Source: Metasolibacillus sp.
GTDB taxonomy: Bacteria > Bacillota > Bacilli > Bacillales_A > Planococcaceae
Assembly: GCF_025291715.1 (NCBI RefSeq)
Contig: NZ_JAMBIZ010000035.1
Coordinates: 1 to 39,073 of the forward strand
Direction of reading: 5' to 3'
DNA length: 39,073 nucleotides
Made by a program: the position numbers and the translations under genes. Within the stretch, counting starts at the first letter, position 1; the number at the start of each line of letters is the position of its first letter. Shown one piece after another: positions 1-39,073 of the stretch. The notes under the pieces were generated by a model that was given only the letters and a program-made list of their open reading frames with translations, had not been told where the DNA came from and did not search any database.

Positions 1-2
1 AA

Positions 3-503
3 GTATGGGTAGCGGATATTACGTATATATGGACAAGTGAAGGATGGTTGTATCTAGCGACAATTATGGAGCTGTTTTCAAGGAGAATTATCGGATGGGC
101 GATGGATGCGAGGATGACAAAAGAGTTAGTGATTCTTGCCTTAAAACGGGCAATTAGAGCTCAATCTCCAACTTCTGGACTTATTCATCACTCTGATCGT
201 GGGAGCCAGTATGCATCGAAGGAATACCAACAAGTATTACGAACTAACGGAATCATCACAAGCATGAGCAGAAAAGGAAACTGTTACGATAATGCATGTA
301 TTGAGTCGTTTCATAGCGTGATCAAACGAGAACTAGTTTTTCACGAAAAGTATAAAACGAGAGATCAAGCCAAGAAAAGTATCATTGAATACATCGTTAG
401 TTTCTATAACTACAAACGGATCCACTCATATACAAATTATATGTCGCCAGTTGCATACGAAAAGCAATATTTCGAAGTTTTACAGAAAACTAGAGTCATA
501 TAA
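3..503 (+). CDS. IS3-family transposase OrfB, C-terminal part (5' truncated by window edge)
   Basis: This is the catalytic (rve, DDE) core of an IS3-family transposase, which cuts and joins the IS ends. The frame is open from base 3 and reads [18 protein letters not shown], giving the first catalytic Asp in ADITYI. The second Asp lies in HHSDRGSQY and the Glu in [11 protein letters not shown]; the conserved tail YNYKRIHSY...SPVAYE follows. All three DDE residues are present, so the visible part looks intact. The TTG at 48 is an internal codon, not the start. The true start, and probably an upstream orfA, lie beyond the left edge. Confidence 0.93.
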
Positions 504-517
504 TCTACCCCTTTTAA

Positions 518-563
518 CCTCACAAATAATTTAAGGGTTACGCCCCTTAAATTATTTGTGAGG
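518..563. repeat. perfect 20-bp inverted repeat in the IS tail
   Basis: Arms 518-537 and 544-563 are exact reverse complements (left arm CCTCACAAATAATTTAAGGG) around the 6-nt loop TTACGC. It lies between the transposase stop and the IS end. No T-run follows on either strand, so it is not a standard intrinsic terminator. It may limit read-through into or out of the transposase gene. Confidence 0.8.
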
Positions 564-628
564 CGAGCAAGCGATAGCGCGATAGATTCAGAGCGAAATC
601 TCAATTTCCTCTGTCCATTTTCTTGACA

Positions 629-736
629 TAGTATCAAGTTGCTTTGTGAGATAATATTTCTAGCTATATAATTTTGAGAAATTCCTTTATCTTCTCTAAT
701 TTTTTTAATTGTTGTACCTAGTTTGATATTTTCCAA
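629..736 (-). pseudogene. PlcR/Rgg-like (RNPP-type) HTH regulator, cut by the IS
   Basis: A TTG start at 736 follows a strong ribosome site (AGGAGGAGAATTAA). The first 33 or so codons give MENIKLGTTIKKIREDKGIS and then QNYIARNIISQSNL, the N-terminal helix-turn-helix of PlcR/Rgg-type regulators that sense peptides. At the IS end (628) the frame runs into IS sequence and family similarity stops, so the peptide-binding TPR part is gone from this side. The remainder, if it survives, would be left of the window. Residues after about 34 in the open frame are encoded by the IS and are not part of the gene. The family call rests on this short segment only. Confidence 0.65.
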
Positions 737-831
737 TTAATTCTCCTCCTAACATATCTTATATGTATTTTTGCATAATAATCTATTTTTTTCAAATTTT
801 GATATATCATGTTTTGAAAGGAGGTAATTTT

Positions 832-888
832 ATGTATGATACAATTATTGTATGTTTAGATTTATGGTTAATAGGAAATGGGAAATAA
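832..888 (+). CDS. putative 18-aa micropeptide, divergent from the regulator
   Basis: ATG at 832 follows an almost perfect ribosome site (AAAGGAGG, 7 nt away). The product is MYDTIIVCLDLWLIGNGK, mostly hydrophobic with two Asp residues. It starts 95 bp from the start of the truncated PlcR/Rgg-like regulator, on the opposite strand. Divergent short hydrophobic peptide genes beside rgg are established in streptococci, which makes a signalling role thinkable. The peptide has no recognisable family motif. It could instead be a leader peptide for what follows. Confidence 0.4.
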   Translation: MYDTIIVCLDLWLIGNGK

Positions 889-941
889 TGTTTTGGTGGA
901 TAGAGAAGTATTTGATAGCTAACTTTGAAGTAACAATATAA
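888..941 (+). CDS. putative 17-aa micropeptide overlapping the previous stop (TAATG)
   Basis: The ATG at 888 shares its A with the TAA stop of the preceding micro-ORF, a layout that favours translational coupling. The product is MFWWIEKYLIANFEVTI, aromatic and amphipathic. No separate ribosome site is visible. It may be the second product of a two-peptide transcript or a chance frame. Its main support is the overlap and the position between regulator and secreted-protein gene. Confidence 0.25.
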   Translation: MFWWIEKYLIANFEVTI

Positions 942-1009
942 TCAGTTTAACATTAATTTCTATTAAAAGTATAAAAATTATGAGTATAGTATCACAAGGA
1001 GGAGAAAAA

Positions 1010-1987
1010 ATGTATAGAAAAATTTTTTCAATATTAATTATTGTAATATTATTATTTTCTTTAACAGTTACTCCTAGTAATATACAAGCGAGTCCTGTTG
1101 ATTTAGATGTTTTAAATGTTGAAGTCGGAGGAGAATCTTTTATAATCAGCGAGAAGCTTTCTACAGATACAAAAAAAATATTGGAAATACAAGGGGAGTC
1201 AACGACAGATATTGTTACAGTTTTTTATAAAACAGGTGATTTTACAATTACATCAGAAGATGGTTCTGTAAAATCTTTTAATATAAAAGATTTTGAATCT
1301 GCTGAAAATCCTGAGTATGCTCCAATGATACCGGAAGAAATAGAAACAGGCGAAAAATATTTACTAGAGAATACTCAATTACCAGGATATCCATCCACAT
1401 TTGCACGTGATGATCCTCATCGGAAATATTTGGGTGATATAAATAAGTCACTAGGATTTGATAATAGTGCCACATGGAATAGAGAAAGCTCATATATACA
1501 CGGAGGTCTTTATGTAGATGTATATAGAGGTACTTATTGGACATATACAGAAGTATTGAAAAAATATACATTTTCGGATAGTACAGCAATTTCTGTTATT
1601 TTAGGTGTTATAGTAGCTGTTGCTGGGTATGGATTTACAGCAGCTGCAGTGATATCTATTCTGCAAGGATTAGGGATTACAGTGATCAGTGAAAAAATTG
1701 CATATGCTATCAGCCCTAGTATTGGTGTTAAACAAAAGCAGGTAGGGCGAGGGTTTGATGTACGTGGACATGGTTTTACTTTAAGTACTAAAAACTGGAC
1801 TAACTATCTGGAAGTGGTTCATCAAGGGAAAATCAAGCTTGAGAGTTATTCGTCTGACCAATATAATTTCTGGTATAATAACTATAGTAACCAAAATGTA
1901 GCTGAGGTGGCTTACCAACAATATCGTTATATTGAAGGTTTGAGAAACACGGCTCCTTATGGTGCAGAATTTTCATGGAGATATTGA
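1010..1987 (+). CDS. secreted protein with internal hydrophobic segment, unknown function
   Basis: I do not recognise this 325-aa protein. ATG 1010 is chosen over ATG 980 because AGGAGG sits just before it and the product then opens with a signal peptide: charged MYRK, a hydrophobic run at residues 5-20, and likely cleavage after SNIQA near residue 27. Residues 30-120 are acidic and beta-rich. A Gly/Ala/Ile-rich hydrophobic stretch spans about 192-234 (it contains VILGVIVAVAGYGF). The tail is aromatic and Tyr-rich. That middle segment resembles membrane-inserting parts of toxins or bacteriocins, but this is shape, not homology. It is followed 11 bp later by a small membrane protein, as toxin-immunity pairs often are. 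The AT-rich base use suggests acquired DNA. Confidence 0.75.
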   Translation: MYRKIFSILIIVILLFSLTVTPSNIQASPVDLDVLNVEVGGESFIISEKLSTDTKKILEIQGESTTDIVTVFYKTGDFTITSEDGSVKSFNIKDFESAENPEYAPMIPEEIETGEKYLLENTQLPGYPSTFARDDPHRKYLGDINKSLGFDNSATWNRESSYIHGGLYVDVYRGTYWTYTEVLKKYTFSDSTAISVILGVIVAVAGYGFTAAAVISILQGLGITVISEKIAYAISPSIGVKQKQVGRGFDVRGHGFTLSTKNWTNYLEVVHQGKIKLESYSSDQYNFWYNNYSNQNVAEVAYQQYRYIEGLRNTAPYGAEFSWRY

Positions 1988-1998
1988 AGGTGATGTGA

Positions 1999-2433
1999 GT
2001 GAAGAAGAATATAATGTTAATTATATTAATAGTTCATATTATATCAGCAATTACTCTGTTTTATGTAGGAAAATGCTATGAATTTGTAGTCTCGTCTACA
2101 AATTCATGGTTGGCAAATTTAATCCTAGGTGTTGTATTATTTTGTTTAATTATTTTTATTAAACCCTCAATAGTTGATAAATTACCTAACTTGTTATTAA
2201 TCCTTTATCCAGTTGCCATTTTACTAATAGGTATTATAGTTTTTTATAAATTACCTGACTACACATATGGTGAAGCACGTAAAATGATTGAGCAAATAAG
2301 TGGGGAGACAACCCGATATAATAAAGGTGATTTTCCAAAAGGGCAAGAAGGTATGTATTATATATACACAGATACATCGGTGTATATAGTAGATGCAGAA
2401 ACAGGCGATTATGTAAAAAGATTGTATGAATAA
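1999..2433 (+). CDS. small membrane protein paired with the secreted protein
   Basis: The 144-aa product has three clear membrane segments in the first 90 residues (about 5-25, 38-55 and 64-84), then a soluble C-terminus with TYGEARKMIEQISGETTRYN and a Tyr-rich end. Start GTG 1999 follows an AAGGTGATG ribosome site, 11 bp after the previous stop, so the two genes form an operon. I do not recognise the family. Size, topology and position would fit an immunity or accessory protein for its neighbour. That role is inferred from context only. Confidence 0.7.
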   Translation: MKKNIMLIILIVHIISAITLFYVGKCYEFVVSSTNSWLANLILGVVLFCLIIFIKPSIVDKLPNLLLILYPVAILLIGIIVFYKLPDYTYGEARKMIEQISGETTRYNKGDFPKGQEGMYYIYTDTSVYIVDAETGDYVKRLYE

Positions 2434-2458
2434 AATGATTTATTTATTATAAAAGGCA

Positions 2459-2506
2459 AAAATCGCATGAAATCAGCACTTATTATTTGATTTCATGCGA
2501 TTTTTT
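2459..2506. terminator. bidirectional intrinsic terminator
   Basis: The arms AATCGCATGAAATCA (2461-2475) and 2488-2502 pair perfectly around a 12-nt loop, with A-rich sequence before and a T-run after. It can end the accessory operon on + and ytzB on -, marking the border between island and core genome. Confidence 0.9.
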
Positions 2507-2510
2507 ATAT

Positions 2511-2825
2511 TTACAGCTTCGTCAGCTCCAACACTGCACCTGAGCGAGCGTCTGCTGCGAATTCGAATGATTCCATTTCGCCATTCATCATACGTGAAAT
2601 GCCGCCACGATAAACAGGAGTTGTTGTAAAGCCATTGCTAAATTCTTCTACTTTCATAAACACCCATGAGCCATCAATCGGCGCTTCTTTTTTGAACTCT
2701 GCCTTAATTTGTTGTAATACTGTGTCTGCTGATAAGTAAGGATCAACGCGTTCGCTAACCTCTTTAATAATAATAGCTGCTGCTAAGCCCGTTGCTACCC
2801 CTAAAACAAAATCTCTCAATTTCAT
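2511..2825 (-). CDS. ytzB: YtzB-like small PepSY-type protein
   Basis: The 104-aa protein starts MKLRDFVLGVATGLAAAIII, one N-terminal membrane segment. A PepSY-like fold follows: AEFKKEAPIDGSWVFMKVEE, then a Gly-rich turn, and FEFAADARSGAVLEL at the end. ATG 2825 is preferred over an upstream in-frame ATG (2861) because AAGGAGGGAAG sits 5 nt before it. Size and position next to ytoP match Bacillus YtzB. PepSY-like proteins are usually anchored outside the membrane and some bind proteases. The exact role is unknown. Confidence 0.7.
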   Translation of the reverse strand: MKLRDFVLGVATGLAAAIIIKEVSERVDPYLSADTVLQQIKAEFKKEAPIDGSWVFMKVEEFSNGFTTTPVYRGGISRMMNGEMESFEFAADARSGAVLELTKL

Positions 2826-2913
2826 TTTTCTTCCCTCCTTATGTCTAACTTTACCATACATAATGTGGCATGTAAAAAATAGAAAATTCGAAGGGCGAAA
2901 TACTTTTTAACTA

Positions 2914-2922
2914 TGTTATAAT
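2914..2922 (+). promoter_or_regulatory. extended -10 promoter for ytoP
   Basis: TGTTATAAT (TGN plus TATAAT) lies 35 bp before the GTG start of ytoP. No good -35 is seen, as is common when an extended -10 is present. Confidence 0.6.
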
Positions 2923-2956
2923 AGGAATGTAATTGAACAAGGGGAGTGTTATAAAA

Positions 2957-4033
2957 GTGAATCAAGAAACAATGGAGCTTTTTAAAACATTAACAGAGCT
3001 ACCGGGAGCGCCGGGTAATGAACGTGCGGTGCGCAGTTTTATGCGCAGCGAGTTAGAGAAGTATGCGGATGAGGTTATTCAGGATAATTTAGGAGGAATT
3101 TTCGGTGTACGTCAATCAGCACAAGCAGATGCGCCGAAAATTTTAGTAGCAGGCCATATGGATGAAGTCGCATTTATGGTGACATCGATTACAGACAATG
3201 GCATGATTCGCTTCCAAACATTGGGTGGCTGGTGGAATCAGGTAATGCTTGCACAGCGTGTGACGTTATATGCGAAGGAGCGCGAAATTCCAGGTGTTAT
3301 CGCTTCAATACCGCCACATTTATTAACCGATGCAGAGCGTGCAAAGCCAATGGATATAAAAAATATGCTAATTGATATTGGGGCAGACTCAAAAGCAGAT
3401 GCGGAGGCAATGGGCGTTCGTCCAGGGCAATCCATCATACCTGTATGTCCGTTTACACCGATGGCAAATCCGAAAAAAATTATGGCGAAAGCTTGGGATA
3501 ATCGCTATGGCTGTGGTTTAGCGATTGAGCTATTAAAAGAATTAAAAGACGAGCAGCTAACAAACCACTTATATTCAGGTGCGAATGTTATGGAAGAGGT
3601 TGGCTTACGTGGTGCTGGTGTTTCAGCAAATATGATTAAGCCGGATTTATTTTTCGCATTAGATGCATCACCAGCAAATGATACATCTGGTGATAAATCA
3701 CAATTCGGTCAATTAGGGCAAGGAGCATTGTTGCGTATTTTGGATGGCACGATGGTAACACATCGCGGCATGCGTGAATTTGTTCTGGATACAGCTGAAT
3801 CTAACAGCATCCCGTATCAATATTTTGTTTCACCAGGTGGTACAGATGCTGGGAAAGTGCATACACAATTAAATGGTGTACCTTCAGCGGTAATCGGTAT
3901 TTGCTCACGTTATATTCATACATCATCCTCAATTATTCACGTTGATGATTATGCAGCAGCGAAAGAGTTATTAGTGAAGCTTGTGAAATCAGCTGATCGC
4001 ACAACGCTTGAAACGATTAAAGCAAACGTATAA
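2957..4033 (+). CDS. ytoP: M42-family aminopeptidase (YtoP, glutamyl aminopeptidase-like)
   Basis: This 358-aa cytosolic metallo-aminopeptidase belongs to peptidase family M42 (FrvX/PepA/YsdC), which removes N-terminal residues from peptides using two metal ions. Motifs in order: [12 protein letters not shown] near the N-terminus, [11 protein letters not shown] (first metal His/Asp), [14 protein letters not shown] (bridging Asp), [12 protein letters not shown] (Glu-Glu catalytic and metal pair), ALDASPAND (metal Asp) and the C-terminal [15 protein letters not shown] (metal His). GTG 2957 is chosen over TTG 2933 because AAGGGGAGTG lies at proper spacing before it. Length matches the family. 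It diverges from ytzB and ends at a strong terminator. Confidence 0.93.
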
Positions 4034-4040
4034 AAAATGG

Positions 4041-4071
4041 GGGGTATCGGGTAACCGACACTCCTTTTTTT
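4041..4071 (+). terminator. intrinsic terminator after ytoP
   Basis: GGGGTATCGG pairs with CCGACACTCC (one mismatch, one G-T) around a GTAA tetraloop and is followed by seven T. Confidence 0.85.
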
Positions 4072-4173
4072 ATGAAGCGCAAAGAAATTCGCAGATAAAT
4101 TATAAAAAAGCGCAGATAAGCATCCTTTAAGTATAAAAAACGTCCACTTTTAGGACGGTAGGAGATGAAAAAT

Positions 4174-4692
4174 ATGTTAGTAGCAATTGGTACACAAAAT
4201 AAAGCAAAAACAAGCGCAGTGGAAAAAGTAGTGCGTACATATTTTCCAGAAGCGAATTTTATTCATATCAATGTGGAGTCAGGTGTAGCAGCACAGCCGA
4301 TGTCGGCAGAGGAAACGAGACAAGGAGCAATCAACCGTGCAAAAAATACATTACAACAGACAGAGGCAGATTGGGGCTTTGGCTTAGAGGGTGGCGTTCA
4401 TCAGCTTGAGGATACATTATATTGCTGTAATTGGGGTGCAATTGCGTTAAGAGATGGCACGGTAATTAGCAGTGCAGGCGCGCAATTTATGTTACCTAAT
4501 GAAGTAGCAAACGAAGTACATGCAGGGCAAGAGCTAGGTCCTGTAATGGACGCTTTTGCACAGAAAGAAAACACACGTCACAATGAAGGGGCAATTGGTA
4601 TTTTTACAAATGGTCTCATCAATCGTCAGCAAATGTTTGAGCATATCGTGACATTACTTGTTGGACAAGTTTTATATTTGAATAACAAATAA
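4174..4692 (+). CDS. DUF84 / YjjX-like inosine-xanthosine triphosphatase
   Basis: This 172-aa protein is of the YjjX/DUF84 type, which hydrolyses non-canonical purine nucleotides such as ITP and XTP to keep them out of nucleic acids. Seen: N-terminal VAIGTQNKAKTSAVEKV (the nucleotide-contact loop of the ITPase fold), QPMSAEETRQGAINRA, WGFGLEGGV (metal/phosphate region) and HNEGAIGIFTNGLINR. The start is moved to ATG 4174: the ribosome site GGAG (4161-4164) touches the upstream ATG at 4165 with no spacing, but lies 9 nt from 4174. A small CGTCC/GGACG hairpin (4141-4156) sits just before that site and might affect initiation. Confidence 0.8.
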   Translation: MLVAIGTQNKAKTSAVEKVVRTYFPEANFIHINVESGVAAQPMSAEETRQGAINRAKNTLQQTEADWGFGLEGGVHQLEDTLYCCNWGAIALRDGTVISSAGAQFMLPNEVANEVHAGQELGPVMDAFAQKENTRHNEGAIGIFTNGLINRQQMFEHIVTLLVGQVLYLNNK

Positions 4693-4761
4693 GCAATGTA
4701 GTTGCACAAGTACCTCTAATATTTTAAAATGTATGCTGTAGTAGAAAGTGGGGGAATTTTT

Positions 4762-5283
<522 letters not shown>

Positions 5284-5292
5284 TATTTGTAA

Positions 5293-5325
5293 AGCGTCCA
5301 CTATTACAGAAGGGCGCTCTTTTTT
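5293..5325 (+). terminator. intrinsic terminator after the lipoprotein gene
   Basis: AGCGTCC (5293-5299) pairs with GGGCGCT (5312-5318), followed by C and six T. The next promoter (TGTTATAAT, 5325-5333) begins inside the T-run. Confidence 0.8.
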
Positions 5326-5333
5326 GTTATAAT
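5325..5333 (+). promoter_or_regulatory. extended -10 promoter for ytpQ-ytpR
   Basis: TGTTATAAT lies directly after the terminator. The expected start of transcription (about 5340) would fall right at the ribosome site AAGGGAG (5341-5347), giving a very short leader. Confidence 0.55.
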
Positions 5334-5355
5334 CAATATAAAGGGAGTGACAAAT

Positions 5356-6171
5356 GTGAAATCTCCAGAACTTGTAGAAGCACTCAAACAAAAGCTTGGC
5401 GAGGAGCTTTTTAACTGGTCTTATGATCAAGAAACCGATAAAGTGCGCTTAGAGCATAAAACATTACAGCGCGGTATGGATATTTCAATAGCTGAAATTG
5501 CGGCGAAATATACGACGAAAAAGCAAGCGGCGATTGATGAGGTCGTTTATACGATTGAGCATACATTTGCAGCGATGCTACAGGAGCAAGAGGTGGGCTT
5601 TGGACAATTGTCTGCTGTTTACCCAATTATTCGTTCCGGCTCGTTTCCGAAGGTATCAAAGGAAGGACATGCCTTTGTAACGACAGAGCATACGGCAGAA
5701 ACGCGTATTTTCTATGCCTTGGATTTAGGTACAACATATCGTTTAATTGATGAGACAATGCTTGAAAAGCTTGGTGTGACAGCAGAGCAGATACGGGAAG
5801 TTGCTCGTTTCTCAGTCAAAAAATTGCCAACAGCAACGAAAAAGGATGAGGTATCAGGCAATTTATTTTATTTCCTCAACCATAATGACGGCTATGATGC
5901 GAGCCGTATTTTAAACGAGCAATTTTTGCAGGAAATGGCAGCGCAAATCGAAGGCGACATGACGGTTTCTGTACCGCATCAAGATGTGCTAATAATAGGT
6001 GATATTCGCAACGAAGTAGGGTATGATGTACTAGCGCAGATGACGATGCATTTCTTCTCAATTGGCGCAGTGCCAATCACATCTTTATCATTTATTTATG
6101 ATGAAGGCAATTTAGAGCCGATTTTTATTCTGGCAAAAAACAAAGTGAAAAAGGAGCAAGAGAAACAATGA
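5356..6171 (+). CDS. ytpQ: YtpQ, DUF1444-family protein
   Basis: This 271-aa protein matches Bacillus YtpQ (DUF1444) in size and place. Its function is not established. Visible: an N-terminal KSPELVEALKQKLGEELFNW, IYPIIR-like strands (VYPIIRSGSFPK), FYALDLGTTYRLID, and a conserved C-terminal half with DVLIIGDIRNEVGYDVLAQM. No signal peptide or membrane span is seen. GTG 5356 is preferred over GTG 5347 because AAGGGAG abuts 5347 but is well spaced from 5356. Its stop overlaps the ytpR start (ATGA), so the two are translationally coupled. Confidence 0.82.
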   Translation: MKSPELVEALKQKLGEELFNWSYDQETDKVRLEHKTLQRGMDISIAEIAAKYTTKKQAAIDEVVYTIEHTFAAMLQEQEVGFGQLSAVYPIIRSGSFPKVSKEGHAFVTTEHTAETRIFYALDLGTTYRLIDETMLEKLGVTAEQIREVARFSVKKLPTATKKDEVSGNLFYFLNHNDGYDASRILNEQFLQEMAAQIEGDMTVSVPHQDVLIIGDIRNEVGYDVLAQMTMHFFSIGAVPITSLSFIYDEGNLEPIFILAKNKVKKEQEKQ

Positions 6172-6782
6172 ATGTAGCATACAATAAAGAACATGTTGGT
6201 GATGTGCTTTTAGTACAATTAGCAACGGAAAATATCGTAAAAACAGTAGTGGACAAGCAAGGCGATGTTGCTTTATTAAAAGAAGAAGCAACTGGCGAGG
6301 TAAAGGCATTCAACTTATTCAATGCAAGCAAATATATCGAGCTAACAGCACAGGGTATCGTTGAGCTAACACCAGAGCTTATTGAAAAAATCGAAGCGGC
6401 ATTAATAGCGAACAATGTGACACTATCATTAGATGTTGATTTTTCACCGAAATTTGTCATTGGCTATGTAGAGGCGAAGGAAAAGCATCCAAATGCCGAT
6501 AAGCTGAGCATTTGTAAGGTGAATGTTGGTGAGGAAACATTGCAAATCGTTTGCGGTGCACCAAATGTAGATGCAGGTCAAAAAGTAGTTGTCGCAAAAA
6601 TCGGTGCAGTGATGCCTTCAGGTTTATTAATTAAAGAAGGGAATTTGCGCGGCGTTGATTCATTCGGTATGCTATGTTCAGCACGCGAGCTAGAAATTCC
6701 AAATGCGCCATCAGAAAAAGGAATTTTAGTATTAGCGGAGGATGCTGAGGTCGGCTCAGCGTTTGAAATTCCGACGCGCTAA
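6168..6782 (+). CDS. ytpR: YtpR, tRNA-binding domain protein
   Basis: The 204-aa protein has an N-terminal DUF4479-like domain (about 1-90) and a C-terminal EMAP/PheT-type OB-fold tRNA-binding domain (about 95-200): FVIGYVEAKEKHPNADKLSI, VCGAPNVDAGQKV and SFGMLCSARELEI. This domain is also found at the N-terminus of PheRS beta and is thought to bind tRNA, but YtpR itself has no proven reaction. ATG 6168 overlaps the ytpQ TGA. A terminator follows the gene. Confidence 0.9.
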   Translation: MNVAYNKEHVGDVLLVQLATENIVKTVVDKQGDVALLKEEATGEVKAFNLFNASKYIELTAQGIVELTPELIEKIEAALIANNVTLSLDVDFSPKFVIGYVEAKEKHPNADKLSICKVNVGEETLQIVCGAPNVDAGQKVVVAKIGAVMPSGLLIKEGNLRGVDSFGMLCSARELEIPNAPSEKGILVLAEDAEVGSAFEIPTR

Positions 6783-6808
6783 AATAATAAGGTGTAGAGA
6801 AATGATGA

Positions 6809-6844
6809 GATGACTTTAGCAAATAGCTAACGTCATCTTTTTTC
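6809..6844 (+). terminator. intrinsic terminator after ytpR
   Basis: GATGAC (6809-6814) pairs with GTCATC (6832-6837), with an inner TTAGC/GCTAA stem, then a run of T. Confidence 0.85.
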
Positions 6845-6959
6845 TTAAATTTCCCCATTTCCACTGTGTAATCACTGCCTCAAAGCCGTAAAATATGGTA
6901 TGCTTTTATTATTCTTAGTGCATTTGCAAAATATTAGACACAAAGTATTTTATCATGAT

Positions 6960-7059
6960 TCAGCATAAAACTCGCACCCCTACAGGTGGAGCGATGAATG
7001 CTGAGATAGGCTTTCATTCAGGGGGTATCCCAACGCAATTACGCCAAGGCGTAATTGAT
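6960..7059. repeat. structured intergenic element between ytpR and sftA
   Basis: The 317-bp gap before sftA has no credible gene. It holds nested complementary segments: TCAGCAT (6960-6966) with ATGCTGA (6998-7004) enclosing CACC/GGTG, then a palindrome CAATTACGCC/GGCGTAATTG (7036-7057) with an AA loop. The 16-mer CCAAGGCGTAATTGAT recurs almost unchanged in two other intergenic sites here (26948-26963 and 31877-31893). This argues for a dispersed repeat rather than a gene-specific leader, though a regulatory RNA before sftA is not excluded. Confidence 0.45.
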
Positions 7060-7099
7060 GTTCTAAAAATAATGAGGTTTTAAAGAAGAGAGTGAGCAT

Positions 7100-9622
7100 A
7101 TGAACTGGTTTAAAAAACAAATGAATAAAATTTTATATACAGATGAAGAGTATGATGCGTATGAGCAAGAAAATGGGCAATACGAGCAATATGAGCAGCC
7201 ACAGCAAGCGAAAAAAGCAGCCTTTCGATTTCCGCTTATTGCAGATGAAGAGGTAATAGAAAAAAAGTCAACGCCACAACCGCAGCAGCAAACGAATCGT
7301 GTGGAAACAAATAACTCAACATTTGAGCTGCCAAAGTATTTACAAGGAGAGCCTGAGGTTTACGATGTAGAAGTGTCAGGTATTCGAGAGCTACTAGCAC
7401 GTAGAAAAAAGAGCAAAGGGCAAACGAATATTTATAAAAGCCAGCCACAGGAACGTCGCAATCATTTAACAAGAGAAGAAAAAGATTTTTTAATGCCAAC
7501 GAAAGCGCATGCTAAAAATGAGCCAAAGCAAGCAACAGTCAACCCACTGCAAAATCGCAAACGCTTTATTCCAACAGATGTGCCATCGCCAGTATATGGA
7601 TTTGGAAAACCGAAGCCGATTGAGCAATTGTTACCGAAAAAAGAGCAGGCAACAGTGGAGGAAATCGAGCAATTTATTGCTCAGGAAGAAATGCCTGTGT
7701 TAGAGCAACAACAGGAGGTAGCTGCAACAATTGAGCAGCCTTCTTTAGCAACAATTGAATTATTCGAGGATGGTCAAGCACCACAACCAGTGGATGTGAA
7801 TACATCTGAGTATAAGGATATAGAGCAACCGCCCATTATGGAAGAGCAAGAAGAGTTTGATTTGTTAAACGAATTAAAGGTGGAGAACTTAACGATTGAA
7901 AACTCCACAATTCATATCGGTCAATTGCATGTAGAGCAAGCACCACAAAAGGAAGTAACGTCAGGAAGCCGCTTGCCATTTAATGTGCTAATGTTAAAAT
8001 CCGATAAGCAAAAACAGCTTGCAAAGGAATTTGTCAAACAGCATTTACAGCAGCAAGACGTAAAAACTATAAAAGAACAGCCTGCACAACAAGAGGAGTT
8101 ACAGGAGCAGCTACAAATAATCGAGCAACCTGTTGAATTGGAACGAGAAAATATAGCGCCGCAAGAAGTGCCAAAAACCCTACAAGCAGAGCCTGTCACT
8201 GGAATAGCGTCAAAGCAGCATTATGAAAAGCCTTCAACAACATTTTTAGCACCGCCTGAGCAAAAAATGGAAGATTATGATTGGATGGAGCAGCAGGCAG
8301 AAGCATTAGTAGAGGCACTTTCTTATCATCAAGTAGCTGCACAGGTGGAATCGATTATGCAAGGACCTGCGGTTACACAATTTGAAATTACAATCGGTCA
8401 AGGGACAAAAGTGAGCAAAATTCGCAATTTAGCAGACGATTTAAAGCTTGCATTGGCCGCAAAGGATATTCGGATTCAAGCGCCGATTCCTGGTAAGCGC
8501 ACAATTGGTATTGAAATACCTAATTTAATTTCTCGCGCTGTCCGCTTGTCAGAAGTTACAAATAGCCCTGTTTTTAAAGATTCCGACTCACCTATGGAGG
8601 CAGCGCTTGGCTTAGATTTAACAGGGAAGCCTGTAACATTAGATTTGCGAAAAATGCCGCATGGTTTAATTGCTGGTGCAACAGGGTCAGGAAAATCTGT
8701 TTGTATTAACTCCATTTTGGTTAGTCTATTATATAAGGCTGATCCAAATGAATTAAAGCTGATGCTAATTGACCCCAAAATGGTAGAGCTTGCACCATTT
8801 AATCATATCCCGCATTTAGTGAGCCCTGTTATTACAGATGTAAAAGCAGCAGCAGCAGCCTTGAAATGGGCGGTAGAGGAAATGGAGCGTCGTTATCAGC
8901 TATTTATGCATGCTGAAGTGCGTGATATTACACGTTTTAATGCGATAGCCGAGGCAAATGGACAATATGCGCAGAAGCTTCCATATTTATTAATTGTCAT
9001 TGATGAGTTAGCTGATTTGATGATGATGGCACCTACCGATGTAGAGGATGCAATTTGCCGAATTGCGCAAAAGGCACGTGCTTGTGGTATTCACTTAATT
9101 GTCGCAACACAGCGTCCTTCAGTTGATGTCATTACAGGCTTAATTAAAGCGAATATCCCAACGCGTATTGCCTTTGCGGTATCATCACAAATCGACTCAC
9201 GTACGATTCTTGATATTCAAGGCGCAGAGCGCTTGCTTGGGCGAGGGGATATGCTGTATTTAGGAAATGGCATGTCAGCGCCACAGCGTATTCAAGGAAC
9301 ATTCGTAACGGATGACGAAATTGAAGAAGTCATTCGCTACGTGCGCAGCCAAGGACAACCAGATTATATTTTCGAGCAAGAAGAATTATTGAAAAAAGTT
9401 GAAACAATAGAAGCACAAGATGAGCTTTTCGAGGAAGTATGTCGATTTGTTTATGAGCAAGGAACAGTTTCTACATCGTCGATTCAGCGCAAGTATCATA
9501 TCGGCTACAATCGTGCAGCAAGGCTAGTAGAGATGCTAGAAGGGCACGGATTTGTGTCTGAGCAACGAGGGAGTAAGCCGCGTGAGTCATTAATTACAGA
9601 ATCAGATTTAGAAAATTTATAA
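7100..9622 (+). CDS. sftA: SftA (YtpS), FtsK/SpoIIIE-type DNA translocase
   Basis: The 840-aa protein is an ATP-driven DNA pump related to FtsK and SpoIIIE. In Bacillus the soluble SftA clears chromosome ends from the division septum. It has no N-terminal membrane spans, which separates SftA from SpoIIIE. Residues 20-395 are a Gln/Glu-rich, low-complexity linker. The motor follows, with Walker A GATGSGKS (526-533), Walker B LIVIDELADLMM (about 631-642) and the ARACGIHLIVATQRPSVDVI segment. The C-terminal winged-helix gamma domain (about 775-830, STSSIQRKYHIGYNRAARL) would read orienting sequences on DNA. Start ATG 7100 has a weak GAGAG-type ribosome site. It is shorter than B. subtilis SftA, mostly through the linker. 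Confidence 0.95.
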   Translation: MNWFKKQMNKILYTDEEYDAYEQENGQYEQYEQPQQAKKAAFRFPLIADEEVIEKKSTPQPQQQTNRVETNNSTFELPKYLQGEPEVYDVEVSGIRELLARRKKSKGQTNIYKSQPQERRNHLTREEKDFLMPTKAHAKNEPKQATVNPLQNRKRFIPTDVPSPVYGFGKPKPIEQLLPKKEQATVEEIEQFIAQEEMPVLEQQQEVAATIEQPSLATIELFEDGQAPQPVDVNTSEYKDIEQPPIMEEQEEFDLLNELKVENLTIENSTIHIGQLHVEQAPQKEVTSGSRLPFNVLMLKSDKQKQLAKEFVKQHLQQQDVKTIKEQPAQQEELQEQLQIIEQPVELERENIAPQEVPKTLQAEPVTGIASKQHYEKPSTTFLAPPEQKMEDYDWMEQQAEALVEALSYHQVAAQVESIMQGPAVTQFEITIGQGTKVSKIRNLADDLKLALAAKDIRIQAPIPGKRTIGIEIPNLISRAVRLSEVTNSPVFKDSDSPMEAALGLDLTGKPVTLDLRKMPHGLIAGATGSGKSVCINSILVSLLYKADPNELKLMLIDPKMVELAPFNHIPHLVSPVITDVKAAAAALKWAVEEMERRYQLFMHAEVRDITRFNAIAEANGQYAQKLPYLLIVIDELADLMMMAPTDVEDAICRIAQKARACGIHLIVATQRPSVDVITGLIKANIPTRIAFAVSSQIDSRTILDIQGAERLLGRGDMLYLGNGMSAPQRIQGTFVTDDEIEEVIRYVRSQGQPDYIFEQEELLKKVETIEAQDELFEEVCRFVYEQGTVSTSSIQRKYHIGYNRAARLVEMLEGHGFVSEQRGSKPRESLITESDLENL

Positions 9623-9660
9623 TGATACTGGACACACAAATAAGTATGAAAATATAAATT

Positions 9661-9688
9661 AGCTGTCTAAACTGCAGTTTAGACAGCT
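9661..9688. repeat. 28-bp perfect palindrome downstream of sftA
   Basis: The half AGCTGTCTAAACTG is followed directly by its exact reverse complement. It could form a hairpin at the end of the sftA transcript, but no clear T-run follows on +. On - the following sequence is T-rich. It might be a weak terminator or an operator. Confidence 0.7.
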
Positions 9689-9741
9689 TCCAACAGTAGA
9701 GAAGTTAGAATAGTCGTTCATTTATTGTTCTACATATTTAG

Positions 9742-9750
9742 TGCTATAAT
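9742..9750 (+). promoter_or_regulatory. extended -10 promoter before the 42-codon ORF and murC
   Basis: TGCTATAAT lies 62 bp before the GTG of the small ORF and about 200 bp before murC, with no convincing -35. It would give a transcript carrying both the small ORF and murC. Confidence 0.55.
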
Positions 9751-9811
9751 AAATTAGTATTTTTTATCTCAATTCACTAACACTGTAGCGTGGAGCTGAA
9801 GGTTCATTATT

Positions 9812-9940
9812 GTGCACTACAGTAGAATTACTGAATACGCCGATAAAGGTGAAGATTTACAGCACCTTTGCGAAAAACAGCAGATCGTGCTGAATGACGA
9901 TGAATTTTCTTTAATTTTAAACAGGATCTATGTATCCTAG
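9812..9940 (+). CDS. putative 42-aa protein directly upstream of murC
   Basis: The open frame begins GTG 9812, nine nt after GAAGG, and runs to TAG 9938-9940. The product begins [19 protein letters not shown] and ends with [16 protein letters not shown]; it is charged and helical with one Cys. The stop codon overlaps the AGGAGG ribosome site of murC, which suggests coupling or leader control. An in-frame stop at 9797 fixes the start region. I do not recognise a family. It is the only sensible content of the 330-bp sftA-murC gap apart from the palindrome and promoter. Confidence 0.5.
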
Positions 9941-9951
9941 GAGGTTTCAAC

Positions 9952-11256
9952 ATGACACGTTATCATTTTACAGGTATTAAGGGTTCTGGTATGAGTCCAT
10001 TAGCGCAAATTCTTTTTGATTCAGGTGAGCAAGTTCAAGGTTCAGATGTAGAAAATTATTATTTTACTGAAAAACCATTACGTGATAGAGGAATTACTAT
10101 CTTACCATTTAATGCAGACAATATTGAACAAGGGATGACCGTTATTGCAGGAAATGCCTTTCCAGATGATCACCCAGAACTAATTCGTGCGCGTGAGATG
10201 GGTGTAGAAGTAATTCGTTATCATAAGTTTTTAGGTGATTATAGCAATCGTTATACGTCTATTGCTATCACCGGCTCACACGGAAAAACTTCTACGACAG
10301 GCTTAATGAGCCATGTTGTTGGTGGCTATATGCCAACATCTTTCTTAATTGGAGACGGTACGGGAGCAGGAACGGAAAATGCGCAATATTTCGTTATGGA
10401 GGCGTGTGAGTATCGTCGGCATTTTTTAGCATACAATCCAGACTATGCTGTAATGACAAATATCGATTTTGACCATCCAGATTATTTTACAAGCGTTGAA
10501 GATGTATTTGATGCTTTCCAATCGTTGGCGATGCAAGTGAAAAAGGCGATTATTGCTTGTGGTGATGATGAGCAATTACAGCGTATTCAAGCGCAAGTTC
10601 CCGTTGTTTATTATGGCTTTGATGCAGAGAATGATTTTGCAGCACGCAATGTAGTGAAAACAACGAAAGGCACAGAGTTTGATGTCTATGTGCGCAATGA
10701 ATTTTACTCACAATTCTTTATTCCGCAGTACGGTGATCATGCGGTATTAAATGCCTTAGCAGTCATTTCACTGTGCCATTATGAAGGGATACCGACGGAG
10801 GTTATCCAAGGGCGCTTAGACACGTATGCAGGTGTAAAAAGACGTTTTACAGAAACGATTATCGGGAATACTGTACTAGTGGATGATTATGCGCATCATC
10901 CAACAGAAATCGCAGCAACATTGCAAGCAGCGCGCCAAAAGTATCCTGAAAAGGAAATCGTTGCGGTATTCCAACCACATACATTTACGCGTACACAAAC
11001 ATTTTTACAGCAATTTGCAGATAGCTTGAAAGACGCAGATGCCGTTTATTTATGCGATATTTTTGGCTCTGCACGTGAGCAGCTGGGCGCATTAACAATT
11101 GATGCGTTAGCGCAGCTAGTTGAAGGTAGCAAAGTGCTGCAATTAGATACGGTGGAGCAATTAAAACAGCATGAAGGGGCCGTATTATTGTTTATGGGTG
11201 CTGGTGATGTGAATAAATATCAAGCAGCATTTGAGCAATTATTGCAAAATGTCTAG
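9952..11256 (+). CDS. murC: UDP-N-acetylmuramate--L-alanine ligase MurC
   Basis: MurC adds L-alanine to UDP-MurNAc, the first amino acid of the peptidoglycan stem, using ATP in the cytoplasm. The 434-aa length fits the family. Seen: N-terminal UDP-binding [19 protein letters not shown] loop [13 protein letters not shown] (about 105-117), [35 protein letters not shown] and the C-terminal [20 protein letters not shown]. The ribosome site AGGAGG is strong and overlaps the stop of the small upstream ORF. The order sftA-murC-ytxGH is standard in Bacillales. Confidence 0.96.
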
Positions 11257-11326
11257 CTCGATAAGCAGGATTTTTTGAAATGTTTGTCGAAACAGAACTA
11301 TAACTAGCTATAGGAGGTCAATTTTC

Positions 11327-11800
11327 ATGGTAGTCGTACTTTATATCGCTGCATTAGTCGCAGCAATCGGTTTTTTATTTTTATGTGTAAGTATCGGTAT
11401 GACATTATTCTCAGTAAAAACAACATTAAACAATATTGCAGGAACAGTTGCAGGTATTGAAGGACAAATGGAAGGCATTACGCGTGAAACGACATCGCTT
11501 TTGACAAAAACGAATACGTTAGCGGATGATATTACGGAAAAAGCTGAGAAGCTAAATACAGTTGTCAATGCTGTCAAAGGGGTTGGCGATTCAGTAAATG
11601 GCTTAAATGAATCTGTTCAGCGTATTACAAGCTCCATTTCTTCAGAGGTAATAAAAAATGAAGAACAGATTGCTCAAGTTGTTCAATGGAGCGGCGTTAT
11701 GATGGGGATTGCTGACAAATGGCGCAAGCGTAAAACGATAAACCCAGATGATCCAACAGTTTATACAGTTGATGGTGTAAATGCTAAACGCAAAAAATAA
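11327..11800 (+). CDS. ytxG: YtxG, DUF948-family membrane protein
   Basis: This 157-aa protein has one N-terminal membrane span (residues 2-25, VVVLYIAALVAAIGFLFLC) and a long helical, coiled-coil part with repeats such as ITRETTSLLTKTNTLADDI, as in DUF948 proteins. The C-terminus is basic. YtxG belongs to the ytxGHJ general-stress operon in B. subtilis, but no obvious sigma-B promoter is seen here. The function is unknown. The ribosome site TAGGAGG precedes ATG 11327, and ytxH follows after 18 bp. Confidence 0.85.
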   Translation: MVVVLYIAALVAAIGFLFLCVSIGMTLFSVKTTLNNIAGTVAGIEGQMEGITRETTSLLTKTNTLADDITEKAEKLNTVVNAVKGVGDSVNGLNESVQRITSSISSEVIKNEEQIAQVVQWSGVMMGIADKWRKRKTINPDDPTVYTVDGVNAKRKK

Positions 11801-11818
11801 TGAAAGGATGGATAGACA

Positions 11819-12280
11819 ATGACAGAACAAAAAACAACGAACTTACCACAAGTATACACAACAAGAAATGAAGATATTTATGGTGAGGAAACGATAAATA
11901 TGAAAGATTTTATTATTGGTGCATTAGTCGGAGGGATTGTTGGCGCAGCAGCGGGCTTACTATTGGCACCAAAATCTGGACGCGATTTACGCGGAGCAGT
12001 TGCAACACAAGCTGTATCATTGCGTGATCGCAGTGTAGAGCTTTCTTCAACAGCGAAGGAAAAAACGGTACAGTTGTCAAGCCAATTAAAAGAGCAATCA
12101 ACTAATTTAGTTGATAAAGTAAAAGCAAAAACAGCAAAAGCACCAACAGTTTTTGACGATGGTACAGTTTCTTCAGAGGGTGAGGAGCCACTTGATGAGA
12201 TGATTGAAGCAATTGTGGAGCCAGCGGTACAAGAGCCTGCTGAAAATATGTCTGAAATCGCACGTCCATCTTCTATTTAA
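11819..12280 (+). CDS. ytxH: YtxH-family protein
   Basis: The 153-aa protein carries the YtxH signature MKDFIIGALVGGIVGAAAGL followed by LLAPKSGRDLRG: one glycine-zipper-like membrane segment (about 28-48) and a helical, Ser/Lys/Gln-rich tail. Here the signature is preceded by about 27 extra polar residues; the start ATG 11819 is supported by AAAGGATG before it. The acidic C-terminus (EEPLDEMIEAIVEPAVQEPA) is also longer than usual. Stress-linked in relatives; molecular role unknown. In B. subtilis ytxJ and aroA follow, but here ytxJ is replaced by the convergent FtsA-like gene. Confidence 0.85.
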   Translation: MTEQKTTNLPQVYTTRNEDIYGEETINMKDFIIGALVGGIVGAAAGLLLAPKSGRDLRGAVATQAVSLRDRSVELSSTAKEKTVQLSSQLKEQSTNLVDKVKAKTAKAPTVFDDGTVSSEGEEPLDEMIEAIVEPAVQEPAENMSEIARPSSI

Positions 12281-12320
12281 TGCATTTTTCGTAGTGCGTC
12301 TTATAGGCACTTCTCAATAA

Positions 12321-12367
12321 AAAGAGGCTTTTTGGAAAGTTGCTACTTTCTAAAAAGCCTCTTTTTT
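12321..12367. terminator. bidirectional terminator between ytxH and the FtsA-like gene
   Basis: The stem AAAGAGGCTTTTT / AAAAAGCCTCTTT has an inner GAAAG/CTTTC, with A and T runs on the two sides. It serves both convergent genes. Confidence 0.9.
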
Positions 12368-14507
12368 ACGTAAACTTAATTTCCAACATATCGCCACCGA
12401 AAATTTCTGCATCGAAAGAGGATGGCACACCATTTCTTAAAATGGTAAAACCGCCTTTTGCTTCAGCTGGTAGCTGCCAGCTTGAAAAGCGGAATACATC
12501 TTGGAAAATCCAAGGGCTGTGGTCGACTGCATTCACTTTAATTGTAGCGCCATTCGGCACGGTAGCCTGTGGAGATAGGGTAGCGCCGTTGATTACCATT
12601 TCACGTACTACTTTCACAAGCTCAATACGTTCACCTTGGAATGTCACAAGGATGCGATCTTCCAATAGTAAATCTAAATGATTAGCTAATGTTTGGACAG
12701 TCGGTAAAGAATTTTGTGTAAAGGCTAATCGGTCACCATCCTGTACAGGGTAATGGATTTTACTTAGCTTGCCATTTATCAATAATTCAGAAGAGAGTGT
12801 CGGTAAATAGAGCGGCTGCCCATCTATATGTACAACGTAGGAGCGCAATTGCTCAAGCAATGCTACATTATTCGTATACTTTAAAATATCCTCCACCGTT
12901 TCTACAATTTGAAAATCGACAATATCCCGATCCTGTAAAGCTTGATCTAACGTTGCTAGTTTCGTATTTACATAAACTTTGGGCTCCACCGTATAAGGTG
13001 TACCGTTGATTGTCACCTTTTTTGAAAGCGCGTCATCCACAATGTCTCGCACAATCGCTGTTGCATCACGTCCATTTTGACCTTCAATAAGCGTAATCGT
13101 ATCGCCATTTTTAATGGATGATTTCGTGGAAGCTGGTTCTCCATTTAATAAAATTTGTGCAGGCTGTCCATGCTCACCAGCGATAAAAATCGCTTGATTG
13201 TTTACTGTAATGGATAGCGCATGTCCTGGTTTACCATATAGCTGCTTCGCTCGAATGTTGGCTGCTAAAAAGGCATCAGCAATCGTCATTTCCTTTAATT
13301 CAAATAATCGTACAACTTGTTCGTTTACTGTTATGGCCATATATTGAATCGGCGCTTTTTTCGCTGCAATGGCAATACCAATTGGTGTAACAAGCTCTGG
13401 CGTGACAGGAATAGACGGCTCTTTCGTTAAATTTTGAATCGCATCAATGCCGCGCACAGCGACGCGATTTTCAGGTAATTGTAACACTTTACCAAGCTCT
13501 GCTGTTAAATTAGGCGTTAAGCTACCGCCACCAACGAGCATTACCGCTTTCGGTGCAAGCTGATTGTTTAAGCGTAAAATTTCCGACCCGATTGCATTTG
13601 CTAATGCAGTAATGGATGGGTAAATTGCTTGTAATACCTCCTCATGTGGTAAGTATTGATCAAAGCCTAAAATATCTTGGATTCGTATATCACCATCGGC
13701 CTTGTGCAGCTGTCTTTTTGCAGTTTCCGCAACAGGGAAGTCTAATAAATAATGATCGCTTAATGCCTCTGTAATCTCATCTCCCGCTGTTGGCACCATA
13801 CCATATGCAATAATCGTACCTTTATCCGTAATGGCAATATCTGATGTACCTGCCCCAATATCAACGAGCGCAACATTTAAGCGACGCATTGTAGAAGGAA
13901 TCAATACATTAATCGCTGCAATCGGCTCTAGCGTTAAAGCTTCCATTTCTAAATCAGCACGTTTTAATGCTGCAAGTAGCGACTCTACAACAACACGAGG
14001 TAAAAACGTTGCGATGACTTCGATTGTTGCCTCATCGCCTTGCTGGTCCAACAAGCTGCCAATTTCTTCATCGTCCAATTTATAATACAGTACAGAATAA
14101 CCAACACAGTAGTAGTGGCTAGCCTTTGCATCCTCTTTTTGTTGCAACAATTGCTGCTGTGCCTGTTGAACAGCCTGTAATTCTAATCGGCTAATATCTT
14201 CCTCTGTAAAAATAGGTCGATTTTTAATATTAATTGTAATGCTTGCTTGCTCGGTTTTTAAAGCACGTCCTGCCGCAGCAACACTTACTTTTGTTAAAGG
14301 GCCATGCTTTTCCTCTAAAGCCTGTTTAATTTCGTTGATGAGCTCTGCTACGTACAGCACATTATGTATTTGACCGTCAACCATTGCTCGTTCTTTATGC
14401 TCTCGTATGACCATATCAGCGACATGAAAATGCTGATCATGCTCTTCTAAAATAATGCCAACGACAGAGCGTGTGCCGATATCTAAAGCAAATAACTTTG
14501 AAGTCAT
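12366..14507 (-). CDS. FtsA/PilM-like actin-fold protein with long C-terminal extension
   Basis: The N-terminal half (about 1-390) has the actin-type ATPase fold of FtsA/PilM: phosphate-1 loop ALDIGTRSVVGI (residues 7-18), phosphate-2 loop ALVDIGAGTSDIAI (213-226), adenosine motif VMLVGGGSLTP (322-332) and an SHS2-like insert near 85-200. Residues 400-713 are strand-rich with repeated short modules (NGEPASTKSSIKNGDTITL, LINGKLSKIHYPVQDGDRL, NGATLSPQATVPNGATIKV). This resembles serially repeated ubiquitin-like folds with no counterpart in classical FtsA (about 420-440 aa). Homologues are often labelled cell division protein FtsA, but ftsA proper would sit with ftsZ. The start ATG 14507 has an AAGGAAG ribosome site. 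Its role is unproven; a membrane or envelope scaffold is plausible. Confidence 0.8.
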   Translation of the reverse strand: MTSKLFALDIGTRSVVGIILEEHDQHFHVADMVIREHKERAMVDGQIHNVLYVAELINEIKQALEEKHGPLTKVSVAAAGRALKTEQASITINIKNRPIFTEEDISRLELQAVQQAQQQLLQQKEDAKASHYYCVGYSVLYYKLDDEEIGSLLDQQGDEATIEVIATFLPRVVVESLLAALKRADLEMEALTLEPIAAINVLIPSTMRRLNVALVDIGAGTSDIAITDKGTIIAYGMVPTAGDEITEALSDHYLLDFPVAETAKRQLHKADGDIRIQDILGFDQYLPHEEVLQAIYPSITALANAIGSEILRLNNQLAPKAVMLVGGGSLTPNLTAELGKVLQLPENRVAVRGIDAIQNLTKEPSIPVTPELVTPIGIAIAAKKAPIQYMAITVNEQVVRLFELKEMTIADAFLAANIRAKQLYGKPGHALSITVNNQAIFIAGEHGQPAQILLNGEPASTKSSIKNGDTITLIEGQNGRDATAIVRDIVDDALSKKVTINGTPYTVEPKVYVNTKLATLDQALQDRDIVDFQIVETVEDILKYTNNVALLEQLRSYVVHIDGQPLYLPTLSSELLINGKLSKIHYPVQDGDRLAFTQNSLPTVQTLANHLDLLLEDRILVTFQGERIELVKVVREMVINGATLSPQATVPNGATIKVNAVDHSPWIFQDVFRFSSWQLPAEAKGGFTILRNGVPSSFDAEIFGGDMLEIKFT

Positions 14508-14554
14508 TTGTAATCGCTTCCTTCCTTGATATAACTACAATTAACTTTAGCGAG

Positions 14555-14568
14555 TTGAAGCGCTAAAT
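14555..14568. promoter_or_regulatory. weak cre-like (CcpA) site upstream of aroA
   Basis: TTGAAGCGCTAAAT matches 11 of 14 positions of the catabolite-responsive element, with an exact AARCGYTW core. It lies between the FtsA-like gene and the aroA promoter, and CcpA is encoded nearby. The outer positions are poor, so this is a candidate only. Confidence 0.3.
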
Positions 14569-14577
14569 TAAAAATGC

Positions 14578-14606
14578 GTGACATTTATAGATAAGTTGTC
14601 TATAAT
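14578..14606 (+). promoter_or_regulatory. sigma-A promoter of aroA
   Basis: The -35 is GTGACA (14578-14583), the spacer 17 bp, and the -10 TATAAT (14601-14606). The leader of about 70 nt holds a small hairpin (AGTGTA/TACACT) just before the ribosome site. Confidence 0.75.
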
Positions 14607-14684
14607 GGTATTATTAATTAAAAATGTATCATATATTTCAGCGTTCTGAAAGTGTATGTACACTCAGGAAGGAGAAAATAAGTA

Positions 14685-15770
14685 ATGAGTCAACACGATT
14701 TAGAAAGTTTACGTGGTCAAATTGACGGCTTAAACTTAGAGATTTTACGCTTAATTAATGAGCGAGCAGAGATTGTTAATGAGATAGGGAAGATTAAAGA
14801 AAAGCAAGGTGTGAATCGTTACGATCCTTTACGTGAGCGCCATATGCTAGATTTGATTAAAGAGCATAATAACGGTCCATTAAATCAAATGACAGTTGAT
14901 TATATTTTTAAACAAATTTTCAAAACAGCATTAAAGCAATTAGAAGAAGTGAAGAAAAAAGAATTACTTGTATCTCGTAAAGAAAAGTCAGAAGATACAG
15001 TTATTAATATTAATAATGAATTAGTAGGAGCAGGTGCCCCATCATTCGTATTCGGTCCATGTGCGGTTGAATCATACGAGCAGGTGGCGCAAGTTGCGGC
15101 ATCAATTCGCGACAAAGGCTTAAAACTAATTCGTGGTGGTGCATACAAGCCACGTACATCTCCATACGATTTCCAAGGGCTTGGCTTAGAGGGCTTAAAA
15201 ATCTTAAAGCAAGTATCGGATGAATATGGTTTAGCGGTTATTACAGAAATCGTAACACCTGCTGATTTAGAAGTGGCAGTTGATTATGTTGATGTCATTC
15301 AAATTGGCGCCCGCAATATGCAAAACTTTGAATTGTTAAAGGCAGCAGGGGCAATCAATAAGCCTGTTCTATTAAAGCGTGGACTAGCTGCAACAATCGA
15401 CGAGTTCATTCACGCAGCTGAGTACATTATGTCAAAGGGGAACGAAAATATCATTTTATGTGAGCGTGGTATTCGCACATACGAAAAAGCGACACGTAAT
15501 ACATTAGATATTTCAGCTGTGCCGATTTTAAAACAAGAAACGCACTTACCTGTAATGGTTGACGTAACGCACTCAACAGGTCGTCGCGATTTATTATTAC
15601 CATGTGCGAAAGCAGCGATTGCTATTGGTGCAGATGGCGTAATGGCTGAGGTTCACCCAGATCCATCGATCGCATTATCAGACCAACAACAACAAATGGA
15701 CATCCCAACATTTGATGCATTCTACGATGAAGTGTTGAAGTTCATGAAGCAATATGAAGTGAAGGCTTAA
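14685..15770 (+). CDS. aroA: bifunctional chorismate mutase / DAHP synthase
   Basis: This enzyme makes DAHP from PEP and erythrose-4-phosphate, the entry step of aromatic amino acid synthesis. Its fused chorismate mutase domain acts in the route to Phe and Tyr and as a feedback sensor. The 361-aa order is that of the Bacillus type: AroH-like mutase at residues 1-90 ([35 protein letters not shown]), then a DAHP synthase barrel from about 105 ([77 protein letters not shown]). ATG 14685 follows AGGAAGGAG. In Bacillus it lies beside ytxGHJ and ccpA, as here. Confidence 0.96.
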
Positions 15771-15778
15771 TTTTAGGA

Positions 15779-15862
15779 GGCTATCGAAAATTTTTCGGTA
15801 GCCTTCAACTGTGCTGAAGAGGTCTTTGAAAGCTGATTTTCCAAGCTTTAAGGCTTTTTTTT
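15779..15862 (+). terminator. two successive hairpins after aroA, the second a terminator
   Basis: GGCTATCGAAAA pairs with TTTTTCGGTAGCC (15779-15803) but lacks a T-run. AAGC/GCTT (15843-15856) is followed by a run of T and is the likelier stop. Together they fill most of the aroA-ccpA gap. Confidence 0.65.
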
Positions 15863-15880
15863 GTCGATTTACGTTTTTTA

Positions 15881-15909
15881 TTGAAAAAGGAAATGAAAGT
15901 ATATATGAT
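15881..15909 (+). promoter_or_regulatory. sigma-A promoter of ccpA
   Basis: TTGAAA (15881-15886), a 17-bp spacer and TATGAT (15904-15909), 45 bp before the GTG start. Confidence 0.65.
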
Positions 15910-15953
15910 GAAGTATAAGAAAAGTTGAGATAAGAGGATTGGAGGCGATTATA

Positions 15954-16952
15954 GTGACAGTAACAATTTATGATGTAGCGCGTGAGGCCAATGTTTCAAT
16001 GGCCACTGTATCACGTGTTGTCAATGGCAACCAGAATGTCAAGCCTGCCACTAGAAAGAAGGTATTAGAAGTAATTGAGCGATTAGAGTATCGACCAAAT
16101 GCGGTGGCGCGAGGATTAGCTAGTAAAAAAACAACAACGGTAGGCGTAATTATTCCTGATATTTCAAATACGATCTATGCAGAATTAGCGCGCGGTATTG
16201 AAGATATTGCAACGATGTATAGCTATAATATTATTTTATCGAACTCTGACCAAAAAGAGGATAAGGAGCTAGAGTTGCTTGATACGATGCTCGGTAAGCA
16301 GGTGGATGGTGTTGTTATGATGAGCGATAATGTAACAAGCAGCATTCAGCAGGCGATTAAATCTTCACCTGTGCCAATCGTCTTAGCAGGCTCTGTTGAT
16401 GAGAAAAAAGAAGCAGCCTCTGTTAATATTGATTACTATCAAGCTGCATATGAGGCAGTGCGTATTTTAGTGGGAAATGGTCATAAACGTATTGCGTTTG
16501 TATCTGGTCCATTAGATTATACAATTAATGGAATCTATAAATTAGCAGCGTACAAGCAGGTGCTAGAGGATGCTAACATTGAACTTGATGAGCAGCTTAT
16601 CGTAGCAGGTGATAGCACATATGATGATGGCATTTCAGCATATGAGGAGCTAGCAGTAATTTCAGCACCACCGACAGCATATTTTGCTGGGAGTGACGAA
16701 TTAGCTCTAGGACTTATTCACGCTGCACAGGATGCAGGTAAACATGTACCAAACGATATTGAGGTTATCAGCTTTGAAAACTCGAAGCTTGCGCGTATGG
16801 TGCGTCCACAATTATCGAGCGTTGCTTTGCCACTTTATGATATCGGTGCAGTGGCGATGCGATTGCTAACGAAAATTATGAATAAAGAAGAAGTGGCGGA
16901 GCAAACAGTTGTGTTACCACATCATTTGGAAATCCGCCAATCAACGAAATAG
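15954..16952 (+). CDS. ccpA: catabolite control protein CcpA (LacI family)
   Basis: CcpA is the main carbon catabolite regulator of Bacilli. With HPr-Ser-P it binds cre sites and represses or activates many genes. The 332-aa protein has the LacI headpiece [20 protein letters not shown] (residues 3-22), hinge [20 protein letters not shown], and a periplasmic-binding-type effector domain ending EIRQSTK. GTG 15954 is chosen over TTG 15939: GGAGG lies between them at good spacing to the GTG, and the product then starts TVTIYDVA as in relatives. Downstream the acu genes converge on it; acu genes are known CcpA targets in B. subtilis. Confidence 0.96.
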
Positions 16953-16964
16953 TAAACATGGGAA

Positions 16965-16996
16965 GGGGGCTGCTTAAAAAGCGGTCCCAGTTTTTT
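16965..16996 (+). terminator. intrinsic terminator after ccpA
   Basis: GGGGCTGCTT pairs with AAGCGGTCCC (two G-T pairs) around AAA, followed by AG and six T. Confidence 0.85.
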
Positions 16997-17009
16997 ATTA
17001 TTACCACTT

Positions 17010-17047
17010 AAAAATAGCTGTAGGAAACACTCATATTTCCTACAGCC
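17010..17047 (-). terminator. intrinsic terminator after acuC
   Basis: GCTGTAGGAAA (17017-17027) pairs with 17036-17046. On the minus strand TATTTTTAAG follows, giving the T-run. Confidence 0.8.
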
Positions 17048-17050
17048 ATT

Positions 17051-18199
17051 CTATTTATTCAAAATATGTAATGCTTTTTGCAGCATTTGTGCATTTTTTT
17101 CCTCTATTTCTGTTTTGCGAGGAATTGGCTCGTATAAAGGCTTTGGGTCTTCCCATGTTGGTATTAATTCAACGGGGGCCTCTTGCTGCCAATGAGCAAG
17201 CCACTTTTCTGGCAATGGACCTGTTGGGCAAGGTAAATCATTCATTTCTGTCCAAAGCACTGCCCAGGCGCGTGGTACGACACGCCAAATATCATAGCCA
17301 CCACCGCCTACACCAATCCATCTACCGTCGCAATATTCATGTGCTAATTGATGTGCAAGCCTTGGAATTTCCTTGTAAATTTCCATCGTGCCATATAAAT
17401 GGGTCAGCGGATCAAAATAATGGGCATCTGCACCATTTTGCGTAATCACAACATCTGGTTTAAAATGCTCAAACACAGCACGCATCGCTTGTTCATAAAT
17501 CGTTAAGAAGCTTTCATCCTCTGTAAAGGCATCCATTGGGAAATTAAACGATGTGCCGTAGCCTTGTCCGCTGCCACGCTCTGTTACATTGCCTGTGCCA
17601 GGGAATAAATAACGTCCTGTTTCATGAATTGACAATGTGCATACATTCGGGTCATCGTAAAAAGACCATTGCACGCCATCTCCATGATGTGCATCCGTAT
17701 CAACGTATAAAACACGCAAGCCGTATTTTTTTTGGATGTAGCGAATCGCTATACTGCTATCATTATAAATACAGAAGCCTGAAGCTCGTCCATAAAAGCC
17801 ATGGTGTAGCCCGCCACCTAAATTAAGTGCATGACGTGCCTTTCCTTGCAATACGGCATCGACGGCTTGTAGTGTACCACCAACTAATAGCGCGCTCGCC
17901 TCATGCATATTTGGGAAAATGGGCGTATCCTCTGTACCGATGCCATAGCGTTCACCTTGTTTAGCTGAAAGCTCACCATGTCCAGCCTTTTTCACAATAT
18001 CGATATATTTTTCATCATGTGCCAGTGCAATTTCCTCGTCTGTAGCGAGCCGTGCTGGAATAATATCCTCATCTTTTAAAGCGCCAATTTCCTTTAGCAA
18101 ATCCATTGTTAAAATTAACCGTTTATGATTAAACGGATGTGTGTCCGAAAACTTATAGCCGAGCTGATCAGGCGAATAAACAAAAAGTGCGTTTTTCAT
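17051..18199 (-). CDS. acuC: AcuC, class I histone-deacetylase-like enzyme
   Basis: AcuC is a zinc deacetylase of the class I HDAC/AcuC family. In Bacillus it removes acetyl groups that AcuA adds to acetyl-CoA synthetase. The product is 382 aa. Motifs: NLGGGLHHGFYGRASGFCIY (tandem His and substrate loop), YVDTDAHHGDGVQWSFY (zinc Asp and His) and QNGADAHYFDPL (second zinc Asp), with GVGGGGYD near the end. ATG 18199 overlaps the acuB stop (ATGA), showing coupling; an upstream in-frame start at 18226 would lie deep inside acuB and has no ribosome site of its own. A shared terminator region separates it from ccpA. Confidence 0.94.
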   Translation of the reverse strand: MKNALFVYSPDQLGYKFSDTHPFNHKRLILTMDLLKEIGALKDEDIIPARLATDEEIALAHDEKYIDIVKKAGHGELSAKQGERYGIGTEDTPIFPNMHEASALLVGGTLQAVDAVLQGKARHALNLGGGLHHGFYGRASGFCIYNDSSIAIRYIQKKYGLRVLYVDTDAHHGDGVQWSFYDDPNVCTLSIHETGRYLFPGTGNVTERGSGQGYGTSFNFPMDAFTEDESFLTIYEQAMRAVFEHFKPDVVITQNGADAHYFDPLTHLYGTMEIYKEIPRLAHQLAHEYCDGRWIGVGGGGYDIWRVVPRAWAVLWTEMNDLPCPTGPLPEKWLAHWQQEAPVELIPTWEDPKPLYEPIPRKTEIEEKNAQMLQKALHILNK

Positions 18200-18843
18200 A
18201 TTTGTATCCCTGGGACATTTGGCCATAAAACATCAAAGCCTGCTTTGCGTAAATCTTGAATAATTGCTAATGGATTAATAATTTGTAGTCGGACGCTTAC
18301 AATTCGGTTTTCCTCGTTTCCAGTATCAGGGTAGATGAGCACGCTTAATACATTGACTTTATGGTGCATAAATATTTTTGAAATATCATGCAGTACCCCA
18401 GCTTTATCAGAAACGCGAATATCGATTTTAGAGCTCGGTTTGTGGGCTCCAGTCAATTCGATATACGTATATAAAAGGTCTGTTGTTGTAATAAGACCAA
18501 CTAATTGATTACGAGAAACGATTGGTAGACAGCTAATTTTTGCTTCATAAAGAGTTAATGCTGCCTCCTCTACTAAATCTAATGGATGGCCGACAATCGG
18601 ATTTTTAACCATAATATTGTTTAAAGGTGTATTTTTAATTGTAGCTTTTTCTTGCTCTTCAACATCATCAGGGAACGCATACTTCACATCATGCTCTGTT
18701 ATAATTCCAATTACTTCATTGTCAACATTGACAATCGGTATATGACGTATATCGTGCTCACGCATTAAATGTGCAGCTTCTCCTACTGTATTTGTAGGCA
18801 GCAATGCATGCACATTTCTTTGCATCATTTCTTCAACAATCAT
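18196..18843 (-). CDS. acuB: AcuB, CBS-ACT domain protein
   Basis: AcuB (215 aa) belongs to the acetoin/acetyl-CoA synthetase control operon; its own reaction is not established. Two CBS repeats, which usually bind adenine nucleotides, fill residues 1-135 (MQRNVHALLPTNTVGEAAHL, HIPIVNVDNEVIGIITEHDV, and again PIVSRNQLVGLITTTDLLYT). An ACT domain follows at about 140-210 (KIDIRVSDKAGVLHDISKIF), often a small-molecule sensor. ATG 18843 follows AAAGGGG at good spacing. The stop overlaps the acuC start. Confidence 0.93.
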   Translation of the reverse strand: MIVEEMMQRNVHALLPTNTVGEAAHLMREHDIRHIPIVNVDNEVIGIITEHDVKYAFPDDVEEQEKATIKNTPLNNIMVKNPIVGHPLDLVEEAALTLYEAKISCLPIVSRNQLVGLITTTDLLYTYIELTGAHKPSSKIDIRVSDKAGVLHDISKIFMHHKVNVLSVLIYPDTGNEENRIVSVRLQIINPLAIIQDLRKAGFDVLWPNVPGIQI

Positions 18844-18915
18844 TTTTTAAACCCCTTTGTATAAAGTTTAACTTGAATCGGTAGAAATCCTGCAATTACG
18901 TTAAGTTGTAATTGA

Positions 18916-19545
18916 CTAAATAAAGCGCCTTTTAAAACGTAAGCGGTCAAAGCGCTCCATTGTTTCTGCATCGACACGTTTGCCAACGCGTGCCATTAGA
19001 CAGTTTGCTGGGTGAGAGGTGATTTCTGGGTCATCTGTCGTAAAAGGTTCAAAGCCTACAGAACTCATCATACGTTCCATCATTTTGCGATATTCCCATA
19101 CATTTAGCCCCGTGCCCTTCAAATCCCAATGCCAATAATATTCCGTTGTAATGACAAGGTAGTCTTCCATTGCATCGTCCGCAAACGATATTTCAAGCAG
19201 CTTTTTTCCTACCCCTGTGCTGCGATAAGCTGGAATAACCTCTATTGCACCTAGCTCTATCATATTGTCAATTTTGTCCTCTGCCCAGCGCTCAAGTGGA
19301 TCAGGGTATAAATATGTCACATAGCCGACGATGAGCTCTTCGTTTCGGACGATAATGATGCGCCCCTCCTCTAATGAGGCGATTTTAATTAAAGCCTGTT
19401 GTTGCTGCGCAGCAATTCGGAATGAAACTAACTCATCATGAAAGGCATAACGAGCTAATTGTTCAGGATGTACAGGACCTTCAACATATACTGTGCCATG
19501 CCGCGTCTCCATTGCAGTGCTGAAAAAGGTTTTTTTATGCTCCAT
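18916..19545 (-). CDS. acuA: AcuA, GNAT protein acetyltransferase
   Basis: AcuA uses acetyl-CoA to acetylate a lysine of acetyl-CoA synthetase AcsA and switch it off; AcuC reverses this. The 209-aa protein has the GNAT core: VGYVTYLYPDPLERW, IELGAIEVIPAYRSTGVGKK (the R-x-x-G-x-G/A acetyl-CoA loop is RSTGVG) and LVITTEYYWHWDLKGTGLNV. ATG 19545 follows AGGTGGTG. A TATAAT-type -10 (19575-19580 on the minus strand) lies upstream. In B. subtilis acsA sits divergently next to acuA; here argC takes that place, so the substrate gene must be elsewhere. Confidence 0.93.
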   Translation of the reverse strand: MEHKKTFFSTAMETRHGTVYVEGPVHPEQLARYAFHDELVSFRIAAQQQQALIKIASLEEGRIIIVRNEELIVGYVTYLYPDPLERWAEDKIDNMIELGAIEVIPAYRSTGVGKKLLEISFADDAMEDYLVITTEYYWHWDLKGTGLNVWEYRKMMERMMSSVGFEPFTTDDPEITSHPANCLMARVGKRVDAETMERFDRLRFKRRFI

Positions 19546-19707
19546 TTATACACCACCTAATTATTCTAATTTCCATTATACAAAACATTTTAAGAAAAAG
19601 GGAGTAGAGGCAAAAAGTTAGCAATCAAGACTTAACAGGACGTAAGACAGCTGCCTAAAAATTGAGGAAATCTGTTTAATGCAAATCATCGATATAATTT
19701 TCAGTAA

Positions 19708-19755
19708 AACAAATAAAAATTCAGTTGACTAAATAATTATACATATTTATACTAA
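19708..19755 (+). promoter_or_regulatory. argC promoter overlapped by two ARG-box-like operators
   Basis: A strong sigma-A promoter is present: TTGACT (19725-19730), 17-bp spacer, TATACT (19748-19753). Box 1, AACAAATAAAAATTCAGT (19708-19725), abuts the -35 and matches 13 of 18 bases of the B. subtilis argC operator as I remember it. Box 2, TATACATATTTATACTAA (19738-19755), covers the -10. The boxes start 30 bp apart, three helical turns, as expected for a hexameric ArgR/AhrC repressor that responds to arginine. Confidence 0.7.
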
Positions 19756-19783
19756 TGCTATCTTATATTTTGGAGGGACGGCC

Positions 19784-20818
19784 ATGAAAGTTGGAATTAT
19801 CGGTGCGACAGGATACGGAGGACTTGAATTAATCCGCTTTTTACACAATCATCAAGAAGTCGAGAAAATTGAATTATTCACTTCATCAGAGGAAGGTGCT
19901 GTTTTTTCAGCGAAATTTTCTCACTTAGTGGGGATTGAGGATCGGCCACTTCAAAAAATTGACGATGAAGCATTACAGCATTTAGATGTCGTTTTTGCAA
20001 GCACTCCATCAGGGGTAACGAGCAGTCTATTGCCACCGTTGCTACAAAAAGGACCTAAATTAATTGATTTATCAGGCGATTTTCGTTTGAAAAATCTAGC
20101 AAGCTATGAGCAATGGTATAAAAAAACACCTGCACCACAAGAGGCGGTGGAGCAAAGTGTCTACGGTTTATCAGAATGGAATGAGCACAACATTGCAGAG
20201 GCGCATTTAATTGCCAATCCAGGCTGTTATCCGACAGCAGTTTTACTATCCATCTTGCCATTAATAAAAGATAACTTAATTGACCCAAGCTTTTTAGTCA
20301 TTGATGCAAAAAGTGGTATATCAGGTGCAGGGAATAAGCCATCACAGGCTAGTCATTTTAGTGAAGCAAATGAAAACTTCTCCATTTATAAAATAAATGA
20401 GCATCAGCATATTCCAGAAATCGAGCAAGCGATTGCAATGTTTGCCAATGTGGAAACAAAAATTTCATTCAATACACATTTAGTGCCGATGACGCGCGGT
20501 ATTTTAGCTACATCCTATGCCGCTGTGCAGCCTGGTGTGACACAGCAAAAATTGATTGACTGCCTGCAAGCAACATATGCCAAACATCCATTCGTACGTG
20601 TAGTTGAAGAGGCATCTTCCATCGGTACAAATCGTGTGAAAGGCTCTAATTACTGCGATATTTATGTGCAATTAGATGCGCGCACAAATCGAGCAACGAT
20701 TGTCGGTGTTATTGATAATTTAGTAAAAGGTGCGGCAGGGCAAGCGATTCAAAATATGAATATACAAATGAATTTACCACAAACAATGGGCTTACAAATG
20801 GTGCCATTATTCATTTAA
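19784..20818 (+). CDS. argC: N-acetyl-gamma-glutamyl-phosphate reductase ArgC
   Basis: ArgC reduces N-acetylglutamyl phosphate to the semialdehyde with NADPH, the third step of arginine synthesis. The 344-aa protein has the N-terminal NADP loop VGIIGATGYGGLELIRFL, STPSGVTSSLL, the catalytic cysteine in ANPGCYPTAVLL (about residue 148) and the late KINEHQHIPEIEQ (catalytic His). GGAGGG precedes ATG 19784. It is the first gene of argCJBD; argJ follows after 12 bp. Confidence 0.96.
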   Translation: MKVGIIGATGYGGLELIRFLHNHQEVEKIELFTSSEEGAVFSAKFSHLVGIEDRPLQKIDDEALQHLDVVFASTPSGVTSSLLPPLLQKGPKLIDLSGDFRLKNLASYEQWYKKTPAPQEAVEQSVYGLSEWNEHNIAEAHLIANPGCYPTAVLLSILPLIKDNLIDPSFLVIDAKSGISGAGNKPSQASHFSEANENFSIYKINEHQHIPEIEQAIAMFANVETKISFNTHLVPMTRGILATSYAAVQPGVTQQKLIDCLQATYAKHPFVRVVEEASSIGTNRVKGSNYCDIYVQLDARTNRATIVGVIDNLVKGAAGQAIQNMNIQMNLPQTMGLQMVPLFI

Positions 20819-20830
20819 GGAGGAAAATAC

Positions 20831-22054
20831 ATGTCAGCTATTATTGAATTAAAAAAATTATCAGGTAAAAATATCGTATCGCCAAAAGGCTTTACAGCAG
20901 CAGGTGTACACTGTGGCTTAAAGCATAAGAAAAAGGATTTAGCCTTGCTAGTTAGCGAGGTGCCGGCAAGCGTTGCAGCAGTGTTTACGACGAATGCTGT
21001 GCAGGCAGCTCCGTTAAAAGTAACAAAGGAAGTTGTTTATGAAACGAAAAAAATGCAGGCGATGTTTGTCAATTCAGGTAATGCTAATGCATGCACAGGC
21101 AAGCAAGGGCTAGCAGATGCCTATGAAATGCAGAGGCTAGCAGCGGAAAAATTAAATATTGATGCCAGTTTAGTAGGAGTCGCTTCTACAGGTGTCATCG
21201 GTGAAATTATGAAAATGGAGCCTGTGAAAAAAGGCATTGACATGCTAGTACCGAACGATGATTTAGAAAGTAGCATTGATTTTTCTCAGGCGATTTTGAC
21301 AACGGATACTGTCATGAAAAATACAACCTATGTTACAACGATTGATGGCAAGGAAGTTGTTATTTCAGGCACTGCGAAAGGCTCAGGTATGATTGAGCCA
21401 AATATGGCGACGATGCTCGGCTTTATTACGACAGATGCCAATATCGAATCAAGCGAGCTACAAAAAGCATTATCCCAAATTACGGATTGTACATTTAACT
21501 CGATTACAGTAGATGGCGATACATCAACAAACGATTTAGTTGTTGTCATGGCAAACGGCCTTGCGGGGAATGAAACGTTAACGCCCGCACATCCTGAATG
21601 GGCAAATTTCTACACAGCATTACAAGCGGTAGCAGAGGACTTAGCAAAATCGATTGCGCGTGATGGGGAAGGGGCTACAAAATTAATTGAGGTGGAAGTA
21701 GCAGGCGCATGGAATGATGCGGAAGCACGTAAAATTGCCAAATCGGTCGTAGGCTCGCCACTTGTCAAAACGGCGGTATTTGGCTGTGATGCTAACTGGG
21801 GACGCATTATTGCAGCGGTTGGTTACAGCGGGGCAACTGTTGATCCAGATAAAATTACGATTCAAATTGGCGGTGCCACAATGGTGGAAAATGGTGAACC
21901 AATCGCTTTCTCAGAGGAGCAGTTGATTGCGATTTTAAAGCAGCATGAAGTCAAAATTTATGTTTCTTTAGGTCAAGGAGATGGGCATGGCTTTGCATGG
22001 GGGTGTGACTTAACGTATGACTACGTCCAAATCAACGCATCATATCGCTCGTAA
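20831..22054 (+). CDS. argJ: bifunctional ornithine acetyltransferase / NAGS ArgJ
   Basis: ArgJ moves the acetyl group from N-acetylornithine to glutamate (cyclic pathway); many members also make N-acetylglutamate from acetyl-CoA. The 407-aa proenzyme cuts itself before a nucleophilic Thr: here EPNMATMLGF near residue 195, with cleavage expected between Ala and Thr. Also seen: FVNSGNANACTGKQG, VASTGVIGE, INSITVDGDTSTND-like NSITVDGDTSTND, and CDANWGRIIAAVGYSG. Ribosome site GGAGG precedes ATG 20831. The last 38 bp overlap the argB start in another frame. Confidence 0.96.
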   Translation: MSAIIELKKLSGKNIVSPKGFTAAGVHCGLKHKKKDLALLVSEVPASVAAVFTTNAVQAAPLKVTKEVVYETKKMQAMFVNSGNANACTGKQGLADAYEMQRLAAEKLNIDASLVGVASTGVIGEIMKMEPVKKGIDMLVPNDDLESSIDFSQAILTTDTVMKNTTYVTTIDGKEVVISGTAKGSGMIEPNMATMLGFITTDANIESSELQKALSQITDCTFNSITVDGDTSTNDLVVVMANGLAGNETLTPAHPEWANFYTALQAVAEDLAKSIARDGEGATKLIEVEVAGAWNDAEARKIAKSVVGSPLVKTAVFGCDANWGRIIAAVGYSGATVDPDKITIQIGGATMVENGEPIAFSEEQLIAILKQHEVKIYVSLGQGDGHGFAWGCDLTYDYVQINASYRS

Positions 22055-22805
22055 AATTGTCATAAAATTAGGTGGGAGCACATTAGAGGGGCTGAACCCT
22101 GCTTTCTTTCAAAAAATACTAGCACTGCGGCAGGAAGGCTACAAAGTCATCATCACACACGGTGGTGGCCCTGCCATTAATCGCACATTAGCAGCGAACA
22201 ATGTAGCATCACATGTCATTAATGGCATACGTGTCACAACGGCTGAGGCAATCGACTTAGTGAAAACAACATTAATCGGGCAAGTCAATCCATTTCTTGT
22301 GCAGCAATTAAATGCGGCAGGGATACAGGCGGTTGGATTAAATGGCTTTGACGGTCATTTACTAGCAAGCACCTTTTTAGATGAGGCAACATACGGCTAT
22401 GTAGGACACATTGAAAAGGTCAATACAGAGCTGTTAGATGCCCTCTTAACAGCCAATATCGTCCCTGTTATTGCCTGTATTGGTACAACTGCTGATGGGC
22501 AGGCATTAAACATTAACGGAGATACGGTGGCAAGCGAGGTTGCTTTAGCAACAGAAGCAGAAAGCTTACTACTTGTCACAGACGTTTCAGGCATTCGTAT
22601 TGAAGGCGAGTACCAATCAGAAGTAACAGAAGTAGCAATTAATGAATGGATTGCAGAAGGCCATATTTACGGTGGAATGATTCCAAAAGTGCAAGGAGCG
22701 CTCGCTTGTTTAGCGGCGGGCATTCCTGCTGTTCAAATTGTAGATGATACGCTTGACGGCACAAAAATAAGTGCCAGGCACACACACAATTCTCACACAA
22801 TTTAA
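22017..22805 (+). CDS. argB: N-acetylglutamate kinase ArgB
   Basis: ArgB phosphorylates N-acetylglutamate, the second step of arginine synthesis. The 262-aa amino acid kinase fold shows KIVIKLGGSTLEG (ATP loop), IITHGGGPAINRTL (substrate loop), VIACIGTTADGQALNINGDT and GGMIPKVQGAL near the end. The start ATG 22017 lies inside argJ, 38 bp before its stop, with GGGGGTGTGA upstream; the overlap suggests coupling. No better start is seen before the KLGGS motif. argD follows after 16 bp. Confidence 0.94.
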   Translation: MTTSKSTHHIARKIVIKLGGSTLEGLNPAFFQKILALRQEGYKVIITHGGGPAINRTLAANNVASHVINGIRVTTAEAIDLVKTTLIGQVNPFLVQQLNAAGIQAVGLNGFDGHLLASTFLDEATYGYVGHIEKVNTELLDALLTANIVPVIACIGTTADGQALNINGDTVASEVALATEAESLLLVTDVSGIRIEGEYQSEVTEVAINEWIAEGHIYGGMIPKVQGALACLAAGIPAVQIVDDTLDGTKISARHTHNSHTI

Positions 22806-22821
22806 AGGAGACGATAACAAG

Positions 22822-23958
22822 ATGAGCGCATTATTTCAAAATTATGCAAGACGACCTGTCCATATTGTGGAAGGCAAAGGAACGATTGTTCACGACAATC
22901 AGGGGAAACGCTATATTGATTTTACAAGCGGTATTGCAGTTTGCACACTCGGTCATGCCCATCCAGCCATCGTGCAAGCATTACAGCAGCAAAGCGAGAA
23001 GTTATGGCATGTGAGCAATTTGTTTGAAAGCCCAGAGCAGGAAAAGCTAGCGGCATCATTAGTGCAGGATTTGCCGTTATCCTATGCTTTTTTCTGTAAT
23101 AGTGGGGCAGAGGCGAATGAGGCAGCGATTAAATTGGCGCGTAAACATACAGGCAAGCATCATATTATCGTTTTCGAACAATCCTTTCATGGGCGTACAT
23201 TTGGCGCAATGTCTGCGACAGGGCAAGATAAGGTGAGAAATGGCTTTGGTCCATTAGTTGAGCAATTTACAACATTGCCATTTAATAATGAAGCAGCACT
23301 TGAAGCGGCAATTGATGATACAGTAGCGGCAATTATGCTAGAGCCGATTCAAGGGGAGGGTGGCGTCAATGTTATTACACCGCAATTTGCGGAGACTATC
23401 CAAAAAATTTGTGACAAGCATGATATTTTATTAATTGTAGATGAAGTGCAAACAGGAATTGGGCGTACAGGTACGCGCTTTGCTTTTGAGCAAACGGCAT
23501 TAAAGCCTGATATTGTTTCGATGGCAAAGGGGTTAGGTGGAGGCTTCCCAATTGGTGGGATACTAGGAGCAGCAAAATTATTCGATACATTTAATCCAGG
23601 GACGCATGGCACAACATTTGGTGGTAATCCATTAGCGGTCGCTGTTGCACAAAAGATTGTTGAGCATGTTTTTAATGAAGCATTTTTACAGCAAGTACAA
23701 GAAAAATCAGGCTATTTGCAGCAAAAGCTACAGCAAGCATTTACGGATGAAAAGTTTGCGATTCAAGGAAAAGGCTTAATGCTTGGGCTATACTGCGGTG
23801 GAGATGATGTCGCAAGCTATGTGACACAATTAGAGCAGGCAGGCTTGCTCGTTGTACAGGCGGGGCCAAACGTTATTCGCTTATTGCCACCGTTGACGGT
23901 AAGTGAGGCAGAAATCGATGAGGCTGTAGCCATTTTACAACAAGTATTAGTTGGTTAA
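22822..23958 (+). CDS. argD: acetylornithine aminotransferase ArgD
   Basis: ArgD is a PLP class III transaminase that makes N-acetylornithine from the semialdehyde and glutamate. The product is 378 aa. Seen: YIDFTSGIAVCTLGHAHP, FFCNSGAEANEAAIKLARKH, FEQSFHGRTFGAMSATGQ, EPIQGEGGV, LLIVDEVQTGIGRTG (PLP-ring Asp), SMAKGLGGGFPIGG (PLP lysine) and GTHGTTFGGNPLA. ATG 22822 is chosen because AAAGGAG lies 10-15 nt upstream; an in-frame ATG at 22771 lies inside argB and adds a non-family tail. No carAB or argF follows; the operon ends at a terminator. Confidence 0.95.
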   Translation: MSALFQNYARRPVHIVEGKGTIVHDNQGKRYIDFTSGIAVCTLGHAHPAIVQALQQQSEKLWHVSNLFESPEQEKLAASLVQDLPLSYAFFCNSGAEANEAAIKLARKHTGKHHIIVFEQSFHGRTFGAMSATGQDKVRNGFGPLVEQFTTLPFNNEAALEAAIDDTVAAIMLEPIQGEGGVNVITPQFAETIQKICDKHDILLIVDEVQTGIGRTGTRFAFEQTALKPDIVSMAKGLGGGFPIGGILGAAKLFDTFNPGTHGTTFGGNPLAVAVAQKIVEHVFNEAFLQQVQEKSGYLQQKLQQAFTDEKFAIQGKGLMLGLYCGGDDVASYVTQLEQAGLLVVQAGPNVIRLLPPLTVSEAEIDEAVAILQQVLVG

Positions 23959-23996
23959 AAAAAGGAAAAGCGAGTCAATTCGCTTTTCCTTTTTTG
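23957..23996. terminator. bidirectional terminator between argD and the PBP gene
   Basis: AAAAGGAAAAGCGA pairs with TCGCTTTTCCTTTT around GTCAAT; the A and T runs make it work on both strands. Confidence 0.9.
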
Positions 23997-24017
23997 GATT
24001 GTTAAAAGTAGAAATTG

Positions 24018-26855
24018 TTATTCGGCTGGATCTTCTATTTCTTCAACAGGTGGTTGCTCCTCTGCTGGTGGTGTTTCTGTATTTTCATCAGGTACTGGCT
24101 CCTCTTCAACAGGTGGTGGAGCAGCAGTTTCAATCGTATTAGAAGGCGCAGATTGACGACCCGTAATATCGACAGCGACTACGTAGTAGTTTGCGCCAAT
24201 AGAGATCGTAGCACGACGACCTTGCTCAAAGCGATTTGTCGCAATCAACTGCCCATCTGTTGAATAAACTCGATAGCCGATCACATCATTTGAAGCAGAT
24301 TTTGTCCAAACTAATGTGTTTCCTTCAAGTGTAGCAACAACAGCTGCTGGCGCAGCCTCATCCGCATCAAACGCAGCGCCTGTTACAGCAGATGAACTCA
24401 AGGAGGAATTGTTAGGTAAAAGCTTCGCTGGATCTCCGCCTAAAGAACCGAGCATGCGTTTAACGAATTCCTGATTTAAGCCAACACCGCCCATCGTAAT
24501 AAATTCGGAAGGGGTAGAAGGCAGCGCACTATAAGATTTGCCATCAATCGTAACAGATGATGAAGAAATTAAGCTATCATCTGGGCGAGATGGTAAAAAG
24601 ACATTGCGGTTAAATAAATCTGAACGTACAAGACCTGCGCTGGAGCAAGCATTAGAAGGCGCTAAGCCTGAAATTCCACAAAACGATGCGCTGACAACAT
24701 TTGCAGGCTTTTCAAATTTTTCTTTCGTTCCGATAAATTCAGGGTCGATATCGTAAATAGTATTCATCAACGAAGCCCATAGTAAATTCACACGGGTACT
24801 TGGCTGATAGTAAGTGTTATTGAATGTATATAATGATCTAGGCTGGTCATAGCCCATCCACACACCTAAAGAAATATTAGGATTATAGCCAACTAACCAA
24901 ACATCCTTATAATCCTGTGTTGTACCTGTTTTTGCTGCAAAATCAGAAGAGAATTTTAATGTGCTCTTTGCACGCATACCTGTACCATAATCAAGTACAT
25001 CACGCAGCATATCTGTAACAATGTAGGAAGTTTCAGGTGTAAATACTTCAACTGGCTCTACCTCATGCTGATAAATAATATTGCCATCTAAATCAATAAT
25101 TTTTTCAATCATATAAGCATCGATAAATTGACCGTTATTTGCTAATGTAGCAAATGCATTTGTATTTTCTTCAACTGTTGTCCCATTCGTTAATCCACCG
25201 ATAGCTGTTGCTAAATTGACATAATCGCCCTCGGTTAAGCGAGAAAAGCCCATTTTAGCTAAATATTCAGCAGGTCGATTTGGTAAAATATCATCATATA
25301 AGCGAAGCGCTGTTAAGTTTTGAGAGTGTGCCAGTGCCTCACGTGCAGGCATTATTCCTCTTTCTTCATTTTCAAGATAGTTCGAAGGGCTATAGCCGTC
25401 ATAGCTACGCTTAAATTTCACATCGACAACAGGGCTACCTGCACCAATTTTTCCATACTCAATAGCCGGACCATATGCTAAAAGTGGCTTCATTGTTGAA
25501 CCATTTGAACGATATGCTTGTGTAGCATGATTTAGTGCCTCAATATTAAAATCACGCCCGCCAACAAAGCTTAAAATACGTCCTGTCTTGTTCTCGATAA
25601 CAATACTTCCAACTTGCACAGGCATTTCAACTGTTATTTCTTCTCCAGTTTCACTATCTATCGTCGTTGCTGTATAAGTATGCCCATAGTATTGGAAATT
25701 CTCGGCTGCTGTTTTCATTGCGTCATACATTTGCTGATTAATTGTAGAATAGATACGATAGCCTTTTGAGCGCACATCACGGTCTGCTAAAATCATATAT
25801 TTTTCAAGCAACTGTGATTCTTCTTGCAAGCGCTTTGGATCAATGCCATCCTGCTCAGCTAACATATCCGCAATAATTTTTTTCGCACGGTTTTCAAGCT
25901 CGTATGTTAACCATGGGTAGCGGTCTTCAGGGCGTGATTCAGGTTTTCTAAAATCTTGCGTAATATCGTAGACGATAGCTTCTTGATATTCATTTTCTGA
26001 AATGTAGCCAGCTTCCTTCATACGGTATAGAACCGTTTTCATCCGGTCAATGCCGGGCTTTAAAGCTTCCTCTGTTTTTAATTGCCCTTTTTGTGTAAAA
26101 GGTGTATGGGCATACGGTGCTTGCGGTATTCCCGCGATATACGCAGCTTGTGGTAAAGAAAGCTCAGAAGCTTTAATGCCAAATATACCGTCCGCTGCTG
26201 TTTCGATTCCAGCTATATTGCGACCTGAAGCATTACGCCCATAGGGGATAATATTCAAATAGGCCTCCAATATTTCTTGCTTTGTCATAAATTTTTCAAG
26301 TCGTAATGCTAACAATATTTCTTTTGCTTTACGTTCATAAGATACTTCATTTGTTAATATTTGATTTTTTATTAATTGCTGTGTTAATGTCGAGCCACCT
26401 GTTTGGGTAGCCGAGTTTGTAAAATCTTGTAGCAATCCGCGTAGCACAGCTTTTGGCACGATGCCATTATGCTCGCGGAAATATTCATCCTCTGTTGCAA
26501 GCACTGCATCAATGACGATTGGCGAAACATCCTTTAAAGAGGTTTCACGTCGCTCTAAATCGGTGCGCAACTTGCCAATATAAATATTGTCCGCAAAATA
26601 AATTTCACTCGTTTCCTCGTAATTGAAAATAAGCTCACGCATGCTTTCCTTCGAACGCAAAGGCTCTTCTTTTACGAGTGATGCGAAATAGCCCGCACCA
26701 ACTGCCCCAGCAAATACAGTTAAAGCTGTTACGAATATAAAAATTAATAGTGCTAGATTCCAAATAACGCCACCTGTAATACGGAATGCACGCATCCATT
26801 TCATATTTGTAAGCGACTCTATTTTTTTATTTATTTGCATTAACCATTCTTTCAA
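24018..26855 (-). CDS. class A penicillin-binding protein (PBP1A-type)
   Basis: This enzyme both polymerises glycan strands and cross-links stem peptides at the outer membrane face. The 945-aa order: short cytosolic tail, one membrane span (about 30-58), glycosyltransferase family 51 domain with catalytic Glu in EDEYFREHNG (about 122), GGSTLTQQLIKNQ (153-165), RKAKEILLALRLEKF and LEAYLNIIPYGRN; then the transpeptidase domain with active Ser 453 in NGSTMKP, SQN (511-513) and KTGTT (642-646). A fibronectin-III-like domain (about 830-910) and a Pro/Glu-rich tail follow. The start is TTG 26855, backed by AAGGAGG eight nt upstream; the first ATG comes five codons later without a ribosome site. Which PBP it equals in B. 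subtilis is not clear. Confidence 0.93.
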   Translation of the reverse strand: MKEWLMQINKKIESLTNMKWMRAFRITGGVIWNLALLIFIFVTALTVFAGAVGAGYFASLVKEEPLRSKESMRELIFNYEETSEIYFADNIYIGKLRTDLERRETSLKDVSPIVIDAVLATEDEYFREHNGIVPKAVLRGLLQDFTNSATQTGGSTLTQQLIKNQILTNEVSYERKAKEILLALRLEKFMTKQEILEAYLNIIPYGRNASGRNIAGIETAADGIFGIKASELSLPQAAYIAGIPQAPYAHTPFTQKGQLKTEEALKPGIDRMKTVLYRMKEAGYISENEYQEAIVYDITQDFRKPESRPEDRYPWLTYELENRAKKIIADMLAEQDGIDPKRLQEESQLLEKYMILADRDVRSKGYRIYSTINQQMYDAMKTAAENFQYYGHTYTATTIDSETGEEITVEMPVQVGSIVIENKTGRILSFVGGRDFNIEALNHATQAYRSNGSTMKPLLAYGPAIEYGKIGAGSPVVDVKFKRSYDGYSPSNYLENEERGIMPAREALAHSQNLTALRLYDDILPNRPAEYLAKMGFSRLTEGDYVNLATAIGGLTNGTTVEENTNAFATLANNGQFIDAYMIEKIIDLDGNIIYQHEVEPVEVFTPETSYIVTDMLRDVLDYGTGMRAKSTLKFSSDFAAKTGTTQDYKDVWLVGYNPNISLGVWMGYDQPRSLYTFNNTYYQPSTRVNLLWASLMNTIYDIDPEFIGTKEKFEKPANVVSASFCGISGLAPSNACSSAGLVRSDLFNRNVFLPSRPDDSLISSSSVTIDGKSYSALPSTPSEFITMGGVGLNQEFVKRMLGSLGGDPAKLLPNNSSLSSSAVTGAAFDADEAAPAAVVATLEGNTLVWTKSASNDVIGYRVYSTDGQLIATNRFEQGRRATISIGANYYVVAVDITGRQSAPSNTIETAAPPPVEEEPVPDENTETPPAEEQPPVEEIEDPAE

Positions 26856-26876
26856 TGTAACGCCTCCTTGAATTCA

Positions 26877-26904
26877 TTTATCATCAGTAAAAAATGATGA
26901 TAAA
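26877..26904 (-). promoter_or_regulatory. hairpin in the 5' leader of the PBP gene
   Basis: TTTATCATCA (26877-26886) pairs with TGATGATAAA (26895-26904) around an 8-nt A-rich loop. On the PBP transcript it sits 8 nt before the ribosome site. A role in translation is possible but not shown. Confidence 0.4.
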
Positions 26905-26961
26905 GCCTCCGACAAATATAGGGAATAAAAGTTCAAATTAAAATTAGCCAAGGCGTATTTG

Positions 26962-26970
26962 ATTATAGCA
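26962..26970 (-). promoter_or_regulatory. extended -10 promoter of the PBP gene
   Basis: On the minus strand TGCTATAAT lies about 110 bp before the TTG start. It overlaps the end of a copy of the CCAAGGCGTATTTGAT repeat (26948-26963). Confidence 0.55.
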
Positions 26971-26998
26971 CATTTTCTCGATAGCTAAAATATAGTTA

Positions 26999-27026
26999 TT
27001 GACAATAGGTATAGTTTAGGTAAAAT
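26999..27026 (+). promoter_or_regulatory. sigma-A promoter of tyrS
   Basis: Consensus TTGACA (26999-27004), 16-bp spacer, TAAAAT (27021-27026). Transcription should start near 27033, just before the T-box leader. Confidence 0.75.
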
Positions 27027-27032
27027 AGTCTG

Positions 27033-28571
<1,539 letters not shown>

Positions 28572-28580
28572 TTAATGAAT

Positions 28581-28624
28581 AAAGCGCATGCTATCAAATT
28601 GAAAAATTTGGTTCATGCGCTTTC
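28581..28624. terminator. bidirectional terminator between tyrS and ohrR
   Basis: AAAGCGCATG (28581-28590) pairs with CATGCGCTTT (28614-28623), with an inner CAAATT/AATTTG stem. Confidence 0.85.
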
Positions 28625-28626
28625 AT

Positions 28627-29043
28627 CTAGCCATTGTGTAAAATATCTTGAAGAACATTTTTCAGCTGGATAAATTGCTGCTCAGAGATATTGGATTGTT
28701 TCATTACTTGATGGGACACCGCGGGTAGCTCACGACGAACATGACGACCTTCTTCTGTTAAATAGATTTTCATTAGGCGTTCGTCCTGCTTAGAACGCTC
28801 ACGACAAATATAACCCTTTGCCTCTAATTTTTTTAGTAATGGTGTTAATGTACCTGAATCTAAAAATAAACGTTGTCCCAATTCCTTAACCGTAATTTGT
28901 TCATTCTCCCCCAAGGCTAATAAGGTGATATAACCTGTATAAGTTAAATCATATGGCTTCAACAATAAAGTGTATTGACGGATGATTTCTTTTGATGTGA
29001 CATACAAAAGAAAGCATAATTGATTATCTAAATGTTTAGGCAT
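28627..29043 (-). CDS. ohrR: OhrR-type MarR-family peroxide sensor
   Basis: OhrR represses ohr until organic hydroperoxides oxidise a conserved cysteine near the N-terminus. The 138-aa protein begins PKHLDNQLCFLLYVTSKEII, where the Cys in NQLCFLLY (residue 10) matches the reactive Cys15 of B. subtilis OhrR. The winged helix follows (TVKELGQRLFLDSGTLTPLL, DERLMKIYLTEEG). There is no second cysteine in the C-terminal half, as in the one-Cys OhrR class. ATG 29043 has AAAAGGGG before it. It diverges from ohr across a region with two matching operators. Confidence 0.9.
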   Translation of the reverse strand: MPKHLDNQLCFLLYVTSKEIIRQYTLLLKPYDLTYTGYITLLALGENEQITVKELGQRLFLDSGTLTPLLKKLEAKGYICRERSKQDERLMKIYLTEEGRHVRRELPAVSHQVMKQSNISEQQFIQLKNVLQDILHNG

Positions 29044-29101
29044 AAAAATCCCCTTTTAAAAATACTTTTAATAATATTTATATTAAAAATAAAGTTCATA
29101 C

Positions 29102-29160
29102 TTGTCAAATGCAATTTAATTGTGTACAATTCAATTTATAAAAAATGAATTGTGCACAAT
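29102..29160. promoter_or_regulatory. ohr promoter with two OhrR-like operators
   Basis: The promoter is TTGTCA (29102-29107), 17-bp spacer, TACAAT (29125-29130). Operator 1, AATTGTGTACAATT (29118-29131), covers the -10; operator 2, ATTGTGCACAAT (29149-29160), lies just past the start. Their centres are 30 bp apart, three helical turns. The known OhrR box is built from TACAATT/AATTGTA half-sites, which these resemble. Confidence 0.75.
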
Positions 29161-29187
29161 CAAATAAATGAATAAGGAGTTTTTGTT

Positions 29188-29592
29188 ATGAAAGAATTAT
29201 ACACAACTACAATGATTAATGACGGAGGGCGCAGTGGCACATCATATGCAGAAGATCAATCTTTATCTTTAAAAATTGCACCTCCTGGCTCAAAATTAGA
29301 AAATGTTACAAATCCAGAGCAATTATTTGCTGCAGGCTATAGTGCCTGTTTTAATAGTGCGTTAGATTTAATTAAACGCCAACAAAAAATGAAAAATGTA
29401 TCAACGATTAAAGCCACAGTAAAATTAATGGAGCAAGCTCCTTTTGATTACGTGCTAGCTGTAGAAATCGAAGGGCATATCGAGGGATTGCCATTGGAAG
29501 AAGCGCAACAATTATTAGAATTGACACATACTGTATGTCCATATTCAAAAGCAACAATGGGAAATATCAATGTAAGCATTAAAGCAGTTTAA
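29188..29592 (+). CDS. ohr: organic hydroperoxide resistance protein Ohr (OsmC family)
   Basis: Ohr is a thiol peroxidase that reduces organic and fatty acid hydroperoxides in the cytoplasm. The 134-aa protein shows the family marks: YTTTMINDGGRSGTSYAEDQ, NPEQLFAAGYSACFNSALD with the peroxidatic Cys, and LTHTVCPYSKATMGNINV with the resolving Cys. ATG 29188 follows AAGGAG. It starts a two-gene unit with a nitroreductase and faces ohrR, the usual arrangement for regulator and target. Confidence 0.94.
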   Translation: MKELYTTTMINDGGRSGTSYAEDQSLSLKIAPPGSKLENVTNPEQLFAAGYSACFNSALDLIKRQQKMKNVSTIKATVKLMEQAPFDYVLAVEIEGHIEGLPLEEAQQLLELTHTVCPYSKATMGNINVSIKAV

Positions 29593-29620
29593 AAATTTTT
29601 TTGAAAAAGAGGAAAATAAA

Positions 29621-30247
29621 ATGTTATCAACTACATCTATAAAACAAATTATGCAAGATCGTCAATCAGTTCGTAAATACAATGTTGAAACTAAAATATC
29701 TCGTGAAACAATTAGGCAACTGTTACAAGATGCTATTTCAGCACCTTCTTCAAGTAATATGCAACCATGGCGCTTTATCGTCATAGATGATAAGGAAATT
29801 CAAAAAAATATTAATTTCTTTTCATTTAATCAAGAGCAAATAGAAACTGCCTCTGCAATTATTGCTGTTATTGGAGATACTGAAATGTATTTAAATGCTG
29901 AGACAATCTATGCACAAAATGTCGAGCTAGGCTATATGCCAGAAGAGGTAGCTAAAAACATGGCAAAAAATGCATTAGCCATGTATGGTGCAGCTTCAAC
30001 AAAAGTATTAGAAAACATCGTACACTTTGATGCTGGTTTAGTATCCATGCAAATCATGTTATTGGCGAAGGAAATGGGCTATGATACAGTACCGATGGGT
30101 GGGTTCGATAAAGCGAAATTTGCTGAATACATGGAACTGCCTGCAAATGAAATTCCTATTTTATTATTAGCGATTGGTGAAGCGGCAGCACCAGCCTATG
30201 GTTCATCACGCCTTCCACTTGATCGTATTGTAAGGTTCAATAAATAA
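29621..30247 (+). CDS. nitroreductase-family flavoprotein
   Basis: This 208-aa protein is of the NfsB/YdgI-like nitroreductase family, FMN enzymes that use NAD(P)H to reduce nitro compounds, quinones or related electrophiles. Seen: RQSVRKYN (FMN phosphate contact), AISAPSSSNMQPWRFIVID (FMN loop), HFDAGLVSMQIMLLAKEMGY and the C-terminal RLPLDRIVRF. Ribosome site AGAGGAA precedes ATG 29621. It lies 28 bp after ohr, so it is probably induced with it. The substrate cannot be read from sequence. Confidence 0.9.
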   Translation: MLSTTSIKQIMQDRQSVRKYNVETKISRETIRQLLQDAISAPSSSNMQPWRFIVIDDKEIQKNINFFSFNQEQIETASAIIAVIGDTEMYLNAETIYAQNVELGYMPEEVAKNMAKNALAMYGAASTKVLENIVHFDAGLVSMQIMLLAKEMGYDTVPMGGFDKAKFAEYMELPANEIPILLLAIGEAAAPAYGSSRLPLDRIVRFNK

Positions 30248-30253
30248 ATTTTA

Positions 30254-30291
30254 GGCAATGTCCCACAATAGATGGTGGACATTGCTTTTTT
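30254..30291 (+). terminator. intrinsic terminator after the nitroreductase gene
   Basis: GCAATGTCC (30254-30262) pairs with GGACATTGC (30277-30285), followed by six T. It closes the core-genome part; phage-derived genes begin after it. Confidence 0.88.
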
Positions 30292-30434
30292 GGTGATTAC
30301 TTGGAATGTTGTAGTATTAATAATGAACAATCAATACTGTGAAATTGATTTACGTGAGCGCAAACTGAGGTATATGATAGCCAAAGTAGCAACGGCTTCA
30401 ACTATGATATCTTTAAAACAATAGACATCGTAGG

Positions 30435-30923
30435 TTATTTATCAATCCAATATATATGATTATATTTATTCATGAAGTATTTATTTAACCGAGTTTCCGC
30501 AAATTCATACTCCACGTTAAATTGCTGCTGCACGTGTAAAATATCATTTTTTGTAGCTCCATACAATTCCATACGCTCCAGCATAAAACTAGGCACACAA
30601 GCATGGTACATAAAATTATTGGCTTTATGCTCTTGATATTGATGAAAAAGCGGAGGCAAGTTAAATTGGTTGCCACTATGCAGCAGCACATGACATAGTT
30701 CATGACAAAAATCCTGCCATTCTTTTTCAGGTGATAGGTTTTCCTCAAGAAAAATATAAGCGCGTCCTTCGATAAATAAAGCCTGGCTACACTCTGACCA
30801 ATAAAACACTTTTATGCCTAATCTGGTAGCGATTTCTTGAAAGCTTAATAAAGATAAATCTGTAATGCCCAGCTGCTTATAAAAGTGCGTAATATAATCC
30901 TCAAGATGTGTATAATAGTACAT
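30435..30923 (-). CDS. ImmA/IrrE-type metallopeptidase
   Basis: ImmA-type zinc proteases cleave their partner XRE repressor; in ICEBs1 this releases the element after DNA damage. The 162-aa protein has FCHELCHVLLHSG, i.e. HExxH with its following His region, and the third ligand region YQEHKANNFMYHACVP (Glu-His-x-x-Asn, typical of this family). The N-terminus is helical. ATG 30923 follows TAGGAG. It lies downstream of the XRE repressor gene on the same strand, but a terminator and a LexA-type box separate them, so it seems to have its own SOS-type promoter. Confidence 0.88.
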   Translation of the reverse strand: MYYYTHLEDYITHFYKQLGITDLSLLSFQEIATRLGIKVFYWSECSQALFIEGRAYIFLEENLSPEKEWQDFCHELCHVLLHSGNQFNLPPLFHQYQEHKANNFMYHACVPSFMLERMELYGATKNDILHVQQQFNVEYEFAETRLNKYFMNKYNHIYWIDK

Positions 30924-30949
30924 TGAAACAACTCCTAAAATGCCTTAGA

Positions 30950-30961
30950 GAACATTTGTTC
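30950..30961 (-). promoter_or_regulatory. LexA/DinR box upstream of the ImmA-like gene
   Basis: GAACATTTGTTC is a perfect GAACNNNNGTTC core, 27 bp before the ATG. Upstream on the minus strand the T-rich tail of the preceding terminator includes TATTATAAAAT, a possible -10. LexA bound here should repress the protease gene until DNA damage. Confidence 0.75.
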
Positions 30962-30964
30962 TGT

Positions 30965-31005
30965 TTTATTTTATAATAAAACCTCACATTTTGCTAGTGA
31001 GGTTT
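30965..31005 (-). terminator. terminator between the repressor and ImmA-like genes
   Basis: AAACCTCAC (30979-30987) pairs with GTGAGGTTT (30997-31005). On the minus strand the 3' side continues TTATTATAAAATAAAA, a T/A-rich tail that may double as the promoter of the protease gene. Confidence 0.7.
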
Positions 31006-31056
31006 GGCATATTATTGATAAATCAGCAGGAATCCCCACTGATTATTAGGGTCATT

Positions 31057-31419
31057 TTAAAGCTCTCCATGATCCTTTAAAATTTCCCACATTTTGCGTA
31101 GCTTTTCTAAATCCTCTTCCTTTGACTTCGGCAATTCCTTATACCATTTTTGCAGCGTCGGATTATTAGCGAATGCTTGAAATTCAGCTTCATCCTTTTC
31201 CTCTTGTGTCAATGTAGACGAAGTAGAACGCCCAAGAAGATAGTCTGTGCTAACATCCAGTACGTTTGCTAATTGCAATAATTCATTATCTTTGACAGGT
31301 CGTTCATTTGCTTCAATTCTATTCATAACGCTAACATTAAGATTCACTCGGCTTGCTAGCTCTCTTTGTGTCCATCCTCGGCTTTCTCTTAATGAAACGA
31401 TTCGCTTTCCGATATTCAT
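31057..31419 (-). CDS. XRE-family phage repressor (ImmR/CI-like)
   Basis: The 120-aa protein has an N-terminal helix-turn-helix (IGKRIVSLRESRGWTQRELA, NVSVMNRIEANERP) and the linker DVSTDYLLGRS. The C-terminal domain carries EFQAFANNPTLQKWYKELP and EEDLEKLRKMWEILKDH. That C-terminal motif recurs in the second repressor at 36521-36898. Three ATGs in a row (31425, 31422, 31419) follow AAGCGGTGA; 31419 has the best spacing. It should bind the four 15-bp repeats upstream and be cut by the ImmA-like protease. Its promoter, TATAAT at 31458-31453 on the minus strand, is overlapped by one operator, fitting autoregulation. Confidence 0.88.
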   Translation of the reverse strand: MNIGKRIVSLRESRGWTQRELASRVNLNVSVMNRIEANERPVKDNELLQLANVLDVSTDYLLGRSTSSTLTQEEKDEAEFQAFANNPTLQKWYKELPKSKEEDLEKLRKMWEILKDHGEL

Positions 31420-31452
31420 CATCATTCACCGCTTTCAGAGATTTCATACTTC

Positions 31453-31563
31453 ATTATAGCATGTTTCTATTTTAGAAACCATAAATTTCTTTAATAGAAA
31501 TTTTTAGCTTGAATTTCTGTTTTAGCAATGATATAGTAGTGATAATAGTTGCTGAAATAGAAA
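31453..31563. promoter_or_regulatory. divergent immunity promoters with four 15-bp operators (module 1)
   Basis: Four related palindromes occur: TTTCTATTTTAGAAA (31464-31478), TTTCTTTAATAGAAA (31486-31500), TTTCTGTTTTAGCAA (31514-31528) and TTGCTGAAATAGAAA (31549-31563), consensus TTTCTRNNNTAGAAA. The rightward promoter is TTGAAT (31509-31514), 17 bp, TATAGT (31532-31537), with the third operator in its spacer. The leftward -10 is TATAAT (31458-31453, minus strand), next to the first operator. Confidence 0.82.
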
Positions 31564-31602
31564 TTTTAATATCGGGTAATAGACAACGAAGGAGGATTAA
31601 GA

Positions 31603-31779
31603 ATGAGCAAAGAAAATCAACAAATCAATGTATTTGAAAATGGTATTTATATTGTACAGGATGGATGTATTACACCATTAAAGCCAAAAGATTTTGGACA
31701 AGATACAATCATTTGGAAAAATGGGCGCGTACTAGATGTAGAACGAGCAGAGCGAATCCGCATTCAACAAATTAAATAA
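31603..31779 (+). CDS. DUF3954-like small phage protein
   Basis: The 58-aa product starts MSKENQQINVFENGIYIVQD and goes on with GCITPLKPKDFGQDTIIWKN then GRVLDVERAERIR. The pattern 'ENGIY-V-DG-ITP...ITW-NGK' is that of DUF3954, small proteins common in Bacillus phages with no known role. AGGAGG precedes ATG 31603. It is the first gene under the rightward immunity promoter and is followed by a strong terminator, so it may be the only gene of this early transcript unless read-through occurs. Confidence 0.7.
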   Translation: MSKENQQINVFENGIYIVQDGCITPLKPKDFGQDTIIWKNGRVLDVERAERIRIQQIK

Positions 31780-31801
31780 TTGTCCCTACGGAAAAACCGA
31801 C

Positions 31802-31852
31802 GGACACTAATTGATTTTGGTTATGTAACCAAGTCGATTAGTGTCCTTTTTA
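31802..31852 (+). terminator. strong intrinsic terminator after the DUF3954 gene
   Basis: GGACACTAAT (31802-31811) pairs with ATTAGTGTCC (31837-31846), with an inner TTGGTTA/TAACCAA stem, then TTTTTATTTT. It stands between the early promoter and the late activator gene. Confidence 0.88.
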
Positions 31853-31915
31853 TTTTGATTTAGGAGATGACAACTACCAAAGGCGTAATTGATTTGAAAA
31901 GAAAGGAGCAAGCAG

Positions 31916-32431
31916 ATGGTTAAATATTTTCCAGATTTAATTGAAGAATATAAGCAATCATTAAAAAAATTGCAGAAAATAGGCGGATGTTCAAGCATGG
32001 AGCGTGATGTAAAGGAGGCGATTCAATGGATGGAAACAGGCTATGATCCAGCTGAGTATCGAGCAGCCACTCGCAAGGATTGTTATGTAATGGACCATTA
32101 CTTGATGCAGCAGTTTCTGTTATCCGTTGATTGTGATTTCACTGCATCTGATAGTAATCAACAGCAGCTAAATAATGAGGAGAATCGAATAGATAGCATG
32201 CAAAGTATTATAAAGGAAGCGCTAGTGGGATTAACAGAAAATGAGCGTAAAGTATTCATACTCATCCGCGCTGAATATATGACATTTGCGAAAGTAGCGG
32301 ACATTTTAGAAATTACACGTAGCTCTGTGCAAAGCTATTTAAGAAGGGCTGAATTAAAAATAAAAAACAATATTAACTGCAAAAAACTAATCTGTCATGA
32401 AAGCGGCTATATCATGAAAGATTCATTTTAA
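31916..32431 (+). CDS. Xpf/ArpU-like sigma-factor-like phage activator
   Basis: The 171-aa protein ends with a sigma-70 region-4-like helix-turn-helix: LTENERKVFILIRAEYMTFA, KVADILEITRSSVQSYLRRA. Proteins of this kind (Xpf of PBSX, ArpU family) turn on phage late genes, including lysis. The N-terminal half (FPDLIEEYKQSLKKLQKIGG, a CYVMDHYLMQQ segment) is helical. GAAAGGAG precedes ATG 31916. Its last codons (GYIMKDSF) are echoed twice in the DNA just downstream. It precedes holin and amidase, the likely targets. Confidence 0.78.
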   Translation: MVKYFPDLIEEYKQSLKKLQKIGGCSSMERDVKEAIQWMETGYDPAEYRAATRKDCYVMDHYLMQQFLLSVDCDFTASDSNQQQLNNEENRIDSMQSIIKEALVGLTENERKVFILIRAEYMTFAKVADILEITRSSVQSYLRRAELKIKNNINCKKLICHESGYIMKDSF

Positions 32432-32524
32432 AGACTCGCCATACAAATGCCTATATAGTGAGGAATTCATTTTAGGTGAAGCAGCTTGCCATACAAACAC
32501 CTATATAGTGAAAGATTCATTTTA
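32407..32524 (+). repeat. imperfect tandem copies of the 3' end of the activator gene
   Basis: The gene's last bases, CTATATCATGAAAGATTCAT then TTTA (32407-32430), recur at 32451-32474 and 32501-32524; the last two copies extend to a 37-bp unit starting GCCATACAAA, 50 bp apart. Each copy would still encode YI(M/V)(K/R)(D/N)SF plus stop, so they look like duplications of the coding end. They may also be binding sites ahead of the holin gene. Confidence 0.75.
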
Positions 32525-32552
32525 AAAGCAATGTCTTAAGGGAGGTGGTCAA

Positions 32553-32957
32553 ATGGAAAAATATATCGCTATAGTGAGCGGCACTGTTGGCACGGTTGTA
32601 TCTTATTTAGTTTGCGGCTTAGGTATGGCTGTTACAGTGTTGATTGCACTAATGGCATTAGATTATGTGACGGGGCTTTTGCAGGCGATGACGAATCGTT
32701 CGCTCAATTCTCGTGTAGGATTCAATGGCATTATTCGTAAAATTTATTATTTAATGTTGGTAGCAGCCGTTTATTTAATTGCACTTGTCATACCTGGTAT
32801 TGAGTATGCAGGCGATGGTGCGGCCATCGCTTTTTGTGTGCTCGAATTTATCAGTATTACCGAAAATGGCACAAAGATGGGCTTATGGATGCCAAGCTTT
32901 ATCAAAAATTTATTGGCGATTGTGAAAGATAGAACGGGGGAGGGTGATGCAAAATGA
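32553..32957 (+). CDS. phage holin (Phage_holin_4 / TcdE-like)
   Basis: The holin makes lesions in the membrane through which the endolysin reaches the wall. The 134-aa protein has membrane segments near 5-40, 62-85 and 88-105 and the family motif IALMALDYVTGLLQAMTNRS with NSRVGFNGIIRKIYYL; the end is charged (VKDRTGEGDAK). This class includes TcdE, also used for toxin release in Clostridioides. GGGAGGTGG precedes ATG 32553. The stop overlaps the amidase start (ATGA), so the lysis pair is coupled. Confidence 0.92.
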   Translation: MEKYIAIVSGTVGTVVSYLVCGLGMAVTVLIALMALDYVTGLLQAMTNRSLNSRVGFNGIIRKIYYLMLVAAVYLIALVIPGIEYAGDGAAIAFCVLEFISITENGTKMGLWMPSFIKNLLAIVKDRTGEGDAK

Positions 32958-33577
32958 GCTACTTGTTTAAGCAAAGCCTATTACCTGCAAGTAAATATGT
33001 GATGAAAGCTCCCTTCACGATGGTTGCTGAATATATTACAGTGCATAATACTGCCAATGATGCTTCGGCAGCTAACGAGGTAGCTTACCACAATCGCAAT
33101 GACAATCAAATCAGCTTTCATATTGCTATAGATGATAAAGAAGTTATACAGTGCATTCCATTTAATCGTAATGCGTGGCATTGTGGAGATGGTCAAGGGG
33201 CAGGAAATCGCAAGTCTATTGGTGTCGAAATTTGCTACAGCAAAAGTGGCGGAGCACGTTATGAAGCGGCGGAGGAAAATGCTGTACAATATATGGCTTC
33301 ACTATTACAACAATTTGGCTGGGGCGTTGATCGTATTAAAAAGCATCAGGATTGGAGTGGCAAATATTGCCCACATCGCATTTTAGAGGAAAAACGCTGG
33401 GATAGCTTTAAGGAGCGCATACAAAAAGCATTGGATAAGGAGAAAAAGATGGATTTAATGGTCGTGCTGAAATTCGCGCATTGCTTAAAAAAGCACGAGA
33501 AAAAAATATTATTAATAAAGCGATACACACAGACACAGCCACAGCCATTGAACAATATGATGATATTCAATTATTGA
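32954..33577 (+). CDS. N-acetylmuramoyl-L-alanine amidase (endolysin), tail frameshifted
   Basis: The endolysin cuts the bond between MurNAc and the stem peptide. Residues 1-165 are an Amidase_2 domain with zinc and catalytic residues: ITVHNTANDA (His), SFHIAIDDKEVIQCIPFNRN, NRKSIGVEICYSKSGG (Glu) and KKHQDWSGKYCPHRIL (His, Cys region). After ALDKEKK the frame gives an unlikely Lys/Gln tail, while the -1 frame from 33448 continues as a well-formed helical protein. One lost A in the run 33443-33447 explains this. The catalytic domain is untouched, so activity may survive; the C-terminal targeting part would be lost. ATG 32954 overlaps the holin stop. Confidence 0.9.
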   Translation: MSYLFKQSLLPASKYVMKAPFTMVAEYITVHNTANDASAANEVAYHNRNDNQISFHIAIDDKEVIQCIPFNRNAWHCGDGQGAGNRKSIGVEICYSKSGGARYEAAEENAVQYMASLLQQFGWGVDRIKKHQDWSGKYCPHRILEEKRWDSFKERIQKALDKEKKMDLMVVLKFAHCLKKHEKKILLIKRYTQTQPQPLNNMMIFNY

Positions 33578-33612
33578 GCTATCAAGCAGCTGTTATGAAT
33601 CGGGTATTTTAG
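33448..33612 (+). pseudogene. original C-terminal part of the amidase, now in the -1 frame
   Basis: This frame reads DGFNGRAEIRALLKKAREKN, IINKAIHTDTATAIEQYDDI and QLLSYQAAVMNRVF then stop, a balanced helical sequence. It has no start codon of its own; a TAA lies 9 bp upstream in this frame. Adding one A to the five-A run (33443-33447) joins it in frame to the amidase. It could be a true mutation or a sequencing error in a homopolymer. Confidence 0.75.
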
Positions 33613-33619
33613 AAATATA

Positions 33620-33668
33620 AAGTGTCTGAAAAGTGGTTTAGCATACCACTTTTCAGACACTTTTTTTG
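33620..33668 (+). terminator. strong terminator after the lysis genes
   Basis: AAGTGTCTGAAAAGTGG (33620-33636) pairs perfectly with 33646-33662, followed by a T-run. It closes phage module 1. Confidence 0.92.
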
Positions 33669-33714
33669 TTTTATAAAAAAGGCTGAAAACATTAGCTTTA
33701 ACAAATATTACATA

Positions 33715-33762
33715 TTGCAAAAATGGAATAAATGTTCTATTATAAATACAAACAAACGTTCT
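33715..33762 (+). promoter_or_regulatory. promoter with LexA-like box before the WYL-like gene
   Basis: TTGCAA (33715-33720), 17 bp, TATTAT (33738-33743). CAAACAAACGTTCT (33749-33762) fits CGAACNNNNGTTCG at 8 of 10 positions and lies over the expected start, as LexA sites often do. Confidence 0.55.
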
Positions 33763-33782
33763 TGTTAGGGGAGTGAAATGAA

Positions 33783-34007
33783 ATGCGTAATCAGCTTATA
33801 AAAGCGCTGCAGCATCAGTTATTATTGGATATTATCTATATAGCGAAGGATGGAAAAATGTCGAAACGACGTGTGAAATTAATTAAAATAACTGGCGAGA
33901 CGGCGCAGGCATATTGCTTTACGAAACAGGCGAAGCGCACTTTTATCATTGAAAACATACTGGCCATTGCTCCAAGCAAACAAAAAGGACATCAAAATAT
34001 CGTATAG
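33783..34007 (+). CDS. small WYL-like protein, possibly SOS-controlled
   Basis: The 74-aa protein (RNQLIKALQHQLLLDIIYIA, DGKMSKRRVKLIKITGETAQ, AYCFTKQAKRTFIIENILAI) looks like the small stand-alone WYL-type proteins of Bacilli, an SH3-like fold that binds nucleic acid or ligands; some lie in SOS operons with yolD and Y-family polymerase genes. GGGGAGTGA precedes ATG 33783; a nearby ATG at 33778 is out of frame. No yolD or polymerase gene is next to it here, so it may be the remainder of such an operon. Confidence 0.65.
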   Translation: MRNQLIKALQHQLLLDIIYIAKDGKMSKRRVKLIKITGETAQAYCFTKQAKRTFIIENILAIAPSKQKGHQNIV

Positions 34008-34269
34008 CAGTCTAAGTCTTTCTAGAAAGAGAATCGAGGACACAAAATCCCTTTACGGTTACACCATAGATGGAAAACCCATATACGGATTTTCCATAAA
34101 CGAAAAAGCCGCAACTACTAAGTACTTATATAACTAATTACTAATTAACTAATTACTTATTATATAAAATACTAATTTAAAATAATGATGATGTCCCTTT
34201 TCTTATTGTTACTTGCTATTTAAAGTGTAAGGGAATCAAGAGAGGCTGTTTGGGTGGCGATCATTTCAT
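34008..34269. other. gap with AT-rich heptamer repeats and a possible gene remnant
   Basis: An open stretch ending at 34137 encodes LYGYTIDGKPIYGFSINEKA, which looks like real protein but has no start of its own and no family I know; it may be a remnant. Beyond it, 34133-34181 holds several ACTAATT-like units in a row. No gene is supported. Confidence 0.4.
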
Positions 34270-34311
34270 AAAAAAACCGCCAAATGCTTGATATACAAGC
34301 ATTGGCGGTTT
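34270..34311 (-). terminator. terminator after the integrase gene
   Basis: A long stem, AAACCGCC with AATGCTTG/CAAGCATT inside (one bulge), is followed on the minus strand by seven T. It ends transcripts coming from the integrase. Confidence 0.85.
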
Positions 34312-34332
34312 GAAATTTAGAAAATTAACGAG

Positions 34333-34418
34333 AAGAATACTCTACAGATTCTTAAACCATTGTGGCTGTAGGGCTAAAAGGGTATTTTGAAAGTTGTTCC
34401 CCCAAATCTTCCCCCAAA
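34333..34418. other. candidate attachment region at the integrase 3' end
   Basis: Tyrosine integrases of temperate phages usually sit next to their att site. Just past the integrase stop are an inverted repeat AAGAAT/ATTCTT with 9 bp between (34333-34353), a possible crossover core, and two direct repeats TTCCCCCAAA (34397-34406 and 34409-34418), possible arm-type sites. The other att end would be beyond the window, so this cannot be proved here. Confidence 0.4.
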
Positions 34419-34439
34419 ACACCAAAACCAAGAGTGATT

Positions 34440-35606
34440 TTATCCATTCTTTAGTGCCTCTACGAATATATCTTTCGCCTTCTTTTTATCTCCTTCAATA
34501 ACATGTGCATATGTTTCCCAAATTACTTTTGGGGTATTACCCAGTCTAGCTGCAACTTCAGCAACATCTTCTCCGCTATATAACAATATAGAAGCATGTG
34601 TATGTCGAAGAGTATGTGGCTTCACAGTAAAGCCTAATTTATCTGACAGACGTTTGAAAGCGTAATAGACACTATTATCAGCATAAGGTTCTTTTGTTTG
34701 GTATGAAATAAAGACAAAATCATCTTTATCTAAAATTTGCCCATCCTCCAGTAACAATTCAGCACACCATACACGATATTTTTTTAGTAAAGCAATAAGT
34801 ACATCGTCAATTTCAATTGTACGATAACTATTTAAAGTTTTTGGTGTTCGATATCCTTTACGATCTCTTGTAGCTTCTATTGTAATAGTGCCTTTTTGTA
34901 AATCGACGTTACGCCATCTTAATGCAAGTCCCTCGCCACGTCGCATACCTGTGAAAGCAAGCGTACGAATGAATGAATAAGAAGTAATCGTTTCTTCTAT
35001 CTCAGCCAACATTAAAAATTCATTTAATCGCTGAATGCTTAATACATTTGCTACATCTTTTTCACCATCTTGAATAACTATTTTTGTAAATCGATTGCGC
35101 GATAAAATTTCGGCATCAACTGCAGCATTCACGGCTACTTTAAATATCCGATGAAATAAGCGTACAGTAGAAGGCTTATACTTTTTCAAAAGAGTGACAA
35201 TAAACTTTCGTTTGTATGTTTCTTTATCTAAAGAAGCTAATTTTAATTTACCAATAAGAGGTTTAATTTGATCTTCGATTATACTTTTTCTCTGTAATCG
35301 TGTTGTAATTTCCCATTCGAACTGATTGGATTCATACCATATATCCATCCAAGCTCCAACAGTCATATTTTCATTCTCCACTTGAAGTATGTTTCCATCT
35401 AATATTTGTGATTTAACTTCTAATAGCTTGCGGTAGGCAATAGCTTCTGTAGCTAGACCTTGTTTGCTTTTTTCTTTTCTAATTCCTAATACATTGTAGT
35501 AACGATAGCGATAGGCATACATTTTTTGCCCATTAGAATCAATATACCAGTATAAATCCTTATCTTGTTTACATCTATTCATCTCAGGTTTTTTGTTTTT
35601 TCCCAT
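34440..35606 (-). CDS. int: tyrosine-type site-specific integrase
   Basis: This recombinase inserts and excises the prophage. The 388-aa protein has an AP2-like N-terminal DNA-binding part (LYWYIDSNGQKMYAYRYRYY), a SAM-like core-binding domain (NMTVGAWMDIWYESNQFEWE) and the catalytic domain with Arg in FTGMRRGEGLALRW, KPHTLRHTHASIL (HxxR) and the tyrosine in WETYAHVIEGD. All expected residues are present. ATG 35606 is preferred over TTG 35621 because GGGAG lies at good spacing. Its type is common in Siphoviridae-like phages and ICEs of Bacilli. A 17-bp repeat (35626-35642) lies just upstream of the start. Confidence 0.95.
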   Translation of the reverse strand: MGKNKKPEMNRCKQDKDLYWYIDSNGQKMYAYRYRYYNVLGIRKEKSKQGLATEAIAYRKLLEVKSQILDGNILQVENENMTVGAWMDIWYESNQFEWEITTRLQRKSIIEDQIKPLIGKLKLASLDKETYKRKFIVTLLKKYKPSTVRLFHRIFKVAVNAAVDAEILSRNRFTKIVIQDGEKDVANVLSIQRLNEFLMLAEIEETITSYSFIRTLAFTGMRRGEGLALRWRNVDLQKGTITIEATRDRKGYRTPKTLNSYRTIEIDDVLIALLKKYRVWCAELLLEDGQILDKDDFVFISYQTKEPYADNSVYYAFKRLSDKLGFTVKPHTLRHTHASILLYSGEDVAEVAARLGNTPKVIWETYAHVIEGDKKKAKDIFVEALKNG

Positions 35607-35625
35607 ATTGACATCTCCCAATCTT

Positions 35626-35642
35626 TACACGGACAGGTGTAC
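35626..35642. repeat. 17-bp direct repeat, copy 1 (integrase upstream region)
   Basis: TACACGGACAGGTGTAC occurs here and again, identical, at 38290-38306. It has TACAC/GTGTA arms around GGACAG, so it looks like a protein site. The remaining gap to 36219 is AT-rich and holds an imperfect LexA-like GAATGTATGTTC (35687-35698) and the box described at 36053. Confidence 0.75.
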
Positions 35643-36033
35643 TGCTTTTGGGCTAAGTCTTGGCATCACTCCTTTCAAGCAAAATAGAATGTATGTTCAT
35701 CATTGTAAATAAACATACTAAAGCATGGACATCGAAAAACTATATTTACTGGCTACTTATCATTTTTTTAGTATTCGTTCTAATTGTCTCTTTTTAAAAA
35801 TATCACACTATATAGAGAAAGAAGGGAATTTCATTTTTTACGGATTGTTCTAATGTAAGCGTCGAGTGATTGTTAAAAAAATTATCCTCACAAAAGATGG
35901 AGATATTGTTGCTATTATCTCACTTTAATTGTTCGTTATCCGCTCGATTTTTGTCGAAATTTGTAATAACCTTGCAATTATTTTTTCTATGGGTGTTAAA
36001 CCCATTTAAAAATAATGCTTCCAATGATACTAT

Positions 36034-36064
36034 TATAATAATAGATTATTAGGAACAAGTGTTC
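36034..36064 (+). promoter_or_regulatory. promoter -10 followed by a perfect LexA box
   Basis: TATAAT (36034-36039) is followed 13 bp later by GAACAAGTGTTC (36053-36064), a perfect GAACNNNNGTTC. The next gene on this strand is the 88-aa ORF at 36220. A GAGGTGAT ribosome-like site at about 36080 has no usable start after it. Confidence 0.65.
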
Positions 36065-36219
36065 TTGTTTTTATTATAGAGGTGATGCTACAATAAATAA
36101 AGATAAATAGTATTAATATTCATATGTAAAATAAAAAAACATCTCAAGCTTACCTTGAAATGTGTTAAATGATTTAAGTGATATCCACCATAAACAAAGC
36201 AAAAGGGAGTGGGATGATT

Positions 36220-36486
36220 ATGAAAATTGAAAAGGATAATTGCTTTGAAGCTATTCTAAGTTTTTCAAAAACCTATAATATTACACCACCAAAAGATTTA
36301 GATTGTATTGAAATATGGTGGGAAAGTGCTATGAATCAACTTGATGATAGAGATATAAAGTTATTTTACATAGCATTTAAGATTGCTTTTAAGAATGACT
36401 TGCTCAATGGCGAAATAACATCAATGATGTTTAATGAGCTTGAAATTCGAGTTTCAGGAGCAAACGAATTTCAAGGTCTAGCTTAA
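36220..36486 (+). CDS. small phage protein of unknown function, LexA box upstream
   Basis: The 88-aa acidic protein begins MKIEKDNCFEAILSFSKTYN and includes PPKDLDCIEIWWESAMNQLD and a repeated FYIAFKIAFKNDLL. I do not recognise it. GGGAG (36205-36209) supports ATG 36220, with ATG 36214 as an alternative. It lies between the integrase and the CI-like repressor, transcribed against both, with a perfect LexA box about 155 bp upstream. Small LexA-controlled antirepressors (Tum of phage 186, for example) have similar size and control. That role is a guess from context. Confidence 0.65.
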   Translation: MKIEKDNCFEAILSFSKTYNITPPKDLDCIEIWWESAMNQLDDRDIKLFYIAFKIAFKNDLLNGEITSMMFNELEIRVSGANEFQGLA

Positions 36487-36492
36487 CTTTTA

Positions 36493-36522
36493 AAACACTC
36501 TCAAATAATTATGGGGGTGTTT
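36493..36522. terminator. terminator between the 88-aa ORF and the CI-like gene
   Basis: AAACACTCTC pairs with GGGGGTGTTT (two G-T pairs). The convergent genes can both use it; the T-runs are short. Confidence 0.6.
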
Positions 36523-36898
36523 ATTCTTGTGACTTTCTTTCATGCTTAATGATTTCCCAAATATCACGTAATTTCTTAACTGCTTCTTCATCCGATTCGT
36601 ATAGTTCACGATAAAATTGCTGTAATTCTGGATCATTAGCAAATGCTTGGAATGCAACTTCTTCGTCATTGTATGCTAAATTTCTCTCTTTTACATATAA
36701 TCCTCTGTTATCTTCTCTTCCTAATAAATAATCAACACTAACTTCATATAGATCAGCTATTTTTAAAAGTATTTCATTATCGGGTTCACGGTGCCCATTT
36801 TCAAAATGTGAATAACTAGCTCTAGAAATTCCTATAGCATGCGCAATCTCTTCTTGAGTCCTTTTTCCTCTAAGCTTTTTAAGTTTATGACCAATCAT
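36521..36898 (-). CDS. CI-like XRE-family phage repressor
   Basis: The 125-aa repressor has an N-terminal HTH (IGHKLKKLRGKRTQEEIAHA, ISRASYSHFENGHREPDNEI), the linker EVSVDYLLGRED and a C-terminal domain with AFQAFANDPELQQFYRELYE and EEAVKKLRDIWEIIKHE. The C-terminal domain closely parallels that of the repressor at 31057-31419, while the HTH differs. AAGGAGG precedes ATG 36898. It should bind the GATAC-type operators around its own and the cro promoter. There is no RecA-cleavable peptidase domain, so induction needs a protease or antirepressor. Confidence 0.9.
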   Translation of the reverse strand: MIGHKLKKLRGKRTQEEIAHAIGISRASYSHFENGHREPDNEILLKIADLYEVSVDYLLGREDNRGLYVKERNLAYNDEEVAFQAFANDPELQQFYRELYESDEEAVKKLRDIWEIIKHERKSQE

Positions 36899-36921
36899 TA
36901 TATCAGCCTCCTTGTATGTTC

Positions 36922-37031
36922 ATTATAGATACAAGTTGTATCTTTTAAAATAATTGGTACGAAAAGTATCAAAAATAGTTGACGATACGAAATGTATCTG
37001 ATATATTCTTATTAAAGATACGAATTGTATC
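36922..37031. promoter_or_regulatory. divergent CI/Cro promoters with four 15-bp operators (module 2)
   Basis: Operators: GATACAAGTTGTATC (36928-36942), GGTACGAAAAGTATC (36956-36970), GATACGAAATGTATC (36984-36998) and GATACGAATTGTATC (37017-37031), consensus GATACRANNTGTATC. The rightward promoter is TTGACG (36979-36984), 17 bp, TATATT (37002-37007), with the third operator in its spacer; the fourth lies past the start. The leftward -10 is TATAAT (36927-36922, minus strand), beside the first operator. Confidence 0.88.
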
Positions 37032-37049
37032 AGAAACGAGGTGATTTAC

Positions 37050-37283
37050 ATGCGTACAACTTTAATTGAACAACGTAAGAAGAAAAATTTAACACAAAGT
37101 GCTGTGGCTACTCTGTTAGGGATTTCCGAAATTTATGTTCGCAAGCTTGAAAATGGTGATAGAAATCCATCTATTACGATGATGTTGAAGTTTGAAAAAT
37201 TTTATTGTGTATCAATGAAAGAATTGTTCCCAGATATTTTTTTTGTAACAAATGATACGATTTGTACCAAAAACTTAGCGTAG
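37050..37283 (+). CDS. Cro-like XRE-family regulator
   Basis: The 77-aa protein is nearly all HTH: RTTLIEQRKKKNLTQSAVAT, LLGISEIYVRKLENGDRNPS, then MMLKFEKFYCVSMKELFPD. Its place opposite the CI-like gene, under the rightward promoter, is that of Cro. GAGGTGATTTAC before ATG 37050 fixes the start over GTG 37041. A fifth operator-like site lies in its 3' end. It would switch off the repressor gene when the phage enters lytic growth. Confidence 0.85.
   Translation: MRTTLIEQRKKKNLTQSAVATLLGISEIYVRKLENGDRNPSITMMLKFEKFYCVSMKELFPDIFFVTNDTICTKNLA
37254..37268. promoter_or_regulatory. fifth operator-like site inside the cro 3' end
   Basis: GATACGATTTGTACC fits the GATACRANNTGTATC consensus with one change in the right arm. 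It is within coding sequence, about 237 bp after the fourth operator and 27 bp before the Rha-type start, so it could help looping or control the next gene. Confidence 0.5.
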
Positions 37284-37294
37284 GAGGTTTTAAG

Positions 37295-37963
37295 ATGAAT
37301 CAATTACAAAACAACATTAACAGTTTGGAAATCGCTGAAATGGTTGGACGACGTCACGACCAAGTTTTACGGGATATTAACACTATAATTCTTCATTTAG
37401 GTAGTGACCACAAAAGTGTGGGCACGTATTTCATCGAAAGTGAGTACACAGATACACAAGGTAAGAAACGACCTTGCTACTTACTAACCAAAAAAGGTTG
37501 CGAACTTTACGGCACTCGCATGACTGGCGAAAAAGGTACTCAATTTGCAGTGAAATACATTGAGCGCTTTAACGAAATGGAGCAAGAAGTGCAAAAGGTA
37601 GTTCCATTATCCAAAGATCAAGCTCTCGTCACAGTTTTACGTACTACAGCAGATTTAGTTGAAGATACTCAAGCTATCAGACAAGAACAGCATGAAATTC
37701 GTAAAGAACTTTCAATGATTAATGAAAAGGTAGAAGAACAAATCACCCTAACTTCTGGTGAACAGCGTGCTGTACAGAAGGAAGTTGCTATTAAAGTTTA
37801 TGAAATTGAAAATGATACAACAATTCGACCTAAACTTTTCCGAGAGCTACATCGTGAAATTAAAGATCGCTTTGCTGTAGCCAGCTATAAAGATGTTCGT
37901 CGTCAAGAGTTACAAACGGTTATCAACTATATTCGCTCATGGGTACCTAGAAAGGTATCTTAA
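37295..37963 (+). CDS. Rha-family regulatory protein with ORF6C domain (antirepressor-like)
   Basis: The 222-aa protein has an N-terminal Rha domain (NNINSLEIAEMVGRRHDQVL, RDINTIILHLG, YFIESEYTDTQGKKRPCYLL, LTKKGCELYGTRMTGEKG) and a C-terminal ORF6C domain (LTSGEQRAVQKEVAIKVYEI, RPKLFRELHREIKDRFAVAS, VINYIRSW), joined by a coiled-coil (about 120-155). Such proteins are phage early regulators, often called antirepressors. TAGGAGG precedes ATG 37295, 11 bp after cro, so both share the rightward transcript. Confidence 0.88.
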   Translation: MNQLQNNINSLEIAEMVGRRHDQVLRDINTIILHLGSDHKSVGTYFIESEYTDTQGKKRPCYLLTKKGCELYGTRMTGEKGTQFAVKYIERFNEMEQEVQKVVPLSKDQALVTVLRTTADLVEDTQAIRQEQHEIRKELSMINEKVEEQITLTSGEQRAVQKEVAIKVYEIENDTTIRPKLFRELHREIKDRFAVASYKDVRRQELQTVINYIRSWVPRKVS

Positions 37964-38000
37964 CACTCTATTAAACTATCAACCAGATTGGAGGTATCAC

Positions 38001-38282
38001 ATGGAAGCAATAGCACAAGTTGAAGTCAAAGTAGACAAAGAATATATAGATTCAAAATATGAAGAAGAATTTAAAAAGCAAATTAATATCAAGAAAAAGC
38101 TTGTAACTATTGAACAACTATCAGAGCTATACAGTATGAAACGTGATGCGCTTGAGGAAGCATTTTTCAACGATCCACGTGTAAAAATCTATGAACGTCG
38201 TCGTGGAAAAGGCAAACGGTACTGGATAGCTGAAAAAGTGATTCCGATTATGGATGAAATCATTGAATATGAATGGGTTTAA
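38001..38282 (+). CDS. small phage protein with winged-helix-like C-terminus (excisionase/DUF771-like)
   Basis: The 93-aa charged protein (MEAIAQVEVKVDKEYIDSKY, INIKKKLVTIEQLSELYSMK, then KIYERRRGKGKRYWIAEKVI) has a helix-turn-helix-like middle and a basic wing with RRRGKGKRYW, as in phage excisionase-like or DUF771 proteins. ATG 38001 follows GGAGG; the longer frame from 37893 overlaps the Rha gene and is not used. It is probably an early DNA-binding protein. Family assignment is tentative. Confidence 0.7.
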   Translation: MEAIAQVEVKVDKEYIDSKYEEEFKKQINIKKKLVTIEQLSELYSMKRDALEEAFFNDPRVKIYERRRGKGKRYWIAEKVIPIMDEIIEYEWV

Positions 38283-38289
38283 AAAATAA

Positions 38290-38306
38290 TACACGGACAG
38301 GTGTAC
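38290..38306. repeat. 17-bp direct repeat, copy 2
   Basis: This is identical to 35626-35642 (TACACGGACAGGTGTAC), 2.66 kb away, in the non-coding DNA after the 93-aa gene. The two copies bracket the integrase-immunity segment. Confidence 0.75.
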
Positions 38307-38331
38307 AAAATTGGTGCTTAAAAATAACAGG

Positions 38332-38421
38332 GAGAGGCTAGGGCTAATTAGCCTCTCAAAAATAACCGAGGGCTATCGGTTAAGAAGAGCTAGGGCAATA
38401 GCTCAAAGCAAGTTAACTTGC
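38332..38421 (+). ncRNA. array of three stem-loops with similar GGGCWA loops, plus a palindrome
   Basis: Three hairpins follow one another in a gene-free stretch: GAGAGGCTA/TAGCCTCTC with loop GGGCTAAT (38332-38357), AACCGA/TCGGTT with loop GGGCTA (38364-38381), and GAGCTA/TAGCTC with loop GGGCAA (38387-38404). Stems differ while the loop is kept, and each closes with an A-T pair. A 14-bp palindrome GCAAGTTAACTTGC (38408-38421) follows. This pattern suggests a repeated RNA (or DNA) element read by a loop-binding factor; whether it is transcribed on its own is unknown. Confidence 0.5.
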
Positions 38422-38456
38422 TAACTAAATAATACAACAAAACTAAATAGAGGTGT

Positions 38457-38490
38457 GTTCGAAGATAGAACTTGTTCGATATTCGAACAA
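38457..38490. promoter_or_regulatory. two operator-like palindromes before the XRE gene
   Basis: GTTCGAAGATAGAAC (38457-38471) and GTTCGATATTCGAAC (38474-38488; with flanks TTGTTCGA/TCGAACAA) are 17 bp apart centre to centre and end just before the ribosome site of the XRE gene. Likely autoregulation sites. Half-sites point the opposite way to a LexA box. Confidence 0.6.
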
Positions 38491-38507
38491 CGAAAGGTAG
38501 ATTGATT

Positions 38508-38768
38508 ATGTATGGAGTGCATTTGAAGAATTTTAGAGAAAAAGCAAATATGACACAATCACAGGTGGCTGAGGCGATACATAAAAGTCGCTCAGCTATC
38601 TCGAAAATAGAGAATGGTGAGCAGGAGATTGATGCTTACTCAATTGTCCAGTGGGCAAGAGCAACAAATGCAGAGGCACAAGCAGCAATCATCATGTTTG
38701 GTGCAGATGTAATTGCGCATGCAGCACACATGCTGACGTTAGTTCCAGCGATGATAATTTGGTGGTGA
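38508..38768 (+). CDS. small XRE-family regulator with hydrophobic tail
   Basis: The 86-aa protein has an HTH (VHLKNFREKANMTQSQVAEA, IHKSRSAISKIENGEQEIDA) and then a hydrophobic C-terminus (AQAAIIMFGADVIAHAAHML, TLVPAMIIWW), which is unusual for a cytosolic regulator. AAAGG precedes ATG 38508; the longer frame from 38472 would run through the operator palindrome. The next gene starts 4 bp after its stop. Confidence 0.8.
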   Translation: MYGVHLKNFREKANMTQSQVAEAIHKSRSAISKIENGEQEIDAYSIVQWARATNAEAQAAIIMFGADVIAHAAHMLTLVPAMIIWW

Positions 38769-38772
38769 TTCT

Positions 38773-38904
38773 ATGAAATGGTTACTAGATTACTTTTTTA
38801 TGATTGATGATTGGCGAGAGCTTAGTGATAGCGATTTGACTTATCTTGCACTATTAGGTGGGGCAATTATATTAACTATTATTTTCGCAATTAATTTTTG
38901 GTAG
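38773..38904 (+). CDS. 43-aa single-span membrane protein, phage-type
   Basis: Product MKWLLDYFFMIDDWRELSDS followed by a membrane span (LTYLALLGGAIILTIIFAIN). GGTGGTGAT precedes ATG 38773, and the stop TAG falls in the next ribosome site region. No family recognised. The tight spacing on both sides supports it as a real gene of the early operon. Confidence 0.65.
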   Translation: MKWLLDYFFMIDDWRELSDSDLTYLALLGGAIILTIIFAINFW

Positions 38905-38915
38905 GTGATGAAACT

Positions 38916-39073
38916 ATGAAACCAGCTGTACGTTTAGCGCAAATCGAACTTGATACTCCTAACTGGGAGGACAATCCTGAACTTGTAGCAGAGGTCAAAA
39001 GACTACGTAAATTAATCGGCTACGGTAGACTACCGAACGATGTGAAAGCGAGAAACTATAACTATATAGTTTA
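38916..39073 (+). CDS. phage early protein, 3' end beyond the window
   Basis: ATG 38916 follows GTAGGTGATG. The visible 52 residues begin MKPAVRLAQIELDTPNWEDN and continue PELVAEVKRLRKLIGYGRLP; hydrophilic and helical. No family recognised. The frame is open to the last base. Confidence 0.6.
   Translation, partial: MKPAVRLAQIELDTPNWEDNPELVAEVKRLRKLIGYGRLPNDVKARNYNYIV

What the first reader, a model, noticed from the sequence alone, without database searches (positions are those of the whole stretch)
30435..33668. SOS-wired lysis cassette left from a prophage
The sequence shows an ImmA-like protease, an XRE repressor, divergent promoters with four operators, a DUF3954 protein, an Xpf/ArpU-like activator, a holin and an amidase, closed by a strong terminator. 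No capsid, tail, replication or integrase genes lie among them. By known roles this is a full path from DNA damage to cell lysis: LexA release, protease made, repressor cut, activator on, holin and amidase made. Phage lysis genes kept for vesicle release or altruistic lysis are known (PBSX in B. subtilis, pyocin Lys in Pseudomonas), but a unit this small with its own switch would be unusual. The frameshifted amidase may mean it is decaying.
Basis: partly seen in the sequence, partly recalled or inferred. Interest (0 to 1): 0.72.

Follow-up and report, generated by a model that had tools for sequence, protein, structure and literature searches.

The report
Tailocin locus stripped to lysis switch
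A bacterial weapon locus (a headless phage tail, or tailocin, released by cell lysis) has lost its tail genes in this strain, leaving a DNA-damage switch joined directly to the cell-lysis genes; similar stripped loci are known elsewhere, so it is an instructive variant, not a new kind of system.

Summary
An exact LexA core precedes immA and is kept in 5 of 5 genomes of the genus. In the same-species genome G002 and two other species the same switch lies between tyrS and rpsD and is followed by a contractile tail operon, with no capsid, terminase, portal or integrase match, then orthologous holin and amidase. A fifth, fragmented genome has switch and tail operon on two contigs. This is a tailocin locus, not an old full prophage. 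Against G002 the window lacks 14.5 kb, from the ribosome-binding site after the late-control repeats to the one before the holin, with 8 bp in common. The deletion also removed a terminator-like hairpin present before the holin in 3 of 3 contiguous relatives. Sequence predicts SOS-induced lysis without a weapon; none of this was measured. The stripped form is in 1 of 5 genomes, so it is no conserved domesticated unit. Precedents: R-pyocin-less P. aeruginosa keeping regulators and lysis genes, and short Listeria monocin loci keeping the protease.

The parts
30435..30923 (-). immA-like metalloprotease (M78, HExxH motif present); residues 1-107 like the tailocin orthologues, last 55 residues replaced
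   Evidence: regional identity 104/107 then 26/55 to G002
30950..30961 (.). LexA (SOS) box core GAACATTTGTTC, 26 nt before the immA start codon
   Evidence: exact core; an exact core lies 26-29 nt before immA in 5 of 5 genus genomes
31057..31425 (-). Xre/CI-type repressor, 122 aa
   Evidence: 92-99% identical in the 4 other genus genomes
31464..31478 (.). operator-like palindrome 1
31486..31500 (.). operator-like palindrome 2
31514..31528 (.). operator-like palindrome 3 (inside a promoter-like site 31509-31537)
31549..31563 (.). operator-like palindrome 4
31603..31779 (+). DUF3954 small protein
   Evidence: Pfam 1.7e-5 and phrog_4556 9e-11; directly before the sigma-like gene also in prophages
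31916..32431 (+). sigma-like late activator (Xpf/ArpU type), 171 aa
   Evidence: 98%, 84% and 83% identical in G002, G004, G001
32438..32461 (+). late-control repeat 1 (GCCATACAAANNCCTATATAGTGA)
   Evidence: only 2 exact copies in the held G000 genome
32488..32511 (+). late-control repeat 2
32533..32552 (+). deletion junction: 14.5 kb present in G002 absent here, ribosome-binding site to ribosome-binding site, 8 bp shared by the two G002 ends
   Evidence: 10.2 kb of the missing 14.5 kb was sought in G000: 5 pieces at 65-83% on C83 (a prophage) and 2 pieces of 35 and 99 bases elsewhere
32553..32957 (+). holin (Phage_holin_4_1)
32954..33577 (+). N-acetylmuramoyl-L-alanine amidase; catalytic domain complete, C-terminal region out of frame
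33619..33663 (+). terminator hairpin closing the unit
   Evidence: same hairpin in G002

Best explanation
The unit is a chromosomal tailocin (headless contractile phage-tail bacteriocin) locus that has lost its tail operon in this strain. In relatives, DNA damage should free the LexA site at immA, ImmA removes the Xre repressor, the DUF3954 gene and sigma-like activator are expressed, the activator fires the repeats behind its own gene, the tail operon is made, and holin plus amidase, placed last behind a terminator-like hairpin, burst the cell and release the particles. In the window a 14.5-kb deletion between two ribosome-binding sites sharing 8 bp removed the tail operon and that hairpin, so holin and amidase now directly follow the late-control repeats. 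Predicted behaviour: SOS-induced lysis, earlier and with no weapon, unless the frameshifted amidase end blunts it. Shown from sequence: anatomy, synteny, deletion, hairpin loss, recurring control sites. Inferred: every regulatory and lytic step.
For: Collinearity with G002: window 30560-32559 at 97.7% and 32538-34350 at 96.1% identity, with 14.5 kb between the two G002 ends. Tail operon in G002 identified by Pfam: tail terminator, sheath, tube, XkdN-type chaperone, tape measure, LysM, YQBQ, DUF2577, sheath initiator, Baseplate_J, Gp48, two tail-collar fibres; orthologues in G004, G001, G003. No match to terminase, portal, capsid or integrase references between tyrS and rpsD in G002, G004 and G001, while the C83 prophage used as control was found. 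Repressor in 5 of 5 genomes; LexA site in 5 of 5; operators recur; late repeat at 5 of 5 loci. Terminator-like hairpin before the holin in 3 of 3 contiguous relatives, absent from the window. 10.2 kb of the missing 14.5 kb was sought in G000: longest match 2.5 kb at 74%, in a C83 prophage. Sheath search: one G000 hit, on C83, 88%. Genes kept differ little from G002 (0-4 amino-acid changes in each of 5, immA not counted).
Against: G000 is a draft in 83 contigs and no reads were available, so a misassembly at the junction cannot be wholly excluded; the fibre end of the missing DNA (about 4 kb) was not sought. The amidase frameshift and the replaced C-terminus of ImmA may mean that the unit is already decaying. 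No transcription, particle or lysis data exist. That the sigma-like protein acts at the late repeats rests on position and recurrence only. G003 carries unrelated lysis genes and no such hairpin was found there, so the lysis module is exchangeable. The terminator scan listed the pre-holin hairpin of G002 only on the other strand; I picked it by eye and folding, and its search pattern was made from the three places where it was found.
Confidence: 0.82

Rival explanations
1. A decaying deletion remnant with no present function: the tail was lost by chance, the amidase broke, and the switch survives only because the loss is recent.
For: The amidase is out of frame only in the window among the 5 sequences compared and the ImmA C-terminus has been replaced. 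Divergence from G002 is small in the genes kept, so there was little time for selection to show. Deletion by an 8-bp match is an ordinary accident. The stripped form was seen in 1 of 5 genomes.
Against: The control sites and five of the six reading frames are open and whole, and the amidase catalytic domain, matching PDB chains 2l47, 1yb0 and 3hmb of 157-165 residues, is complete. Amino-acid changes assigned to the window lineage are 3 against 2 for G002 over five genes, too few to show decay or selection.
Confidence: 0.5
2. A kept (domesticated) self-lysis or vesicle-release unit, or a public trigger for other phages: its ImmA also removes repressors of co-resident prophages that lack a protease, as Listeria MpaR does.
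For: In G000 three repressors carry the same type of C-terminal tail (cassette, neighbouring prophage 36521-36898, C23:2747-3103). Of 5 M78 matches in G000 only the cassette one lies beside a tail-bearing repressor. Listeria monocin MpaR acts this way, and some Listeria strains keep short 3-6 gene loci that all include mpaR (PMC6872733 passages).
Against: The two orphan tails are only 51-57% identical to the cassette tail. The tail type is common in the family: 56 of 200 genomes. The neighbouring prophage is cut by the contig end, so a protease elsewhere in it is not excluded, and it has a LexA core of its own at 36053. The stripped form was seen in 1 of 5 genus genomes. The late repeats occur exactly nowhere else in held G000, so the activator is probably not shared.
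Confidence: 0.15
3. Remnant of an ordinary full prophage, as first read.
For: The DUF3954 + sigma-like gene pair also occurs in full prophages, e.g. G000 C16 with the sigma-like protein at 62% identity, so the switch has phage ancestry.
Against: At this exact place 3 of 3 contiguous relatives have a tail-only locus with no capsid, terminase, portal or integrase match.
Confidence: 0.04
4. Assembly artefact: the tail operon is present but was skipped in the draft.
For: Draft in 83 contigs; a sheath relative at 88% protein identity exists on C83.
Against: The shared 8 bp are far shorter than usual assembly word lengths (general knowledge). Of the missing DNA, 10.2 kb was sought and no long stretch above 74% was found on any contig. 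The junction reads cleanly from one flank into the other.
Confidence: 0.06

Closest known systems
PBSX-type defective prophages / phage tail-like bacteriocins of Bacillales (e.g. B. subtilis PBSX, Brevibacillus laterosporus PTLB, PMC9406221)
   Same: Xpf-like sigma factor, XkdK/XkdM/XkdN-type tail genes, holin plus XlyA-like amidase in relatives of the window; amidase 4e-32 to XlyA 3hmb. An Xre-type repressor in PBSX is recalled
   Different: Relatives here have no capsid or terminase match; PBSX makes a capsid (XkdG, PMC9406221 passage). The window has no tail genes at this locus.
Listeria monocin locus with MpaR (PMC6872733)
   Same: Tail-only locus conserved in a genus, CI-like repressor plus metalloprotease, oppositely directed promoters, holin-endolysin; short forms of 3-6 genes that keep the protease are reported (passages)
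   Different: Monocins are F-type; here the tail is contractile, and a LexA core sits before immA. The terms SOS box, LexA box and LexA binding do not occur in that paper's main text.
R-pyocin-less P. aeruginosa strains (PMC8262887)
   Different: Unrelated regulators (PrtN/PrtR type, recalled), and F-pyocin genes may remain there; the window keeps no tail genes at the locus.
PBSX holin-endolysin vesicle release (PMC5589764)
   Same: Induced expression of holin and endolysin genes gives cell lysis and vesicles in B. subtilis (passages)
   Different: There xhlA, xhlB and xlyA were all needed; here one holin and an amidase with an altered end.

Membership tests
Tailocin (phage tail-like bacteriocin) locus, parent form | tail gene set (sheath, tube, tape measure, baseplate, fibres) | tested here: met
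   relatives G002, G004, G001 contiguous and G003 on two contigs
Tailocin (phage tail-like bacteriocin) locus, parent form | no head, terminase, portal or integrase genes | tested here: met
   8 reference proteins from three prophage sets; no match at E 1e-3 among ORFs of 40 aa or more between tyrS and rpsD in G002, G004, G001; the C83 control was found. Replication genes were not sought separately
Tailocin (phage tail-like bacteriocin) locus, parent form | own regulator and holin-endolysin, fixed chromosomal place | tested here: met
   tyrS-rpsD in 3 of 3 contiguous relatives; repressor beside tyrS in 5 of 5
Tailocin (phage tail-like bacteriocin) locus, parent form | kills related bacteria as headless particles | not testable with these tools
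   needs particles and killing assays
Tailocin, window copy | tail genes present | tested here: not met
   absent; 14.5 kb missing. The window copy is a remnant, not a tailocin producer
Full prophage remnant | relatives carry head and integrase genes at the same place with the same switch | tested here: not met
SOS-regulated gene (immA) | LexA box in promoter region | tested here: met
   exact core in 5 of 5 loci, 26-29 nt before immA; binding untested
ImmR/ImmA-type switch | M78 protease with HExxH directly downstream of an Xre repressor with divergent early genes | tested here: met
ImmR/ImmA-type switch | protease removes the repressor | not testable with these tools
   no biochemistry possible
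Domesticated compact lysis unit | compact form conserved in several genomes | tested here: not met
   compact form in 1 of 5 genus genomes held; each of the other 4 has tail genes

The most novel reading that the evidence does not exclude
Having lost its weapon, the locus survives as a DNA-damage-driven trigger: its LexA-controlled ImmA, the only M78 protease found in this genome beside a repressor of the shared tail type, de-represses the neighbouring prophage and a second orphan repressor in trans, while holin and amidase, now next to the late-control repeats without their former terminator-like hairpin, set an early, weaponless lysis.
Probability: 0.12. Interest if true: 0.7.

Novelty: new variant of a known kind. 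Interest (0 to 1): 0.42.

Why it matters
It gives a natural before/after pair, G000 and G002 of one species, in which a tailocin has lost the weapon but kept the suicide step. If the cassette is still inducible, the pair could measure what SOS-induced lysis is worth with and without a payload (vesicles, DNA release, phage co-induction), a question usually confounded by particle killing. It also describes a genus-wide contractile tailocin at tyrS-rpsD with a LexA core before its immA gene. One search of the held library, for two names (Metasolibacillus, a guessed genus, and Bacillus ndiopicus) with tailocin and prophage terms, showed neither name in the 10 listed of 505 papers.

Tried and rejected
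Rejected: (1) full-prophage remnant, because relatives have a tail-only locus here. (2) Late activator shared with the second tail cluster in G000: that cluster (C83) has terminase, portal and capsid genes, and the late repeat occurs exactly in held G000 only at the cassette, plus one 3-mismatch site on C25. (3) 22-bp direct repeat at the deletion ends, suggested by overlapping BLAST matches: the sequences share only 8 bp. (4) G004 C2 repressor as an orphan with a tailocin-type tail (45 of 48 residues): a wider search found an M78 gene about 3.3 kb further on, so it is no clean orphan. In one search, 10 of 33 repressor loci had ImmA nearby; 5 of those 10 are the genus tailocin loci themselves, so 5 of 28 others. 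That count saw only about 1.5 kb of flank (less where contigs end) and understates pairing; one locus (L113) had no open tail frame. (6) Phage records: the sigma-like protein and ImmA have only matches under 60% identity, in 22 and 2 records of 50,697. (7) Solved-structure search with the sigma-like protein gave nothing at E 0.01. (8) Four small tail-operon ORFs of G002 gave no informative PHROGs family. Structure prediction was not used.

Papers: passages only of PMC8262887, PMC9836290, PMC6872733, PMC5589764, PMC9406221; others only as search listings. PrtN/PrtR naming and the PBSX Xre repressor are recalled.

Full report
What was checked. The window is the whole contig C28 (39,073 bases) of a draft genome G000 in 83 contigs. 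From left to right: M78/ImmA-like protease (30435-30923, minus), Xre repressor (31057-31425, minus), an intergenic region with four operator-like palindromes (31464-31563), a DUF3954 protein (31603-31779), a sigma-70 region-4 protein of the Xpf/ArpU kind (31916-32431), holin (32553-32957), amidase (32954-33577) and a 19-pair terminator hairpin (33619-33663). The phage integrase 0.8 kb further right (34440-35621) belongs to another element (see noticed in passing).

What it is. The sigma-like gene has a match in 5 of 5 genomes of the genus; in G003 this is only a prophage copy at 54% with stops in the matched stretch. The Xre repressor was found in 5 of 5 at 92-100% identity, on the tyrS side. 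In G002 (same species), G004 and G001 (other species) the locus is contiguous between tyrS and rpsD. There the switch and the sigma-like gene are followed by a contractile tail operon. In G002 Pfam names its products as tail terminator, sheath, tube (DUF2001), XkdN-type chaperone, tape measure, LysM protein, YQBQ, DUF2577, sheath initiator, Baseplate_J, Gp48 and tail-collar fibres. Holin and amidase orthologues come last. A comparison of all ORFs of 40 aa or more with 8 terminase, portal, capsid and integrase references found none in these three intervals, while a control prophage was recognised. In G003 the switch is at the end of contig C77 and the tail operon at the start of C23, which begins with the same late-control repeat; its lysis genes are different ones, and the linkage of the two contigs is inferred. 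G004 is Bacillus ndiopicus FF3, judged by matching contig lengths and coordinates. The parental form is therefore a tailocin locus.

The deletion. Against G002, window 30560-32559 matches at 97.7% and 32538-34350 at 96.1%, while the two G002 ends are 14.5 kb apart. The ends lie in two ribosome-binding sites that share 8 bp. The junction keeps a ribosome-binding site in front of the holin start codon. Of the missing DNA, a 10.2-kb query found in G000 5 pieces at 65-83% on C83 and 2 short pieces (35 and 99 bases) elsewhere; the longest, 2.5 kb, is at 74%. About 4 kb at the fibre end was not sought. C83 carries terminase, portal and capsid genes and is a contractile-tailed prophage. In G002, G004 and G001 a strong hairpin followed by a run of T sits directly before the holin (z -6.1 to -8.8). 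A pattern made from these three finds 3 places among the 144 loci then held (it was not found in G003, which has another holin) and no match in the window even with 3 mismatches. The automatic scan of G002 listed this hairpin only on the other strand, so calling it a terminator is my inference. Its loss would place holin and amidase directly behind the late-control repeats.

Control sites. A LexA core (GAAC-N4-GTTC) lies 26-29 nt before immA in 5 of 5 genomes. In the window 3 exact cores were found and 0.3 expected from 20 base shuffles; near-matches are not enriched (8 against 12.9). The four operators recur, with substitutions, in G002, G004, G001 and, by eye, in G003. The late-control repeat GCCATACAAANNCCTATATAGTGA occurs twice in the window and G002, three times exactly in G004, twice in G001 and once at the contig start in G003. 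In held G000 it is exact only at the cassette. Dependence of these repeats on the sigma-like protein is inferred from position.

State of the genes. Against G002 the repressor, DUF3954, sigma-like, holin and amidase catalytic regions show 1, 0, 3, 4 and 2 amino-acid changes; 3 are assigned to the window lineage and 2 to G002, too few to show decay or selection. The amidase is out of frame after the catalytic domain only in the window; intact copies exist in G002, G004, G001 and as a paralogue on G000 contig C8. The catalytic domain matches solved amidases 2l47, 1yb0 and XlyA 3hmb. ImmA matches its G002 orthologue at 104 of 107 residues, then at 26 of 55. The DNA left of it, with MarR, OsmC and nitroreductase genes, has no long match in the 4 other genomes; G001 and G004 gave only pieces of 38-47 bases. 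Part of the new immA end resembles a broken immA copy on G000 contig C16 at 78% over 116 bases.

How it most likely works. By established roles of these families: DNA damage, LexA cleavage, ImmA made, Xre removed, sigma-like protein made, late repeats active, holin and amidase made, lysis. In relatives the tail would be made in between and released. In the window the weapon is gone. I put about 0.45 on the cassette still causing lysis after DNA damage; the confidence of 0.82 concerns its identity and origin.

Comparison with what is known. Loss of tail genes with regulators and lysis genes kept is on record: 297 of 852 P. [quoted passage not shown] The Listeria monocin is a genus-wide tail locus with a CI-like repressor and metalloprotease MpaR, which also de-represses other prophages, and short loci of 3-6 genes all keep mpaR (PMC6872733, passages). 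Expression of PBSX holin and endolysin genes gives lysis and vesicles in B. subtilis (PMC5589764, passages). So the case is a variant of a known kind. What I did not see described is a ribosome-binding-site-to-ribosome-binding-site fusion that also removes a pre-holin hairpin; none of the nine library searches asked for that in such words, and only their top rows were seen.

A bolder reading. The last ~48 residues of the cassette repressor form a tail shared by repressors with different DNA-binding heads: 56 of 200 family genomes hold a match. In G004 a second repressor has 45 of 48 tail residues but a head at 31% identity, with 119 of 144 tail bases alike, which suggests that the amino-acid sequence of the tail is under constraint. 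In G000 three repressors carry such a tail, and of the 5 M78 matches in G000 only the cassette one lies beside a tail-bearing repressor. This fits a Listeria-like trigger in trans. Against it: the two orphan tails are only 51-57% like the cassette's and closer to each other; the neighbouring prophage is cut by the contig end and may hold a protease elsewhere; it has its own LexA core; the G004 repressor turned out to have an M78 gene about 3.3 kb away; and 10 of 33 repressor loci had ImmA within about 1.5 kb, 5 of them the genus tailocins themselves. I give it 0.12.

Verdict. Observation confirmed; interpretation partly supported. It is a deletion form, seen in 1 of 5 genomes, of a genus-conserved tailocin, with a complete predicted SOS-to-lysis path.

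Noticed in passing
window 34350-39073 and G000 contig C23 1-7200: A separate prophage appears inserted at the 3' end of rpsD: the G002 match ends at 34350 inside the rpsD end and an integrase follows (34440-35621); the full rpsD gene is on contig C23 next to phage lysis and repressor genes.
   Followed up: partly
window 36053-36486: Exact LexA core about 0.1 kb before a 102-aa ORF (36178-36486) with no Pfam match, lying between integrase and Xre genes in the neighbouring prophage; could be an SOS-controlled anti-repressor.
   Followed up: no
window 36521-36898; G000 C23:2747-3103: Two repressors with different DNA-binding heads share a nearly identical C-terminal tail, related to that of the cassette repressor; no M78 match lies on their contigs apart from the cassette's.
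   Followed up: partly
window 28572-30560: MarR, OsmC and nitroreductase genes and the end of immA stand where the 4 other genus genomes have a PBP-like gene; no long match to this DNA in those genomes.
   Followed up: partly
window 33783-34007: Small ORF, weakly WYL-like (below cut-off), with two 1-mismatch LexA cores before it (not above chance). A 63%-identical copy on G000 C23 and, by eye, one in G002 (L061) sit directly before a Y-family DNA polymerase gene, absent here.
   Followed up: no
G000:C83:12003-13313; G002:C1:129373-130683: Tail sheath of a prophage with head genes is 88% identical to the tailocin sheath, suggesting exchange of tail modules between prophage and tailocin.
   Followed up: no
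L065 (G003:C23) 15399-16519: The G003 tail operon is followed by a different holin and an unrelated endolysin-like ORF, so the lysis module of this locus has been swapped in one species.
   Followed up: no
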